64,000 nucleotides of DNA from Ancylomarina euxina (GTDB taxonomy: Bacteria; Bacteroidota; Bacteroidia; Bacteroidales; Marinifilaceae). Position numbers and translations under genes: made by a program. This document shows positions 1 through 64,000 of this stretch, one piece after another; within the stretch, counting starts at the first letter, position 1; each line of letters starts with the position of its first letter. Where the stretch lies: NCBI RefSeq assembly GCF_003863355.1, contig NZ_QQWG01000014.1, forward strand, positions 1-64,000, read 5' to 3'. Below the pieces are notes generated by a model that saw only the letters and a program-made list of their open reading frames with translations, was not told the DNA's origin and did not search any database.

Positions 1-171
1 TTAGCCCTATCAGGAAAAGGATGGTGGCGATTATCAGGTTGTCCTCAAGCTCATCAGGCTATGAATCTACAATGGTTCATAGATTTAGGATTATATAATA
101 TGTCAGTTATCTATAAACAGTTCAAACTTTATTCGAAACCGCCGTGTACGAGAGTACGCACGGTGGTGTGA
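1..171 (+). CDS. Group II intron reverse transcriptase/maturase, C-terminal fragment
   Basis: Frame 1 is open from the window edge to a TGA at 169-171 and encodes 56 residues. The stretch SGKGWWRLSGCPQAHQAMN followed by WFIDLGLYNM resembles the extreme C-terminus of LtrA-like intron-encoded proteins, in which a G-x-W-R segment is followed by an AL/AM-N helix and a G-L-x-S/N loop. Such proteins splice their host intron and reverse-transcribe it at new target sites. The last codons run into domain V, so the functional stop is as annotated but the final residues serve mainly as RNA structure. The start is outside the window. Confidence 0.8.
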   Translation, partial: LALSGKGWWRLSGCPQAHQAMNLQWFIDLGLYNMSVIYKQFKLYSKPPCTRVRTVV

Positions 172-200
172 GAGGGCGGGGGAGTAATCCCCCTACCTAC
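1..200 (+). mobile_element. 3' end of a group II intron (domains V and VI), truncated by window edge
   Basis: The sequence carries a textbook domain V: a stem from 139-149 to 154-166 closed by a GAGA tetraloop at 150-153, with a two-base bulge (GC, 157-158) on the 3' side and a CGC-type triad near the base. A second hairpin follows (five G at 178-182 pairing with five C at 189-193) with an unpaired A near 195, as expected for domain VI and its branch-point A. The intron 3' end should be near 200 (ending CTAC). The overlapping reading frame is the tail of the intron-encoded reverse transcriptase/maturase. Domains I-IV lie outside the window, so completeness and class cannot be judged. Confidence 0.85.
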
Positions 201-319
201 TCGATTGCCAGGTTTCCATCTGTATTTGTGTTTCCTAAACTGGTGAGAGCTGTTCATAGCACTATTTTTTTGATGGTGTTTTCCTGTATTCTTCGTAAAT
301 TATACAAAAGCTATATCGT
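172..319. other. Intron end and leader of the ParB-like gene
   Basis: The first 30 bases are the domain VI tail of the intron. From about 265 to 300 the sequence resembles the region just upstream of the pseudogene at 16999, sharing a motif of the form TTCTTCGTAAAT (about 289-300; the second copy, near 16968-16979, has ATCTTCGTAAAT), so the duplicated unit extends into the leader. I see no convincing TAnnTTTG promoter here. Confidence 0.5.
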
Positions 320-832
320 ATGACACGTATTAAATCGCCTATAGAAATAACCAAGCTGTTGGATTCTTCTGATCCGATTGAGAGGGAGTTGGGCTATCAG
401 TCCTTTTTGGGGCGTACTCATTGGTTAAAAGGGTATACCTCTGAAGATCTGTGCCGAATGGCTTGTACTCAATTGCAGTTGAATCCGGCACATGTTTTTG
501 TGAATCCTCCTAAAATGTATTCCACCTCCATTTTATGGGCCAGCCAAACCAGATTGGAGGCCGAAAAACTCTCGATGGTTGAGTCTGCTTATCGTTTTAT
601 TCAAAATCATGGTGTAGAATTTCCTCCTATCGTCGTCTGGAATTTCTATCAAGCCAGCCGAATAAAACTGGTGATTCATGACGGACATCACCGTGCCTGG
701 TTCTTCAACAATTTAAAGCATCATGTAAAGGTCGTAGTGCTTGACCCGATTTCAGATTATGCCGATGTTGAGGCCCGATTCCGTTTGGCTTTCCAACTTC
801 GTAAATTAGCGATTAACTTGCCTATATATTAG
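320..832 (+). CDS. ParB/sulfiredoxin-like domain protein
   Basis: A 170-residue protein with the motif VIHDGHHRAWFFNNL (about residues 117-131). The DGHHR core, preceded by FPPIVVWNFYQ, matches the nucleotide-binding fold shared by ParB N-terminal domains and sulfiredoxins (P-I-x-V ... I-x-D-G-H-H-R). It has no helix-turn-helix, so it is not a partition ParB; a stand-alone ParB-like nuclease, kinase or CTP-binding role is possible but unknown. There is no signal peptide. The gene lies between the group II intron and a strong bidirectional terminator (905-937). A full-length broken copy is found at 16999-17511. Function is not assigned beyond the fold. Confidence 0.75.
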   Translation: MTRIKSPIEITKLLDSSDPIERELGYQSFLGRTHWLKGYTSEDLCRMACTQLQLNPAHVFVNPPKMYSTSILWASQTRLEAEKLSMVESAYRFIQNHGVEFPPIVVWNFYQASRIKLVIHDGHHRAWFFNNLKHHVKVVVLDPISDYADVEARFRLAFQLRKLAINLPIY

Positions 833-904
833 ATCTCTGCTTGGGCTTTTCCTTGTCAATAGAAAATTTTAATAAGTCTGATAGACATGAGTGTTTGGAA
901 AGCA

Positions 905-937
905 AAAAGCTCAACACGATTAATTTGTTGAGCTTTT
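905..937. terminator. Bidirectional stem-loop terminator
   Basis: A perfect 12-bp inverted repeat (905-916 with 926-937, 9-base loop) reads AAAAGCTCAACA on the left arm. A-rich and T-rich flanks serve both strands, so it probably ends both the ParB-like gene and the minus-strand efflux operon that stops at 959. Confidence 0.8.
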
Positions 938-958
938 CTATGCTAGTCGTCTTAAAGA

Positions 959-1666
959 TTATACAAATTTTTCTCGCTTTTGCAAATTGATTAAACTCCA
1001 AAGAATTGAAATGATCGAACCCACAATGAGCATCATGCGGTTTTGATAGAGTACATTTTGCCAAATGGCGTAACTCATGTCACTGGGAACATTGAAAGGA
1101 TTTAAAAAGATATTCCATTTACTCGATTCCAAGGGTTCTGCAAGGATTAGAAATATTAAACCAATAATAACCATGATAACGGAAGCACCACTGGCATTTT
1201 TGATGAGTGAGGCCAGTAAAAATGCTAAACTCGCTAAAAATATCAGGCTATACATTAGCTCATAGACCATATGAAAAACCGGTATGCGGATAATGGCAAA
1301 CACCACAATCCACGACATGAAGCTTATGAGAACCAGCAAGAGCATGATGCTGAGTAAAAAACGCACCAGATAGACTTTATAGCGATAGTTAGGGATTCCG
1401 AATATGATCTCGAGCATACGGGTATCCTTGTCAGATTGAATGTTGTAGATAACGGGATAGAACAAAATCAGGATCCCTGGAAATAGCAGAGTTGAAAAAA
1501 TATCTGCCTCTTCGGGGCTTGAGTCGGAAAATAGCATAATGCCTGTGACCATAAGGAAAAAGGCAAAGGCTGCAATGAGAAAATAGATGAACTTATTGGC
1601 AAATATAATCTTGACATTGTAGCGTATAAAATCGCGAATGAGTTTTACTTGTTCTATTCCTTTCAT
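959..1666 (-). CDS. ABC-2 type transporter permease
   Basis: 235 residues with about six hydrophobic segments (roughly 22-45, 58-75, 100-125, 130-152, 158-175, 212-228) and a cytosolic loop with SDKDTRMLEIIFGIPNYRY, the type of loop by which ABC-2 permeases contact their ATPase. It has no ATPase of its own. It is the last gene of the minus-strand operon that starts at 16621, 148 bases after the RND-ABC fusion gene, and its likely partner is the ATPase domain at the end of that fusion protein (inference from adjacency). Substrate is unknown. It ends at the terminator at 905-937. Confidence 0.8.
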   Translation of the reverse strand: MKGIEQVKLIRDFIRYNVKIIFANKFIYFLIAAFAFFLMVTGIMLFSDSSPEEADIFSTLLFPGILILFYPVIYNIQSDKDTRMLEIIFGIPNYRYKVYLVRFLLSIMLLLVLISFMSWIVVFAIIRIPVFHMVYELMYSLIFLASLAFLLASLIKNASGASVIMVIIGLIFLILAEPLESSKWNIFLNPFNVPSDMSYAIWQNVLYQNRMMLIVGSIISILWSLINLQKREKFV

Positions 1667-1678
1667 AAATATGAGATT

Positions 1679-1746
1679 TTAGATGTGAGTTAAACCATCT
1701 AACTTTAACCATTATCATTTTTTTTCTTTAATCCGCCTGAGGCGGA
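1679..1746. repeat. Two small inverted repeats in the spacer before the last operon gene
   Basis: The 148-base spacer holds TTAGATG/CATCTAA (1679-1685 and 1696-1702) and a compact GC-rich palindrome TCCGCC-TGA-GGCGGA (1732-1746). The latter stands out in an AT-rich setting and resembles the short palindromes scattered in intergenic regions of Bacteroidota. It could attenuate or stabilise the transcript between the fusion gene and the permease. Confidence 0.5.
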
Positions 1747-1814
1747 CTTCGTTTCACTCAGCCTTAACATCCTTTATTTCCTTTACATGTTAGACCTTTT
1801 GACTTTTCAGACCT

Positions 1815-4800
1815 TTAAGTCATCGCCATTTCCTTTTCATTCAACAGGCAGAGATATGCATCTTCCAAATTGGCTTTCGTATTTATGGCGCCGTATCCTG
1901 GATTTTCATCAGACAGACATCGAACACGAATTTGATCCTTATCTCTCATATGGTGAATAATGACATGTTCAGTCTTTAGCTGTTCAAATTCCTCCGTCGA
2001 AACAGTCAATATCCAGACTTTCTCGTTGGCTATACCAGCCATATGAACGGGCTCTCCCAGATACTTAAGTTCTCCTTTTTTCACAACACCAACCCGGTTA
2101 CACGAGCTAGCCACATCTTCGATAATATGGGTTGAGAAGATCACAATTCTATCCTGACTTAATTCGACCAGGAGGTTTCGGAATCGAATTCTTTCACGAG
2201 GATCGAGACCTGCAGTGGGTTCATCAACCACTAATATTCGTGGTAAGTGGAGTAGAATTTGAGCGATACCGATTCTTTGTTTCATACCACCAGAGAATGA
2301 ACCAATCTTATCATCTTTTTGATCGAGCATATGTACGGCACTTAAAACATAATTAATACGCTCGTGCCTTTCCTTATTGTTTTTCAATTTCTTGATGATT
2401 CCCATATAATTGAGGAAATCCCATGCCGTCATATTTTCGTACATCCCAAATTCCTGAGGAAGGTAGCCGATCAATCCTTGCAGTTCTTCACGTTTCTCGC
2501 GAACATCAATCCCATTGATGGTGATTTGCCCATAGCTTTGTTCCAGTATACCACAAATGATTCGCATGAGTGTTGATTTACCTGCTCCATTGGGGCCCAG
2601 CAAACCAAACATGCCGTTTCCTATATTTAAGGATATGCCTTTAACAGCCTTAAACGGCACTTTCTTTTTCCCGATAATGGGTATGAGCAGGACAAAGCGA
2701 TAGAAGTTTTTTCGTAGGCCACTCAAACGCCCTTTTAGTCTATTGATATTGATTTTATCACGGTAAATTTTATCAGAAGAAAGCTTAATAACCAGAGCTA
2801 GATACCAGATGACAGCGATAGGAATAAGCAGCCCAATAAGATCGTATTTCTGATAGGCATAGTAGAGCACAAATAGTGGGAAAAACCAAAAAATAGTTTT
2901 CTGACTCACAGCAATGAGGAATTGAATCCATTTGCTTTTAGCCTCTGTCTTTAGATGATCACGATAAGCCATGATTGGCTTTATGAAACCCAACAACATG
3001 ATTTGGAAAAGGATGGACAGAAGAAGCACCCAGATCTGAATTTGTATGTGGTAAAAGATGAAAAAGACCATAAAAGCAACAAGAGGAATCTGCCAGATTA
3101 AGACGACAAAATCATGAATTGACTGGTAAGCTTGTTTTAATCCCAGACGTTCTCTGATTTTGAGTCCTGATTTCCATTCACGTGTAAATCGATTGTCCCA
3201 ATCGTAAATCTTCACCAGGTTTCTAATCTCAATATGCAAGGCTTCATCAGGAGCAATTAGCTCTTCGTTTGCCTTTCGTAAGCTAGCCGAGATGAAATAA
3301 ATGCAGGCAGGTACAGATAGAAGTAAAACAAGAAAAGTGATGATTTGCCATATTTTACTATCGACTTCGGTATAGATGAAATAAGTTCCTAAAATCCAGA
3401 AGGTAAACTGAATGCTCTTAACCCAAAGTTTCTGACTCCGTAGCCATGTGAGACTGGTTTGTAATCCGGCATAGACCGTAGGTATAAATACCAAAGTTAG
3501 AACCGTACTTAAGCTTAAACCACCAATGACGGTGATGGCAAAAGGCACACCAATTTCAGTAACGTACTCGGCTCGCCCAAGGGCAAGTGGCATTAGTGCA
3601 ATTATGGTTGTGATAGCGGTAATGAGAATAGGTCGGATACGTGCCAAACCAGCCATGATAAGCGCACGAGATTCTCTATAGCCTCGTTTTTGTAGAACAT
3701 TGGAATAATCGATCATGATAATTCCGTTGTTGACCACGATTCCCAAAAGGATGATAAAGCCTGTAAACACATTGGCATTTATAAGCGAAGTCCCGGTTAG
3801 AATAAGAGCGACCAATGAGCCAATTGCAGCCATTGGAATAGAAAACATCATGACAATGGGCATGGTAAAAGATTCGAATACCGATGCTAGAATCATAAAG
3901 ATGAGGATAAAAGCCATCAGAAAGAGAAAGCCAAATTCGCCCAAGGGATTTTCTTCATGTATGATCTCAAGGGCAATGCCTGAAGGTAGATTCATCCGCT
4001 CGACAAGCTCATCGACCTCAACTCGTGCAGCTGTTAGGAGATCCTTCTCGTCATTAACTTCAGCAATGAACTGATATTCAACCTCCAATTGTTTCTCCTG
4101 ATTGGTTCGTTTAATGCTCGATAAACCATCAGTGAAATTGAGTTGACTAATGTTTTGCAATTCAAATTCGGCACCCTGGTTTCCTTTAACAGTGAGTCTT
4201 CTCAGATCTTTTGCATCTCGTGTTTCCTGACTTGATTCTCCTTGTGTTTTTATGATGATATCGTATTCGTCGGTTCCATGTTTGAACGTTACACCGCTTG
4301 AAAATTCTTTTTGAAATGAGTTTAACTCTGATAAAACGGAGTTGACAGGAATATCGTAAATCGCCATAATTTGCTTATCCATCTCAAGAAGCATTTCTGG
4401 TCGCTTACTGGGTATTTTTACTGAAACTCTTTCCATAGATGAGAGCTGCTCCAGATAATATCGAAGATCTTCAGACAGATCTAACATCTTGTCGAAATCT
4501 TGTCCTTTGATAACAAGCTTCTCTTTTTGTGTACCCAAGCCTAGCATTCCCATAAAAGGATTATCACCGCCAAAATCACCACCGCCGCCACCAAATCTGC
4601 GCCCTTTTGCAGGTGCTTCCCAACTGAATGAAGCTCTGGGAATATTATTGAGGCGTTCTAATATATTTTTCTTGATGTCTGGAACGGATCGGTTTAGTAT
4701 ATCACGATAGTCATCGACTAAGGAGATGCTTAGAATGGCTTCTTCCTCGTAAACCTGACTTGTTATATCCTTTTTCTCTTCAAGTGATTCAAGATTTTTT

Positions 4801-6539
4801 TCGACTTCTCTAATTACTAGATCCGTATTGTTGAGAGTGGTTCCCCCGGGAAGTGTTACATAAAGGTTGATGTCCTTTATTTCAGCTTCATTTTTTGACA
4901 TAAAACTCAGGCCTAAACTGATTAAGAGTGTGATGAAAAAGAGCCCAAGTGCCCCCAGAATTGTTTTTCCAGGGAATCGCATGCAAGATTTTAATAGAAC
5001 CAGATAGATTTGAACCAATCGGTTATGAAGCGAGATGCTTTCGAAACTAACGGGACGGCTGTTACCTTTACGTTTTAGAAAAGTATGCGTAATCATAGGA
5101 ATCAAAAGCAGAGCGACGACTAATGAAACCAAAAGCGTTGAGATAATAGAAACGCCAATATGTTTTCCCATCAGTCCAATCATGAAGTTTGACGAAAACA
5201 AAAAGGGCAGAAACACGGTTATGGTCGTTAGTGTGGCTGCAAATATCGAACGCCAAACTTCTTTAGTTCCTTGAATAACGGCCGTATCGGCATCAATTTT
5301 TTTAGCTGCTAGTCGATATATATTTTCGAGGACGACGATACTATTATCGAGCAACATACCAATGGCAAGTGCCATCCCTAAAAGGGTTAAGGTGTTAATA
5401 CTGATGCCATAGGCATAGAAAAAGTTAAATGCCGTATAAACTGAGATGGGAATAGCCAAAGCAATGGCGACAACCAAGCGAATGTTTTTCAAGAAAATCC
5501 ATAGAACAAAGATGGCTAGTAAGCCACCCACCAGTGCCAATTCGATAATTAAATCGATATTGGTTTTCATGGTTTCAGCACTATTGGATTGTACAACAAT
5601 GCTCACATCTTTGTTTTCTAATTCTTGATTAAGTTCCGCAATCTTTTCAATAACCGTATCAGACAAATCAATAATATTCGCCTGGGCATCTCTGGTCAAT
5701 TGCAGCGTAACGGCTTCTTTGCCATTGACGCGACTATATGAGCTTTGTTCTTTTACACCAAAATGAATATCGGCAATATCTTTAAGTTTGATTTTGCCTT
5801 GTTCCTTTACAACCAATTCATGAATATCTGTAATATCAGTAAATTCTGAAACCACATTTACAAAGTGCATTCTATTACTCTCGATAACCTTACCTGCAAA
5901 GCTTCTTTTATTGTCATTTTGACTAAGGGCGGAGCGCACTTGAGATGGACTGATGCCGTAACTTTTGCAGACATCATCGCGTAGTAAGATTTCAATCGAT
6001 TTTTCGCGTCCACCAAAAATGGCAACATTCGCTATACCATCTATATTTTTAATCTGATCCAGTATTTCATTCTGAGTAATTTGTCGAACACGATCGACCC
6101 CTCCGCTACCACGAACCTGAATATTCATGAACATATTGGTGAGTTGTTCTAAATCGAATTTCACAACCTGAACCATAAATTCTTTAGGAAGATCTTTCTT
6201 TGCCTGTTCGACCTTTTCTGCTAGTTTCAGATAAGCATATTTCGTGTTGGTTCCTTGTTCGAAAGAAATCTGAATGTTACCGCTTTGCTGCCCGGCAGTA
6301 GATGTGATTTTTTCTACCCCCTCTAGACTTCCAACGATCCCTTCAAGCGGTATTATGGCTTGATTTTCCATATAGCGAGGATCGACTTCCTGACGCGCGC
6401 TAACCTGTATAAAGAGCATAGGAAGCTGGGCATTAGGAATTAATTCAACCGGAAGTTGCTTGTAGGAGAAGAACCCCAACATGCTAAGTCCGGTGAAGAG
6501 CATTGCGATTAAAACCTTTCGTTTTATAATGAAATTCAT
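1815..6539 (-). CDS. RND efflux pump fused to a C-terminal ABC ATPase
   Basis: 1574 residues in one frame. Residues 1 to about 1025 are a full AcrB-like RND permease (N-terminal MNFIIKRKVLIAMLFTGLSM; TM4 motif GMLLDNSIVVLENIYR; TM10 motif GIVVNNGIIMIDYSN). Residues about 1030-1290 add roughly six further membrane segments. Residues 1295-1574 are an ABC ATPase with every key motif: Walker A GPNGAGKST at 1315-1323 (Lys1321), Q-loop Gln1362, signature FSGGMKQR at 1415-1422, Walker B ILVVDEP at 1435-1441, H-loop His1471. A typical RND protein is about 1030-1050 residues, so the extension is real. It probably couples with the permease at 959-1666 and works with the adaptor and channel upstream in the operon (inference). 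The usual RND TM10 lysine is Asn here. Confidence 0.9.
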   Translation of the reverse strand: MNFIIKRKVLIAMLFTGLSMLGFFSYKQLPVELIPNAQLPMLFIQVSARQEVDPRYMENQAIIPLEGIVGSLEGVEKITSTAGQQSGNIQISFEQGTNTKYAYLKLAEKVEQAKKDLPKEFMVQVVKFDLEQLTNMFMNIQVRGSGGVDRVRQITQNEILDQIKNIDGIANVAIFGGREKSIEILLRDDVCKSYGISPSQVRSALSQNDNKRSFAGKVIESNRMHFVNVVSEFTDITDIHELVVKEQGKIKLKDIADIHFGVKEQSSYSRVNGKEAVTLQLTRDAQANIIDLSDTVIEKIAELNQELENKDVSIVVQSNSAETMKTNIDLIIELALVGGLLAIFVLWIFLKNIRLVVAIALAIPISVYTAFNFFYAYGISINTLTLLGMALAIGMLLDNSIVVLENIYRLAAKKIDADTAVIQGTKEVWRSIFAATLTTITVFLPFLFSSNFMIGLMGKHIGVSIISTLLVSLVVALLLIPMITHTFLKRKGNSRPVSFESISLHNRLVQIYLVLLKSCMRFPGKTILGALGLFFITLLISLGLSFMSKNEAEIKDINLYVTLPGGTTLNNTDLVIREVEKNLESLEEKKDITSQVYEEEAILSISLVDDYRDILNRSVPDIKKNILERLNNIPRASFSWEAPAKGRRFGGGGGDFGGDNPFMGMLGLGTQKEKLVIKGQDFDKMLDLSEDLRYYLEQLSSMERVSVKIPSKRPEMLLEMDKQIMAIYDIPVNSVLSELNSFQKEFSSGVTFKHGTDEYDIIIKTQGESSQETRDAKDLRRLTVKGNQGAEFELQNISQLNFTDGLSSIKRTNQEKQLEVEYQFIAEVNDEKDLLTAARVEVDELVERMNLPSGIALEIIHEENPLGEFGFLFLMAFILIFMILASVFESFTMPIVMMFSIPMAAIGSLVALILTGTSLINANVFTGFIILLGIVVNNGIIMIDYSNVLQKRGYRESRALIMAGLARIRPILITAITTIIALMPLALGRAEYVTEIGVPFAITVIGGLSLSTVLTLVFIPTVYAGLQTSLTWLRSQKLWVKSIQFTFWILGTYFIYTEVDSKIWQIITFLVLLLSVPACIYFISASLRKANEELIAPDEALHIEIRNLVKIYDWDNRFTREWKSGLKIRERLGLKQAYQSIHDFVVLIWQIPLVAFMVFFIFYHIQIQIWVLLLSILFQIMLLGFIKPIMAYRDHLKTEAKSKWIQFLIAVSQKTIFWFFPLFVLYYAYQKYDLIGLLIPIAVIWYLALVIKLSSDKIYRDKININRLKGRLSGLRKNFYRFVLLIPIIGKKKVPFKAVKGISLNIGNGMFGLLGPNGAGKSTLMRIICGILEQSYGQITINGIDVREKREELQGLIGYLPQEFGMYENMTAWDFLNYMGIIKKLKNNKERHERINYVLSAVHMLDQKDDKIGSFSGGMKQRIGIAQILLHLPRILVVDEPTAGLDPRERIRFRNLLVELSQDRIVIFSTHIIEDVASSCNRVGVVKKGELKYLGEPVHMAGIANEKVWILTVSTEEFEQLKTEHVIIHHMRDKDQIRVRCLSDENPGYGAINTKANLEDAYLCLLNEKEMAMT

Positions 6540-6586
6540 TTTTGTTCAGATTTTAGTATCAGGTTTTGATTAGCTTCTTTGGGTTT

Positions 6587-9500
6587 TTATTCTGCGTTTA
6601 CTGATCGTGAAAAATAGCTTTGCATTCTATCGAATACGTAGTAAACACAAGGAATAACCACCAAAGTCAGTAATGTTGAGGTAATCAAACCTGCAATAAC
6701 GGCTATGGCCATTGGAGCTCGTAAGGCTGCACTCTCTCCAAAACCAATGGTAAGGGGTAGTAGGGCCAGAATAGTTGTGATACTTGTCATGATTATAGGT
6801 CGAATCCTGTTTTCACCCGCCATGACAATTGAATTGATTAAGGTTTCTCCTTGTTGCTTAAACTGGTTGATAGCATCTACCAAAATAATGGAGTCGTTGA
6901 CCGCTATCCCTCCCAGCATAATAATACCAATATAAGCCATAATATTCATAGGAATACCCAAAAGGAAGAAGGCCCAAACGGCACCAACTCCAGCCAATGG
7001 AATAGTTAAGAGAATGGTGAAAGGGTGTATTAATGATTCGAACTGTGACGCCATAACCATATAGACCAGAATGATAGAAAGCATCAGTGCAAAACTTAAA
7101 TTTGAGAGTGCTTCTTGTCGTTTTTGTTCTTCGCCAATCAGGTTCACCTGATAGCCTTGTGGTAATTCAATTCCTTTGAGTTTGCTGTTTATTTTATTAA
7201 TAACCTGATCAAATGCTTCGGCTCCTTGAATATCGGCACTAATCTTTCCTATTCGAGTCTGGTTGCGTCTTAACATTTGCTTAGGCGATGAGGATTTCTC
7301 GATATGAGCCAGCTCGTAAAGAGGAATCTCGGCATCGCCACTTTTAATACCAATGGTATTTAATTCGGATAGGCTCTGTTCTGGTAGTTGAATATTAATA
7401 TCACTCATTTCACCCCCTTTTTCGAATTTTCCAGCGTTTTTACCCATTAGGATATCTTGAAGCTGATTGGTAATGGCCTGGGTACTTAAATTAAAAATTC
7501 CAGCTTTATAACGATCTATCACAACATCAACTTCAGGAGCTCCTTCTTCGATATTGGTTTTGATATTTGTTAAATCGGGTACCTGACTTAAACGATCCTT
7601 AACCTCATTTGAAAGTCGTTCCAGGACTTCCATATCTTTTCCTTTTACCTCAACTTCAATTGGGGCATTCTCTGTTCCAATGGTCGATTGCAAGGCTGTT
7701 TCGTCTCGAACAATCGTAATTTCAGCATTCGGAATGCCAGCGATTAATGTGCTGACATGATTCAGGATACTTTCGGATTGAGCGAGATATTCACTTTTAA
7801 GTCGAATTTTAATATTGGCTGTATTCTCATTCTGAAATACAGTTTTGTCTGTTGACGAGCTGCTTCCCGGGCCTATTTGGCTATAAATTGTTTCGAATTG
7901 CTCTCCCATAGATTGGTTAAGCATGGATTCTATAGCGATCACGGTTTGGCTGGTTCTTTCAAGTTGTGTACCTTCCTTTAATTCGATATTAAGGCTGAAC
8001 TCGCCAATACCAGCTTTAGGCAGGTATTCATTGCCTACATAAGGTAGGATGAGGCCGGTAATAACTAAAAGGATGGTTGCGCCACCAATAACTAAAACTC
8101 GTTTACTCAGTAATTTTCTAAGAAGGACGCCATACCAGCCGATTTTTACTGATTTGAATTTGATGTTTTTCCCTTTTCCTTTGTAAGCGTAATTGAATAG
8201 CATTGGAATCATCAGAATAGCTACAAAAAGAGAGGCTATTAGGGAAAATGCGACCGTCCATGCTTGATCTTTAAACAAGGCTCCAGAAGCTCCGTGCATA
8301 TATACAATCGGAAGAAAAACGACTATGGTGGTTAGTGTTGAAGCCACAATTGCCCCGCCAACTTCTGAGGTTCCTTCAATGGCAGCATCCTTTACGGATA
8401 GACCCAATTCCATTTTCCGGAAGATATTTTCAATAACGACAATAGCATTGTCAACCAACATTCCTGCCCCAAGTGCCAGCCCTCCCAAAGTCATAATGTT
8501 TAGACTGAGTCCGTTGAAGTACATGAGGTTGAAAGTGGCAATGATGGAAACGGGGATTGCAAAACTGACAATAGCCGTTACTTTTATTCGACGTAAGAAA
8601 ACGAAGAGAACCAAAATGGCAATCAGTACACCAAGCAAAGCGGTTTCTTCAACTTCGTCTATTGCTTTTTGAATAAACTGCCCCTGGTTCTGAACCGTGA
8701 TAAACTGATAACCAGGTAAGGCTTTTTTGATGGAAACCATCGTCTTTTCAAAATCTTCTACCGCTTGTACGGTATTCGATCCGGTTTCTTTATAAATGGA
8801 TAAACCAATACAACGGACACCATTAATTCGAACAATGTTCTGAGCTTTTTTAGCAACAAAACTCACTTTTGCGACATCTTTTAGAAGGATGGGTACCTTT
8901 CCTTTTATCAGCGCTTGTTTTTCCGTATTTGATGGAGGTGAATCTGTTTTGGTTCCTACAATTACGTTTTCAATTTCATTGATGTTTCGGATTAAACCAG
9001 CCCCTTTTATTATATACTTGGTTCCCATTTCCACAATGCTTCCACCCGAAAGATTTTGGTTGAGACTTTGTATTTTCTGTACAATCTGATCGATCGTTAT
9101 ATTGTGAGCATCGAGAAGGTATTGATTGGTTTCTATGCGAACTTCCTTCTCTTGCGCACCTGTTAATTCAACCTCTGCAATTCCTTCTAATCGAATCAGT
9201 TCGTTGCGAATATAATTTTCACCCACTTTTCGAAGTTCATTCATATCCTGTATGTCAGGATGCAGCATACCGACTATAAGAATTGGAGATGCATTGGGAT
9301 CGTGCTGAGTGATCGTAAATTCATCAATATCGCTATTCTGGCTATATGAAGAAAGTGTTTTTTGTAAATCCAGGAAAGCTTCGTCCATATCACTTCCCCA
9401 TGTGTACTCTACTGTAAGTCTTGCCGATCCGACCATACAAACGGATGAAACCTGACTCACACCTTTCTGACGAATAGACTGTGCTTCGATACCCTCAATG

Positions 9501-9691
9501 AATTGTTTTTCGATCTCTTCGGGTGGACGTTCACCTGCCTTTATTTCCACAAATATGCGTGGCGCATTCATCTCTGGAAACAGATCAACGTTTAACTTGC
9601 CAAGCGAGACGTATCCCAAGAGCAATATCGCCATTATAATCATGGATACCGTCACTGGATAGTTGACCGAAAATTGAGTTATTTTCTTCAT
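6587..9691 (-). CDS. RND efflux transporter permease (AcrB family)
   Basis: 1034 residues, normal RND length, with two halves of TM1 + periplasmic loop + TM2-6. The N-terminus MKKITQFSVNYPVTVSMIIM and TM4 motif GMLVDNAIVVIENIFRKME are typical; TM10 reads GGIAVNDSIILVDAIN. The proton-relay Asp of TM4 is kept once (DN rather than DD) and the TM10 lysine of AcrB is Asn. It pumps substrates from the inner membrane or periplasm into an adaptor/TolC channel using the proton (or sodium) gradient. It lies 47 bases before the RND-ABC fusion gene and 70 bases after the adaptor gene. With one adaptor for two RND genes, a mixed trimer as in MdtBC is plausible but unproven. Confidence 0.9.
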   Translation of the reverse strand: MKKITQFSVNYPVTVSMIIMAILLLGYVSLGKLNVDLFPEMNAPRIFVEIKAGERPPEEIEKQFIEGIEAQSIRQKGVSQVSSVCMVGSARLTVEYTWGSDMDEAFLDLQKTLSSYSQNSDIDEFTITQHDPNASPILIVGMLHPDIQDMNELRKVGENYIRNELIRLEGIAEVELTGAQEKEVRIETNQYLLDAHNITIDQIVQKIQSLNQNLSGGSIVEMGTKYIIKGAGLIRNINEIENVIVGTKTDSPPSNTEKQALIKGKVPILLKDVAKVSFVAKKAQNIVRINGVRCIGLSIYKETGSNTVQAVEDFEKTMVSIKKALPGYQFITVQNQGQFIQKAIDEVEETALLGVLIAILVLFVFLRRIKVTAIVSFAIPVSIIATFNLMYFNGLSLNIMTLGGLALGAGMLVDNAIVVIENIFRKMELGLSVKDAAIEGTSEVGGAIVASTLTTIVVFLPIVYMHGASGALFKDQAWTVAFSLIASLFVAILMIPMLFNYAYKGKGKNIKFKSVKIGWYGVLLRKLLSKRVLVIGGATILLVITGLILPYVGNEYLPKAGIGEFSLNIELKEGTQLERTSQTVIAIESMLNQSMGEQFETIYSQIGPGSSSSTDKTVFQNENTANIKIRLKSEYLAQSESILNHVSTLIAGIPNAEITIVRDETALQSTIGTENAPIEVEVKGKDMEVLERLSNEVKDRLSQVPDLTNIKTNIEEGAPEVDVVIDRYKAGIFNLSTQAITNQLQDILMGKNAGKFEKGGEMSDINIQLPEQSLSELNTIGIKSGDAEIPLYELAHIEKSSSPKQMLRRNQTRIGKISADIQGAEAFDQVINKINSKLKGIELPQGYQVNLIGEEQKRQEALSNLSFALMLSIILVYMVMASQFESLIHPFTILLTIPLAGVGAVWAFFLLGIPMNIMAYIGIIMLGGIAVNDSIILVDAINQFKQQGETLINSIVMAGENRIRPIIMTSITTILALLPLTIGFGESAALRAPMAIAVIAGLITSTLLTLVVIPCVYYVFDRMQSYFSRSVNAE

Positions 9692-9761
9692 TTTGTAAGC
9701 CTTTATAATAGTTTGTTATGCTATTTTGAATTAAGAAGGTTTTGATTTCAAAATAACAAGC

Positions 9762-10811
9762 CTATTTTACAATTTTAATCTTCGATCTGTTTCTTAAGGT
9801 TTCAAAACCTTTAATAACTAAACGATCCTTTTCTTCCAAACCAGAAACAATCTGAACCTCTTTAGGATTCTCTAATCCAAACTGAACAACTCTTTCCTCG
9901 GCCAAACCTTTGTTTACCACAAATACGATATTGCCATTCTGTTTGCTTAAGATGATATCCTTAGGAATAACAATTGAACTGTCGGCTTTCGCAACGATAA
10001 TCTCACCTTTTGCAAACATGCCTGGACGCAATAAAAGCTTGGAATTATTGATGTTGATAACCGCTTTGAACGATCTGGTTTCTGAGTTTATTGCAGGTGA
10101 AATTTGGGCTAATACCCCACTTAGGGTATCACCCGGAATGGTATAGTTCACGATCTTAACTTTCTGACCCGTTTTAACCGAAGCGATATTTTTTTCAGCA
10201 AGATTGATTTCCATAAGAAGCTTGCTGTAATCCATAATACCGAATAGAGGTGAAGCGGCTTCAACTCTGGTCTTTTCGGTGTAGTGGTTTAGACTCGTAA
10301 TTGTGCCTGAAAAAGGCGCTTTGATTTTTAATTTAGCTAAACGATATAGGGCATCTTCGTACGCGTATTTTGCATTTATCAAGTCGATTTCAGCTTTTTT
10401 TACATCAGATAATGTAACGCCACCTTTTTCATATAAAGATTGTTGCTTATCGAACCCTTGTTGAGAGATTTGCAAACTTAATTCCTGAGATTTGATTTTG
10501 ATATTGTTCTCGTATTCCTTGTCCTCAAATGCAATGATCTCAGTTCCTTCTTTTACAAAATCACCCAAAGCAAATTTTCGTCCTGTTACAGGGTTAATTT
10601 GTAAGTGATATTTTCCTGCAACTTCACTTTTTACATCTACCGTTTTTACAGGATTTACAGTACCCGTTGTGCTGATGAATTTTTCGATACTTTTACTTGC
10701 AACTTCTTTTACAGAAACCTGTACAGCTATGTCTTTATTGAGATCAGTTGCCCTATCGTTACAGGCTGAAAAGATGGCAACACTTAAAATTAAGAAGGCG
10801 ATTCGTTTCAT
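9762..10811 (-). CDS. Periplasmic adaptor lipoprotein of RND efflux system (AcrA/HlyD family)
   Basis: The start chosen gives MKRIAFLILSVAIFSAC, a lipoprotein signal with the lipidated Cys at residue 17; an earlier in-frame ATG at 10838 would place nine extra residues ahead of it. The mature part shows the lipoyl half-motifs (VKTVDVKSEVAGKYHLQINP and IKAPFSGTITSLN) around a short coiled-coil hairpin with a YEKGGVTLSDVKKAEIDL segment, then a beta-barrel domain (GQKVKIVNYTIPGDTLSG) and a membrane-proximal domain. It should bridge the two RND pumps to the TolC-like channel encoded just upstream. It is the only adaptor in the operon. Confidence 0.88.
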   Translation of the reverse strand: MKRIAFLILSVAIFSACNDRATDLNKDIAVQVSVKEVASKSIEKFISTTGTVNPVKTVDVKSEVAGKYHLQINPVTGRKFALGDFVKEGTEIIAFEDKEYENNIKIKSQELSLQISQQGFDKQQSLYEKGGVTLSDVKKAEIDLINAKYAYEDALYRLAKLKIKAPFSGTITSLNHYTEKTRVEAASPLFGIMDYSKLLMEINLAEKNIASVKTGQKVKIVNYTIPGDTLSGVLAQISPAINSETRSFKAVININNSKLLLRPGMFAKGEIIVAKADSSIVIPKDIILSKQNGNIVFVVNKGLAEERVVQFGLENPKEVQIVSGLEEKDRLVIKGFETLRNRSKIKIVK

Positions 10812-10852
10812 TGTTATGGCGTTTGTATGGGTTATCATGATTGAATTTGTGA

Positions 10853-12355
10853 TTAGTTTTTGATCAAATTTTCCTGTAACTCCTGAGGAACAAAAGATCT
10901 GTTGTATTCGAAATCCCAGAGTGACTGGATTTTCAAATTAAGCAGTTCAAGTTTGTAGTTGATTAGGGAGTTTGCGAGGTTCATTTTCTTTTCAGAAAGC
11001 TGATTTTGGAAGCGTTCCAAATCGATACTCGTTAAGTCCCCATTTCTATAGCGCTCCAAATTGATGTTGTAGGTCAGTTCAGCGTTCTTTTGATTTTGTT
11101 CAGCAATTTCGATTTGCTGTACCAGATTTTTCATATTTCGATAGATCTTTCGAATATTGATCGTAATATCGTTTTTTAAACTATTCATATCTATTTCGCG
11201 ACTTTCGATCTCAAGTTCGGCAGCTCTAATTCGAGCTTTTCTCTCTCCCCAATCGAAAATTGGGATTGAGAAGGTCACTCCAACTCTAGGACTTTTGGTC
11301 GGTCTGTCATAAACTTTCCGCCATTCTTCATTATTTCCCATCAGGCCAACCGAAAGATTGACGTTCCCTTTAAAAGCATTTTGTGCTGTGGTTTCAATCA
11401 GATCAAAACGGGCATTATTTAAATCTATTTGTCGCTGAGTCAATTCCAACCTTTGGCTTAAACCGTTTTGAATAGCTTTTTCCAGATCTACAATTACAGG
11501 CATATATTTAATATCTGTACTCACCGCAACATCTTCGTATAGAGAGATTCCTAAAAGGAGTTTAAACTCATCTTTTGCATTTTCAAGTTCTACCCGATTG
11601 TTATCTAAGCTAGATTTACTAGTCGCATAATTCAATTCGGCCTGGTAAAGTTCTTCCTTAGCCGATAAACCGCCTTCAACCTTACTTACAATAATCTCCT
11701 TACTTACTTTTTGATTTTCAAATTCCTCCTCAGCAATTTTCAAAGCCATTTGTTTTTGATATATCGTGTAAAATGCTTGGTTCACTTGTCTTTCCATATT
11801 CAGCATTTGTATGGAGTAGGAAAGAGTTGCATTCTCCAAATTCAACTCATTGCGAGTCAAATCCATCTTGGTTTTATTGAATGTGAATAAAGGTTGATCG
11901 TATTGAATGTAAAGTGAGTTGTTGTATCCGGCATAATTCGAACTACTTGCTTCAGAAAAATTATCCTGATAGCCAAATTCATTTCTTAAGGATAAACGAC
12001 CATCGGATAATTTGATGGGTTGTGAAACCGTAAATGTTCCTTTAGAACCCTTATTCTCGGAGGTATTCCAATTCGAAAAATATTCGTTGTAAGATTCTGT
12101 CTTGTCATAGGTTATAGGAGTAATGTCAAGAGTGAAACGTGATCGTAATGAAGCGAGTTGAGCATTTAATCGCTCCTTATTTTGCTCCATATTTATTTTC
12201 GACTTTTTAATATCGGGACTGTTCGAAAAGGCTATTAAAAGAGCTTCATCAAGTGTAATTTCTTTTTGAGCTTGAGAGCTTAGGGAGCTAAATAGGATTG
12301 CTCCTGCACATATTAAAATCTTCATTAATACAAGCTGTAGTTTCGTTCTGATCAT
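10853..12355 (-). CDS. TolC-family outer membrane efflux channel
   Basis: 500 residues with a signal peptide (a cleaner start is the internal Met at 12325, giving MKILICAGAILFSSLSSQAQ). The mature N-terminus EITLDEALLIAFSNSPDIKK and a second repeat with NVNLSVGLMGNN ... PRVGVTFSIPIFDWGERKAR are hallmarks of the outer-membrane efflux protein family: two repeats of long helices with beta segments. It forms the trimeric outer-membrane duct for the RND pumps. It follows the permease/M1-like gene by 22 bases and precedes the adaptor gene. Confidence 0.88.
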   Translation of the reverse strand: MIRTKLQLVLMKILICAGAILFSSLSSQAQKEITLDEALLIAFSNSPDIKKSKINMEQNKERLNAQLASLRSRFTLDITPITYDKTESYNEYFSNWNTSENKGSKGTFTVSQPIKLSDGRLSLRNEFGYQDNFSEASSSNYAGYNNSLYIQYDQPLFTFNKTKMDLTRNELNLENATLSYSIQMLNMERQVNQAFYTIYQKQMALKIAEEEFENQKVSKEIIVSKVEGGLSAKEELYQAELNYATSKSSLDNNRVELENAKDEFKLLLGISLYEDVAVSTDIKYMPVIVDLEKAIQNGLSQRLELTQRQIDLNNARFDLIETTAQNAFKGNVNLSVGLMGNNEEWRKVYDRPTKSPRVGVTFSIPIFDWGERKARIRAAELEIESREIDMNSLKNDITINIRKIYRNMKNLVQQIEIAEQNQKNAELTYNINLERYRNGDLTSIDLERFQNQLSEKKMNLANSLINYKLELLNLKIQSLWDFEYNRSFVPQELQENLIKN

Positions 12356-12377
12356 GCCTTATATTATTTCTGGTTAT

Positions 12378-15300
12378 TTACTTGTTTTCAATCCATTTAA
12401 TTGCATCTGCAAAGAGATATGCACCTTTGGACTTGTTGTTTAATTCAACTTTTGAAGTTTCTGGTGTAATGAAATAAGTTCCCAGGTAGTTCCAGCCATT
12501 TTCCAATTCCTGATCACTTTTATTAATCTCTTCGAATCCTGATTCATGATAGATTTTAAAATTATAATCCGTCTTTTTTCGTTGTCTTCTTCGGCTATAT
12601 CCATTTACTTTCTCTATATGACAGAATACATCGTAATAGGCTCCTTTTTTTAGTTCAGCTGTCCAAGTTGCTGAACGATCACCTTGTCCTGATTTTGTAA
12701 AGAAGGCCGAACGAACATATTTTCCGAAGAAGCCCGAACGAAGAACATTTTTCCATTCATTTGGCGGATTCCATGTACGCATACGAGAATACTCGTGAGT
12801 TGAAATACGGTTTTCATCTATCCATTGTTTCAAATAACTTTTATTTGATACCTGAACATATTCGAAACCTTTATCTTCATTGTCAACAACAAATTCGTTA
12901 TCGGCAAGAATGCCTTCAAATGCCTCACAATCCTTTACATCATTGAAAAATTTTGTTTTTTTTGTTTCCGAAAATGTACTGAACTCGTAAACCAGGCTAT
13001 TAGGTAGATTTTCAGATATATGAGTCGAAATATTCATTCTACTTGGTTGAGAAGGAAAAACAAAACCGACTTCAAGAGCTGAATTTGCAGGTATGAAAAT
13101 TGATTTAGAAAAGGCTGGTTTTGAACCTTCTTGATTCCGGCGATTTCGTCTTTCATTTTGATCATTCAATTCAACACTAACTGTGACTATTCCATCAGAC
13201 GATTCTGGGTTCGAAATTTTGTATCGAATTTGATATTTGATGTGATCTCCATCTTTTACTTTGTAGGTTTGTAGATCTTTGATCAGAAAACCAGGTAGTT
13301 TATTGGTTGTATACCAGTTTTTCACATCCGCTTCAATCGATTGACCATAGTTGAGTTTTATCAAGCTATCAAAGTCCGTAAAACTAAATTTTTGATGTTT
13401 ATTCTTTTCGATATAAGATTCGATTAAGGTGTTAAATTTCTCCTCTCCATAGCGAGCTTTGAGTAATGAAAAAAGATGAATGCCTTTGGCTTGGAGGATA
13501 TCATTCAGATAGATTTGTTCTTCATTTTTAGTTGAAGCCTTCAAACCGGTTTTAGTAATATCCTGAAGAGAAGCTTTCTTCAACTCCAGATTAATACGTT
13601 CTTCTTTGCTGATGCCATCGAATCGCCAGCGAGAATAGGATTGAGATGTGACATTCTTTTCTTTTAAATAAACTCCCAAAGCCATATTTAATGCTGGATA
13701 ATCCGTCGAGCTTAATTGTGTTGAATAGCCATAATAGTTTGGAAATGGTGAGTAGGTGTTTCTATCTATATTATCGAACTCATACCATTCTGTTGCAGGA
13801 GGCATTAAATTCCCACGAACAAATCGTTTGAATATTCGTGATTGGAGTTCTTCATCGGAGACTTCTTCATTATCACGCTTCATTCGTGTTTCAAATCGTT
13901 TTTTTCTCTTTTTAAAATCTGTTTCCTCCATTAAAACACCTTTCTCAGGATAAAAAATAATCTCAGGTTGGACTGCATCACTACTGATCGACCAAATGTG
14001 TTTATCGAGTGCAAATTGAATGGGGACTTCGGCTAAAGCGAATCGCTTAAATGGATATTCTAAATCCAACTTCGTTTCATATTCGTTTTTCAACTCCCGT
14101 ATTAATGAGGGTAAACTATCTTGTATTGAATCAAAATGTTGCAGGAAAAACTGATTCCCTTTAATCGAATAAATGGAATATTCTATAGAATCAACACTTG
14201 TACTATATTGTTGATAATCTCCAATCAACAAACTGATTTTTGGAAGTGCTGATTCAGGTTGGAATTCAAAAACGCTATCTGAAAGCGTTGTTAGCTTTCC
14301 TTGTGAAATAGGGATTAGATTGTTTTTTGTATGAACTTTTAGTTTGAAGTTTGTGAAATCAGGAGAATGTAAAACCGGATTGAGAGAGGCAAAGCCTACT
14401 CCTGAAATGGGGTACCACAGTGCTTCATTCGTTAAACAAACAAAGTTTTTCTGTAGATACGAAAATCTCTTCCTTACTTTGAACATGACTGCACTGAAAT
14501 TATCTTCTACAAGCTTAGGATTAAGATCGAGAAAATGGGTTCTTTCATCAATTGAACCTTCGTAACCAATAACCAATTCGGTATATTTTGCTTTATTCAA
14601 TTTATTGGAAAGCGCGATTTTGAGCAAGTGTGTCTCTCTTTTAAATTCTAGCTTTTTATTGTTTTCGGTAATAGCAGTAATTTTCAAAGAAGGATTTAGG
14701 CTAAAGAGTAGCGTATCTAATTCTGAATTTGATGAATTATAAAGTTTGAGTTTACTAACTGCTGATATTTTTTCTCCTAAGTGATTTAAATCGATATGAC
14801 AATCTCTAATTTCGGCTTTTGGATATGAGAGGTATTTGTTATTTAAGCTTATCATTTTATGCCTAAATGCGTTATTATCAACTTTGATATCGATGTATTT
14901 CCAAATTAATCCACCACCGCAAAGAAATGCCAGTAAAGCCAAATAAATTGGTAACGAAACCAAGCGTTTGGATTGGGGTAAGCGATTCAATTTTGAAATG
15001 GTAAAGAAGATGAAGCCTATTCCTAAAAAGAAATAAATTCCTCGGTGTATGATGACTTCAGTAAGATTTCCAAAGCCACCAATTGTAGAATTCATCATTG
15101 GCACTTGATAGGCGATATAATCGAATATGTGATAGAACTTTGTATTTAAATAAAAAATAGTGAGTGCAATATAACCTAGAAGGATAATAAATGTGATGGC
15201 TTGATTTTTTAATATTGTCATAAAAAAGAAAGCCAAACCAAGTATAAAAACCAAGGTTGGTATTGAAATCAAAAGGGGATAATATAAAAGTTGCAGCACA

Positions 15301-15725
15301 CCTTGAGAAGACTCATTACTTAAAAATGAAAAGCCAATCCCCATCAATAAAATAAAAATATTGAGAATGATAAAGACGGTGATTATTCCAAAAGATTTTC
15401 CAAGAATATACTCACTATTGGTCATCGATCTTGCATAGATAACCTCAACTGAGTCGTTTTTACTATCCTGTTTTAAAAACTCGGAGGCTAAAAATATAGC
15501 TACAATTGCTTGTCCTAAATTGAGGATAATTAGGTTGGCATAAGGGATGGCAGCTGGTAAGGCTCTGAAAATCCATGGTGCATCACTTCCTTCTACAAAA
15601 GCAGCAATATTAAAAATACCTATCGATAAGATGGATAAACCCGCAAAGATTCTGAAAAACCAGGATCTTAGTAAAGTTCGTGTTTCAAATTTGGCGACTG
15701 TTCGTATTGAGTGAATCGATATCAT
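12378..15725 (-). CDS. ABC permease with degenerate M1-peptidase-like and golvesin-like domains
   Basis: 1115 residues. The first ~280 carry about seven membrane segments in an ABC-2 permease layout. Residues about 300-830 resemble the M1 aminopeptidase fold (beta-rich N-terminal part with LVIGYEGSI; later LSLLKARYGEEKFNTLIESYIE), but no HExxH zinc motif exists anywhere. The stretch FVRGNLMPPATEWYEF occupies the place where HELAHQWFGNLVxP would be expected. The last ~140 residues (FFTKSGQGDRSATWTAELKK ... GWNYLGTYFI ... AYLFADAIKWI) resemble the golvesin C-terminal-like carbohydrate/polymer-binding domain. It is 11 bases after the ATPase gene, its probable partner. The extracytoplasmic part is likely a binding rather than a hydrolytic module. 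Confidence 0.8.
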   Translation of the reverse strand: MISIHSIRTVAKFETRTLLRSWFFRIFAGLSILSIGIFNIAAFVEGSDAPWIFRALPAAIPYANLIILNLGQAIVAIFLASEFLKQDSKNDSVEVIYARSMTNSEYILGKSFGIITVFIILNIFILLMGIGFSFLSNESSQGVLQLLYYPLLISIPTLVFILGLAFFFMTILKNQAITFIILLGYIALTIFYLNTKFYHIFDYIAYQVPMMNSTIGGFGNLTEVIIHRGIYFFLGIGFIFFTISKLNRLPQSKRLVSLPIYLALLAFLCGGGLIWKYIDIKVDNNAFRHKMISLNNKYLSYPKAEIRDCHIDLNHLGEKISAVSKLKLYNSSNSELDTLLFSLNPSLKITAITENNKKLEFKRETHLLKIALSNKLNKAKYTELVIGYEGSIDERTHFLDLNPKLVEDNFSAVMFKVRKRFSYLQKNFVCLTNEALWYPISGVGFASLNPVLHSPDFTNFKLKVHTKNNLIPISQGKLTTLSDSVFEFQPESALPKISLLIGDYQQYSTSVDSIEYSIYSIKGNQFFLQHFDSIQDSLPSLIRELKNEYETKLDLEYPFKRFALAEVPIQFALDKHIWSISSDAVQPEIIFYPEKGVLMEETDFKKRKKRFETRMKRDNEEVSDEELQSRIFKRFVRGNLMPPATEWYEFDNIDRNTYSPFPNYYGYSTQLSSTDYPALNMALGVYLKEKNVTSQSYSRWRFDGISKEERINLELKKASLQDITKTGLKASTKNEEQIYLNDILQAKGIHLFSLLKARYGEEKFNTLIESYIEKNKHQKFSFTDFDSLIKLNYGQSIEADVKNWYTTNKLPGFLIKDLQTYKVKDGDHIKYQIRYKISNPESSDGIVTVSVELNDQNERRNRRNQEGSKPAFSKSIFIPANSALEVGFVFPSQPSRMNISTHISENLPNSLVYEFSTFSETKKTKFFNDVKDCEAFEGILADNEFVVDNEDKGFEYVQVSNKSYLKQWIDENRISTHEYSRMRTWNPPNEWKNVLRSGFFGKYVRSAFFTKSGQGDRSATWTAELKKGAYYDVFCHIEKVNGYSRRRQRKKTDYNFKIYHESGFEEINKSDQELENGWNYLGTYFITPETSKVELNNKSKGAYLFADAIKWIENK

Positions 15726-15736
15726 ATATTACGTTA

Positions 15737-16621
15737 CTAAATGGTTTCTGAAGCTTTTTCCATGAAATAAACATAGGCATGTTCAAGGTTTGGCTCAATT
15801 TCGATGGCATTGCTTAATTGGCTGCCATCACCTATGAGCTGAACATCCCATCCTTCCTGAGTTGGAATAGTTGAAACAACAGCGTATTTATCTTTGATTA
15901 AATCATATTCGTAGCCAGATGTGCTGACTTGCCAAACGTGACCTTTCGCCTTTTCTATTAAAGCTTCGGGTGTCCCTTTAAAAGCCAATTCTCCATTATT
16001 TAATAGGGCTAGGTTATTACAAACACTGGATATATCACCTACAATATGAGTTGATAAAATGATGGAAACATCTTGCTGGCTGATTTCTGATAAAATGTTT
16101 CGAAATCGAATTCTTTCCTCAGGATCAAGCCCCGTTGTTGGTTCGTCGACGATAATTATTTTAGGATCGCCTATCAATGTTTGAGCAATTCCTAATCGAC
16201 GTTTCATACCTCCGGATAGCTTGTTTGCATCTCGTTCGCGAACATCGAATAGACCGACTTTCTCTAGCCATTCATCAACCTTATTTTTTCTCATTTGTTT
16301 ACTTCTGATACCTGCTAAAGAGGCTGCATAATCAAGGAATTCCCATGTTTTTAATTTTGAAAAGAAACGAAAATCCTGAGGTAAATAGCCTAGAATACTT
16401 CTTATTTCTTTGCGGTCTCTGTGAAGATCGAATGAATTGAAGCTTGCAGTTCCTGTCGAGGGTTCCATTAGGGTAACCAATATCCTCATAAGGCTTGATT
16501 TTCCTGCGCCATTGGGACCTAATAAACCAAACATCCCATTACCAATTTCCAGATTTATATTATTGAGAGCTTTCTTTCCGTTAGGATAAATTTTGCTGAG
16601 GTCATTGATATTAATCTGCAT
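15737..16621 (-). CDS. ABC transporter ATP-binding protein
   Basis: 294 residues, a complete stand-alone ATPase: Walker A GPNGAGKSS (35-43), Q-loop in GYLPQDF (78-84), signature LSGGMKRR (135-142), Walker B IIIVDEP (155-161), H-loop His192. It is a clear paralogue of the ATPase fused to the RND pump at 1815-6539; GNGMFGLLGPNGAGKS is identical in both. It is the first gene of the operon and should drive the permease/M1-like protein that follows at 15725. Drug, lipid or peptide export is possible; nothing in the sequence fixes the substrate. Confidence 0.9.
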   Translation of the reverse strand: MQININDLSKIYPNGKKALNNINLEIGNGMFGLLGPNGAGKSSLMRILVTLMEPSTGTASFNSFDLHRDRKEIRSILGYLPQDFRFFSKLKTWEFLDYAASLAGIRSKQMRKNKVDEWLEKVGLFDVRERDANKLSGGMKRRLGIAQTLIGDPKIIIVDEPTTGLDPEERIRFRNILSEISQQDVSIILSTHIVGDISSVCNNLALLNNGELAFKGTPEALIEKAKGHVWQVSTSGYEYDLIKDKYAVVSTIPTQEGWDVQLIGDGSQLSNAIEIEPNLEHAYVYFMEKASETI

Positions 16622-16998
16622 CTAGGGGCTTGTTTTAATTCAAGTTAATGATATCCGGATTCGATGATACAAAGAAATCTTGGTATCATAATTTTATATT
16701 GAATTCCTATCAAATATACAATTTATGCTAAATTATCTATGTTCGATAATTCAATTTTAGACGAAGTAGCTTGTTTACCCGTTCTATACATGACATGAGA
16801 CAAGAAATAGGAAGAATAGGTTACATCTTTTATGTGTTTTTTCATTTATAAAATGAACTTTAAAGAGGATGTCAATGGGGATTGTGATTCCCAATTTTAT
16901 GTGAGTACAGAACTTTCAGACTCAAGCTCACTATTCTACCCGATAAATTTGGTGCTATTCTCCTGCAATCTTCGTAAATCAAGAAAGAACTTTGCAAT
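16622..16998. other. Intergenic region upstream of the efflux operon
   Basis: No gene seen. For the minus strand there is a TATATTTG -7-like motif (plus-strand CAAATATA at 16711-16718), about 90 bases before the ATPase start, without a clear -33 TTG at the usual distance. Between it and the gene lies an inverted repeat ATGATAC/GTATCAT (16664-16670 and 16683-16689), which could be an operator or leader hairpin. The right end (from about 16945) is the degenerate leader of the pseudogene. Confidence 0.45.
16711..16718 (-). promoter_or_regulatory. Candidate promoter -7 element of the RND/ABC operon
   Basis: Read on the minus strand this is TATATTTG, a perfect match to the Bacteroidota -7 consensus TAnnTTTG. 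No TTG is found 17-23 bases further upstream, so the call rests on one element. Confidence 0.35.
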
Positions 16999-17511
16999 GT
17001 AACACGGATTAAATCACCTGTCGAAATAACGAAATTATTAAATTCTTCTGATGGCCATGAAAGGGAGTTGGGACACCAATCTTTTCTTGGGCGGGCTCAT
17101 TGGTTAAAGGGAAATTCTCCTGAAGATCTTTGTCGCATGACATGCACTCAATTGCAAATGAATCCGGGGCATATATTTGTAAATCCTACTAAGGTATATT
17201 CAACATCTATTCTTTGGGGCAGTCAAAACTGACTGTAGGCTGAAAATCGTCCAATGGTTGATGCTGCGTATCGATTTATCCATGATCAAGGAGCCGATTT
17301 TCCTCCGATAGTAGTTTGGAATTTTTATCAATCAAGTCGAATAAAACCAGTGATTCATGACGGTCATCACCGTGCCTGGTTCTTCAATAATTTAAAATAT
17401 CGAATAAAAGTAGTTGTGCTTGAGCCTATTTTTCATTATGCTGATGTTGAAGCGCAATGTTGTTTGGCTTTCCAAATTCGAAAATTGGCCATTGATTTGT
17501 CTGTATATTGA
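16999..17511 (+). pseudogene. Broken copy of the ParB/sulfiredoxin-like gene
   Basis: The region aligns without any gap to the gene at 320-832 (both 513 bases). The ATG has become GTA (16999-17001) and two in-frame stops, TGA at 17230-17232 and TAG at 17236-17238, interrupt the middle. Before the stops the frame reads TRIKSPVEITKLLNSSD; after them IHDGHHRAWFFNNLKYR is intact. A residual ORF of 85 codons starts at 17254 but lacks the N-terminal half. The upstream leader also resembles that of the intact gene. The two copies flank the efflux operon in direct orientation. Confidence 0.85.
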
Positions 17512-17585
17512 ATTTACTTAGTGAAAACATCTATTTTCAAGTCTATATTATTGAGCTTTTTCTTGATTGGGCTTGACCTTTACCT

Positions 17586-19697
17586 TTACTCAACCAGTAT
17601 ACTTTGCATAATAACGATTGGTTCTCCTTTTTCAGAAATTCCCTCCACCGTTAATTCATACTCTCCTTTTACATCACTAGTGGTAAACTCTAAATCAAAA
17701 TGCTTGTTTTTTGTTAGATTGATATTGGGTTCCCAGAGCAGATCTGTTCGGAAATCAGCATGATTTTTTTGTTGATACTCACTTGTATTTATATATTCAA
17801 CTCCGTGTGTAAACAATGGTAAATAGTAGCGTTCAGTATTTTTTGGTAATTCTGACAATTGACAATCCTGTTTTTTTGAGATCACATTTATGATTCCATA
17901 TAAGTGTGATGATCCATAATAATATTCATAAGGAACGACTTCTATTTTGTCAATCTCTTTTGAGTTTTTATTCAGAATTTTGGATGCATCAGACAAGATG
18001 AGTCCATCGAACATGAGTAGAGGATTTTGTTCAAATACACGCATGATATCTGGACTATAAACATATATATGAGGTTTCTTTTTTTTGTAATTAATCTTAA
18101 CTGTAGTTATGAATTCATGGAAATATTCTTCTAATGAATCCAACTGGATGTAGTCATCGATTTTAATAAAGTGCTCAGATTTTCCATAAAAATTCGCTTG
18201 TCCTCTATATAGGCAGGTATCTTTTGTTTCCCTATATGTTTCTTGTCTGTAAATGTTGCGAATTCTGAAATTTTCAAATTGATCCTTAATAAAGTCTAAT
18301 TGTTTTTCTTTTAATTCTTGCTTTTTCCATGGTATTGGGGCAAAACCTTCGGAATTGAATTTGTCTTTTAATTTGATAGCAAGATCTAGATCATTTCTAC
18401 CTTTAACCTGAATTGATATATCATGAAGGCCTTTTTTTAATGGAAGATTGAAGTAAAATTTACCTTGATCATTTGTGCAAAATGGACTGATGTCAGCATA
18501 ACCTCCAATTTTTGAGAGAAAGACATTTTCATTAGTAAATGCTTGCTTTGTTTTTCTCATTTTCACCGTACCTTCAATAACATATGCTTCTTCTTCTGGA
18601 TATCGATTAGCGTTTACTGAGTAGATATTTGAATTTTTCAACCAAACTGTTTCAATCCCCTTTTCAGCTATCCAACTTTGTTTCCCGAATTTTTTTATGT
18701 GATTAAAATAGGGAAGCATATTTGCTCCAAAATCTGAATATAAATTCATATAATCGATAATATTTATCGATGAGATCTGGGGCTCCTTGAGTTTTATACT
18801 CGCTAATAAGAATAAGCTATCGTCTTGATGAGATAGTTCTTCTAAACGAAGATTAATCTTTATTTTTTTTCTCTGCTTCGTTGTTATTCTTGGCTTTTCG
18901 ATAAAACGACCGCGATGTGAATTTGCTAGATGTATAACAGCAGTTTTAATAAGCTGTCCTTTATTATTTCTTATAGCAATGTTGTAATTAGGTGATTTCA
19001 AATCTTTTATTTCCAGAAGAGTTTCCCAGTTATTTTGATTGAACTGAATTTTTTGTTCTAGGGTTTTGCCTTTTCTAGATAAAAGTTGGAAAATATAAGA
19101 GCTGTCAATTCCGATGTTATTGTTTGTTATAGATATTTTTAGGATTCGATTAAGATCTTCAATTTTTGTATGAATTGAAATATCATCTTGTTTAATTTCA
19201 GATTTTACAAGAGTTAAGTTGTTATTTTTTAGATCTCGAAATGTACTTTTTAGGTTCGTAGTATTTGAATAATCACTATCACTTATATTCTGATTATTGA
19301 AAATAAAGAGAGGACTGACGTTAATGAAATCAGGCGAGCTTGTTTTCATCCAATGTGTGTAAGCATTAATGGCGTAATTTCCTGTAGGGAGTTGTGATGA
19401 AATAACAAACCCTCCTTTTCCCATACCATGTTCTAGGATAATATCTGTTTGGGCTACCGGAAATCCATTCTCCCCAATCAACTCAACATAAGCAACCTTG
19501 CTAATCTTCGATAGTTTTAGATCATTTGAATTTAAGCAGTAAAGTTTAAAATGAATAGCTTCTCCGGCTAGGCAGATGTTTTTTTGTAAATGAACATGGA
19601 TTTGTTCAGCAGGTAGTTCTTGAGAAAAACCATTTAGAATTGAAGTCATACCTAATATTAGAACAAGGCTTATGTACTTGAATATTTTATTTTTCAT
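17586..19697 (-). CDS. Secreted MG2-like protein with a C-terminal plug-like segment
   Basis: 703 residues with a signal peptide (about 1-25, ending in NGFSQ). Residues about 30-130 (EQIHVHLQKNICLAGEAIHF ... GNYAINAYTHWM) match the macroglobulin MG2-like beta-sandwich found in many Bacteroidota envelope proteins. Near residues 565-612 a segment with DGLILSDASKIL ... YGIINVISKK looks like the end of a TonB-receptor plug domain. Beta-sandwich regions link them. There are no barrel strands, so it is probably a periplasmic or surface partner of the TonB-dependent receptor encoded 5 bases upstream. It is the last gene of a four-gene operon; the exact role is unknown. Confidence 0.65.
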   Translation of the reverse strand: MKNKIFKYISLVLILGMTSILNGFSQELPAEQIHVHLQKNICLAGEAIHFKLYCLNSNDLKLSKISKVAYVELIGENGFPVAQTDIILEHGMGKGGFVISSQLPTGNYAINAYTHWMKTSSPDFINVSPLFIFNNQNISDSDYSNTTNLKSTFRDLKNNNLTLVKSEIKQDDISIHTKIEDLNRILKISITNNNIGIDSSYIFQLLSRKGKTLEQKIQFNQNNWETLLEIKDLKSPNYNIAIRNNKGQLIKTAVIHLANSHRGRFIEKPRITTKQRKKIKINLRLEELSHQDDSLFLLASIKLKEPQISSINIIDYMNLYSDFGANMLPYFNHIKKFGKQSWIAEKGIETVWLKNSNIYSVNANRYPEEEAYVIEGTVKMRKTKQAFTNENVFLSKIGGYADISPFCTNDQGKFYFNLPLKKGLHDISIQVKGRNDLDLAIKLKDKFNSEGFAPIPWKKQELKEKQLDFIKDQFENFRIRNIYRQETYRETKDTCLYRGQANFYGKSEHFIKIDDYIQLDSLEEYFHEFITTVKINYKKKKPHIYVYSPDIMRVFEQNPLLMFDGLILSDASKILNKNSKEIDKIEVVPYEYYYGSSHLYGIINVISKKQDCQLSELPKNTERYYLPLFTHGVEYINTSEYQQKNHADFRTDLLWEPNINLTKNKHFDLEFTTSDVKGEYELTVEGISEKGEPIVIMQSILVE

Positions 19698-19702
19698 TGT
19701 AT

Positions 19703-22423
19703 TTAGAATTCAACATTAAATGTAACGGTTGGTATTGCTTGTCCAAAAACAGACAATTTATATCCAACCATACTCGTATCTTCAATACGGAAATACGTTG
19801 AATACGCATTTTTTTGTCCTGTAAGATTATAGATGCCAAAAGACCATGATGTATGGAAAGTCTTTTCTTTTTTTAAATTTCCATCAATTAATAATGTTAT
19901 ATCTGTCCTGAAATAATTGGGTAATCTGTATTGATTTCGTTTAGAATAGTATACAATAGGGACACCTTGTAATTCATATTTAGCAATAGGATACGTTGCG
20001 GGACGACCTGTATGATAAACTACATTTGTTGAGAATATAAATCGTCTGGAAAGTTTAAAACTTAGGAAGGCTTTTAGGTTATGTGGTTTGTCATATGGAG
20101 CTCTGTACCATTCCCCATTACTCACAGAAAACTCACCTTTTCGATCTTTAGACTTTAAATAACTTCTAGAGTATGAATAGCTGATCATGCCATTAAAACG
20201 GCCTGATTTTTTGCGTATGAGAAATTCGAGCCCATAGTTTTTACCATCTGCATTAAGAACCTCTGATTCTGGAAATCTGCTTAAATAGAGTTCTGCACCA
20301 TCCTTATAATCCTTAGCATTTTTTACTCTTTTTGTGTATGCTTCGATTGAAAATTCTGCGACTGAATTAAAAAAGTTACGATAGAATCCTAAGGAAAATT
20401 GATCCCCGACTTGAGGTTTAAGATAACGATCGGTTAATTTCCATGTATCTGTTGGTGAAATAGACGTCGTGTTTGATAGTAAATGAATGTATTGGCGCGT
20501 TTTGTTATAACTGGCTTTGAATGAATTGTTATTGTTTATAGCATAGTTGATTGAAAATCGCATTTCAGGTCCGTGGTATATGTTGTTTAATCCTCCTGTT
20601 GTCCTCTGTGTTTCTATTCTATTTAAACTACTCGGCTTATTATCTGTGTAGACAGCTTCTTCTTTTTTTCCTATGTTTCCATATAATGAATAACGTATAC
20701 CTGCTTCAGCATTTAAAAACCCCAATAGATCAAATTTTGCACCTGCAAATAGGCCAGTTTCTATTCCTTTTTCAATATCAATTTTAGATGGTTCGAATAA
20801 GGATCCTGAATAAGCTTTTAAATCTCCAGGACTAATTTCATAATATTTTGCTTCTGCTCCAAAATCAAACTTTGTGAAAATATCTTTCTCGTATGTCATA
20901 TGAGATTTAAACCCAATATCTTTAACTCTGTGTGTGAGTTTAAATGCATTACTTATATTATTATCTGACGACATATCATATGAAAAACTTGTGAAATGGG
21001 CACTGTTCTTCATTTTCAATTTCTCATCGAAGCGATATCTCCAGTTGAGGGAACTCACAAAATTATTGAAATTATAAACCGTGTCAGAATGTAATTGAAA
21101 TTCATCTTCGCTTTTATAATAACTGAGTTCTATTAGATTGTTTGAATTTGGTTTGTATAGAATTTTTCCATGTAAGTCATAGAAATCAGATTTTGAATCA
21201 ACCAACTCTTTTGAATCAATCTTCTTGATTATCCAATCTGAATATGTGAATCGAAAAGAATTCATTATTGAAAGTTTTTTCTTTAACAATGGCAGATTAA
21301 GATAGGCCTTAGATGTAATAGGACTAATTCCAACTTTACCATTAGTTTCATCAGCTATGGTTTCTGATGAATGAATGTCGTAGGTTGAGGAAATACGACC
21401 TCCGAATTGAATGGGTATACTCGATTTATAAAGGCTCGCATCCTGAATCATATCATTATTGAAAGCAGAGAAGAAACCAAAAAAGTGAGCAGGATAGTAG
21501 ATAGGAGCATTGTCAATTAGTATTAAGTTCTGATCTGCAGAACCTCCTCTTACATTGAAACCAATGGCACCTTCACCAGCACTTTCAACACCAGGAAGCA
21601 TTGTTGTACTTTTTATAATATCAGGTTCCCCCAGTGCAGATGGTAGGCTTTCAATATCTTTTGAAGCAAAGTACTCTAAGCCCATAGCTGTTCGCTTAAG
21701 CTTATTATCTTTTGCAAACACTTTGATCTCTTTAATTGCCTGCATTTCTTTTCTCAACTGTATATCTAATCGACCATCTCCTCGTAAGTTAATTTTACGA
21801 ACGGTTTGTTTTAAACCCAAATATCTAAAATTTATAACATAGGCGCCTTGTGCAAGCTCTATTTCGAAGTAACCATTCTTATCAGAAGTTACACCTTTTT
21901 CCATATTAGGTAGAAAAACTTCGACCCCCTTGAGAGGTAAACCAGCACCCCAAAGGCTTATTTTACCGAATAGTTTAGCTTTTTTACGTCCCAAGGCAAT
22001 TCCAATTTCATGAATAATAAATTCTTGCTGTTGTAAACTTGAGATATCAAGATCTGTCTTTTTAATTTCTTGAATTTGATTTTTATCATCATCGTTAGTT
22101 TTTTTTAAACTGAATTCTCGATTTAAATTTTCAAATTGAGTAAGAATTAAGTAATTATCTCGAATAATGAATTGGATTTTAGATCCTGATAATACATCCA
22201 TTATTAGGTTTTGAAGGTTAACATTTTCGTACCTTTTTTTTAGAGTAATATGACTCACCCAGCTGTCGTAATATAAAGATCGGATTTGATATTTATTTTC
22301 AAGATTATTGGCTAATTCAACAAAAGTCATTCCTTTATGCCCAATACTTAATTTTTGTTTCTCTTGAGCAGAACTATTAAAAATAATAAAAAGGCTGATG
22401 AGGATGGAGAGTATTCTTTTCAT
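19703..22423 (-). CDS. TonB-dependent receptor with N-terminal STN and carboxypeptidase-regulatory-like domains
   Basis: 906 residues. A signal peptide (1-19) is followed by an STN-like domain (about 25-95, MTFVELANNLENKYQIRSLY), a carboxypeptidase-regulatory-like beta-sandwich (about 152-232, LPLKGVEVFLPNMEKGVTSD), a plug (about 255-350, with FNVRGGSADQNLILIDNAPI) and a 22-strand barrel ending in a terminal Phe (VTFNVEF). It imports an unknown ligand across the outer membrane using TonB energy. An STN domain usually signals to an anti-sigma factor, but no sigma/anti-sigma pair is nearby. It is 5 bases from both neighbouring genes' ends, so co-expression is very likely. Confidence 0.88.
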   Translation of the reverse strand: MKRILSILISLFIIFNSSAQEKQKLSIGHKGMTFVELANNLENKYQIRSLYYDSWVSHITLKKRYENVNLQNLIMDVLSGSKIQFIIRDNYLILTQFENLNREFSLKKTNDDDKNQIQEIKKTDLDISSLQQQEFIIHEIGIALGRKKAKLFGKISLWGAGLPLKGVEVFLPNMEKGVTSDKNGYFEIELAQGAYVINFRYLGLKQTVRKINLRGDGRLDIQLRKEMQAIKEIKVFAKDNKLKRTAMGLEYFASKDIESLPSALGEPDIIKSTTMLPGVESAGEGAIGFNVRGGSADQNLILIDNAPIYYPAHFFGFFSAFNNDMIQDASLYKSSIPIQFGGRISSTYDIHSSETIADETNGKVGISPITSKAYLNLPLLKKKLSIMNSFRFTYSDWIIKKIDSKELVDSKSDFYDLHGKILYKPNSNNLIELSYYKSEDEFQLHSDTVYNFNNFVSSLNWRYRFDEKLKMKNSAHFTSFSYDMSSDNNISNAFKLTHRVKDIGFKSHMTYEKDIFTKFDFGAEAKYYEISPGDLKAYSGSLFEPSKIDIEKGIETGLFAGAKFDLLGFLNAEAGIRYSLYGNIGKKEEAVYTDNKPSSLNRIETQRTTGGLNNIYHGPEMRFSINYAINNNNSFKASYNKTRQYIHLLSNTTSISPTDTWKLTDRYLKPQVGDQFSLGFYRNFFNSVAEFSIEAYTKRVKNAKDYKDGAELYLSRFPESEVLNADGKNYGLEFLIRKKSGRFNGMISYSYSRSYLKSKDRKGEFSVSNGEWYRAPYDKPHNLKAFLSFKLSRRFIFSTNVVYHTGRPATYPIAKYELQGVPIVYYSKRNQYRLPNYFRTDITLLIDGNLKKEKTFHTSWSFGIYNLTGQKNAYSTYFRIEDTSMVGYKLSVFGQAIPTVTFNVEF

Positions 22424-22428
22424 AGCTT

Positions 22429-23115
22429 CTATAGGTCAAATATTGTAAGAAGAGCAATAGCATCCATTGGTTTTTTAGTTCCAATTTTTAGCCTATTATT
22501 TCTAATGAAGCGTTTCATCTCTTTCTTTTTATTAGGGAAAAGATTGAGAATATCACTTTTACTTTTCACAGTAATTAGTTCATTGTTTTTTAATATAAAT
22601 AATTCATTATGAGTTATATATTCGAACTTTTGAGAATGATCTAATTTTAATTTTTTATGTTTTCTCCTTTTTATAATGTATTGAATATTAGGAAATCGAA
22701 CGACTTGATAATAACCAGATGAATCTAGCTTAAAATGTAAAAAATCACCCCGAACAAAGTTGTATTTTACTGAAGAATCCATAACACTGAAACCTTCAAG
22801 GAGATATGGATTTATAACAATGTTTCTTTTTGTTTTATCATTAGTTTCAATTGCTGTAATGACCTCCTCAGTTGAGATATCGTAAGCAAATTCAATATGA
22901 TCAAATTGGACACCTTTAAATTGAATACTTCCTTTTAAATCCATTCTCTCAAGAAAAAATTGTTTACCTTGAGTCAAAGAGGTTTTAGGAACCCAAATTT
23001 TACCGTTAATAATTGTTTTAAGATTACCTTTTGATAAAGGTTGTCCTGAACTATAAACATTAAATCCCAAAAAAAACAGAATTAATACGCTCGTGAATAG
23101 AAGTTTATGTTTCAT
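22429..23115 (-). CDS. Secreted protein of unknown function
   Basis: 228 residues with a signal peptide (MKHKLLFTSVLILFFLGFNV, cleavage near residue 24). The mature part is rich in beta-prone stretches in the first two thirds and strongly basic near the end (IIKRRKHKKLKLDH, LFPNKKKEMKRFIRNNRLKI). I do not recognise the family. It lies between the DUF4249 lipoprotein gene (11 bases upstream) and the TonB-dependent receptor gene (5 bases downstream), so it is probably an accessory of that uptake system. Confidence 0.7.
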   Translation of the reverse strand: MKHKLLFTSVLILFFLGFNVYSSGQPLSKGNLKTIINGKIWVPKTSLTQGKQFFLERMDLKGSIQFKGVQFDHIEFAYDISTEEVITAIETNDKTKRNIVINPYLLEGFSVMDSSVKYNFVRGDFLHFKLDSSGYYQVVRFPNIQYIIKRRKHKKLKLDHSQKFEYITHNELFILKNNELITVKSKSDILNLFPNKKKEMKRFIRNNRLKIGTKKPMDAIALLTIFDL

Positions 23116-23126
23116 GTTTTAATAGA

Positions 23127-24257
23127 TTAGGGCCAAAATGAAGGTTTCGTAACAGGATACTTTATGTTGCACTCATAGCATTCTAGCAGGCGAACAGTAT
23201 ATTCAGTTAAACCTCCTACTGCTGTAGCTGATATGATGTATAAAATCTCTGGATCTGGTGAAGCCTTACTCATTCTAACGATAAATGTTTCACACTCTTC
23301 AGGAAAGGTGGGGAATCTCATGCTGAAGTCTGTTGTGTTAAACATTCTTTGACTTTTTCTAACAGAAGAGACTTCAAAATAACCAAGAACCTGACATGCA
23401 TCGCTACATGTCTCAATATTTCCTTTTATGTTAGCTTGAATGACGTCATATAAACTACCATTACTTTGATGTAAGGTTTTCAAAGTCTTCCAAAACAAAT
23501 AATTCTCTTTTGATATTGAATATACTTTCATGTCAATTAGATAATTGTATAAGAATTTTACTTCATTATCAAAGACAGTAGTCATGGGTAGTTGGTTAAC
23601 TTCTTTAATTGTTAGTTTAGATGCATCAAAGACATTAATCTGATCGAAATTATTGGCAGGGAAACAGGTTCTGGTCGAACCTTCAGAACGAGGGTTTGAA
23701 TTTTTAAAGGGTGAATGCCATTCATAACTCTCACGATATTCCCACCTAAGATGTGTACTGGTATTGTCATTATTCTTAGCATTAAAATACAACCTAATAG
23801 CATCTTGTTTTATATTATTATCATTTATGGCTTCTATTTCTTCTCCATAAAGAGGGCTAATTTCAAATGGCGAAAGCATCGTTTCAGGGGTAGATTCATA
23901 CTTCTCACCACTAAGTGTTTGAATCTCTATCCAGTAGCTTGATTCTACTTTCCCTTCAATAATAAGTGATGAGTTGCGATATATCCCCGGTTCATGTTCG
24001 TTAAGAATTTCTGTATTATCTTGATCGTCATGTAGAATTACTGTGGCATTTATTTCGGGTTTCAGATCAAATTTATCTGTGAATTTTACAGTCCGAAATA
24101 AGCGGACTTCACAAGTTCCGATTCCATCTGTTATTTTTCCATCAACAACTAGTATCGATAAGTCGTCGTCAACTTTTGGATAGAATTTCTCCGTGCAAGA
24201 ATTTAGCAACAGTATTAATACTGATAAAGAAAGTAGTTTTACCTTTAATCTCATCAC
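23127..24257 (-). CDS. DUF4249 family lipoprotein
   Basis: 376 residues beginning with a lipoprotein signal (LLSLSVLILLLNSC, lipidated Cys at 21). The mature N-terminus (KVDDDLSILVVDGKITDG), a Pro-rich beta-domain and the paired cysteines toward the C-terminus (ETCSDACQVLGYFEVSS; LLECYECNIKYP) fit DUF4249, a family almost confined to Bacteroidota and usually next to a TonB-dependent receptor. It is probably anchored in the outer membrane as a surface partner of the receptor. It is the first gene of the four-gene operon. Confidence 0.82.
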   Translation of the reverse strand: MMRLKVKLLSLSVLILLLNSCTEKFYPKVDDDLSILVVDGKITDGIGTCEVRLFRTVKFTDKFDLKPEINATVILHDDQDNTEILNEHEPGIYRNSSLIIEGKVESSYWIEIQTLSGEKYESTPETMLSPFEISPLYGEEIEAINDNNIKQDAIRLYFNAKNNDNTSTHLRWEYRESYEWHSPFKNSNPRSEGSTRTCFPANNFDQINVFDASKLTIKEVNQLPMTTVFDNEVKFLYNYLIDMKVYSISKENYLFWKTLKTLHQSNGSLYDVIQANIKGNIETCSDACQVLGYFEVSSVRKSQRMFNTTDFSMRFPTFPEECETFIVRMSKASPDPEILYIISATAVGGLTEYTVRLLECYECNIKYPVTKPSFWP

Positions 24258-24470
24258 AAGTAGGGGGTTAGGGATTGCTTAAATGTAATAAAATATTTTA
24301 TAGATAAATATGACATGAGTTGGAATAATCATATTAAACTCAAATTTTCACAATAAAAAAAAGTTATCTCTAACATGAAATAGTTCTTGACGCTTTTGAT
24401 AAATGGGAGTTTTAAAGTAACCTTAAGTAAAGTCGTTCTTACTTATTATTTTTAAATGGTTAAAGATTAA

Positions 24471-25052
24471 CTATGATCTTATTTTTGAAATAATTAATCG
24501 ACTGTCCATACGAGCTATGAATTTTAGATTATTGGGATTAAGATTATCCATAATTAATAATTCACCTTGGTTTAATATATAATTATCCCTTTCGTCATTG
24601 AAAGCGATTTTTCCAAAGTGGAGATATAAAATTATTTTGGACTGTCTATCTGTAATAGAGAAGTCCTTTGTTTGATTTTTTGAAAGAGCTAATGAGCTTA
24701 GTTCACCTTTTGTTTCTCCTCTTGTCATTAAATTAAAATCGGTACAAGTACCAATAGATGAGGTTTGCCAATCCCCTTCAAATTCATCTACATCAAACGC
24801 TTTCAATTCTTTTTTGTAATGGTTTTTGTGAGAAATTTCAATTTGTCCATCAAGAATCATAATTTTTCTTGATACGCCAGGTAAGGAGGTGAATTCCGAT
24901 TTTTCTACTTCAACCTTAGCAGTACTTAACCTGAAATTGAAATTTCTTAGCCCATAATCGGCTGTTTCTGGATAGATGTACAGTTGTGTGCTGGTTCCGC
25001 CTGACCAGTTTATGGTATTGAACTTATCTGCACTTATGATCGAGAATGACAT
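24471..25052 (-). CDS. HutD/Ves family protein
   Basis: 193 residues, cupin-like. The N-terminal INWSGGTSTQLYIYPETADY corresponds to the W-x-N/S-GGG-T-x-x-I segment of HutD, and FTSLPGVSRKIMILDGQIEI to its second conserved block. HutD/Ves proteins accompany histidine utilisation or are cold-responsive in enterobacteria, but no hut genes are near. It is transcribed alone and divergently from the ClC gene. A minus-strand TAAGTTTG element (25088-25095) 36 bases upstream could be its -7 motif. Confidence 0.75.
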   Translation of the reverse strand: MSFSIISADKFNTINWSGGTSTQLYIYPETADYGLRNFNFRLSTAKVEVEKSEFTSLPGVSRKIMILDGQIEISHKNHYKKELKAFDVDEFEGDWQTSSIGTCTDFNLMTRGETKGELSSLALSKNQTKDFSITDRQSKIILYLHFGKIAFNDERDNYILNQGELLIMDNLNPNNLKFIARMDSRLIISKIRS

Positions 25053-25160
25053 GAATTAGATGGATTTTGATTTATAAAAATTAGATTCAAACTTAATAAT
25101 TTGTTTTTCCATTCACATTCTATTTGGTAAATTAGATGGTAACAACTCCAAATAAGTTTC

Positions 25161-26936
25161 ATGGCGAAAACAACTAGGTGGCGTCGCTTTTTGATTTGGA
25201 GGCTTCGCCATATCAATAATCAGACTTTTATTTTAATCTTAAGTGTCTTCATAGGGATCACTTCAGGAATGACGGCTCTAATTTTAAAAACAGCCGTTTA
25301 CCGAGGTCGTGAATTCCTTCTTGAGGGCATTAATTGGAGTTATCAAAATTATTTGTTTTTCCTTTATCCCATGATTGGTGTCGGTTTAACATTAGTATTC
25401 AAAAAGTATATCATTAAGGATTTTGTTAAGCACAATATTACTTCTCTTCTACATGCCATTTCGAAACGGAATAGTATTGTCAAATTACATAAAACATATT
25501 CTTCGGTAATTGGTTCTATCATTACAGCAGGATTTGGTGGCAGTATTGGTTTAGAGTCACCAATTATATCTTCAGGTGCAGCTATTGGTTCAAATATGGC
25601 TCGTAATTTTCATCTAAATTATAAGGAAATTACGATACTAATGGCATGTGGTGCTTCAGGAGCAATTGCAGCTATTTTTAATACCCCAATTGCAGCTATT
25701 GTTTTTGCTTTGGAGGTTTTGTTAATTGATCTATCTCGTTTTTCACTTATCCCTCTTTTAGTTGCGTCAGTCAGTGGAGCTATAACAACCAAGTTATTCC
25801 TAGATGAAGATATCTTGATTGAATTCGCGATTACACATGCCTTCGAGATTAAAGACATTCCCTTCTTCATTCTTCTAGGTATTTTATCAGGTTTGACTTC
25901 GGTGTATTTTACCAGGATGTTCCTTTGGATTGAAAATCAATTTGAGTCTATTCGTTTATTGCGGAAACGGATGCTAATTGGTGGACTTGGACTCGGTATT
26001 CTTATTTTTTATTTCCCAGCACTTTATGGAGAAGGTTATAATGTGGTTAAGGCTTTGATTGGCGGTCGTTTAGATGAAGTTTTTCAATCGAGCTTGTTTG
26101 AGAGTTATACCGATGTCTGGTATATGGTTGTTATTTTTATTGGAGCTATGGTTATCCTTAAAGTTATTGCAACCTCAATAACTATTGGTGCTGGAGGGAT
26201 AGGAGGAATTTTCGCACCCTCAGTTTTTACAGGTGCCATGTTAGGTTTTTTATTTGTGTTTATTTACAATCATTTTCAGTTTGGCGAACCTTTGTCGGCT
26301 AGTAATTTTACTTTAGTCGGGATGGCAAGTGTTTTAGGAGGTGTTCTACATGCGCCACTAACGGGGATTTTTCTAATTGCTGAAATAACCAGTGGTTATG
26401 AGTTGATTGTACCTCTAATGCTATCAACGACAATTTCATTTATCACTGTGAAAAGTATTCAAAAAGAATCTATTATAACTTCTCAGTTGGCAAAAAAAGG
26501 AGAGCTAATTACCCACAATAAAGATCAAGCCGTTTTACGATTTATGCAACTGTCAAAAGTTATTGAAACTGATTTTAAGAGTATTGATGAAGATGCAACA
26601 CTAGCTGATCTGGTTAAGGTGATATCTAAATCGAAAAGGAATATTTTCCCGGTTATTACTGAAGAAGGATTTTTAATTGGTGTTGTTTTATTGGATGAAG
26701 TTAGAGAAATCATGTTTAACGAAGAGATGTATAAAACACCTATAAGTCATTTAATGATTATGCCTCCAGCTTCTATCTCTTATCAGGATTCTATGGAAAC
26801 TGTTCTAAAAAAATTCAAAGAAACTGGAGCTTGGAATTTACCTGTAATAGATAATGGCAAATACATTGGTTTTGTTTCCAAGTCCAAATTATTCTCAGCC
26901 TATCGTCAACTTTTAGTTAGGATTACTGCTGATTAG
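25161..26936 (+). CDS. ClC-family chloride channel or chloride/proton antiporter with two CBS domains
   Basis: 591 residues. The membrane part (about 20-440) has the ClC pore motifs: GGSIGLESPIISSGAAIGS, in which Glu of GLESP is the gating glutamate, and GGIGGIFAPSVFTGAMLG (GxFxP). Residues about 450-585 form a CBS pair (ITEEGFLIGVVLLDEV and PVIDNGKYIGFVSKSKLF) that usually binds adenine nucleotides and controls gating. The gating Glu is present, which allows an antiporter mode. The gene stops one base from the convergent DUF4268 gene, without room for a separate terminator. Confidence 0.9.
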   Translation: MAKTTRWRRFLIWRLRHINNQTFILILSVFIGITSGMTALILKTAVYRGREFLLEGINWSYQNYLFFLYPMIGVGLTLVFKKYIIKDFVKHNITSLLHAISKRNSIVKLHKTYSSVIGSIITAGFGGSIGLESPIISSGAAIGSNMARNFHLNYKEITILMACGASGAIAAIFNTPIAAIVFALEVLLIDLSRFSLIPLLVASVSGAITTKLFLDEDILIEFAITHAFEIKDIPFFILLGILSGLTSVYFTRMFLWIENQFESIRLLRKRMLIGGLGLGILIFYFPALYGEGYNVVKALIGGRLDEVFQSSLFESYTDVWYMVVIFIGAMVILKVIATSITIGAGGIGGIFAPSVFTGAMLGFLFVFIYNHFQFGEPLSASNFTLVGMASVLGGVLHAPLTGIFLIAEITSGYELIVPLMLSTTISFITVKSIQKESIITSQLAKKGELITHNKDQAVLRFMQLSKVIETDFKSIDEDATLADLVKVISKSKRNIFPVITEEGFLIGVVLLDEVREIMFNEEMYKTPISHLMIMPPASISYQDSMETVLKKFKETGAWNLPVIDNGKYIGFVSKSKLFSAYRQLLVRITAD

Positions 26937-26937
26937 C

Positions 26938-27390
26938 TTAAACCCTATACATGACAACTTCTTTTACATCGAGAAATGCCTCTTCAAGTAGACTCATCTG
27001 TTTAAAGAAAAAATCATAACATTTTTCCCAATCTTCTTTGTTGTAAATTGAGACATCAGGAAGTTGATAATAAATGACACTTACTTCTTTAAAACCCTTT
27101 ATAAAGTAGTTTTTGTCCCAGATTAGATCTTCTCCACAAGTTTCATCAATCACAGGTTTATATTTTTCAAAACTTTCGAATACAGCCAATCTGTTTGCAT
27201 CCAGTTTACTATCAACTTGGAGCATTACAAAAGCACCTTCCTCATTTAAATCGAACTTCAACTGAACTTCTTTTATCTGAGTTCCCTTAAGAACCCAAGA
27301 AGTCATTTTACGACCTTTCTTTTTTGAGTAGCGCTTGAATCCATCCCAAAAACCTATCTTAAATGCTTTAACTTCGTCCTTAGTGTACAT
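26938..27390 (-). CDS. DUF4268 family protein
   Basis: 150 residues, cytosolic. FKIGFWDGFKRYSKKKGRKM at the start and the later VMLQVDSKLDANRLAVFESF match DUF4268, a small domain related in fold to restriction-endonuclease-associated proteins but of unknown role when alone. A minus-strand TAATTTTG motif (27445-27452), 55 bases upstream, is a candidate -7 element. It is convergent with the ClC gene, with their stops one base apart. Confidence 0.75.
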   Translation of the reverse strand: MYTKDEVKAFKIGFWDGFKRYSKKKGRKMTSWVLKGTQIKEVQLKFDLNEEGAFVMLQVDSKLDANRLAVFESFEKYKPVIDETCGEDLIWDKNYFIKGFKEVSVIYYQLPDVSIYNKEDWEKCYDFFFKQMSLLEEAFLDVKEVVMYRV

Positions 27391-27530
27391 ATTTTATTAG
27401 TTCAATTGAAATTCTATACTTGTGTAATATTTTTACTTAAAACACAAAATTAAGGATATCTTAAGATTATTAAGCTTTCTGGAAGGATAAAAAATAATGC
27501 TATCTTTAAAATTCAAACGATTAGAAATTA

Positions 27531-28679
27531 ATGACTAGAAATAGTATCCTAAAATATATATTGCCTTTATTACTTCTTTATTCTTTAAAGAGTATGGCTT
27601 ATTTCGATTCTGATTCGACTAATATCGATTCGCTTCGCGTGTCTAGTTATGTTGAGGGACCACATATCAAGTACCTTTCATCCAATCGAGTTGAAGCCTT
27701 TTATATCAAACACGATAGTCTGAAAAATAGGACAAAAATTATTCGTAAATATTTTAGGTATAAGAATGATACAATTCGCTTCAATGGATTTTCTGGAACT
27801 GATCGGGCAGAATACATTATACCACGGACGATTAAACCCAATTCAGGATTGATACAGTCTAAGGGTAAGATTGCTGTTTTTGGTGATATACATGGCGAAT
27901 TCGATTCGATGAAAGCCATGTTGCGTTTCAACAAAATTATTGATGATAATAACAATTGGATATGGGGTGATGGACAAATCGTATTTACAGGGGATATTTT
28001 TGATCGAGGTGATAAGGTGACAGAATGCTTGTGGTTACTTTTTAATCTCGAATTGCAAGCTCAAAAAGCGGGTGGTAATGTCCATTTACTATTGGGAAAT
28101 CATGAGATGATGGCTCTATTGTTTGACAATCGATATGTTGATAAAAAGTATCTTCATGCGGCACATGCTAACCAGTATCATTATTCCCATTTCTTTGGAA
28201 GACATACTGTTTTAGGTAAATGGTTGCGTGCTCGTAATACGGTCATACGTATTAATAAACTACTTTTTGTTCATGCTGGTATTTCTCCAAAATTAATGGA
28301 TAAGAGAATGAGTATTAAAAAAATTAATGAGGGGATGCGCTATCACATCAATAATTATACTCAACTTGAAGATACTAGTTTGGTGGACTTATTTTTATAT
28401 TCAGAGAGTCCTTTATGGTATCGTGGTTATCTTTCGAGAACAGAAAAATATTCAAGAATAAGCTTGAGAGAAGTTATAGAAACTTTAGATTTCTATGAAG
28501 CTATCGTTATTATTTTTGGTCATACACCAGTCGCAAAAGTTTATCCTTTCTATTCATTTAAACTGATTGCAATGGATGTTCCAATTGGAGATCCAAAATA
28601 TATAGACCAAGGCTTATTGATAGATAATCAGATGTATTACCGTATCTTTGCACACAAAGAAAAAGAACGTATAAAATAG
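27531..28679 (+). CDS. Exported PPP-type metallophosphatase (Shewanella-like phosphatase group)
   Basis: 382 residues with a signal peptide (about 1-23). The metal-binding motifs of the PPP superfamily are present in order: GDIHG (FGDIHGEFDSM), GDIFDRG (for GDxVDRG), GNHEM (for GNHE), then a late VHAGIS and FGHTP. These coordinate two metals and the phosphate. The signal peptide and the GNHEMMAL segment suggest the bacterial Shelph-like group acting in the periplasm on phosphoprotein or phospho-metabolite. It is followed after 7 bases by a DUF4956 gene, then a CotH-like gene, which may form one unit. Confidence 0.82.
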   Translation: MTRNSILKYILPLLLLYSLKSMAYFDSDSTNIDSLRVSSYVEGPHIKYLSSNRVEAFYIKHDSLKNRTKIIRKYFRYKNDTIRFNGFSGTDRAEYIIPRTIKPNSGLIQSKGKIAVFGDIHGEFDSMKAMLRFNKIIDDNNNWIWGDGQIVFTGDIFDRGDKVTECLWLLFNLELQAQKAGGNVHLLLGNHEMMALLFDNRYVDKKYLHAAHANQYHYSHFFGRHTVLGKWLRARNTVIRINKLLFVHAGISPKLMDKRMSIKKINEGMRYHINNYTQLEDTSLVDLFLYSESPLWYRGYLSRTEKYSRISLREVIETLDFYEAIVIIFGHTPVAKVYPFYSFKLIAMDVPIGDPKYIDQGLLIDNQMYYRIFAHKEKERIK

Positions 28680-28686
28680 ATAAATA

Positions 28687-29361
28687 ATGGATCTTCTTTT
28701 AAATTCACCCGAAATATCAACAGAAATGCTAGGAGGCAACTTTCTTGATTTGATGTTACGATTTGGGCTAAATCTTTTAGCGACAATATTTGTTATCATA
28801 TTTGTTTATTTTAGAGCTACGGGGAAACGCTCCTATGTGTTTACCTATATTCTAATTTCTACGACAATCTTTTTTCTTTGTTTTCTTTTGGGAAGCATCG
28901 ATTTGCAATTAGGTTTTGCTCTTGGTCTATTCGCTATATTTGGTATTATTCGCTACCGTACTGATACCATTCCTATTAGAGAAATGACCTATCTCTTTTT
29001 GGTGATTACTCTATCCGTAATTAATGCACTGGCTAGTCGAGAAGTTAGTATAAGCGCTATTCTATTTACAAACTCCTGCTTAATGGCTACTACTTGGGTC
29101 ATGGAGACCGTATGGATGAAACGTCATTTGGCTAGAAGAAGTCTTATTTTTGATCGTATGGATCTTATTCATCCTTCCAAAAAACAGGAATTAATTGATG
29201 ATATCATGGAAAGGACAGGTATAGAGGTTGTCAAGTTTAAAGTTGGCCAAATTGATTTATCTAAGATGAATGTTCGCCTAACCATTTTCTATAAAGAAGA
29301 GACTACTCCTAATGTTTTATCTGATCCGGAAATGAGTGATAAAAGTTTCGATCAAGATTAA
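28687..29361 (+). CDS. DUF4956 family membrane protein
   Basis: 224 residues, with about four membrane segments in the first 150 (for example ATIFVIIFVYFRATGKRSY and FALGLFAIFGIIRYRTDTIP) and a soluble C-terminal ferredoxin-like part (KFKVGQIDLSKMNVRLTIFY). The segment GLFAIFGIIRYRTDTIPIRE is the hallmark of DUF4956. In other bacteria DUF4956 genes often neighbour polyphosphate polymerase (VTC-like) and CotH-kinase genes; a CotH-like gene follows here after 44 bases, but no VTC gene is present. Function is not established. Confidence 0.82.
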   Translation: MDLLLNSPEISTEMLGGNFLDLMLRFGLNLLATIFVIIFVYFRATGKRSYVFTYILISTTIFFLCFLLGSIDLQLGFALGLFAIFGIIRYRTDTIPIREMTYLFLVITLSVINALASREVSISAILFTNSCLMATTWVMETVWMKRHLARRSLIFDRMDLIHPSKKQELIDDIMERTGIEVVKFKVGQIDLSKMNVRLTIFYKEETTPNVLSDPEMSDKSFDQD

Positions 29362-29405
29362 ATTATAGTTCATTAGAGTTTTTAACTCTCAAATAAAAGT
29401 TTCTT

Positions 29406-30473
29406 ATGAGATCATTTTTTAAAATACAAGTTCTTTTTTTGATCTTAATTTTGATTTCTAGTCGACTTTATTCTCAAGAGTCAGGAAATGAAAAGCTATT
29501 CGAAGCTCCTTATTTATTTGGGTCTGACACTTTGATTGAGCTTTCGATTACAACTAATATTAAAGAATTAATTAAAGATACTGGCGAGAAAAGTAAGTAT
29601 CATCAAGCACGTTTGTCTTATCAATTGGGAGATTCAGTTGTAAGTATGCTTGTACAATTAAAAACAAGAGGACGTTTTAGAAAAGATAGGAGTATCTGTA
29701 AATTCCCTCCTCTAAGGATTAAATTCAATCAGGCTAGTTCTAGTTATACTCTTTTCCACGGTCAGGATAAGTTAAAAATGGTTGGACACTGTAGAAATAA
29801 TAGTTCTCGATTCCAACAGATGGTTTTTCAAGAATATCTCATTTATAAAGCCTATCAAATACTTACTCCTGAGAGTTTTAATGTTCGTTTGGCAAGGGTA
29901 ACCTATAAGGATAGTGCTAAAGACGTGAAGAATTTGGAAGAGTATGTTTTCTTTATTGAAGACTTTGAGAAAATGGCGAAACGTAATGGTAAAATTCCAA
30001 TTTATAAGGATCGTATCCACCAAGATAATACGATGATCAATAAGGTGACTCGACTGGCTGTTTTTCAATTTATGGTTGGCAATACCGATTGGGGTGTTCC
30101 CACTCTTCATAATATTAAAATAATTGCTAAAACACCAACTTCTCGACCAGTGCCTGTCCCTTATGATTTTGATTGGTCTAGTTTGGTAAATGCCCCATAT
30201 GCAGTTCCCAATGAGATATTAGATATTGAGAGTATTCACGAAAGACTTTATCGTGGTTACAAGCGAACTCCTGAAGAATTGGAATTTGTCTTTAAAGAGT
30301 TTAGAATGAAGAAAGATGCTTTTTATGCTCTTTATCAAAACACAGATTTGCTTACAGAAAAAGAGATAAATCGAGTTATTGACTATTTCGATGAATTTTA
30401 TGAGATAATTAATGATCCTAAGCTTGTAGAAGTTTACTTTATTGATGGTGCTCGCCAATTGAAGTACAAGTAA
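29406..30473 (+). CDS. Exported CotH-kinase-like protein
   Basis: 355 residues with a signal peptide (about 1-23, ending RLYSQ). Features of the CotH atypical protein kinase fold are visible: an early RG-containing strand (LVQLKTRGRFRKDRSIC), a catalytic-loop-like FMVGNTDWGVPTLHNIKII and a metal-binding VPYDFDWSSLVNAPYAVP. CotH kinases phosphorylate spore-coat or other secreted proteins. The pairing with DUF4956 and an exported phosphatase suggests a periplasmic phosphorylation or phosphate-handling module (inference). Sequence divergence means catalytic activity is not assured. Confidence 0.7.
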   Translation: MRSFFKIQVLFLILILISSRLYSQESGNEKLFEAPYLFGSDTLIELSITTNIKELIKDTGEKSKYHQARLSYQLGDSVVSMLVQLKTRGRFRKDRSICKFPPLRIKFNQASSSYTLFHGQDKLKMVGHCRNNSSRFQQMVFQEYLIYKAYQILTPESFNVRLARVTYKDSAKDVKNLEEYVFFIEDFEKMAKRNGKIPIYKDRIHQDNTMINKVTRLAVFQFMVGNTDWGVPTLHNIKIIAKTPTSRPVPVPYDFDWSSLVNAPYAVPNEILDIESIHERLYRGYKRTPEELEFVFKEFRMKKDAFYALYQNTDLLTEKEINRVIDYFDEFYEIINDPKLVEVYFIDGARQLKYK

Positions 30474-30565
30474 TTTTAAAACTATAGGTCCCATTACCTT
30501 TCCAGCAAAGCCTAAAAAGCTTTTCTTTGTATTTGATAAAATATAGATCATCAGATAAGATAATT

Positions 30566-31168
30566 ATGGGATTACTTTTAGCATTTGATAAAAATAAAGT
30601 TGAAGCAGGTTGCGACGAAGCAGGTCGAGGTTGTTTAGCAGGACCAGTTGTTGCCGCAGCAGTTATTTTACCTTCAAAGTTCAAAAATGCGATTCTTGAT
30701 GATTCTAAAAAGCTAAGTGAAAAAAACCGTTATGCTTTAAGGGAGATTATTGAGAAGGAAGCTTTGGCTTGGGCTATAGGTATCGTTGGTCCTGAAGAAA
30801 TTGACAAAATCAATATTCTAAATGCCTCTTTCTTAGCGATGCATCGTGCTATCGATCAATTAAAGTTAAAACCAGAACAACTCTTAATCGATGGGAATCG
30901 TTTTAACCCCTATAACAATACCCCTCACCATTGTATTATAAAAGGAGATGGGAAATATTTAGCCATTGCCGCAGCTTCCATATTGGCAAAAACCTATCGA
31001 GATGACCTCATGCTGGAGCTGCACGAGAAATATCCTATCTACGATTGGAATAGCAATAAAGGTTATCCTACTAAAAAACACAGGTTAGCTATTCGTGAGC
31101 ATGGTAATACACCACATCACCGGAAAACTTTTGGAATGCAGCCTGATCAATTGAGTTTAGAATTTTAA
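30566..31168 (+). CDS. rnhB: Ribonuclease HII
   Basis: 200 residues from the ATG at 30566; an in-frame upstream ATG at 30527 adds 13 non-conserved residues. [20 protein letters not shown] holds the first catalytic Asp-Glu pair, LLIDGNRF the third acid and [12 protein letters not shown] the fourth. The GRG motif that recognises the ribo-deoxyribo junction is present. It removes RNA and single ribonucleotides from DNA. It is probably transcribed from the region after the CotH-like gene, 92 bases upstream. Confidence 0.93.
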
Positions 31169-31415
31169 CCGATTACACGTTATTTTAGGGATTAATATTC
31201 TTCTTAATATTTTCATATAATCAAGACTATAAGGGTATTATGCTTTGAATGGGTGTTTTTTCTTCTGTCAAAAAGATAAGTACAACGAGAAAATTCACGG
31301 TTTAATCTAAATTAACCGTACAAACTTAAGTGTTAGTATGTTGATTAACATCGTTTTGCGTCTTTTCTTGTGATTTGGATTTACGATGTTTTCTTCCCAG
31401 ATTCAGGAATAATAT

Positions 31416-31423
31416 TAACTTTG
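31416..31423 (+). promoter_or_regulatory. Candidate promoter -7 element for the S46 peptidase gene
   Basis: TAACTTTG matches the TAnnTTTG consensus and lies 97 bases before the ATG. No TTG sits at the ideal -33 distance, so this is a partial match. Confidence 0.4.
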
Positions 31424-31460
31424 TGTTCATAGATATACTTATAATCAACATTCACAAATA

Positions 31461-31496
31461 GTGAAGTTGCTTACTGATTGAAAGTAAGACCTTCAC
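31461..31496 (+). promoter_or_regulatory. Leader stem-loop before the S46 peptidase gene
   Basis: GTGAAG (31461-31466) pairs with CTTCAC (31491-31496) and inside it CTTAC (31470-31474) pairs with GTAAG (31484-31488), giving an interrupted 11-bp stem. It ends 24 bases before the ATG and would lie in the 5' leader. Confidence 0.4.
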
Positions 31497-31519
31497 AATA
31501 GATTCTAAATTAAAACAAG

Positions 31520-33700
31520 ATGAGAAAATTAGCATCATTGGTTTTGGGTTTAAGCCTTTTGTTAACTTTTAGCACTGCTAAAGCTGACGAAGGAATGTGG
31601 CTTTTATCATTACTGAAAAAACAAAATGCTGCAGAAATGCAGAAAATGGGCTTTAAATTAAGCGCTGAAGATATTTACGACATCAACAATAACTGCATGA
31701 AAGATGCTATTGTTGGTTTAGGAAGAGCAGGTAGACCTTTCCGTCATTTCTGTACGGGTGAGATCATCTCAAATCAAGGTTTATTCTTAACTAACCACCA
31801 TTGTGGTTTTCCATCTATTCAGTCACACTCAACCACTGAGCACGATTACCTTGAGGATGGTTTTTGGGCTTATGACAAAAGTGAGGAGTTAACAAACGAA
31901 GGCATAACGGCTTCTATTCTGGTACGTATGGAAGACGTAACTAAGAAAGTTTTATCAACTGTTAATGATGAAATGACAGAAGATGAACGCTATGCAGCGA
32001 TTGAAAAAGTAGCTACCGAGATTGAAAAAGCAACTGAAGAAGCTTCTGAATACAGAGCTAGTGTTAAGAGTATGTTCGAAGGTAATCAGTACTTCCTTTT
32101 TGTTTATGAAATTTATGAAGATGTTCGTTTGGTAGGTGCTCCTCCTCAATCAATGGGTAAATTTGGTGGTGATACTGATAACTGGATGTGGCCACGTCAT
32201 ACGGCTGACTTCTCTATGTTCCGTATCTATACAGATGCCAACGGAAAACCAGCTAAGTATGCTGCGACCAATATTCCATTGAAGCCAAAGCATCATTTAC
32301 CTGTTTCTATCAAAGGTGTTCAGGAGAAAGATTTTGCTATGATCATGGGCTTCCCTGGAACTACAAATCGTTATCTGACTTCTTTTGGTCTTGAAGAGAC
32401 AATGAATATCACAAATCAGAATCGTTACGATATTCGTACTGTGAAGTTGGATATTATGATGAAGGATATGTTGAAAGACCCTAAGGTTCGTATTCAGTAC
32501 GCTTCAAAGCATGCGGGATCTGCTAACTACTGGAAATATTCTAATGAGCAGAATAAAGCTTTAACCAGCCTTAACACAATGGCTGCTAAGAAAGAGATTG
32601 AGTCTGAATACAACACTTGGGCTAACAAGAAATCGAAAAGAACAGCTAAATATGGCGATGCCCTGAATATGATTGAGAAGTCTTATGCTGATCGTAAAGA
32701 AGTTCGTTACGATATGTCATTCTTAAGTGAAGCTCTTCTCCAAGGTGCTGAGATGTATATGTTTGCATATAGATCAACTGGTTTAATGAAAAAATTATCG
32801 GCTGATACGCTAGATCAAGATGCTATTGCTAAAACGGTTGAAGGTCTTAAAGGTTCTGCTAAAGGATTCTACAAAGATTATAACCTTTCAACTGATCAGA
32901 AGTTAATGGCAGCTCTTTTTGCAAAATATGCTGAAAATATTCCTGCAGAGAAACGCCCTGATATCTTTAAAGTAATTGCAGAAGAGTATAATAACGATTT
33001 CGAAAAATTTGCTGCTGAAGTTTATTCTAAATCAGTTTTTGCAAGTGAAGAATCTTTCAATAAGTTTATCGAAAACCCAACAGCAGAAGTTATCGAGAAT
33101 GATATGGCTTACAAAGTAGGTAATTCTATTATTGCTTTGTATAGAACGATTTCTGGTGAAATGGACAAAGGTGCTGAACAACTTAGAAAAGGTAAGCGTT
33201 TATTCGTTGACGGATTGATGCAAATTAATAAGAAGAAAAACCTTGCTCCTGATGCAAACTCTACTCTGCGTTTAACTTACGGTACTGTAGGTGGTTATTC
33301 TCCTAAAGATGCGGTTATCTTCAAGCACTACACAACTCTTAAAGGTGTGATGGAGAAAGAAGACTCTACAAGTCATGAGTTTAAAGTTCCAGCTAAATTG
33401 AAAGAATTGTATAAGAACAGAGATTTCGGTCAATATGCTGATAAAGAAGGTAACCTTCATGCTTGTTTCCTTACTAATAGTGATATTACTGGTGGTAATT
33501 CAGGTTCTCCTGTGATTAATGGAAACGGTGAATTGATTGGTACTGCTTTTGATGGTAACTCTGAGGCGATGTCTGGTGATATTGATTTTGAAGATAACCT
33601 TCAAAGATGTATCAACCTTGATATTCGTTACACTCTTTTCATCATTGAGAAGTATGCAGGTGCTAAAAATCTAATTGATGAGATGACTATCGTAAAATAA
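31520..33700 (+). CDS. S46 family dipeptidyl-peptidase (DPP7-like)
   Basis: 726 residues, the usual S46 length, with a signal peptide (1-22). The chymotrypsin-like triad regions are clear: the catalytic His in FLTNHHCGF (about residue 94) and the Ser in TGGNSGSPV (about 658). Eighteen residues after this Ser the chain reads FDGN, i.e. Gly, as in DPP7 (hydrophobic P1), where DPP11 has Arg (acidic P1). It would remove dipeptides from peptide N-termini in the periplasm for amino-acid nutrition. It ends at a strong terminator (33744-33777). Confidence 0.92.
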   Translation: MRKLASLVLGLSLLLTFSTAKADEGMWLLSLLKKQNAAEMQKMGFKLSAEDIYDINNNCMKDAIVGLGRAGRPFRHFCTGEIISNQGLFLTNHHCGFPSIQSHSTTEHDYLEDGFWAYDKSEELTNEGITASILVRMEDVTKKVLSTVNDEMTEDERYAAIEKVATEIEKATEEASEYRASVKSMFEGNQYFLFVYEIYEDVRLVGAPPQSMGKFGGDTDNWMWPRHTADFSMFRIYTDANGKPAKYAATNIPLKPKHHLPVSIKGVQEKDFAMIMGFPGTTNRYLTSFGLEETMNITNQNRYDIRTVKLDIMMKDMLKDPKVRIQYASKHAGSANYWKYSNEQNKALTSLNTMAAKKEIESEYNTWANKKSKRTAKYGDALNMIEKSYADRKEVRYDMSFLSEALLQGAEMYMFAYRSTGLMKKLSADTLDQDAIAKTVEGLKGSAKGFYKDYNLSTDQKLMAALFAKYAENIPAEKRPDIFKVIAEEYNNDFEKFAAEVYSKSVFASEESFNKFIENPTAEVIENDMAYKVGNSIIALYRTISGEMDKGAEQLRKGKRLFVDGLMQINKKKNLAPDANSTLRLTYGTVGGYSPKDAVIFKHYTTLKGVMEKEDSTSHEFKVPAKLKELYKNRDFGQYADKEGNLHACFLTNSDITGGNSGSPVINGNGELIGTAFDGNSEAMSGDIDFEDNLQRCINLDIRYTLFIIEKYAGAKNLIDEMTIVK

Positions 33701-33743
33701 TCTCTCTTAAGATATTATCTGTTCTAAACTGGTATTACAAAAC

Positions 33744-33777
33744 AAAAGGATGTTCGATTGATCGAACATCCTTTTTT
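33744..33777 (+). terminator. Intrinsic terminator after the S46 peptidase gene
   Basis: A hairpin with GGATGTTCGA pairing with TCGAACATCC around a short TTGA loop is flanked by AAAA and followed by a run of six T. It lies 44 bases after the stop at 33700. Confidence 0.88.
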
Positions 33778-33802
33778 GTTATCTTAATATCCACTAAATT
33801 TG
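33776..33802 (+). promoter_or_regulatory. Candidate promoter of rnhA
   Basis: TTG (33776-33778), 16 bases, then TAAATTTG (33795-33802), which fits the Bacteroidota -33/-7 pattern with a slightly short spacer. Transcription would start near 33808, after the upstream Met codon at 33800, and so supports the start at 33845. Confidence 0.45.
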
Positions 33803-33844
33803 AACAGAATATCATTTCTGTATCCCGAACGAATCTTTAATAAA

Positions 33845-34300
33845 ATGGCAAGAAAAATTACCATGTATACCGATGGCGCTTGTAGTGGCAATCCAGGACC
33901 TGGAGGCTATGGAACTGTTCTTATATCAGGCAAGCATCGAAAAGATTTGGCTGAGGGATACAAATTAACGACCAATAACCGTATGGAGTTGCTGGCCGTG
34001 ATAATTGGTTTGGAAGCTCTAAAAGAAGACGCGTGTGAGGTAACAATTTATTCTGATTCGAAGTATGTGGTTGATGCAGTTGAGAAGAAATGGGTTTTTG
34101 GTTGGGAGAAAAAACGATTCAAGGACAAAAAGAATCCTGACCTTTGGATACGATTCCTTAAGATCTATAGAAAGCATCAAGTGAAATTCATTTGGATAAA
34201 AGGACACGCAAATATTCCAGGCAACGAACTTGCAGATAAGCTTGCTGTAATGGCTTCTCAAAAGCCCAACCTGCTGGATGATGTGGGTTACCAGGTATAG
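33845..34300 (+). CDS. rnhA: Ribonuclease HI
   Basis: 151 residues from the ATG at 33845 (MARKITMYTDGACSGNPGPG). A longer frame starting at 33800 adds 15 unconserved residues and would begin before the likely transcript start. The four catalytic acids are present: Asp in MYTDGACSGN, Glu in NNRMELLAV, Asp in IYSDSKYVV and Asp in GNELADKLA, as is the basic handle region VEKKWVFGWEKKRFK. It cleaves RNA in RNA-DNA hybrids. It is convergent with the DUF5362-like gene, with 15 bases between the stops. Confidence 0.93.
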   Translation: MARKITMYTDGACSGNPGPGGYGTVLISGKHRKDLAEGYKLTTNNRMELLAVIIGLEALKEDACEVTIYSDSKYVVDAVEKKWVFGWEKKRFKDKKNPDLWIRFLKIYRKHQVKFIWIKGHANIPGNELADKLAVMASQKPNLLDDVGYQV

Positions 34301-34315
34301 TTTATTCTGTCATAA

Positions 34316-34741
34316 TTAGCAGAGAATTATTGCACTGACAATTGCGATAGGATATATGCAAAGTATGATTATAAAAAGAATACCTATGAATCGACAATAG
34401 GATTTCAAATTTTGAAGTGCGTGACGCATCACATCCTGATCGTCCTGATTTAAGGCTCTTTTTGCATATCTTGCAAAGCAATACAGGTAGTTTGAGGGGA
34501 AGTAGGCTAAAGCAGCCATCATCAAGAAAAATAGAGTCATCCCCCAGATTGGCAGATCATGATTGAAATGGGATTCAATCTTATGAGCAATTAAAGGAAA
34601 TACAATTGAGGAAAGCAGAAGGATGCCAGTTTTTATAAAACCCAGAATGGCTAAAAAATTTCCCCACATGGCAATCTCTTTTAGATAAGTCTTAGATGCC
34701 TCATCAATACAAAGATTTTTAAAATTGGCTGTATCATTCAT
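34316..34741 (-). CDS. DUF5362-like small membrane protein
   Basis: 141 residues from the chosen start (MNDTANFKNLCIDEASKTYL); an in-frame ATG at 34762 adds seven residues. Three to four hydrophobic helices (about 25-50, 62-85, 112-138) and a cytosolic loop RYAKRALNQDDQDVMRHALQ match the DUF5362 pattern common in Bacteroidota. No function is known. It stands alone between rnhA and the glycyl radical enzyme pair. Confidence 0.6.
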   Translation of the reverse strand: MNDTANFKNLCIDEASKTYLKEIAMWGNFLAILGFIKTGILLLSSIVFPLIAHKIESHFNHDLPIWGMTLFFLMMAALAYFPSNYLYCFARYAKRALNQDDQDVMRHALQNLKSYCRFIGILFIIILCIYPIAIVSAIILC

Positions 34742-34800
34742 AACTAAAGCTTTAAAATACACTCTATAAGTTACGAAAATTTGAGGGAAAAGCTATAATA

Positions 34801-35658
34801 TTAGATGATAAGGAGATTAAGACCAGCTGTTTCAAATCTATTTAAAACAGCTTTCATTTCATCTAGACTAGGTTCGTTTAGGAAGTTGTATTTTTCTCTA
34901 ATTCCATGTTTTCTCATCTTAATCAGCACCTTTTTAACTTCAGGAGATAATCTTTTCATCAAATCTGTAATCTTTTTAATTTCTTCGTCGCTGTCATTAT
35001 AAGTTGGAACGAATACTAAACGCAATTCTTTGAGTTTGCCTTTGAGATTAAGGTAATGAATCGACTTCAATATTTTCTCGTTTGAGAAACCAGTTATCTG
35101 TTTATGAATATCAGGCGAATAGGCTTTTATATCAATCATGAAACCATCAACCCAATCTAGTACTGTTTCCCATCTGTTCTGGTCTACATTGCCATTTGAA
35201 TCAATCAAAATTGAAAGGGCCTTAAGTTCTGTATGGTTTCTTATTGAGATAAATAATTGTTCTAGAAATTTAGCTTGAAGCATGACCTCACCACCAGAAA
35301 CGGTTATTCCAGATATAAAATCCTTGATTTCCAAAATCTCAGAAATCAAATCATTTACCGACATGCTTTTATAGAAAGGACTACTGTTCTCAGGACAAAC
35401 TTTTAAGCAAGTATCACAATGTGTACAAGTCACATCATTATGAAAAATTTGCTTTTTCTCCTTATCAATAGCTAAACTTTGTGTTGGGCATGCAGTAGCA
35501 CAAATTTCACAATAATTGCACAAGCCTATGGTATGTGAATTATGGCAATACATGCAATTAAGGTTACAAGCTTGGAAAAAGATGACCATTCTGTTACCAG
35601 GACCATCAATCACACTTGATTTGATGATGCCACTAATATTGGCTCGCAGTTCTCTCAT
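34801..35658 (-). CDS. yjjW: YjjW-type glycyl radical enzyme activating enzyme
   Basis: 285 residues. The radical SAM motif CNLNCMYC (Cys31, 35, 38) is followed by an inserted two-cluster ferredoxin domain: CNYCEICATACP and CTHCDTCLKVCP. This layout is typical of glycyl radical activases other than PflA. TVSGGEVMLQ is the conserved GGE motif. It would generate the glycyl radical on its partner by reductive cleavage of S-adenosylmethionine. Its start overlaps the end of the YjjI gene by 26 bases, showing translational coupling and a specific pair. Confidence 0.88.
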   Translation of the reverse strand: MRELRANISGIIKSSVIDGPGNRMVIFFQACNLNCMYCHNSHTIGLCNYCEICATACPTQSLAIDKEKKQIFHNDVTCTHCDTCLKVCPENSSPFYKSMSVNDLISEILEIKDFISGITVSGGEVMLQAKFLEQLFISIRNHTELKALSILIDSNGNVDQNRWETVLDWVDGFMIDIKAYSPDIHKQITGFSNEKILKSIHYLNLKGKLKELRLVFVPTYNDSDEEIKKITDLMKRLSPEVKKVLIKMRKHGIREKYNFLNEPSLDEMKAVLNRFETAGLNLLII

Positions 35659-37174
35659 GTGAGTTGACTCTTTTAGCTATTCTTTTATCCACATCAGCAT
35701 TGTCCATCGAGTTAGCTGCAAATAGTGTACTCCCATATCTCGAACCTTCTTCTCTGAATTCTTTCAAATCGCTTCGGCGAACCAAATAGCCAGTGATTCG
35801 AATAAACTCGCTATCCGATAGATTGAAAGTGAACATTCTCATTCCCTTTTTAAAAGCACCTTTGATGATATCAAGAACAGCAAGTGGGTTTCTTTTTATG
35901 GTTTCATCGAAATGAAAAATATCGCTTATACCACCATTAAACAAGTGGTGATGTGGGGCGACTGTGTTAATATGTGAGTAAATGTCAGGCTCTTCGCCAA
36001 TAGGGATTCTAGCTCCAGCTGTTTCTTCAATATCGATATCGATTCCCGATTGAGAGTGGAAAAAAGCTTTACCATTGTTGGCTTCACAATATGGTAATTG
36101 TCTTGAGTCAACCAATTTTTTCATCTCTTCAAGAATACGATGTCCCAATTGATTGGCTTCATCGTTCTGTCCGTAGGGATAATCTTGACCATTATTTTTC
36201 ATCAATAGATTCACGCACTCTGCCAGACCATAAAAACCGAACATAGCTGAAAAGTTCTCCAACTTAATGATACCTTCCTGGGCTAAGAAGTCTGTTTCGA
36301 AATATTTCACAGTTTCGACCAAATACTTCATCCTTGCTTCAATAACATCCAGTGTCATTAGGCAATATTTGGGTAAGGTATTCGAAAAAAACGTTTCTAA
36401 ATTTCCTTTATGAGCATCTGAAATCTTCTTTAGATTCAAACGGATTAAGGTATGAGAACCTCCACCTTCCGGTAGAGAATTATAACAGCTTACGACACCA
36501 TAATTTCCTTTAAAATCAGCTGCTGTCATTTTATGATTTGCGATATGAGGTTTTGCTACCTCAAAAACAGTCTTTACAGCTTCTTCGAGAAGATCATCCG
36601 ATGTTTTCTCTGTATCGTACTTCAACGTTAAGTTTGGTACGACTTGTTTGAATTCTCGCTCAATTTTTAATATTGATCGAGCAATAATATTGTCTTCAGG
36701 GCCGATATTGGCATGCACAAAAGCATCTGGCAAACATCTGTCTATATATCGCCAAAATAGTTTTAGTTTTTTATAGATGGCTTCCTCTGTTAAGTCTCCA
36801 ACATAAGGAAGTAGTAGTTGATCTATACTGCCCAAATAAACAGAATAACCCGTTATTGAAGGAACATGGCTATAAAGAATTGATAAAAAATTGATAGCCT
36901 CGTCGAAGTCTGTCGGTGGATCAAGTTCAAGGTATTTAATACCCCTAATTAAGGCGAGTTTATAATCTGGAAGAATGTAACGTGGACGGTAGGGAGCAGA
37001 TCCTTCAAACAAGTCGCAAATGACTTTTTCGCTCAAAGCCTCCATCGCTTCTGCGGATACTTTAGGATAGGCTTGTGTACTTTCAGCGATATAAGCTAAA
37101 TGATGTTTCTTCTGCTTGTAATCTAAGTTGCCATCTGTTAAAACTTCCAGAACTCTATTTTTAATATCTTCCAT
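35633..37174 (-). CDS. yjjI: YjjI family glycyl radical enzyme
   Basis: 513 residues, close to the 516 of E. coli YjjI and much shorter than Pfl. The glycyl radical motif is RITGYLVRRSDL near the C-terminus (Gly462), and the probable thiyl cysteine is Cys230 in GVVSCYNSLPEGGG. The protein acts only without oxygen. The substrate of this family is not established. It is followed by and overlaps the yjjW activase gene. A minus-strand TATTTTTG motif (37223-37230) lies 49 bases upstream as a possible -7 element. It sits just downstream of the nitrate reductase operon, behind a terminator. Confidence 0.87.
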   Translation of the reverse strand: MEDIKNRVLEVLTDGNLDYKQKKHHLAYIAESTQAYPKVSAEAMEALSEKVICDLFEGSAPYRPRYILPDYKLALIRGIKYLELDPPTDFDEAINFLSILYSHVPSITGYSVYLGSIDQLLLPYVGDLTEEAIYKKLKLFWRYIDRCLPDAFVHANIGPEDNIIARSILKIEREFKQVVPNLTLKYDTEKTSDDLLEEAVKTVFEVAKPHIANHKMTAADFKGNYGVVSCYNSLPEGGGSHTLIRLNLKKISDAHKGNLETFFSNTLPKYCLMTLDVIEARMKYLVETVKYFETDFLAQEGIIKLENFSAMFGFYGLAECVNLLMKNNGQDYPYGQNDEANQLGHRILEEMKKLVDSRQLPYCEANNGKAFFHSQSGIDIDIEETAGARIPIGEEPDIYSHINTVAPHHHLFNGGISDIFHFDETIKRNPLAVLDIIKGAFKKGMRMFTFNLSDSEFIRITGYLVRRSDLKEFREEGSRYGSTLFAANSMDNADVDKRIAKRVNSHERTASQY

Positions 37175-37280
37175 TTTCTCTCAATTTGATAACTAGACTT
37201 TCAGTAACTCATTATTTGCCCTCAAAAATAGCTAAATCCTAGTTTATATGAAATGTTGTTAAATGGCTCATGATAATTAA

Positions 37281-37326
37281 ATAAAAACACGAATTCACGA
37301 ATCAATTTCTAATTCGAGAACTCGTG
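37281..37326 (-). terminator. Intrinsic terminator of the nitrate reductase operon
   Basis: On the minus strand CACGA(37322-37326 side) and TCGTG (37288-37292 side) enclose a second pairing of CGAAT-type arms, followed by a run of five T (plus-strand 37283-37287). It begins 40 bases after the napD stop. Confidence 0.7.
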
Positions 37327-37365
37327 GTGTAAACCTATTTTAAGAAATGATAAGTCTCTATTTTA

Positions 37366-37710
37366 TTAAAATTTCTTTTTCAAGTCTCCTGCGTAGTTTA
37401 TTAAACCAGCACTCTCACTTGCATCATTCAACCATTCGTTTATGTCTCCTGATTTCTCAATTTGATCTTTTTCTTTATCCAACTCATCTTCTGAATAAGA
37501 GTACATCATATCGGCTGATATGACATGATCCATCTTTTGTATTTGTTTGAGCTTGGCTATTTCTTCACTGATATCTTCACCCTCGATCGTCACAATAATC
37601 TTTGTATCATCATGCATGAAATAGTCACATACATCAGAAGCTTTTATTAGCTCTAAAGTTGACTCGCAATGCTCAGGCAAGAGACGAATTACTATACTTG
37701 AAATATTCAT
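37366..37710 (-). CDS. napD: NapD-like chaperone of periplasmic nitrate reductase
   Basis: 114 residues. The N-terminal ferredoxin-like domain (MNISSIVIRLLPEHCESTLE ... KIIVTIEGEDISEEIAKLKQ ... VISADMMYSYSEDELDKE) matches NapD, which binds the Tat signal of NapA and holds it back until the molybdenum cofactor is inserted. An extra acidic C-terminal tail of about 30 residues extends beyond the E. coli length. Last gene of the nap operon, 40 bases after napB. Confidence 0.85.
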   Translation of the reverse strand: MNISSIVIRLLPEHCESTLELIKASDVCDYFMHDDTKIIVTIEGEDISEEIAKLKQIQKMDHVISADMMYSYSEDELDKEKDQIEKSGDINEWLNDASESAGLINYAGDLKKKF

Positions 37711-37750
37711 TTACGTCTACTTTTAGTTTAAAATCATCAATCTTAATTCC

Positions 37751-38317
37751 TTAATTGATTCCTTCGTTCACCTTTTCTTTCAGGTCTGATTCCTTAATGC
37801 CAAAGGTTTCGCGGAATTCACGTGTAAATAAATTCTCAATATTGATGGTTACATTCGCTTGTGGAACATGACATTGAGAACAGTGAAAATAAGCATTATT
37901 CAATTCATCCATCTTCTTCACAAAAACTTTTGAATTATCCGGATTTGAATACTTGCCACCTTCTTCTTTCAAATCAGGACGCCAGGATTGGAAATGCGTT
38001 TTTGATATCTCACGAGCTCCAGATTCCTTAACTTTATCGGGCATATGACAGCTTAAACAGATGTTATTATCCATTTTAATAGGAAAGAATCCCGTTGTGG
38101 TGTGAGGAATCATTGGTGGAGCATTTTCAAAAGCACGTTCTATCGTGTTTCCAGCCGCTGGTTTATTCACATTAAAATCAGCTTTCATCTTAAAGTTGGT
38201 TTCATCTGAATCTAAATCGGCATCGATAAATCCTAATTTATCTTCATCAATTTTAGTCTCCTTGGGCTGTTGGCAAGCCACAACAAAAAATAGAGTAATC
38301 AGGGCTAAGTATTTCAT
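37751..38317 (-). CDS. napB: NapB-like dihaem cytochrome c, predicted lipoprotein
   Basis: 188 residues from the start MKYLALITLFFVVACQQ; an earlier ATG at 38338 adds seven residues. Two haem c motifs, CLSCH and CSQCH, and the sequence IPHTTTGFFPIKMDNNICLS are typical of NapB, the electron-transfer subunit for NapA. Unusually, the N-terminus carries a lipobox (VVAC), so the cytochrome is probably membrane-anchored rather than free in the periplasm. It follows napH by 14 bases (35 from this start). Confidence 0.88.
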   Translation of the reverse strand: MKYLALITLFFVVACQQPKETKIDEDKLGFIDADLDSDETNFKMKADFNVNKPAAGNTIERAFENAPPMIPHTTTGFFPIKMDNNICLSCHMPDKVKESGAREISKTHFQSWRPDLKEEGGKYSNPDNSKVFVKKMDELNNAYFHCSQCHVPQANVTINIENLFTREFRETFGIKESDLKEKVNEGIN

Positions 38318-38352
38318 AGGTTTTATTTTAGATATCATTTTCAGATTTTCGG

Positions 38353-39162
38353 TTATATAATGGTTTCCTTCTTCATGTCAAATTTTAAAACATATTTCAG
38401 GGCATTATCATCGCAAGCTTCGATGCAACGACCACAGTTTGTGCAGGCTCCAGAACGTATAAAGTCACTTTTTTTTCCAACGATAGATAAAACTTGTTCT
38501 TCAACACAAACATCGAAACAAGCCATACAATTAGTGCAATTCTCATGATTGTGCTTCACCTTAATGATTGCCTGTCTACCGAAGATGGAATAAAAAGCAC
38601 CGAGAGGACAAATGTGACCACACCAACCTGCTTTTAGAACAAGCAGATCAACTAAGAATACCAAAGCAACAATAGCCAATCCTGATCCGGAACCAAAGAC
38701 TATTGCTCTATGTAACATTGATATGGGACTTATAATTTCAAAAGCAGCCATACCGAATACAAAGGAAACGAGTAGACTCAGTCCAAGAATATAGAATCTA
38801 ATACTTCGAGAAATATTAATTTTATTTTCAGCCTCTATCTTAAAAGTCTTTCGAAGCCGGAAGGCTAGATCAGTAATGATATTTAATGGACATATCCAGG
38901 AACAAAACATTCGCCCTCCAATAATCACATAGATTAGAAAGACAACCAAGGCTCCAATTAGAACTGAGCTTGAAGCCAGAAAACCAGCCGCAATTATTTG
39001 CATAAGAGCATAAGGATCACTCAAATTCATTACGTCAGCTATAATGGCGGAACTGTAATTTCCTCTCAGAAATTCCCAGCCGAAGTAGTTCCCTCCCGTA
39101 AAGAGAAGAAGGATACTTAGTTGGACAACACGCCTTGGTATTATAAATTGATATTTTCTCAT
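38353..39162 (-). CDS. napH: NapH, membrane quinol dehydrogenase subunit
   Basis: 269 residues with four to five membrane helices (about 10-28, 48-78, 118-140, 145-168, 172-190). Two cytosol-facing CxxxCP motifs (CSWICPLN and CGHICPLGAF) and two C-terminal [4Fe-4S] motifs (CTNCMACFDVC and CTNCGRCIEAC) define NapH. With NapG it takes electrons from quinol to NapB/NapA. It lies 143 bases after napG. Confidence 0.92.
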   Translation of the reverse strand: MRKYQFIIPRRVVQLSILLLFTGGNYFGWEFLRGNYSSAIIADVMNLSDPYALMQIIAAGFLASSSVLIGALVVFLIYVIIGGRMFCSWICPLNIITDLAFRLRKTFKIEAENKINISRSIRFYILGLSLLVSFVFGMAAFEIISPISMLHRAIVFGSGSGLAIVALVFLVDLLVLKAGWCGHICPLGAFYSIFGRQAIIKVKHNHENCTNCMACFDVCVEEQVLSIVGKKSDFIRSGACTNCGRCIEACDDNALKYVLKFDMKKETII

Positions 39163-39305
39163 TCTGACTGGCTTATTAAACGCACTCTTAAAATGTTTAA
39201 CTACAGATTTTACAATTTTTTTTCAATGCCCATTACGTCATTATTTTCTCTGACGAAAGCTCTGGTAAAGGCTGATATTTTCACATCAACACATCTTCAG
39301 ATGAT

Positions 39306-40091
39306 CTAATTATCTATCAGATCATCATCATTTAAATAATCAATGGCCGATTCAATATCCTTATCATCATCAGCACTTTTGATATTTTCTTTAATTCTTT
39401 TTTCATCAGATTTTTCCCAGCTCTTGATATAATGATCGCCTACTTTGCCAGTTGATTTATCGATAGGTAAGACAAAAATAGCGGCTTTCTCAACGATACA
39501 GACATGTTCACATACGCCACAGCCTGTACACACATCACTATGCACAACAGGTAAAAGTTTGGCATGTTTTCCAGTAACTGAATTTTCTTCATATTTTAAA
39601 CTAATTGCTTTATCGATGAGTGGACAAGCTCTGTAACAAGCCTCACATTGAATCCCCCAATAAGCAACGCATGATTCTTGGTGAATCACGGCTAAGCCCA
39701 TTTTAGAATTGTTAATATTGGGCACCTCCAGCTCTTTAGATAATCGTTTTAAATCCAATGCCCCGGATGGGCACGAATCTGTACACGGCATATCTGTACA
39801 CAAATAACAAGGAATTGTACGGGGTTCGAAATAAGGTGTACCATTAGTAATACCATCACCGGGTTGGGCTAATTTAAGTGTATCGTAAGGACAAGCTTCT
39901 ATGCACTGTCCACATTTGATACAAGCTTTAAGAAAATCCTTTTCTTTGAGTGCACCAGGAGGACGAAGTACATAGTCAGATTTGGAGTTAGCCTTAATAG
40001 CACTTCCCCATATTAAACCACCTCCGCCCAAAAAAACAGCTCCTTCAAGCATTCTCTGAATAACCTTTCTTCTTGTCGCCATAGGTTTCAT
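39306..40091 (-). CDS. napG: NapG, periplasmic ferredoxin-type quinol dehydrogenase subunit
   Basis: 261 residues; a start at 40082 (MATRRKVIQRM) is equally likely. The N-terminus has a Tat-type twin-arginine stretch followed by a hydrophobic segment. Four [4Fe-4S] binding clusters follow in order: CIKCGQCIEACP, CYLCTDMPCTDSCP, CEACYRACP and CTGCGVCEHVC. It is exported folded and docks on NapH. The acidic C-terminal tail (IKSADDDKDIESAIDYLNDD) is longer than usual. Confidence 0.9.
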   Translation of the reverse strand: MKPMATRRKVIQRMLEGAVFLGGGGLIWGSAIKANSKSDYVLRPPGALKEKDFLKACIKCGQCIEACPYDTLKLAQPGDGITNGTPYFEPRTIPCYLCTDMPCTDSCPSGALDLKRLSKELEVPNINNSKMGLAVIHQESCVAYWGIQCEACYRACPLIDKAISLKYEENSVTGKHAKLLPVVHSDVCTGCGVCEHVCIVEKAAIFVLPIDKSTGKVGDHYIKSWEKSDEKRIKENIKSADDDKDIESAIDYLNDDDLIDN

Positions 40092-40107
40092 ATGAATTAT
40101 AAGTTAA

Positions 40108-40173
40108 GAATTATGAGTTATGAATTAAGGTTTAGAATATTTATAATAATTCATAACTCTGCATTCATAATTC
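40108..40173. repeat. Large inverted repeat between napA and napG
   Basis: The left arm GAATTATGAGTTATGAATT (40108-40126) pairs with the right side in two blocks: AATTCATAACTC (40148-40159) and TCATAATTC (40165-40173). The hairpin starts 3 bases after the napA stop and could be an RNA processing or stabilising element inside the operon. Confidence 0.6.
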
Positions 40174-40175
40174 GT

Positions 40176-42965
40176 TTAGGCTTTCGTTATCTTAATTGCA
40201 CATTTTTTAAAATCTGTTTCTTTCGAAATAGGACAGGTTGCATCCAAGCAAAGTTTATTGATGAATACCTTCTCGTCGAACCATGGCACATAAACCAGAC
40301 CTTGTGGTACTCGGTTTCTACCACGAGTTTCGATATGAGCTTTCACTTTGCCTCGACGTGATTCTATCCAAACTAAATCGCCTTCAACAAGACCTTGTTT
40401 CGAGGCATCTTTAGGATGCATATAGCATAAAGCTTCTGGAACAGCTCGGTAAAGTTCAGGAACTCTCATCGTCATAGTACCAGAATGCCAATGCTCGAGA
40501 ACCCGACCTGTGCAAAGCCAGAATGGATATTCCTTATTAGGAATTTCTGGAGCTTCCATATAGGGGCGGAAGAAAATCTTTGCTTTATTTTTAAGGTCAA
40601 TCTTAGGTTTCGACATATCTGGTTTAGATAAGGAACCCTGAGGCATATTTTTTAGTGCTTTGCCATAGAATGCAAAAGGGCCAATATTGGCTTTCTTAGC
40701 ATAGATATCGTATTCGGAATTGAAACGCCAGAGGGTTTCTTTGCCATCAACTACGGGCCATTTTAAGCCACGGCACTTGTGATAGACATCAAATGGAGCC
40801 AAGTCATGAGCGTGACCTAAGCCGAACTCGCGGTATTCTTCCCAGAAATATTTCTGAAGGAAAAAGCCATAACCTTTGAATGGTTTGCCTTGTCCATCTA
40901 TGACTTTTCGCTTATCTCCAGCTGCTTCAGTATTTAATCTGCCTTCCCCAATAGGATCAGGCCAAGCAAATTTCTTAGCATGCTCGTTCGCAAATAACAC
41001 ATCGAAAAGGGTATCATCAGGAGAATATCCCATGGCCTTTGCACCTTCCAGTACATCAGGTAAACCACCTTCTAAGCCAGGTATTTTTTGTGCTCCCCAA
41101 ACCTCACTTAACTTAAATCGTTTGGCAAGCTCCGTAAATTGCCAAATATCAGGCATAGAATCACCAACAGGTGTTACCTGTTGTATCCAATGTTGCGTAC
41201 GACGCTCTGCATTTCCATAAGCACCCCACTTCTCGTAAATCATTGATGATGGAAGAATCAAATCGGAAACCTTAGCCGAAATACCAGGGTAAGCATCGGA
41301 GCAAACAATGAAATTATCCATGGTTCGTGCCGCCTTTATCCAATGGTTGGCATTGGCTGAATTCTGATAAGGGTTACAAACATTAATCCAGGCAAACTTG
41401 ATCTTACCATCCTCCAGATCACGATGAATTTTCATGACATGAGATCCTACTTTAGGATTTAATGTTCCTGGAGGAATCTTCCATATTTTCTCTGAAAAAT
41501 CACGATGCTTAGGATTAGCTACCAATAGGTCAGCAGGTAAACGATGAGCAAATGTACCCACCTCACGAGCAGTCCCACAAGCTGATGGCTGTCCGGTTAA
41601 ACTAAAGGCACCATCACCAGGCTTCGATTGTTTACCCAATAATAAATGAACCATATAGGCCTGCTCGTTGACCCAAGTTCCACGAGTATGCTGATTAAAT
41701 CCCATGGTCCAATAAGAACAAATCTTTCTGCCTTTTTCAATATATAAATCAGCTAGAGATTTTAGCTTCTTCTTGAAATCTTCAATAGACTCATCAGAAT
41801 CTCCTTTTGCAATATTGGCAACAAAATCCAGATTATAAGGTTTTAGAGCTTTCTTGAAATCTTCGTAACCGATAATCCAATGATTTGCTGCTTTATCGCG
41901 ATGCGTCATCTCAAGGGTATCACCTTCTTTATAACCTAGGTAGGCCAACGACTCTCCTTCATCACCGCTTAATTTTTTAGCGACCTCGTTACGTACGATT
42001 TCTTTTTCCTTATCGGTAAATTTAGGGTGATCAGGCTTGCGCATACCGTAACCGATATCGACAAAACCTGTTGCAAATACTGTATATTTTTTAACAAACT
42101 CCCAATCGATAGATTGAGGTTGATTATAAACAATTTCATGGGCTATATAGTTCCAGATTGCCAAGTCCGTATTGGGTTTAAAAACAATTTCGATATCAGC
42201 CAGGTCGGATGTTCTATTGGTATAAGTTGTAAGGTTAACAATCTGTGTTCTTTTGGGATGACTTAATTTATTTGCGGTGATACGCGACCATAAAATGGGG
42301 TGCATTTCGGCCATATTGGCTCCCCAGGTAACTACCGTATCGGTAATTTCCATATCGTCGTAGTTTCCTGCAGGCTCATCAATACCAAAAGTCTGTATAA
42401 ATCCGGCTACAGCCGAAGCCATGCAATGACGGGCATTGGGGTCTATATTATTTGAGCGGAAACCGGCTTTCATTAGCTTGGCAGCAGCATAACCTTCCAT
42501 AATGGTGTATTGTCCGGAACTGAAAATACCAATTCCTGTTGGTCCCAATTCTTTCATGGTAGCCTTCATTCGAGTTTCCATCTCGTCGAATGCTCGTTTC
42601 CAGCTCACCGTTTTGAATTTTCCTTGCTTAGAGAAGTTACCATTCTCATCCACTCTTAGCAATGGTTTTTTCAAACGGTCAGCACCGTACATGATTTTAG
42701 CATTGAAATAGCCTTTTATACAATTCAAACCACGGTTTACGGGTGCCAAAGGATCGCCTTTAACGGCAAGTATTTTATCATCTTTTGTGGCAATCATGAT
42801 ACCACAACCTGTTCCACAAAAACGACAAACAGCTTTGTCCCATTTCCATCCCTTTTCGGCTTCACGAGCTTCTGCTTTTAAAGTTTCGGGAATCGCAACG
42901 CCAACGGCTGTAGCAGCAGCAATGGCTGCCGAACTCTTCAAAAAATCACGCCTAGCTAGTTTCAT
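40176..42965 (-). CDS. napA: NapA, periplasmic nitrate reductase catalytic subunit
   Basis: 929 residues from the start [14 protein letters not shown], a Tat signal; an in-frame ATG at 43034 would add 23 residues with no role. The [4Fe-4S] motif is Cys47-x2-Cys50-x3-Cys54-x27-Cys82, exact for NapA, and the molybdenum ligand is Cys181 in [13 protein letters not shown]. It binds bis-MGD and reduces nitrate to nitrite in the periplasm. Length is slightly above the enterobacterial enzyme (828), with extra loops, as in other Bacteroidota and Epsilonproteobacteria NapA. It is the fourth gene in the operon and follows the cytochrome c gene by about 165 bases. Confidence 0.94.
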
Positions 42966-43130
42966 ATGTGTAAGGTTAAAATATTCAAGGATAAGGTTAT
43001 TATAAGGGTAATCCCGATTCTCGGGGGGCAGCAAAGCTGGAGGGATAAAGGATAAAGTGAAAAAGGATAGAGCTTAGAGTGCTTGTATTTCTATTTCACA
43101 CAGTATTCATCTCATTTCCACATCAACATA
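42966..43130. other. Spacer upstream of napA with a GC hairpin
   Basis: No gene. CCCGA (43013-43017) and TCGGG (43021-43025) form a short GC-rich stem-loop in an otherwise AT-rich spacer, about 50 bases upstream of the napA start. It might support separate or attenuated expression of napA. Confidence 0.35.
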
Positions 43131-44036
43131 TCACTCAATCATCACATCGTCTTCGCGACCTGCTTTTTTAATATTTCGGAAGCCAAACACGATGAAAAAT
43201 AGGACGGCCCAAACACCAAAAATGGTGATAAAGAAACTCACCTTTAGCCAGATGGGAGCCATTTTGTCGGTACTCCAAATGTGACGACCTTCAATCGCTG
43301 ATTTTCTAATAGTTGGTTGCACTATTTTCATCTTCTGATTCAACTTAGCCAAAGCATAACCTTTGGTTGCTTTTACCATTATATGCAGTTTCCCTTCGGC
43401 ATCACCGGGTAATTTGGGGTCAACATCTAAGTAGGCAATTCCCAGTTCATTGGTTTGTATTTTACCTAGAAGCAGTTTACCAAATGTGCCCTTTACAAAA
43501 GCTGAAACTTCAACCTCAGGCTGAGGAATCTCTTTTGAGAATACTTTTACAACCAATTTATCCACATTTTCGTCGAAGGCTAGCTTTAAATCATATTTAG
43601 GTATTTCTACGCCCCCTAAATCGGGAATAGGTTGCTTGTAGTTTTCATTAAAACTTCTGATGTAGGCAATGATATTCCAAGTTTCGTCATCCGCAAATAC
43701 ATCCTCAAACTTAGGCATGGCTCCACGTCCCAATTTTATTTTATGGAATAAGGCGCCATCATTTTGCAATTGAAACTGATTAGATCCTGGATCGCCTGGT
43801 GGAGGGGCCATAGGTGTATAATCTGCTTGTCCTGGCATACCATGGCATGAGGTACATGAGTTTTCGTAAGAAATCTTGCCTTCCAAAACCATTTCATCGT
43901 CGAACATGAAAGGACTTAGGTTTTTATCCTGCTCAGTGGTAACTTCCCACTCGTTTTGCGCCTGAACGTTTGCCATAACTAGCGAACAAAGGCATATCAG
44001 AATAATCGACTTGTAGTATTTAAAGTAGTTCATCAT
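43131..44036 (-). CDS. Membrane-anchored monohaem cytochrome c
   Basis: 301 residues. A signal peptide (about 1-26, NVQAQ) precedes a class I cytochrome c domain with CTSCHG (near residue 62) and the distal Met in GRGAMPKFEDVFADD. After a beta-rich middle part a single transmembrane helix (about 265-290, ISFFITIFGVWAVLFFIVFG-like) anchors it. It follows the NrfD-like gene by one base and precedes napA, so it probably carries electrons from the NrfCD-like module to NapA or NapB. Confidence 0.85.
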   Translation of the reverse strand: MMNYFKYYKSIILICLCSLVMANVQAQNEWEVTTEQDKNLSPFMFDDEMVLEGKISYENSCTSCHGMPGQADYTPMAPPPGDPGSNQFQLQNDGALFHKIKLGRGAMPKFEDVFADDETWNIIAYIRSFNENYKQPIPDLGGVEIPKYDLKLAFDENVDKLVVKVFSKEIPQPEVEVSAFVKGTFGKLLLGKIQTNELGIAYLDVDPKLPGDAEGKLHIMVKATKGYALAKLNQKMKIVQPTIRKSAIEGRHIWSTDKMAPIWLKVSFFITIFGVWAVLFFIVFGFRNIKKAGREDDVMIE

Positions 44037-44037
44037 G

Positions 44038-45363
44038 CTAGTTCTTGTTGTGGTTAATTTCTTCTTTTATCTCCCAAATTGGAATAACAGGGAAAAGCTT
44101 GGCTAATACAGACATAATAATCAGCACCAATATAAATGAGCCCGTAGTAATTGCTATTTCAGGTACAGTTGGCATATAATGTGTCCATTTTTCAGGTACG
44201 TTTTGAATAGGATAGTAAGGTGCCAATTGAGTAGGAACTACAATTAAAACACGCTTAAACCATGCACCTGTCAAAATCACAATAGAGATGAGCATTAGTG
44301 GCAAGGGTCTTCTCATAGGTCTGAAAAGAATCAATAAGAATGGAATAATTAATCCACCTAGTTGAACCATCCAAAACATGATAGATTCGTGTCCTGATAA
44401 CATTTCTTGAACGTGCTTGGCATCTGCTGTATTCGTTTTATATGCAGGTACAATAATCTCGTTGATATTGAAATAAACGTAAACTAATGCAACTAGAACG
44501 AGTAGTCTTCCCATTCTATCGAAATGGTCGATGGTAATGTATTTATCTAGTTTATAATTCTTTTGGAAGAAATACATGGTAATAATTACGGCAGCACAAC
44601 CAGCAACAAAAGCTCCGGATACGAAATAAGGACCGAAAATAGGAGAATCCCATCCAGAACGGAGGGTCATGGCAAACAACCAGGATGTTACTGTATGTAT
44701 TGAAAGGGCAATAGGGATAATTAAGATCAGCAGAATGCGCGTATAATTATTCATCAATTTAAATTGTTTCGCTTTTCCTTTCCATCCCAAGGCTAAAATT
44801 TTATACATTTTTTGTTGCCATTTGGGCACATTTTTCAGTTTATCTCTACAAAGTGCAATATCCGGAAGTAAAGGGATATATAGTAACAGAATACTGATGG
44901 CAACATAGGTAACAACCACTGCAATATCCCAGACTATTGGTGACTGAACTCTACCATGCATAAATACATTTAGAAGGCGATCGGGGCGTCCCATATCGGT
45001 AATAATAATAAGGCCAGCTACCATGGCAAAGGCAACAGCCACAAGTTCGGCAATTCGAGCAAGTGGTTTTACCCAGCTCACATTCATCAAGCCAAGAACT
45101 GATGAAATGAGCATCCCAATTAAACTGGTCGCTACAAAAAAGACGAAGTTGGAAATGTAGATACCCCAGGAAACGTAGTCGTGAAGACCCGTTACTCCAA
45201 GTCCATGTTCAATTTGTTGATAGTAAAAGTACAAGCATATTATTAGGGAGACAGCTAGGAAAGCTAACCATAGCTTAAATTTATTTCCCCAGTTTATATT
45301 CTTTAAAAGATCCTGCTCGATTTGGTCATCAGTCAGAATCTCTTTTGATAGGGTATCGTTCAT
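44038..45363 (-). CDS. NrfD/PsrC-like integral membrane quinol-interacting subunit
   Basis: 441 residues with about ten membrane helices. LHDYVSWGIYISNFVFFVAT and IITDMGRPDRLLNVFMHGRV correspond to conserved NrfD/ActC sequences, and HTVTSWLFAMTLRSGWDSPI to the later conserved block. Such proteins oxidise quinol at the membrane and hand electrons to an NrfC-like Fe-S protein. It lies 57 bases after the Fe-S subunit gene. It replaces the missing NapC as one possible quinol link. Confidence 0.88.
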   Translation of the reverse strand: MNDTLSKEILTDDQIEQDLLKNINWGNKFKLWLAFLAVSLIICLYFYYQQIEHGLGVTGLHDYVSWGIYISNFVFFVATSLIGMLISSVLGLMNVSWVKPLARIAELVAVAFAMVAGLIIITDMGRPDRLLNVFMHGRVQSPIVWDIAVVVTYVAISILLLYIPLLPDIALCRDKLKNVPKWQQKMYKILALGWKGKAKQFKLMNNYTRILLILIIPIALSIHTVTSWLFAMTLRSGWDSPIFGPYFVSGAFVAGCAAVIITMYFFQKNYKLDKYITIDHFDRMGRLLVLVALVYVYFNINEIIVPAYKTNTADAKHVQEMLSGHESIMFWMVQLGGLIIPFLLILFRPMRRPLPLMLISIVILTGAWFKRVLIVVPTQLAPYYPIQNVPEKWTHYMPTVPEIAITTGSFILVLIIMSVLAKLFPVIPIWEIKEEINHNKN

Positions 45364-45420
45364 AAGTCAATAAGTGCTAGTAAATAGTCAATAGTTTTTT
45401 TGAAAGTGTTCCTTTTTAGA

Positions 45421-46323
45421 TTAGCCTTTGTTTTGACGTGGAGGCAAGTAGTAAACGCTGGGTTTAGTTCCTAGTTCAGGCATTAAAGTATAAGCCGCAT
45501 TTTCTTCAAGTAATTCACTTAAACGAACCGTTTTCTTTGTTGTACCATTCGTCACCAAATCTTCATTGGAATCACCAAAATAGTAGACGCCATTGGGACA
45601 AGCTGATACACAATAGGGCAGTTTACCTTCTCGTAAGCGATCTGCAGAAAAAGCACATTTTGTTACGGTACCTTTTTTCTGAGGAACATTCAGTTCCATA
45701 TCGTAGGTTACTTCGGCAAACTCTTTGGCATCTTTAGGTTCAGTCCAGTTGAAGGTACGTGCTGAATATGGGCAGGCAGCCACACAGAAACGACAACCAA
45801 TGCAACGCTCGTTGTCAATTAAAACAATACCATCCTGACGTTTGAAAGTTGCATCAACAGGACAAACCGAAACACAAGGCGGGTTATCGCAATGCTGACA
45901 AGTTTTAGGCATATAGTAACTCGTTTTACGAACAGGATCGTTCATTTCGAGTACATTAATATGATGCATCTCTGGCTTTAGCTGATGGGCATTTTGACAA
46001 GCGCTCATACATTTGCGAGCATTCTTACATTTGGCCAAGTCTACCACCATCACAAATTTCTTTCCAGGGATACCCTCACGACCTCTGTCTTGTAGATAAT
46101 CCAAGTCTTTTATCTTGTCGCTGGGCTTTAAATTCGCCACATCAACCTCGACCAATTGATTGTCTTGTGTGAGGACTTTTACTTTTTTACCAGATGCTGA
46201 ATCCTTTGAATCAGAACAGCTTTGAAGTAGCAATGCTGTTCCGCCTACAGCACTTACACCTGCTAAACCTAAATTTTGCAGGAATTTCCTTCTGGACTTG
46301 TCGTTTTTATTAGCCTTGCTCAT
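45421..46323 (-). CDS. NrfC-like four-cluster iron-sulfur protein with Tat lipoprotein signal
   Basis: 300 residues from the start MSKANKNDKSRRKFLQNLGL; an earlier ATG at 46350 adds nine residues before the Tat motif. SRRKFLQ is the twin-arginine motif and LLLQSC a lipobox, so it is predicted to be exported folded and lipid-anchored. Four [4Fe-4S] motifs follow: CKNARKCMSACQ, CQHCDNPPCVSVCP, CIGCRFCVAACP and a fourth shared between CAFS and YCVSACP. It pairs with the NrfD-like protein encoded next. First gene of the eight-gene nitrate reductase operon. Confidence 0.88.
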   Translation of the reverse strand: MSKANKNDKSRRKFLQNLGLAGVSAVGGTALLLQSCSDSKDSASGKKVKVLTQDNQLVEVDVANLKPSDKIKDLDYLQDRGREGIPGKKFVMVVDLAKCKNARKCMSACQNAHQLKPEMHHINVLEMNDPVRKTSYYMPKTCQHCDNPPCVSVCPVDATFKRQDGIVLIDNERCIGCRFCVAACPYSARTFNWTEPKDAKEFAEVTYDMELNVPQKKGTVTKCAFSADRLREGKLPYCVSACPNGVYYFGDSNEDLVTNGTTKKTVRLSELLEENAAYTLMPELGTKPSVYYLPPRQNKG

Positions 46324-46933
46324 ATATTTATGCTTAATCGTTATTATCAACTGATTACTAAATATATAAAAACTAGGCTTCTACACGATGGATTATGTTT
46401 CGTGCATGAGGTGTGTTAAAGGATGTTAAATTCAAGAACGTGTTTCTATGTGTTGAAATTCAATCGTTTGCGAACAATAAAAGATATAAAGATAATTTCA
46501 TCGGAATATGCTGTTTGTATTTAGAATAAATATACTTAGCCGTTTCGCGTGATGAATTATTGCCCCAAGGTTAAGGGAAGCTAGTTAGTCGTCCTTGGCT
46601 CTTAAAAGAACCTATTTATCTACCAGATTAATAGATTTGTATGATACGATAAACGAATTGAAAGGGTGTTTTAATTTGATCAATGCTATATTGTTACTAA
46701 TAATTCGGAAATATTACAGGAGAATACGCCATGTCAGTAGTATTATTCTATTTTTAAGCGGCACTTTTCGCTTAGTAAGTGGTATTTTTCTATTAAAAGC
46801 CGAATTTTACCAGTAAGTTACCGAAAGATACCATAAGGATTACTAAAAAAACCGATAAAGTGCTGAATAATTGAAGTTTAATTTTCTATTTTTAGATAAG
46901 ATTAGTTCAAATATCTTTTAATATCGATCTATT
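46324..46933. other. Long intergenic region upstream of the nap operon
   Basis: About 610 bases with no convincing gene on either strand. It separates the nap operon (minus) from a small HTH gene (plus). I found no clear TAnnTTTG motif for the nap operon and no good FNR-type palindrome. A near-inverted repeat, GGTATTTTTC (46781-46790) with GAAAGATACC (46823-46832), and the small palindrome TTGAAATTCAA near 46456 are the only structures noticed. Confidence 0.45.
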
Positions 46934-47248
46934 ATGAAAAAACATAGACCTATAAATGAGTTGATTCATCTTGAAATGAAGAAGCAGGGGTTTAGATGCC
47001 CTGATTTAGCCCGAAGATTACATTTGAGTAATTCTTCGACCTATTATCTTTTAAGCCGACCGACCATTCAAATCGATAGGCTTTGGGAAATATGTGAAGT
47101 TCTGCAAATTAACTTCTTTCATATTTTATCCAATCAGTTGCAAATTGACAATTCAGAACAGCTCTTTATCGATGAAGAGAAAGAAGCCCTAAAAGCCGAA
47201 AACAAAACCTTGAAAGAGGTGATAAAATTGTTGGGTAGTGGGAGTTAG
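46934..47248 (+). CDS. Small helix-turn-helix protein (XRE-like)
   Basis: 104 residues. The N-terminal half has a helix-turn-helix with CPDLARRLHLSNSSTYYLLS and the flanking IDRLWEICEVLQINFFHILS, as in XRE/HTH_3 regulators. The C-terminal part (EEKEALKAENKTLKEVIKLL) is a short coiled coil, likely for dimerisation. It is divergent from the nap operon across 610 bases; a role there is possible but not shown. Related small proteins are widespread in Bacteroidota. Confidence 0.75.
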   Translation: MKKHRPINELIHLEMKKQGFRCPDLARRLHLSNSSTYYLLSRPTIQIDRLWEICEVLQINFFHILSNQLQIDNSEQLFIDEEKEALKAENKTLKEVIKLLGSGS

Positions 47249-47281
47249 TGGATGGAATGAAGCTTGGTTTACTGAAGCTAA

Positions 47282-48286
47282 CTACTGAGGATAATGCTTA
47301 GCTGTATCCTTAATGCTATTTTCAATTTTAATGAAATCGAAGTTCAATCTATCCTTAATTTTCTGATTAGAATAATAGGTGCGATTGTGTGATGATCGAG
47401 CAGTGGCACGTGTGAAGCTAGGTTCCTGGAATAAGAATATTTTCTTCAAATAAGCCAGTCGCCATCCAATTCCGGTTAATAATGGAGATGCATATTTGCT
47501 TGGTTCAGGTAAATTCAACGCTTTTGCAATACTTTTGAAGATAAATTCGTAGCTGTAATTATCAGCATTTAAAAGGAAGCGTTCATTTTTGATATCAGAA
47601 TCCATAAGTTGAATCATCGCTTTGCTGACATCTCTTACATCTACATAACCCGTAATGCCTAGGGTGAAATATTTCATGCCTTTTGCCACTGTAGTAAAAA
47701 GCATTGATGAACCCTTATGCCAATATCCTGGACCAAGAATAATTGAAGGGTTAACAATAACCGCATCAAGGCCTTCTTCTATACCTCGCCAAACCTCAAG
47801 TTCAGAATTAAATTTGCTTATTGAATATCCCGATCTTTTATCTTCAGGACTCCATGGGGTTGTTTCTGATACAATATCGTCTTTCTCTTCGGGGGTTCCT
47901 AAAGCAGCAACCGAACTAACAAAGCATAGCTTCTGGATTTTGTGTTCAATGCAAGCGTCAACAATATTTCTTGTGCCCTCAACATTAATCTGCTTCATTT
48001 GTTTCTTATCTGCTTTTTTGAAAGAAACTAAAGCTGCACAATGATACACCTTAGTGATTCCCTTAAGTGCATCATCCAGAGAATCGGTATCAAGCATATC
48101 GCCATTTACCCATTCAATTTTATCAAAGAGTTCATCAGCCTTATCAGAATAATACGCAAAGCAATCACGCACATCTTGTAAAGAGCTGTTCTCTCTTTTC
48201 AGAGCACGAATGGTTTCGCCTTTTTTAGTCAAATCGAAAAGCAAATGTGAACCGACCAGACCGGTACCTCCAGTAACTAGAATCAT
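47282..48286 (-). CDS. NAD(P)-dependent epimerase/reductase of the extended SDR family
   Basis: 334 residues. The N-terminal Rossmann motif MILVTGGTGLVGSHL binds the dinucleotide, and YSISKF (around residue 155) holds the catalytic Tyr-x3-Lys; VSSVAALG supplies the Ser. The family includes dihydroflavonol reductase and NAD-dependent epimerases acting on sugars or hydroxy-ketones; the substrate is not fixed by sequence. It is separated by a stem-loop from the OsmC gene upstream. Confidence 0.82.
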   Translation of the reverse strand: MILVTGGTGLVGSHLLFDLTKKGETIRALKRENSSLQDVRDCFAYYSDKADELFDKIEWVNGDMLDTDSLDDALKGITKVYHCAALVSFKKADKKQMKQINVEGTRNIVDACIEHKIQKLCFVSSVAALGTPEEKDDIVSETTPWSPEDKRSGYSISKFNSELEVWRGIEEGLDAVIVNPSIILGPGYWHKGSSMLFTTVAKGMKYFTLGITGYVDVRDVSKAMIQLMDSDIKNERFLLNADNYSYEFIFKSIAKALNLPEPSKYASPLLTGIGWRLAYLKKIFLFQEPSFTRATARSSHNRTYYSNQKIKDRLNFDFIKIENSIKDTAKHYPQ

Positions 48287-48342
48287 GATTTAATGAATGT
48301 GTAAATGAGTAAATGTGTGAAAGAGTTAATGCATTAATGAAA

Positions 48343-48374
48343 GAGTTAATGAGTCGGACTTAACTCATTAACTC
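48343..48374. terminator. Stem-loop between the OsmC and SDR genes
   Basis: A perfect 12-bp inverted repeat (GAGTTAATGAGT at 48343-48354 with ACTCATTAACTC at 48363-48374) surrounds an 8-base loop. It begins 12 bases after the OsmC stop. No long T run follows, so it is either a weak terminator or part of the GTTAATG-type repeats seen on its left (48323-48350). Confidence 0.5.
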
Positions 48375-48386
48375 AAATCTCATTCA

Positions 48387-48797
48387 CTATTTCTTCCAAA
48401 CCAATTTAATGCTTTGCGTCATATTTGGACTAACACTTAAAGGCACTGGACTTGTTCCTGCTACTGACTCGATGATTTTTTTCTCATCATCCGTATAGGC
48501 TTTGTTAGGAAATACAAACTCGGCAACCACTTCAGAAACACGACGAGGATCGGCAGCCATTATTTTAGTAATGTTTAACTCTGTACCAACAATATCAATA
48601 TTGTTATCGCGAGCTACAATGCCCATTATGGTCATAATACATGATCCGAATGAAGTTGCCATCAAATCGGTAGGCGAAAAAGCTTCCCCTTTCCCCTGAT
48701 TATCAACAGGAGCATCAGTGTAGATCTTGTTTCCTGATTGTAAATGAATATTTTCAGTTCTTAGGTCGCCTAAGTAAGTTGTTTTTACTGTTGTCAT
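48387..48797 (-). CDS. OsmC/Ohr family protein lacking the second redox cysteine
   Basis: 136 residues with the OsmC fold. The first conserved Cys lies in FGSCIMTIMGIVARDN. The second, normally in a CPV motif, is replaced: the segment reads AGTSPVPLSVSPN. OsmC/Ohr proteins reduce organic hydroperoxides with a two-Cys pair, so a one-Cys or non-peroxidase role is likely here. It stands alone on the minus strand. Confidence 0.85.
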   Translation of the reverse strand: MTTVKTTYLGDLRTENIHLQSGNKIYTDAPVDNQGKGEAFSPTDLMATSFGSCIMTIMGIVARDNNIDIVGTELNITKIMAADPRRVSEVVAEFVFPNKAYTDDEKKIIESVAGTSPVPLSVSPNMTQSIKLVWKK

Positions 48798-49208
48798 GAT
48801 ATTAAAAATTAATAGTTGTCATTTATTATTATCCACAACTTACTCAAGTTTAAGTATCATTTGAGAAAATCTGTGGTTAGTGTTTTTAACTGAATTCTTA
48901 ATGAATCCAAAGCTAAATATATTTATTAATTTCGGATTATAAGCTTTTTCCCAATTGAGCTTAATATTTGTTCATTACGATGCTAATCTGCACACTCATA
49001 TTCCTTTGATTAAGTGCTTAGTATCGTTATCATGTCTTGTATTTTTTCTATATTTGTGAACTTTTGAGAAGAAGTATCGTATCCTAATTGATAACTATCT
49101 AGTTCACTCCATAATTTATGATTGGTGTAAGCTGAATTGTTTCAGTTATTTACATTCTTTTCAACCCGTTGGTTTACGGGATAAATTGTCAAGTATCAAA
49201 ACAAAAAT
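48798..49208. other. Leader region upstream of ileS
   Basis: 411 bases with no gene. A TATATTTG motif at 49049-49056 (fits TAnnTTTG, but no -33 TTG at the usual spacing) would give a ~145-base leader. Within the leader there are a CTGAA/TTCAG stem (about 49130-49145) and a GC stem CCCGT/ACGGG (49165-49180), 29 bases before the ATG. Confidence 0.45.
49049..49056 (+). promoter_or_regulatory. Candidate promoter -7 element of ileS
   Basis: TATATTTG fits TAnnTTTG; the expected -33 TTG is missing at 17-23 bases. It would produce a long leader with two stem-loops. Confidence 0.4.
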
Positions 49209-52200
49209 ATGAGCACAAAATTTCCAGATTACAAGACCTTAGATCTTTCGCAGATCAATAAAGATATCTTAAAAGAATGGGAAGAAAACAAGACTTTCGA
49301 CAAGAGTTTAGAAACTCGAGACGGAAATCCATCGTTTGTTTTCTATGAAGGACCCCCATCAGCAAACGGAATGCCTGGTATACACCATGTGATGGCCCGT
49401 GCGTTAAAAGATATCGTATGTCGTTATAAAACGCTTAAGGGTTTTAAAGTTGACCGTAAAGCAGGTTGGGATACCCACGGACTTCCAGTTGAGTTGGGTG
49501 TTGAGAAAGAATTGGGTATTACTAAAGAAGATATTGGTAAGAAAATTACTGTTGACGAATATAACGAGGCTTGTAGAACAAACGTGATGAAATACACACG
49601 TGAGTGGGAAGATTTGACTTCGAAAATGGGATACTGGGTGAATATGGATGAGCCATATATTACCTACGATAACCGATATATTGAATCACTATGGTGGTTG
49701 CTAAAACAGTTATTCGAGAAAGGATTCTTGTATAAAGGTTATACTATTCAGCCATTTTCACCGGCTGCAGGTACTGGATTATCAACTCATGAGTTGAATC
49801 AGCCTGGTTGCTATAAGGATGTAAAAGATACAACAGCAGTTGGTCTATTTAAGATTGAAAAAGACGAGAAAAGTAATTTCCTTTTCGAAGGGATCGACTG
49901 TGATGCCTATTTCATGGCTTGGACAACTACACCTTGGACTTTGCCATCGAATACCGCTTTAGCTGTTGGGCCCAAAATCAACTATGTACGTGTACGTACT
50001 TTCAATCCATACACAGGTAAGGATTGTGTTGTGGTTTTGGCTAAGGAGTTATTTAATAATTTCTTCGATACTAATCTTAAAGACGTAGAGTTAAGCGAAT
50101 ATAAAATTGGAGATAAGAAAATTCCATATAAGCCACTTTCTGAGTGTGCTGGAACTGATCTTGAAGGAATCAAATATGAGCAATTGTTGCCATGGGTGAA
50201 GCCAGAAGGTGATGCTTTCCGTGTAATTCTTGCTGATTTTGTTACCATTGAGGATGGTACAGGTATCGTTCATATTGCTCCTACTTTTGGTGCTGATGAT
50301 GATAGAGTAGCAAAGGCTGCTGGTATTTCTCCACTTATCTTCCGCGATAAGGAAGGTAAGATGCAACCAATGGTTGACCGCACTGGTAAATTCTTCAAAA
50401 TTGAAGAACTTGATGAGGAATTCGTAAAGAACTATGTGAATGTTGAGCTGTATGCTCCTTATGCAGGTCGTTACGTGAAGAATGCATTCGATTCTAGTTT
50501 AACAGAGAAGGATCCTACTTTGGATGTTGATATTTCTGTGGAATTGAAGAAGGGGAGTCAGGCATTTAAGGTTGAGAAGCATATTCACAACTACCCACAT
50601 TGTTGGAGAACTGATAAGCCAATTTTATATTATCCATTGGATTCGTGGTTTATCAAGACGACAAAGGTTCGCGATCGTATGATCGAATTAAATAAAACCA
50701 TTAACTGGAAACCTAAATCAACAGGTGAAGGTCGTTTTGGAAAATGGTTAGAGAATTTACAGGACTGGAATCTTTCTCGTTCTCGCTACTGGGGAACACC
50801 GCTACCTATTTGGGTGAGTGAAGACCGTAACGAAATGAAATGTATTGGTTCTGTTGCAGAATTAAAGAGTGAAATAGAGAAATCTATTGCGACAGGTTTC
50901 ATGGGCGAAAACATGCTCGAGAAATATGTTGAAGGCGATAATACAAAGGAAAACTACGAGAAGTTTGATCTTCACCGTCCATATGTTGACGATATTGTAT
51001 TGGTAAGTGAGTCGGGACAAAAACTTTTCCGTGAGCTTGACCTTATTGATGTTTGGTTCGATTCTGGAGCTATGCCTTATGCACAGCAACATTATCCATT
51101 CGAAAACAAAGAAAATTTCGATGAGATGTTCCCTGCACAGTTTATTGCGGAAGGTGTAGATCAAACTCGAGGTTGGTTCTTTACCCTACATGCCATTGCT
51201 ACTATGGTATTCGATGGTGTGGCTTTCGAAAATATTATCTCAAATGGATTGGTTCTTGATGCATCTGGAAATAAGATGTCGAAGCGTTTGGGTAATGCAG
51301 TTGATCCTTTCTCTACTATTGAGAAATATGGATCTGACCCATTACGTTGGTATATGATTACCAATGCTCAGCCATGGGATAACTTGAAATTTGATTTAGG
51401 AGGGGTTGAAGAGGTTCGTCGTAAATTCTTCGGAACACTATATAATACCTACAGTTTCTTCCAATTGTATGCTAATGTTGATGGATTTACTTATTCAGAA
51501 GCGGATGTTCCAATGGAAAAACGTCCTGAAATTGATCGTTGGATTCTTTCTCTTCTAAACTCTTTAGTGAAAGAAGTTGAGGAATGTTACGATGCTTACG
51601 AGCCAACTCGTGCTGGTCGTGCTATTCAGGATTTCGTAAACGAAAACTTATCAAATTGGTACGTACGTTTATGTCGTAAGAGATATTGGGGTGGCGATTA
51701 TTCGACTGATAAGATTTCGGCTTACCAAACACTTTATAAGTGTCTTGAAACGATTTCTATTTTGGGATCACCAATTGCTCCATTCTTTATGGATCGTTTG
51801 TTCTTAGATTTAAATTCAGTAACGAATCGTTATAGTGAGAATTCTGTACATCTAGTTGATTTTCCTGTAGCTGATGAGTCTATAATTGACAAATCTCTTG
51901 AGGAAAGACAAGATATGGCTCAGAAGATTTCTTCTATGGTTTTAGGTCTACGTCGTAAGGTAAAGATTCGTGTACGTCAGCCATTGAGCAAGATTATGGT
52001 GCCAATTCTTGACGAAAGCATGATTCCTCAGTTGGAAGCTGTAAAAGGCATTATCCTTTCTGAGATTAATGTGAAGGAAATGGAATTCATTACCGACACA
52101 TCAGGTGTATTGATTAAGAATATCAAGCCAAATTTCAAAACTCTTGGACCTAAGCATGGTAAGATCATGAAGCAAATTGCTAGTGAAATTGCCAAAATGA

Positions 52201-52649
52201 ATCAGGACGATATCATGAATTTTGAGAAAGCAGCAGAATTTACAATTGTTGTAAATGAAGAAAATATTGTTCTTACACTTCAGGATGTTGAGATTATTTC
52301 GGAAGATATTCCAGGCTGGTTAGTTGCTAACGAAGGTAAATTAACTGTTGCGCTTGATGTTAACATTTCTGATGAATTACGTCAAGAAGGTATTGCCCGT
52401 GAATTTATCAATAGAATTCAAAATTTGCGTAAGGATAGTGATTTTGATGTAACAGATAAAATTGCATTGGAAATTGTGATGCACGATGCGATAAACGAAG
52501 CAGTTGTAACTCATAAAGATTATATTGGAAGTCAAACTCTCGCTGAATCAGTAAGTTTGGTTGAAAAAATCGATGGGGAAGGTGCTAAAGACGTTGAAAT
52601 CGAGGCTGGAATTGAAACTTTTATTCGAATTAAAAAGCTTAGTAAGTAA
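49209..52649 (+). CDS. ileS: Isoleucyl-tRNA synthetase
   Basis: 1146 residues, the long form usual in Bacteroidota. The class I HIGH-type signature is in GMPGIHHVMARALKDI (about 55-70) and KMSKRLGN (about 692-699) is the KMSKS loop. The editing domain lies between them, with TTWTTPWTLPSNTALA-like sequence around 240. The C-terminal anticodon-binding part follows. It charges tRNA-Ile and clears misactivated valine. It is followed after 38 bases by a DksA-like gene and then lspA, an order conserved in this phylum. Confidence 0.95.
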   Translation: MSTKFPDYKTLDLSQINKDILKEWEENKTFDKSLETRDGNPSFVFYEGPPSANGMPGIHHVMARALKDIVCRYKTLKGFKVDRKAGWDTHGLPVELGVEKELGITKEDIGKKITVDEYNEACRTNVMKYTREWEDLTSKMGYWVNMDEPYITYDNRYIESLWWLLKQLFEKGFLYKGYTIQPFSPAAGTGLSTHELNQPGCYKDVKDTTAVGLFKIEKDEKSNFLFEGIDCDAYFMAWTTTPWTLPSNTALAVGPKINYVRVRTFNPYTGKDCVVVLAKELFNNFFDTNLKDVELSEYKIGDKKIPYKPLSECAGTDLEGIKYEQLLPWVKPEGDAFRVILADFVTIEDGTGIVHIAPTFGADDDRVAKAAGISPLIFRDKEGKMQPMVDRTGKFFKIEELDEEFVKNYVNVELYAPYAGRYVKNAFDSSLTEKDPTLDVDISVELKKGSQAFKVEKHIHNYPHCWRTDKPILYYPLDSWFIKTTKVRDRMIELNKTINWKPKSTGEGRFGKWLENLQDWNLSRSRYWGTPLPIWVSEDRNEMKCIGSVAELKSEIEKSIATGFMGENMLEKYVEGDNTKENYEKFDLHRPYVDDIVLVSESGQKLFRELDLIDVWFDSGAMPYAQQHYPFENKENFDEMFPAQFIAEGVDQTRGWFFTLHAIATMVFDGVAFENIISNGLVLDASGNKMSKRLGNAVDPFSTIEKYGSDPLRWYMITNAQPWDNLKFDLGGVEEVRRKFFGTLYNTYSFFQLYANVDGFTYSEADVPMEKRPEIDRWILSLLNSLVKEVEECYDAYEPTRAGRAIQDFVNENLSNWYVRLCRKRYWGGDYSTDKISAYQTLYKCLETISILGSPIAPFFMDRLFLDLNSVTNRYSENSVHLVDFPVADESIIDKSLEERQDMAQKISSMVLGLRRKVKIRVRQPLSKIMVPILDESMIPQLEAVKGIILSEINVKEMEFITDTSGVLIKNIKPNFKTLGPKHGKIMKQIASEIAKMNQDDIMNFEKAAEFTIVVNEENIVLTLQDVEIISEDIPGWLVANEGKLTVALDVNISDELRQEGIAREFINRIQNLRKDSDFDVTDKIALEIVMHDAINEAVVTHKDYIGSQTLAESVSLVEKIDGEGAKDVEIEAGIETFIRIKKLSK

Positions 52650-52687
52650 TACTTTTTTTGTTATCTTTAGGATCAAATCCAAAATCT

Positions 52688-53068
52688 ATGACTGAAAAAA
52701 AACGCTATACAGACGAAGAATTGCAGGAGTTCAAAGAATTGATTTCTCAAAAACTTGCAAAAGCTAAAAAGGATTATGAAACGTTGAAAGCTGTTATTTC
52801 AAATAGCTCGGGAAACGACATCGAAGATACTTCTCCAACTTTTAAAGTTCTTGAAGAAGGAGCTTCCGTTTTGTCGAAAGAAGAAGCGGGAAGATTGGCA
52901 CAGCGTCAGGCTAAGTTTATAACTCATTTAGAAGCTGCTCTAATTAGAATAGAGAATAAGAACTATGGAGTTTGTCGTGATACAGGTAATTTGATTTCTA
53001 AAGAAAGATTGCGTGCAGTTCCTCATGCTACACTTAGTATTGAAGCAAAGAACAAGCAAGATTTATAA
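52688..53068 (+). CDS. DksA/TraR-like zinc-finger-family protein lacking the zinc cysteines
   Basis: 126 residues from the ATG at 52688; an in-frame upstream Met at 52658 adds ten residues that overlap the ileS end region and are not conserved. A coiled-coil N-terminal half (EELQEFKELISQKLAKAKKD) precedes a C-terminal finger-like NYGVCRDTGNLISKERLRAVP. Only one of the four DksA zinc cysteines remains. It probably binds the RNA polymerase secondary channel as DksA does, in a zinc-free way. It sits between ileS and lspA. Confidence 0.85.
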   Translation: MTEKKRYTDEELQEFKELISQKLAKAKKDYETLKAVISNSSGNDIEDTSPTFKVLEEGASVLSKEEAGRLAQRQAKFITHLEAALIRIENKNYGVCRDTGNLISKERLRAVPHATLSIEAKNKQDL

Positions 53069-53085
53069 CAAATTATAACATACAG

Positions 53086-53120
53086 AAAATGATTGGAAGA
53101 GAAGTCTTCCAATCATTTTT
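53086..53120 (+). terminator. Intrinsic terminator after the DksA-like gene
   Basis: AAAATGATTGGAAGA pairs with TCTTCCAATCATTTTT around a 4-base loop, ending in a T run. It lies 18 bases after the stop. Confidence 0.88.
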
Positions 53121-53259
53121 GTTTATATTCGGAGGCTGTTAGTGCTGTAAGTAAAAATAGGATTCAGTTTTGTTAACAGTGATTTTGTTTTTCAATTGCG
53201 TGAGTGTGTATAAAACTCAGGAGTAATTGCAATTAAGATTTTAACATTAAAACAATAGC

Positions 53260-53877
53260 ATGTCATTAATAAAAAAGTCAGCACTCTTTATTGTTGTGCT
53301 TTTAATACTCGACCAGATTTTTAAAATTTGGATTAAAACCCATATGATGCTCGGAGAAGAGTTTTCAATATTTGGTGATTGGTTTATCATTCACTTTATC
53401 GAGAACAATGGGATGGCTTTTGGTATGGAGTTAGAGGGTAAGTGGGGAAAGATTCTATTAAGCTTGTTCCGTATTGTTGCTATTTGTGGAATTGGGTGGT
53501 ATCTAAATGATATCTGTAAGAAGAAAGCCCCTAAGGGCTTGATTTTATCTATCGGTTTAATCTTTGCTGGAGCAATGGGTAATATTATCGATTCGGCCTT
53601 TTATGGGATGATTTTCAACGATAGTTATTATCAAGTAGCAAGCTTTATGCCCGAGGCAGGAGGCTATTCGTCATTTCTTCATGGTAAAGTCGTTGATATG
53701 CTTTATTTCCCTTTGGTTGATGGTAATTTCCCATCTTGGGTTCCAGTTTGGGGAGGTGAGCACTTTGTATTTTTCCGTCCTGTATTTAATGTTGCAGATT
53801 CATACATTACAATTGGAGTGATCTTTATTCTTCTGTTTCACAAGAAGTATTTTGTAGAAGAAAAAACTAAAAATTAG
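53260..53877 (+). CDS. lspA: Lipoprotein signal peptidase
   Basis: 205 residues with four membrane helices. The two catalytic aspartates are in GNIIDSAFYG and FNVADSYITIG; NNGMAFGM is the conserved N-x-G-x-A-F segment. Bacteroidota LspA is longer than the E. coli enzyme (164) owing to an insert between helices 3 and 4 (here MIFNDSYYQVASFMPEAGG). It cleaves signal peptides of lipoproteins; many of the envelope proteins in this window depend on it. Confidence 0.93.
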   Translation: MSLIKKSALFIVVLLILDQIFKIWIKTHMMLGEEFSIFGDWFIIHFIENNGMAFGMELEGKWGKILLSLFRIVAICGIGWYLNDICKKKAPKGLILSIGLIFAGAMGNIIDSAFYGMIFNDSYYQVASFMPEAGGYSSFLHGKVVDMLYFPLVDGNFPSWVPVWGGEHFVFFRPVFNVADSYITIGVIFILLFHKKYFVEEKTKN

Positions 53878-53904
53878 AAAAAAATTCAAATAAGTGGATA
53901 TAGA

Positions 53905-53934
53905 AATAGCCTTGGAAATTCCAAGGCTATTTTT
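53905..53934 (+). terminator. Intrinsic terminator after lspA
   Basis: AATAGCCTTGGA pairs with TCCAAGGCTATT across a 3-base loop, followed by TTTT. It ends 20 bases before the gltX stop on the other strand and may serve both convergent genes. Confidence 0.85.
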
Positions 53935-53952
53935 GTATGTTATTAATTCTGC

Positions 53953-55479
53953 TTATAGGTTTTCGCAAGCATAATCGATACGAGATAAAGTTTCTTCTTT
54001 ACCCAATAGCTCTATAATATCGAACATATGTGGACCTTTACCAGCTCCAACCATAGCCAATCTGAATGGGTTCATTACCTTCCCAAAGCCAATCTCTTTA
54101 GCCGTAATCCATTCTTTTACGATAGCTTCTGTATTGGCTGAAGAGAAGTCGGATATATCACTTAAAATTGTTTTAAGCTCTTGCATTAGTTCTGGAGCAT
54201 CTTCTTTCCAAGCTTTCTTAGCTGTTTTGGCATCGAATTCTTTGGGTGCTTCGAAAAAGAAATTCACATGCTCCCAAAGCTCAGAGATAAAGTCTACACG
54301 ATCTTTAACCATGCCACATACACGACTCGCTTTATTTTGATCTGCTTCAATTCCTTTTTTAGCTAAAACTTCTCGGTTGAATAGCTGACCAATTTCATCG
54401 TCTGATTTAGACATCAGATATTGGCGATTGAACCATTTAGTTTTATCGGGATCGAACTTAGAACCCGATTTCCCAACTCTTTCCAAAGAAAAAGCCTGTG
54501 ATAGTTCTTCCATTGAGAAGATTTCCTGCTCAGTTCCTGGGTTCCAACCTAAGAAAGCCAGCATGTTCACAAATGCTTCAGGGAAATAACCATCTTCACG
54601 GTAACCCGATGAGATATCCTGTGTTTTTGGATCTGTCCAAAGAAGTGGGAATACTGGGAATCCAAGCTTGTCACCATCGCGTTTGCTTAGTTTTCCTTTT
54701 CCAACTGGTTTAAGAATAAGTGGTAAGTGAGCAAACTTTGGCATGTCAGCTTCCCAGCCCAATTTGCGGTATAATAAAACATGAAGAGGCATAGATGGTA
54801 ACCATTCTTCGCCACGAATGACGTGAGAAATCTTCATCAAATAATCGTCAACCACATTAGCTAAATGATAGGTTGGCATCCCATCTGACTTGAAAAGAAC
54901 TTTATCGTCAAGAGCCGAAGAGTTGAACACAACATGCTTTCTAATTTCATCATTAAGATGAAGCTCTTCGTTAACTGGCATTTTAAAACGAACGACATAA
55001 GCTTCTCCAGCTTCAATTTTTGCTTGAACTTCTTCAGCAGATAAGGCTAAAGAGTTATTTAAATTCCCGCGTGTTTCAGGATTGTAAGTAAAGGTCTTTT
55101 TCTCAGCCTCGTATTGGTTACGGATAGCATCCAGTTCTTCCGCTGTATCAAAAGCATAGTAAGCATCACCTGAGGCAATTAATTTCTCAGCATACTCGCG
55201 ATATAAAGGCTTTCTTTCAGATTGACGGTAAGGACCATACTCTCCACCTACTGTAGCACCTTCATCTATTGTAATGCCACACCACTTTAGGGCTTCAGCA
55301 ATATAATCTTCAGCACCCGGTACATAACGTGTCTGATCGGTATCTTCAATACGCAATAGGAAATCTCCTCCGTGCTTACGGGCAAACAAATAGTTGAAAA
55401 GGGCTGTTCTAACACCTCCCATATGTAAAGGTCCTGTTGGACTAGGGGCAAATCGAACTCTGACTTTATTATCGCTCAT
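53953..55479 (-). CDS. gltX: Glutamyl-tRNA synthetase
   Basis: 508 residues from [18 protein letters not shown]; the open frame extends to an ATG at 55527 but a TATCTTTG -7-like motif (55539-55546, minus strand) and conservation favour the start at 55479. [13 protein letters not shown] is the HIGH motif and KGKLSKRDG the KMSKS motif. The C-terminal all-helical anticodon-binding domain is complete. It charges tRNA-Glu. It stands as a single gene on the minus strand. Confidence 0.94.
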
Positions 55480-55538
55480 GATTTTATCCTTATAATATTT
55501 TAATTCCTGACTCTCAGGGATGATCATTCAAATTTCGA

Positions 55539-55546
55539 CAAAGATA
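55539..55546 (-). promoter_or_regulatory. Candidate promoter -7 element of gltX
   Basis: Read on the minus strand this is TATCTTTG. It lies 60 bases before the preferred start at 55479 and only 12 before the alternative start at 55527. Confidence 0.4.
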
Positions 55547-55634
55547 ATAATTATTGCATCATCTGTGTTCGCTTCTTTTATACATGAGGCTTCTATTAAA
55601 GAAATATTTGACATAGATCTTGATAGAAATGAAA

Positions 55635-55662
55635 AAGGAGCCTCCATTTATGGAAACTCCTT
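55635..55662 (-). terminator. Intrinsic terminator after the SPOR-domain gene
   Basis: AAGGAG/CTCCTT outer stem with an inner TCCAT/ATGGA stem; on the minus strand it is followed by TTTTCATTTC. It begins 26 bases after the stop at 55688. Confidence 0.75.
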
Positions 55663-55687
55663 GAAATATTTTTAACCGAGGTGATTT

Positions 55688-56644
55688 TTATTTTTGTAAA
55701 ACCCAACAAGATGCATTGGGATTTTTTTGTAATACTTTTCTTCGGAAGCGATCAGCTTCTTTTTTTGAGCTGAATTTATTCAAGGCAACAGCAAACAAAT
55801 TTTTGTTCTTTATGATAGTTGCGGGATATGAATTGGCTTCAATGACTGTTTTAAGAATTTTAGCATTTTCGATATTCGAGAAACTTCCAGCAATCAAGTA
55901 ATACTTTCCCTTGACGGATTTGTTCTTAATAGCATTCTTTGGCTTGGCATAAATAATTCTAGGCTCAAAACTAACCAATTCGTTATTAGGTGAGATCTTC
56001 TCGTTTACTTTAACAGACTTCGTTTTCTGAACATCTGGCAAACTCTCCATTATGCTAAACGAAGCCGTTGACTGATGTTGATTATTGCTCAGATTTACTG
56101 GGATTAGGGCTAGTCCTATGAAGAATGGAATTGTAACGGCGGCATAAACTTTACGTTTAAGGCTAAAACGGTTCCAGATGTTCTCTTTGATAATTAGTGA
56201 TCGAATCTGAGGATTTTCCTCAATAATTAGATCTGGTAGTTCAAAACTTTCCATTCCAAAGAGATCAGCTAGAAAATTAATGTTTTTAGCTGGCTCGAAT
56301 TGTAATTTATGACGTTTGTTGAAAAACAAATCACCAAGTTCATTAAAAATAACTCTTTCGCTTCTGCGTAAACGAACACTAATGTCTTCTATATAAAGCT
56401 CAACCGCTCGTTCTGCTTCTGGATAAGTTAATTTTTCAGATTCTGCTAAACAATTTATAAGTAAGCCATCATTCTGTTTTAGATTTCGATTGAAACTAAC
56501 AGCCTTTGATGGAGGAAGCATTTCATTAGTCAATGGATTCTCTATAGCTGGAGAATAGTTAGCCACAAAGCCACCTAATCCAGGAAGAATCACACAATCA
56601 TGAATGAATAATAAATCCTTAATATATCTTGATATTTCTAGCAT
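55688..56644 (-). CDS. HU-CCDC81 and SPOR domain-containing protein
   Basis: 318 residues. The N-terminal MLEISRYIKDLLFIHDCVIL and LPGLGGFVANYSPA belong to the Bacteroidota HU-CCDC81 repeat (two tandem HU-like units to about 130). A single transmembrane helix follows (about 165-183, VYAAVTIPFFIGLALIPVN), then a C-terminal SPOR domain (KGKYYLIAGSFSNIENAKIL ... CWVLQK) that binds denuded peptidoglycan glycan strands at division sites. It thus links a cytosolic HU-like part to the septal wall. A minus-strand TACTTTTG motif (56718-56725) may be its -7 element. Confidence 0.87.
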   Translation of the reverse strand: MLEISRYIKDLLFIHDCVILPGLGGFVANYSPAIENPLTNEMLPPSKAVSFNRNLKQNDGLLINCLAESEKLTYPEAERAVELYIEDISVRLRRSERVIFNELGDLFFNKRHKLQFEPAKNINFLADLFGMESFELPDLIIEENPQIRSLIIKENIWNRFSLKRKVYAAVTIPFFIGLALIPVNLSNNQHQSTASFSIMESLPDVQKTKSVKVNEKISPNNELVSFEPRIIYAKPKNAIKNKSVKGKYYLIAGSFSNIENAKILKTVIEANSYPATIIKNKNLFAVALNKFSSKKEADRFRRKVLQKNPNASCWVLQK

Positions 56645-56848
56645 GAAAGCAAAGATAAAAATTCTAAACTCTAATTAAAATTGAATAGCAGCAGAAATAT
56701 ACTAAAAGCTTAGTAATCAAAAGTAAAAAAAAGTGATTTTTTTTTAGATAATTGGAAACATAAGCTATTTTGAAATTCTTGATGATTATCTCTTTATGTT
56801 TTCACAGATAAAATATCTGTCGAGGTGTTTGGTTTTTAAATCTTTCTA

Positions 56849-56989
56849 ATGAAAATCTATATCCATTCAAGAATGGTTAAATCATTAATAATTCGTTTAA
56901 AGAGTGATTGGGATTATTTGAGTAATTTAAGTTTAAATCAGCTCATGAGTCTTGCCGAATGGCAATATTTCTATAGCTTTGCCCTCTAA
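56849..56989 (+). CDS. Possible small protein upstream of the radical SAM gene
   Basis: A 46-codon frame starting MKIYIHSRMVKSLIIRL and ending EWQYFYSFAL, with the stop 12 bases before the radical SAM start. It has no recognisable domain. The likely promoter of the radical SAM gene (56952-56981) lies inside it, so it is either a chance ORF or a separately expressed leader peptide. Confidence 0.2.
   Translation: MKIYIHSRMVKSLIIRLKSDWDYLSNLSLNQLMSLAEWQYFYSFAL
56952..56981 (+). promoter_or_regulatory. Promoter of the radical SAM gene
   Basis: TTG (56952-56954), 19 bases, TAGCTTTG (56974-56981): both elements and the spacing match the Bacteroidota consensus. The start codon is 21 bases downstream of the -7 element. 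Confidence 0.6.
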
Positions 56990-57001
56990 AATTCAAAGTA
57001 T

Positions 57002-57778
57002 ATGGCAACTTTTCTTTTTGATAAAATCATATTTGGCCCAGTAAAGAGCAGACGTTTGGGTGTTTCTTTGGGAATTAACTTATTGCCTAACGATAGTAAG
57101 TTATGTAGTTTCAATTGTATCTATTGTGAATGTGGTTGGAATCCTGAGGAAACTTATAAGGTTAATTTTCATCCTAGGGCAGTGGTTAAAGAAAAACTAG
57201 AGCAAAAGTTGAATGAGATGAAAAACCAAGGTGAAGCACCTGATGTGATTACTTTTGCTGGAAACGGCGAGCCATGTATGCATCCTGAATTTGCGGGTAT
57301 TATTGATGATACCATTGAAATTAGAAACCTGATTTTTCCTGAGGCTAGAATTGCGGTTCTTTCAAATGCCACGATGATTCATAAGCCTGATGTTTTTGAT
57401 GCCTTGAATAAGGTTGAGGATAATATCTTAAAACTAGATGGCGGAAAAGAAGAAACTATTATTGCTTTAGATCAACCGGTTGGTACTTTCAACTTAGAAA
57501 AAACGGTCGACCTGTTGTCAAAATTCAATGGAAATCTTACTATTCAGACTTTATTCATTAAAGGTGAATATAAGGGTGAAAGCATTGATAATACTTCTCA
57601 GGAAGAGATTGATTTGTGGTTGGAGCATTTGAAAAAAATACAACCTCGTGAAGTGATGATTTATACGATATCCAGAGATACACCAGTAGAAACTCTTAGG
57701 AGGGTTGAACTTGAAGATTTAGAGAGAATTGCAAAGATGGTAGAGGATGCTGGTTTTTCAACACAAATTAGTGCTTAA
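57002..57778 (+). CDS. Radical SAM protein of unknown specificity
   Basis: 258 residues. CSFNCIYC gives the radical SAM CxxxCxxC, preceded by GPVKSRRLGVSLGINLLP, a segment typical of a Bacteroidota-wide radical SAM family related to wybutosine-synthesis-type enzymes (COG0731). FAGNGEPCMHPEF is the GGE-equivalent motif (GNGEP). A later ISRDTPVETLRRV closes the barrel. Reaction unknown; peptide or tRNA modification is possible. It appears monocistronic. Confidence 0.8.
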   Translation: MATFLFDKIIFGPVKSRRLGVSLGINLLPNDSKLCSFNCIYCECGWNPEETYKVNFHPRAVVKEKLEQKLNEMKNQGEAPDVITFAGNGEPCMHPEFAGIIDDTIEIRNLIFPEARIAVLSNATMIHKPDVFDALNKVEDNILKLDGGKEETIIALDQPVGTFNLEKTVDLLSKFNGNLTIQTLFIKGEYKGESIDNTSQEEIDLWLEHLKKIQPREVMIYTISRDTPVETLRRVELEDLERIAKMVEDAGFSTQISA

Positions 57779-57798
57779 GCTACCGAAACTGATAAAAT

Positions 57799-57806
57799 TA
57801 ACTTTG
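57799..57806 (+). promoter_or_regulatory. Candidate promoter -7 element for the unknown lipoprotein gene
   Basis: TAACTTTG matches TAnnTTTG, 108 bases before the ATG at 57914; no clear -33 element. Confidence 0.3.
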
Positions 57807-57913
57807 TTTTTTTATTACCAATAACTAAAAAATACAGATCAGGAATTGAAAAATTGAGATAAATGGCTTAGTTTTATTGAATTGAAATATTTTAAGCAAT
57901 AAATTAATCTACT

Positions 57914-58813
57914 ATGCTCAAATTTAGCATTCGTTTGTCCTACTTTTTAATATTGCTAGGCTTTTCTTTCGTTTCGGTAGCCTGTCAAAATAAAACAAAG
58001 CCTGATTCTTCTAATATAAAAGACGAATTGGTTGCCAACCATCAAAGTCTAAAGAAGGTTAAGAATATTTTCTATAATGTACCATCACCTGTTGAGGTGA
58101 CTAATATTATTCAGAGAATGAATTTGCCTTACCACCCAGATTTATTGAACCCAAGTACAAATTCTGATAATTACTTAACTCAAGCTGATAAGGCCCTGAA
58201 TATGGGAGTTTATGGAGCAGACCTAAGTTATATTCGTATTTATGAGCAATATCAGGATGCCGCTAAATTTTTAGTGGTTGTTAAAAAATTTACACGTGAG
58301 TTAGGTATTCCCGAAGAAGGAGAGCGAGTGATTGCTAAACGCCTTGAGGAAAATATACAAAATCAGGATTCTTTATTAAGAATTATTACTGAAACATTTA
58401 CAGATTCGGATAGTTATCTAAAGGAAAATCAAAGAGGAAGTACAGCAGCTCTTATCATTTTTGGCGGTTGGATTGAAACGCTATATTTAGCTACCAATAT
58501 CTTGGATAATAGTTCTCCTCAAAACGATATGGTCAAACTAATTGTAGAACAACGCTATTCTGTTAAAAACTTATTGGCACTTATGGAGCAGTTCTCAAAT
58601 GAGAAGAGGGTTCAAGATTTTTTGCCGGACCTGAAAGAATTAAATATAAAATTCCAGGAAATTGGACAAGAGAAATCAGGACAGGCTAAGTTGATTTCTA
58701 AAAAAGGAAAGACAGTTATTGGGAATAAGGTAACACTTAATATTCCTCATAATATCTTGAATGATGTGAAGACTATTAATGATAGAATTCGGACGCGAAT
58801 TACGGAAATGTAG
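57914..58813 (+). CDS. Lipoprotein of unknown function
   Basis: 299 residues. A signal peptide ends in a lipobox (FVSVAC, lipidated Cys at residue 24). The mature protein is mostly alpha-helical (NLPYHPDLLNPSTNSDNYL; LEENIQNQDSLLRIITETF; LIIFGGWIETLYLATNIL). I do not recognise the family beyond a general conserved Bacteroidota lipoprotein. It is followed after 41 bases by another small exported protein gene, probably co-transcribed up to the terminator at 59359. Confidence 0.75.
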   Translation: MLKFSIRLSYFLILLGFSFVSVACQNKTKPDSSNIKDELVANHQSLKKVKNIFYNVPSPVEVTNIIQRMNLPYHPDLLNPSTNSDNYLTQADKALNMGVYGADLSYIRIYEQYQDAAKFLVVVKKFTRELGIPEEGERVIAKRLEENIQNQDSLLRIITETFTDSDSYLKENQRGSTAALIIFGGWIETLYLATNILDNSSPQNDMVKLIVEQRYSVKNLLALMEQFSNEKRVQDFLPDLKELNIKFQEIGQEKSGQAKLISKKGKTVIGNKVTLNIPHNILNDVKTINDRIRTRITEM

Positions 58814-58854
58814 AGTTGTTTAATGAGTCTTAATGATAAATAATAATCTTAAGG

Positions 58855-59313
58855 ATGAGTAAAATTTACAGATATATCACTTTAATTATAGCATTAACTT
58901 GTATTTCGAGTTTTGCCTTCTCTCAGTGTAATGAATTTACGAAGAAAGACTGTATTCCTTTATTAAGCCCATACACTTTTAACGGACAGCTTAATAATAC
59001 TGTACTATCAGAAGGGGAAACTGCTGAGTTGCAATTAACGTTTTACGCTGATCAGGAATATCGGGTTCTGGTTGCTGGGGAAGGTCAACTTGGCAAGATT
59101 CGATTTCAACTTTTGGATGTAGAATACAATATTCTGTATGATAACAAAGATGAGGATTTTACGACTGCATGGGATTTTTCTGTTGAAAGTACGGACGAGT
59201 TCATAGTTAGAGTAATTGTCGATCAAAATAAGAATCCAGAGAATACTGAAAGTGGATGTGTTTCGATGCTAGTCGGATTTAGAGCCTTTGGCTCACGAAC
59301 CCTTTTCAAATAG
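58855..59313 (+). CDS. Small secreted protein of unknown function
   Basis: 152 residues with a signal peptide (about 1-23, SFAFSQ). The mature part is predicted beta-rich (AELQLTFYADQEYRVLVAGE) with four Cys (CNEFTKKDC near the start, C in ESGCVSM), consistent with a periplasmic beta-sandwich. No family recognised. It ends before a clear terminator. Confidence 0.7.
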   Translation: MSKIYRYITLIIALTCISSFAFSQCNEFTKKDCIPLLSPYTFNGQLNNTVLSEGETAELQLTFYADQEYRVLVAGEGQLGKIRFQLLDVEYNILYDNKDEDFTTAWDFSVESTDEFIVRVIVDQNKNPENTESGCVSMLVGFRAFGSRTLFK

Positions 59314-59358
59314 AAATGAAATTACAATAAATTACACGGTTTTTTTTTAGAAATGATT

Positions 59359-59383
59359 AATCCACCCATTGAGGTGGATTTTT
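59359..59383 (+). terminator. Intrinsic terminator after the small secreted protein gene
   Basis: AATCCACC pairs with GGTGGATT around a 6-base loop, followed by a T run, 46 bases after the stop at 59313. Confidence 0.85.
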
Positions 59384-59427
59384 CTATTTTAGTGGTTTTG
59401 TGAGAATTTTAACGATTACTTTTGTGT

Positions 59428-59763
59428 ATGATTTTAATAAAGCAAGTTGCAATATTTTTAGGTTTATGGCTATTGGGAGAAATAATATCCTATTATAGTC
59501 ATCTGCCACTTTCAGGTAGTATAATCGGTATGTTACTATTATTAATTGGCCTGGAATCTAAGTTGATTAAAACAAAGGATGTTAAAGATGTAGCTAATTT
59601 TCTACTCAACAATATGGCTATGTTTTTTATTCCGGCAGGAGTTGGTTTAATGTGTCATTATCGAGTTCTTAAACAGGAGTGGTTGCCTATTTCTGTCGCT
59701 ATTGTTGTAAGTGCCATAGTCGTTATGACTGTCGTAGGTTTAATCATGAAAAAAAGATCTTGA
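59428..59763 (+). CDS. CidA/LrgA family holin-like protein
   Basis: 111 residues from the ATG at 59428 (a TTG at 59422 is also in frame). Four hydrophobic segments and the conserved LPLSGSIIGMLLLLIGL and FFIPAGVGLM segments identify LrgA/CidA, small membrane proteins that pair with LrgB/CidB in murein hydrolase control or, as shown in plants and bacteria, in export of glycolate or pyruvate. The stop overlaps the start of the LrgB gene by one base (TGATG). Confidence 0.85.
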   Translation: MILIKQVAIFLGLWLLGEIISYYSHLPLSGSIIGMLLLLIGLESKLIKTKDVKDVANFLLNNMAMFFIPAGVGLMCHYRVLKQEWLPISVAIVVSAIVVMTVVGLIMKKRS

Positions 59764-60467
59764 TGAAAGAACTTCTTAATTCGCCATTGGCTCATGTCTG
59801 CTTCACTTTGGCTGTGTTTATCCTATCTAAAAAATTACAAGCAAAGTATAAGTCACCTCTATTGAATCCAATTTTAATCACAATTGTTCTTGTGATTAGT
59901 TTTCTCTTGCTTACAGATACATCTTACCAAGATTATGAGCGAAATACTCAAGTAATCAGTTTTTGGTTGGCACCATCGGTTATTGCTTTGGGATATGCAC
60001 TCTATAGTTTCTTAGGTGAAATAAAAGCAGATTTTAAGAAAATCATCATCTCGATGATTGTCGGAAGTTTAACAGGTATCGTATCTGTATTTATAACTGC
60101 TTATTTGTTAGGTGCATCAAAGGCAACGATGATTTCTTTAGCTCCAAAATCGGTGACCACACCTATAGCTATTGAAGTATCGAAGGAGATGGGTGGTATT
60201 CCTTCCTTGACTGTGGCTTTTGTAATAGTAGTAGGGGTTCTGGGAGCCATATTTGGCCAGACTTACTTGAAATTAATAGGCGTAAATGATCCTAAGTCTG
60301 TTGGTTTAAGTTTGGGTGCAACAGCACATGCTTTAGGAACAGCAAGTATTAGTGAAAGAGGCCCAGATTTTAGTGCTTTTGGAGGATTGGGGATGGCATT
60401 AAATGGAGTGTTAACCGCTATTTTAGCACCTTGGGTGATTAAACTACTGCTTATACTCTTGTATTAA
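59763..60467 (+). CDS. LrgB/CidB family protein
   Basis: 234 residues from the ATG at 59763, which overlaps the LrgA stop; a longer frame to 59679 is only a shadow of LrgA. LLNPILITIVLVISFLLLTD, FWLAPSVIALGYALY and the highly conserved SLAPKSVTTPIAIEVSKEMG identify LrgB/CidB. It acts with the preceding gene product in the inner membrane. Ends at a bidirectional terminator. Confidence 0.9.
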   Translation: MKELLNSPLAHVCFTLAVFILSKKLQAKYKSPLLNPILITIVLVISFLLLTDTSYQDYERNTQVISFWLAPSVIALGYALYSFLGEIKADFKKIIISMIVGSLTGIVSVFITAYLLGASKATMISLAPKSVTTPIAIEVSKEMGGIPSLTVAFVIVVGVLGAIFGQTYLKLIGVNDPKSVGLSLGATAHALGTASISERGPDFSAFGGLGMALNGVLTAILAPWVIKLLLILLY

Positions 60468-60494
60468 TTTATATTGTCTTGGAAAGAAAAAATG

Positions 60495-60534
60495 TCATAT
60501 CCCTAAATCAAGATTTAAGGATATGATATTTTTT
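60495..60534. terminator. Bidirectional terminator between LrgB and the coiled-coil gene
   Basis: TCATATCC (60495-60502) pairs with GGATATGA (60519-60526), with an inner AATC/GATT stem, and has T runs on both sides (plus TATTTTTTA, minus CATTTTTTC). Confidence 0.85.
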
Positions 60535-60554
60535 AGTTCTTATACTTTTCGTTA

Positions 60555-61442
60555 TTATTTTAAGGTGAAACTTGAGTTTCCTATATGAACACCTTCCGAA
60601 AAAAGATCTAAAGTATATTCCCCTTGAATCAGGCTACCATCGTTATCCCAGAAAATAGAAACTTCAAGTTCATTGCCTTCAAATTCGATATCACGCTTAG
60701 CTGAAAAAGCCATTTGTGTATTTTCGTATTCGAATAATAAGCCTTCAGGATTACTTAAAACAACCTCGTCAGGACGAACAATTCTTACATAAATTGTTTT
60801 AAGCCCCGGTTTGATGGTAATATTTTTTCTAAGAGTGAAACTTGCTTTAAGCTTTTCAGTTTTAGAGATCTTCTTTATGAACTTACCTTTTTTGTTGATA
60901 GGAGAACATTCGATATTTGTAGCATCCAGAGCTGAAGCTTTTGATATAAGCTCCTCCATGTTTTTCGTAGTGCTTTCCAATTTTTCGTTTCGCTCTTTTA
61001 CATATGAGATTTGCTTCTTAACTCGGATGTTTTCAGCATTCAATTCTTTATTTTTGCTATTTAGAGAATCAATTTGAACGACATAACTACGAAGAACACC
61101 TTTAAGTGTTCCAATCTCCTTTTTGTATTTGTTGATTTCGAAATATGAATTGTTTCTGAAAACACGCATTCTCTCCAATAACTCATCAATTTTGCCCTTT
61201 TCGGTTACTAATAATTGATTTAGAGTGTCGTTACTAGTTTGTAGAGAGTCGTAATCTTGAGAAAGGTCTCTAAGTTCTGTTTCCAGGTCTGCTTTTTCAA
61301 TTTTAATCTCGGCAATATATTGTCGGTTTTCTCTATATGTCTTCAGGAAAAGTATAGAAACGGTGAGTAATATAACACCCAATGAAATTAATACGATTTT
61401 ATAAATCTGATCTTTCTTCTCTGTCTTCAAATCTGTGCTCAT
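60555..61442 (-). CDS. Membrane-anchored coiled-coil protein of unknown function
   Basis: 295 residues. One N-terminal transmembrane helix (about 16-34, IVLISLGVILLTVSILFL) follows a short charged cytosolic tail. A long coiled coil spans about 40-170 (LRDLSQDYDSLQTSNDTLNQ, KNKELNAENIRVKKQ). The C-terminal ~110 residues form a beta-rich domain (ITIKPGLKTIYVRIVRPDEV ... GEYTLDLFSEGVHIGNSSF). The architecture is common in Bacteroidota but unnamed; a periplasmic scaffold is plausible. A minus-strand promoter with TAAATTTG (61473-61480) and TTG (61502-61504), 21 bases apart, lies 31 bases upstream. Confidence 0.75.
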   Translation of the reverse strand: MSTDLKTEKKDQIYKIVLISLGVILLTVSILFLKTYRENRQYIAEIKIEKADLETELRDLSQDYDSLQTSNDTLNQLLVTEKGKIDELLERMRVFRNNSYFEINKYKKEIGTLKGVLRSYVVQIDSLNSKNKELNAENIRVKKQISYVKERNEKLESTTKNMEELISKASALDATNIECSPINKKGKFIKKISKTEKLKASFTLRKNITIKPGLKTIYVRIVRPDEVVLSNPEGLLFEYENTQMAFSAKRDIEFEGNELEVSIFWDNDGSLIQGEYTLDLFSEGVHIGNSSFTLK

Positions 61443-61472
61443 TTAAAAATGCGTTTAAGGTTATTCAGGGAC

Positions 61473-61504
61473 CAAATTTAATGGTTTTTACTGTTTTAAC
61501 GCAA
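61473..61504 (-). promoter_or_regulatory. Promoter of the coiled-coil protein gene
   Basis: On the minus strand: TTG (61504-61502), 21 bases, TAAATTTG (61480-61473). Both elements match the Bacteroidota consensus within the usual spacing range. Confidence 0.5.
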
Positions 61505-61589
61505 AAGGAGGCTTTAAATTGCAAAAAAAGCCACCCAATCTTTGATTAAGCGACTTAGGAAGATTATTAAAAACTCTCCGATAATGGAA

Positions 61590-61615
61590 AAGGCAGATCA
61601 GTTAGGATCTGCCTT
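61590..61615 (-). terminator. Probable terminator after the FISUMP lipoprotein gene
   Basis: AAGGCAGATC (61590-61599) pairs with GATCTGCCTT (61606-61615) around a 6-base loop, 21 bases after the stop at 61637. The T run on the minus strand is short (TTTT). Confidence 0.65.
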
Positions 61616-61636
61616 CTGTTATGTTGAAAGTTGTTT

Positions 61637-62683
61637 TTATTCTGAATCTTTTATACATCGAATGCTTAAACCAGCCGTTTCGGGTACCTGAGTGATCAAA
61701 GTCGATTGATTTCCTTTGTAAATTCTATATTCAAAGATTCTGGATACTTCTTGGGCAGCTTGTCCAGATTTAGACCACCATATAGCTTTTGTTATCAATT
61801 TCGAGTATGCCGTTGCCTTGTTGGAGTTCTCATCCTTAAAAAATCTCCATCCACCAGGTAATCCACCAAAATTAGAGAGATCCTTAAACCTTAAATGGTA
61901 TTCAGGATCATATGGCTTATTATAATCCCAAGCTTGATATACGAATTCCATTAGCATGTAGTAAGGAAATTTATCATGCCCTAAATAATGATAAAGCTCA
62001 TTCCATTCTTTATATGATGGGATATTGTAGCCTTCAGGAGCGATTTTTCTTTCATCGGTTACAGCATAGCCATTGTAAAGAAAACCATAATAATCTCCGA
62101 AATTATCATTATCCTCATATTTGCAATACATACCACTCTCAGTATTTAACCATTTCTGATCTTCGTCTAATGTTACTAAAGGAATTTCATCACCATTATT
62201 GTAATGTTTTACTTGCAGATTTTCTAGCATCCATACTTGGTTTCCTATTTTTACAGTTTTATATGCGTTACCATCTATATCTGTAACGGGTTCTCCAGGT
62301 GCCCCCAGCCATAGTGTAAAGCTTAATTCATCACTATAGGTCGTTTCATATTCAGTTGTAGAATAAGCTCGCACGAAAATTTCCTCATTATTATCTAGAT
62401 CTTCAATCTTGAGATTTTGTTCTCCCATTTTTTCAGAAGACATGATTTTATTGTTCTCTATTGTTGGATTTGAGTTATTGCTCCAACAAATGCCATTTTC
62501 TAATATTTCATCAGAACTATCTAATGTTACATTCCAAATTAAAGTAACATTTTGATAGGTCATAGCCGTAATATTAACATTTGAAATCTCAGGAGGATTA
62601 GGCTTGTTATCATCTTTCTCACAAGCTATAAAAACAGATGATAGAAGAGAGGTGATTAATAATATGCTTAAAATGTTTTTCAT
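61637..62683 (-). CDS. FISUMP-domain lipoprotein
   Basis: 348 residues. A lipoprotein signal (LLSSVFIAC, lipidated Cys at 21) is followed by an Ig/FN3-like domain (about 32-125, ISNVNITAMTYQNVTLIWNV) and a C-terminal Fibrobacter succinogenes major paralogous domain (about 130-348): DIDGNAYKTVKIGNQVWMLE, YNIPSYKEWNELYHYLG and GLSIRCIKD. The domain is common in surface proteins of Bacteroidota and Fibrobacter, with unknown ligand. A minus-strand TATATTTG motif (62767-62774) lies 84 bases upstream. Confidence 0.87.
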   Translation of the reverse strand: MKNILSILLITSLLSSVFIACEKDDNKPNPPEISNVNITAMTYQNVTLIWNVTLDSSDEILENGICWSNNSNPTIENNKIMSSEKMGEQNLKIEDLDNNEEIFVRAYSTTEYETTYSDELSFTLWLGAPGEPVTDIDGNAYKTVKIGNQVWMLENLQVKHYNNGDEIPLVTLDEDQKWLNTESGMYCKYEDNDNFGDYYGFLYNGYAVTDERKIAPEGYNIPSYKEWNELYHYLGHDKFPYYMLMEFVYQAWDYNKPYDPEYHLRFKDLSNFGGLPGGWRFFKDENSNKATAYSKLITKAIWWSKSGQAAQEVSRIFEYRIYKGNQSTLITQVPETAGLSIRCIKDSE

Positions 62684-62841
62684 TTTCTGATGGTTTTTTG
62701 AAAATAATTATGGATTTATTAAGGTTTGTAATGTCTTATTATACTGAGCTTAGTAGTTTTGAATTTCAAATATATAAAATATTTTGTAAAGCTATATGTC
62801 GGGTTTGTAATTTAACATTTTAATATATATACTTATTAGGG

Positions 62842-62880
62842 AAAAATAAAAAAAACACCCCAAACTTGTGGTTTGAGGTG
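62842..62880 (-). terminator. Intrinsic terminator after the DUF4197 gene
   Basis: On the minus strand CACCTCAAACC pairs with GGTTTGGGGTG-type bases (62856-62880), then a run of eight T. It begins 30 bases after the stop at 62911. Confidence 0.85.
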
Positions 62881-62910
62881 CGATTCTTAAATTGATTTTA
62901 AAGGCTTCAT

Positions 62911-63663
62911 TCAGTCTTGTTGACTAAAGACTTTTTTCAGAATGGAGCTGACACGTTTCATCGGATCTTTTCTTATTTGTAATTCTTCTTCAGCAACTTT
63001 CAAAAAGAGTGCATCCAAAGCTTTGTTGGTTACATATTCGTCAAGTTGAGTGTTTACCGTTTCAAGACTGGCAATTTTACCAGCAAAACTTCCAGCGACC
63101 TTGTTGTAGGTTCCCGTCAGCATATCCCAGGATTCGTTGGTTGATATATTGGCCAATAATTTTTTATCCAGAGAGGTCTTGACTTTTGGTAGGAATAGAT
63201 CTCTCAATTTTGAGTAGCTTTTATTATTCAGATATAGAGTTGCTGCATTCTGATCCCCTTTTAATATGCCAAAAGCATCCTGAATGGTCATTTCTGTAAT
63301 GGCAGATACAAAAATTGGAGTAGCCTCAACAACAGCATCCTCAGCTGCACGATTTAATCTTAGAACCACTTTATCAACTAAATCTTCACCTCCTGGAATC
63401 ATTTTAATGTGTTTGCTAATGGTTTGTGCTTCGGGAGGAAGCAAAATTTTAACGAGCTCATCTTTATAAAAGCCATCTTCAATCGATAAGATTTGTGAGG
63501 CATTTTTACTGCCGATTTGTAAAGCTTCTTTTAAGCCTTGAGACACATCAAATGAAGTTAAAGGTCTGTCTTGCTCCACGGCGTATTCATTCACTATGGT
63601 TTGTAGTTCCGCACAGGATGTCAGGTAGAGAACACTTAATAGAAGGATAAATTTTCTAAACAT
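62911..63663 (-). CDS. DUF4197 family lipoprotein
   Basis: 250 residues. A lipoprotein signal (LSVLYLTSC, lipidated Cys at 17) leads to the DUF4197 domain: FDVSQGLKEALQIGSKNASQ, DLVDKVVLRLNRAAEDAVVE and ILKGDQNAATLYLNNKSYSKL are its conserved blocks. The protein is helical and its function is unknown. It is a single gene on the minus strand, with its own terminator. Confidence 0.87.
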   Translation of the reverse strand: MFRKFILLLSVLYLTSCAELQTIVNEYAVEQDRPLTSFDVSQGLKEALQIGSKNASQILSIEDGFYKDELVKILLPPEAQTISKHIKMIPGGEDLVDKVVLRLNRAAEDAVVEATPIFVSAITEMTIQDAFGILKGDQNAATLYLNNKSYSKLRDLFLPKVKTSLDKKLLANISTNESWDMLTGTYNKVAGSFAGKIASLETVNTQLDEYVTNKALDALFLKVAEEELQIRKDPMKRVSSILKKVFSQQD

Positions 63664-63722
63664 TTTCTTTTAGTTGGTTTGTAATGCCTGCAATTTATGA
63701 AAAGATATCCATCCTATTAATA

Positions 63723-63763
63723 TAAAAAAAAGCGGAGCACAAGCCTAAAGTTTGTACTCCGCC
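63723..63763 (-). terminator. Intrinsic terminator of the TonB-dependent receptor gene at the right edge
   Basis: GCGGAGCACAA (63732-63742) pairs with TTGTACTCCGC (63752-63762) with one mismatch; on the minus strand it is followed by eight T. It starts 45 bases after the stop at 63808. Confidence 0.8.
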
Positions 63764-63807
63764 GACTCTAACCGATAGAATCACTTATATAATGTGCGCC
63801 TTAGCTA

Positions 63808-64000
63808 TTAAAGAAGGTTACCAAGTTTAATTCCGAAGTAAATGGTGCGAGGGTTAAGTGGTCCATATACCCAACTGGCATCGCGATAAGCGCCTTTGTC
63901 GAAATCATCTTGGAAAGAGTTGAAGATATTTTTCATTCCAAGATCGAATTCTAACTTCACATCGCCACCCAAATCGAAATGGTAAGCAAAGTTGATACCC
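63808..64000 (-). CDS. TonB-dependent receptor, C-terminal end (truncated by window)
   Basis: Open frame from the window edge to TAA at 63808-63810, 63 codons. The sequence GMKNIFNSFQDDFDKGAYRD and the final GPLNPRTIYFGIKLGNLL are typical of the last two barrel strands of TonB-dependent receptors (GMKNIFN... YGPxxPRTIYFGIK), and it ends in the usual hydrophobic residue. The bulk of the gene lies beyond the window, so ligand cannot be guessed. Confidence 0.8.
   Translation of the reverse strand, partial: GINFAYHFDLGGDVKLEFDLGMKNIFNSFQDDFDKGAYRDASWVYGPLNPRTIYFGIKLGNLL

Follow-up and report, generated by a model that had tools for sequence, protein, structure and literature searches.

Textbooks keep RND and ABC exporters apart, as two classes that each have their own source of energy, and a gene that encodes both in one chain raises the question of what such a protein is and how it would work. 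The gene lies on the minus strand at 1815–6539 of the window, the whole stretch of 64,000 nucleotides analysed here, in a genome of Ancylomarina euxina of 4.4 Mb in 77 contigs. The first-pass annotation had read it as a full AcrB-like pump and an ABC ATPase in one frame, and had suggested that the product might be doubly powered or that its RND part might be a scaffold for an ABC transporter. The open reading frame, 1574 codons with no internal stop, and Pfam confirm the composition of this RND-ABC fusion protein (P0001, 1574 aa), which also has full-length homologues. Residues 2–1024 cover positions 3–1018 of the 1021 of ACR_tran (PF00873) with 559 bits against a cut-off of 28 (E 2.4e-167), and the pump module, residues 1–1024, is encoded at 3468–6539. 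ABC_tran (PF00005) matches residues 1300–1443 (E 2.1e-29), and Walker A (Lys1321), Q-loop (Q1362), signature (1416–1420), Walker B (D1439/E1440) and H-loop (His1471) are all present, at the positions that had been read from the sequence before. In an alignment of 88 full-length proteins, the window's own counted, Lys1321, Q1362, E1440 and the D-loop residue D1446 are each found in 88/88, D1439 and the signature S/G/G in 87/88, and His1471 in 87/88 with one gap.

That an assembly or annotation error has joined neighbouring genes is almost certainly wrong. We found nothing in favour of it; the gene is in pieces in a few relatives (L141, G279 and G297), where frameshifts or contig breaks are possible. 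Isolates of Marinifilum, Labilibaculum and Ancylomarina carry the same fusion with the same linker, as do many metagenome bins, and these independent homologues rule out the frameshift or assembly artefact that the annotation had already denied. The architecture of an RND pump and an interrupted ABC ATPase in one chain is near certain. Related genomes bear this out, as the fusion is carried by 20 of 38 of them, the window's own counted: three of the five in the genus, 14 of 17 others in the family and three of 16 others in the order. Among those 20 the gene is cut by a contig end in G032 and G035 and reads only to query residue 1432 in G019, and from the genus G002 and G004 gave nothing beyond ordinary RND gene matches. 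Larger samples, each count taking in the genome used as centre, gave matches at E ≤ 1e-150 in 25 of 198 genomes when the order was sampled (fragments counted), in 4 of 198 across the phylum and in 41 of 82 from the phylum to which a 'KSB1' bin belongs. A scan of the collection yielded 115 confirmed related stretches, and the 80 best were retained; these are mostly metagenome bins, and their record titles, with taxa as given by the bin labels, name Marinifilum, Labilibaculum, Bacteroidales, Cytophagales, KSB1, Calditrichaeota, Chlorobiota, Krumholzibacteriia and Melioribacteraceae. Isolates and bins together, the relatives are about 32–97% identical to the fusion, with Ancylomarina sp. DW003 (88%) as the closest named relative among the kept stretches.

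Between the pump and the ATPase motifs the annotation had counted about six additional membrane helices, and the AlphaFold2 model indeed has six long ones (1038–1058, 1062–1091, 1141–1164, 1168–1199, 1203–1232 and 1235–1260). Its reading of one polypeptide with an RND pump and all ABC motifs stands, whereas its reading of the membrane segments as a mere linker ahead of a complete ATPase does not, because four of the six helices interrupt the ATPase domain. The first two (residues 1038–1091, 3267–3428, minus strand like all parts of the gene) follow the pump module directly. The first strand of the ATPase, residues 1102–1112 (HIEIRNLVKIY, 3204–3236), comes next and precedes the last four membrane helices, and Walker A follows about 200 residues downstream of it. 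The insertion itself, residues 1113–1295 (2655–3203), is modelled as an amphipathic helix, four membrane helices and a short helix, and the rest of the domain with the C-terminal tail, residues 1296–1574 (1818–2654), runs from Walker A to the H-loop according to Pfam, alignment, model and structural alignment alike. The domain is therefore not contiguous: about 180 residues including four membrane helices separate strand 1 (1103–1112) from strand 2 (1296–1306).

The displaced strand was located in three ways. A profile of residues 2–12 of 26 stand-alone operon ATPases, slid over residues 1025–1296 of 88 fusions, had its best position at 1102 in 88/88, while only 2 of 4400 shuffled segments scored as high. 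The AlphaFold2 model of residues 850–1574 was built from 63 of the 69 sequences that passed a 90% identity filter (L012, L019, L025, L073, L080 and L089 were dropped); its mean pLDDT is 80.5 and its pTM 0.64, the strand-1 block reaches a pLDDT of 89, and the order of elements is strand 1103–1112, amphipathic helix, four long helices (1141–1260), short helix and strand 1296–1306. In a fold search that covered mainly model residues 250–720, the structural alignments begin in nearly all rows at model residues 249–254, at about the first residues of the solved ATPase chains, as for FtsE (8hd0, 212 of 218 residues aligned to model residues 253 to 645, Z 25.8), LptB (6b89, 222 of 226 residues) and 4yer_B (264 of 277 residues). 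As the last four helices thus fall between ATPase strands 1 and 2, we could show, on the basis of the AlphaFold2 model and the sequence, that a predicted four-helix membrane bundle is inserted in the nucleotide-binding domain (NBD) between its first two strands, and a mere tether in front of an intact NBD is ruled out. Tyr1112 and Lys1110 are invariant in 63/63 sequences, and Tyr1112, at the end of the strand, stands where we would expect the A-loop aromatic residue. The distance from this Tyr to Walker A, measured by sequence pattern in 119 proteins, is 130–246 residues with a median of 200; it is shortest in L173, where inspection by eye shows two membrane helices instead of four, and an even number of helices would keep both parts of the NBD in the cytoplasm.

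A profile of the insertion (residues 1025–1300, 51 of 60 candidate rows used) found only the four fusions and one spurious 52-residue match with stops in the 198-genome Bacteroidota sample, where up to 12 candidates were scored per genome, and in the phylum with the KSB1 label it matched in 41 of 82 genomes, the very ones that the whole protein had hit. Since the matches are confined to RND-ABC genes or pieces of them, the insertion was not seen outside these genes in the 198 and 82 genomes. No Pfam model matched at E ≤ 1 with its best stretch in residues 1025–1295. The relatives of the NBD in the PDB include ABCA, LptB and NosF, with ABCA on top of the list only by a score summed over two domains; the best single-domain scores belong to the Thermotoga ATPases 4yer and 1vpl with about 117 bits versus 88.5 for the better ABCA3 domain. 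The nearest NCBIfam models, GldA and DrrA, are both far below their cut-offs.

The fusion gene is one of seven genes on the minus strand, which follow each other in the order ATPase, permease/M1, TolC, adaptor, RND, RND-ABC and half-permease with gaps of 11–148 bases, and from this tight spacing we infer that they are co-transcribed. A scan of the sequence counted 57 promoter-like sites versus 51.3 expected and 17 terminator-like sites versus 12.7 expected. The annotation had been silent on the adjoining partner RND, the adaptor, TolC and the second ABC module. The adaptor (MFP, 9762–10838) and the TolC-family outer membrane channel (10853–12355) score above the cut-offs of TIGR01730 and PF02321, respectively. 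Synteny was counted over 93 loci, for each gene only where enough flanking DNA was available (L104 had no usable anchor), and the neighbours are widely kept: the partner RND lies beside the fusion in 78 of 82 loci, and the adaptor is found in 68 of 72, TolC in 63 of 68, the permease/M1 gene in 60 of 63 and the stand-alone ATPase in 48 of 58. Nine of the ten ATPase misses have the permease/M1 gene within 303 bases of the locus end or running past it, so that the ATPase could not appear; in the tenth, L135, the ATPase is on the opposite strand. Other exceptions are L093, whose 2.9 kb of upstream DNA contain no RND, L143 with no upstream partner adjoining the fusion, L135 and L140 with the visible upstream genes on the opposite strand, and L134 with neither permease/M1 nor half-permease recognised. 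In the distant forms (33–36% identity) much of the operon is kept in most cases. Genes similar to HAM1 and RecO lie near the ATPase gene in 8 of the 16 genomes for which the upstream flank was retrieved, and a gene similar to RsgA in addition in 7 of these 16. As all eight genomes with the HAM1/RecO flank belong to the family, the shared flank suggests that the locus is chromosomal and vertically inherited there. A sigma-factor pair, guessed at this upstream position from gene sizes, was wrong, as the genes are the HAM1- and RecO-like ones.

Two adjacent RND paralogues and one adaptor are the layout of MdtABC and MuxABC. Among solved RND sequences E. coli MdtB scores best against either operon subunit (9lyq for the fusion module, with CmeB as a close second). 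The partner pump (1034 aa, 6587–9691) matches PF00873 as well. In the phylogenetic tree the 10 rows of the fusion's RND part and the 7 rows of the partner form sister clades (97/96), separate from MdtB/MdtC, AcrB and the nine other RND genes of the genome. MdtB and MdtC fall into a group with AcrB and one pump of the genome (100/100), and the tree does not derive the operon pair from the MdtB/MdtC duplication; long branches or an odd composition mark some of its rows, and MdtB and MdtC are among those of odd composition. Both operon clades contain the distant forms L136 and L142, which dates the operon duplication to before these split from the Bacteroidota forms. By the tree, then, the two operon RND proteins arose by an old duplication, as did MdtB and MdtC according to the title of PMC7015380, and the two duplications are separate. 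A further difference to MdtABC and MuxABC is that one operon RND subunit bears an ABC ATPase and that TolC and two ABC modules belong to the operon.

The proton relay of AcrB (D407/D408/K940/R971) is incomplete in the fusion. Asp398 in TM4 and Arg969 in TM11, equivalent to D407 and R971, are present in 88/88 fusions, while the position of D408 is Asn in 79/88 and that of K940 is Asn in 88/88 as part of the invariant pair Asn937-Asn938. Judged from these residues the fusion pump is not of the AcrB type, yet it lies within PF00873. The same DN/NN pattern occurs in two of the nine other RND genes of the genome, aligned with AcrB, MdtB and MdtC, so it is not peculiar to the fusion, and a loss of proton coupling as its special trait is unsupported. 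As the TM4 Asp and the TM11 Arg are invariant, proton coupling is probably retained.

The gene directly downstream of the fusion in 82 of 86 loci encodes a protein of 235 aa (959–1666), which the annotation had proposed as permease partner, and both its position and its fold agree with this. Four loci were counted as lacking it (L036, L071, L093 and L134), although in L071 a same-strand half-permease ORF overlaps the end of the fusion. The AlphaFold2 model from 70 sequences out of 87 candidates, the window's own counted, has a pLDDT of 89 and a pTM of 0.86, and its best fold match is NosY (Z 16.3 over 215 residues). The best 50 rows, with Z of 14.1–16.3 over 204–229 of the 235 residues, include ABCA1, ABCA3, ABCA4, ABCG1 and ABCG2, and thus the protein is by its predicted fold a type V (ABC-2, NosY/ABCA-like) half-permease. 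PF12698 is matched at E ≤ 0.01 in 20 of the 70 members, the window's own protein being below the cut-off. Seven columns are invariant, including E86, F89 and R102, and P92, Y94, R95 and K97 are conserved to at least 90% around the short helix 84–88, a region that we take to be the usual NBD-docking site of the type V class.

These data led us to a model to which we give about even confidence: a conserved two-RND tripartite exporter in which the ATPase of the RND-ABC protein would serve the neighbouring permease, and one complex would combine loading powered by ATP with expulsion powered by protons. The two RND paralogues would form a mixed trimer like MdtB2C, B2C being named as the active heterotrimer of MdtBC in passages of PMC7015380 and PMC12802153. 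With the fusion in the two-copy place, two RND-ABC protomers and one plain RND would supply exactly two NBDs, the number that an ABC transporter and thus a dimeric type V permease needs, and these would dock on a dimer of the permease. This match is why we favour a coupling in space of the two energy-driven steps; a homotrimer of RND-ABC with three NBDs may also occur. The ABC module would use ATP to bring an amphiphilic substrate from the inner leaflet or the cytoplasm to the periplasmic face and release it next to the entrance of the RND trimer, from where the proton gradient would drive it through adaptor and TolC. The inserted helices would hold the NBD beside the pump and may relay its ATP-driven closure to the membrane. 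For an amphiphile as substrate there is at most a hint in the permease fold, which is common to lipid and drug exporters; the kinship of the NBD with ABCA was dropped as a main argument for a lipid because the ABCA scores add up two domains.

The covalent joining of the NBD to the pump through membrane helices would also fit a more direct coupling, in which ATP hydrolysis in the fused NBD drives or gates the RND cycle through the inserted helices, with the 235-aa permease in a secondary role. The four helices emerge between a strand that ends in the A-loop-like Tyr and strand 2, and the relay residue K940 is absent, both as such a coupling would have it. We nevertheless regard it as distinctly unlikely, since an NBD is also required by the half-permease next door, since 87–88 of 88 fusions keep the Q-loop and signature through which NBDs act with permeases, and since the invariant TM4 Asp and TM11 Arg speak for a pump that is still driven by protons.

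The remaining two genes leave room for other partnerships, as the two ATPases and two permease-like proteins of the operon may pair in several ways. The permease/M1 protein (1115 aa, 12378–15725) consists of an ABC-2 permease-like N-terminal region, a degenerate M1-peptidase-like region (below the cut-off) and Golvesin_C (above it). When the N-terminal 300 aa of 23 such proteins were scanned, out of 56 candidates with the window's own counted, the ABC-2 permease model PF12679 matched 14 of 23 at E ≤ 0.01, and no ABC-2 model reached E 0.01 in the window's own protein. The stand-alone ATPase (294 aa, 15737–16621) shares 40% identity with the fusion's ATPase part, and both fall into one group of the tree (97/97, 20 rows). 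Another ATPase of the genome, L169, lies inside that group on a long branch, so a duplication within the operon is not demonstrated as the origin of the two and stays a possible one.

In the preferred model of a shared complex the stand-alone ATPase and the permease/M1 protein would be a second ABC module, or else the other halves of a heterodimer. The latter is the main rival: the NBD of the fusion would pair with the stand-alone ATPase and the 235-aa permease with the N-terminal region of the permease/M1 protein, giving an asymmetric ABC transporter tethered to the RND trimer via one NBD. The supported grouping of the two NBDs, the ABC-2 region in relatives of the permease/M1 protein and the conservation of both ABC pairs with the RND genes in most loci are consistent with it, and its NBD count fits any RND stoichiometry. 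We still consider it rather unlikely, as the permease/M1 and ATPase genes are adjacent and could make a transporter of their own, they lie on the strand opposite to the fusion in the distant loci L135 and L140, the window's own permease/M1 protein stays below the ABC-2 threshold, and the position of L169 leaves an operon-specific duplication of the NBDs undemonstrated.

The HExxH zinc motif of M1 aminopeptidases was found in none of 59 permease/M1 proteins, and as the gene is kept in nearly all loci in spite of this, a binding rather than a peptidase role is suggested for the protein. Such a role would also agree with mechanotransmission as it has been proposed for MacB and FtsEX, where ATP-driven closure would be passed to the periplasm and open the adaptor/TolC duct or control the M1/Golvesin_C protein, with no substrate passing through the ABC module. 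The NBDs of FtsE and MacB are among the best fold matches of the fusion, but many NBD families fit equally well. Moreover, the half-permease resembles the substrate-moving type V exporters (NosY, ABCA, ABCG) and not the type VII proteins MacB and FtsX, and with 235 aa it is too small for a large periplasmic domain, so we rate this explanation as highly improbable.

The recognised parts of the system all belong to known families. MacAB-TolC and the operon have in common an ABC protein together with an adaptor and TolC, with which it works in MacAB-TolC; MacB, however, belongs to the type VII ABC proteins, brings its own permease and, different from the operon, lacks an RND partner. ArsAB and SecA/SecDF use ATP and the proton motive force in one pathway, SecDF being RND-like, but their ATPase is a separate, non-ABC subunit. 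ABC ATPase domains with large insertions are present in UvrA and SMC/Rad50, where the insertions are soluble and located at other points of the fold, and we know of no insertion that is a membrane bundle between ABC ATPase strands 1 and 2. The operon shares the permease fold with NosDFY and the ABCA/ABCG-type exporters. In these the NBD stands alone or is linked to its own permease, whereas the fusion links it to an RND pump and has membrane helices inside it. MacAB-TolC is listed in a table of PMC8277102. Our search of the accessible portions of the open-licence literature turned up neither an RND-ABC fusion, nor an NBD split by membrane helices, nor the seven-gene export machine. This is weak evidence of absence, by which the joining of RND and ABC and the membrane bundle in the NBD may be new.

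In summary we file the system as a two-RND tripartite exporter of altered build, for which a new class can still be argued. The stronger claim, which we put forward tentatively and with less confidence than the model of a shared complex, is that a single envelope-spanning complex would be both a primary (ATP) and a secondary (proton) exporter, in which a subunit of the RND trimer carries an interrupted ABC ATPase and ATP binding pulls directly on membrane helices beside the pump, which would make it a categorically new class of transporter. If true, the wiring between ABC motor and membrane would be unlike that of the known NBDs docked on permeases. The fusion is natural, old and widely kept, and with it bacteria have built one machine from both exporter classes. 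The division of labour between ATP and the proton gradient in one export path thereby becomes addressable by point mutation, and the interrupted NBD raises the question of how an ABC domain with four membrane helices after its strand 1 folds and works. The operon moreover offers a defined starting point for learning what marine Bacteroidota and KSB1-type bacteria export.

The membrane bundle inserted into the ATPase domain of the RND-ABC fusion is not of constant size, as the homologous protein at locus L173 in genome G381, with a frame of 1536 aa, shows a spacing of 130 residues between the tyrosine and Walker A and a far shorter insertion, in which we counted by eye two membrane helices and not four. 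In a few relatives the fusion gene is found in two pieces near the linker (L141; G279, contigs C430 and C19; G297, contig C172), possibly reflecting a frameshift, a contig break or a true split. Long RND frames of 1452–1515 aa with additional C-terminal sequence were also detected (G001:C9, G001:C1, G015:C42 and G030:C304), which are perhaps of the RND-outer membrane channel fusion type.

Within the genus, no RND-ABC fusion was seen in two of the four other genomes (G002 and G004), indicating that it is dispensable or has been lost there. The region 17586-24257 holds a TonB-dependent receptor-like protein, with DUF4249 and other genes adjoining on the same strand; the receptor appears next to the operon again, together with its neighbour gene, in 4 of 16 flanks, all from close relatives.

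The gene at 12378-15725 is largely kept together with the fusion; its product is permease-like and combines a degenerate M1-peptidase region with a Golvesin_C domain. None of 59 homologues carries HExxH in the M1-peptidase region, and the protein probably has a periplasmic binding role rather than acting as a peptidase.
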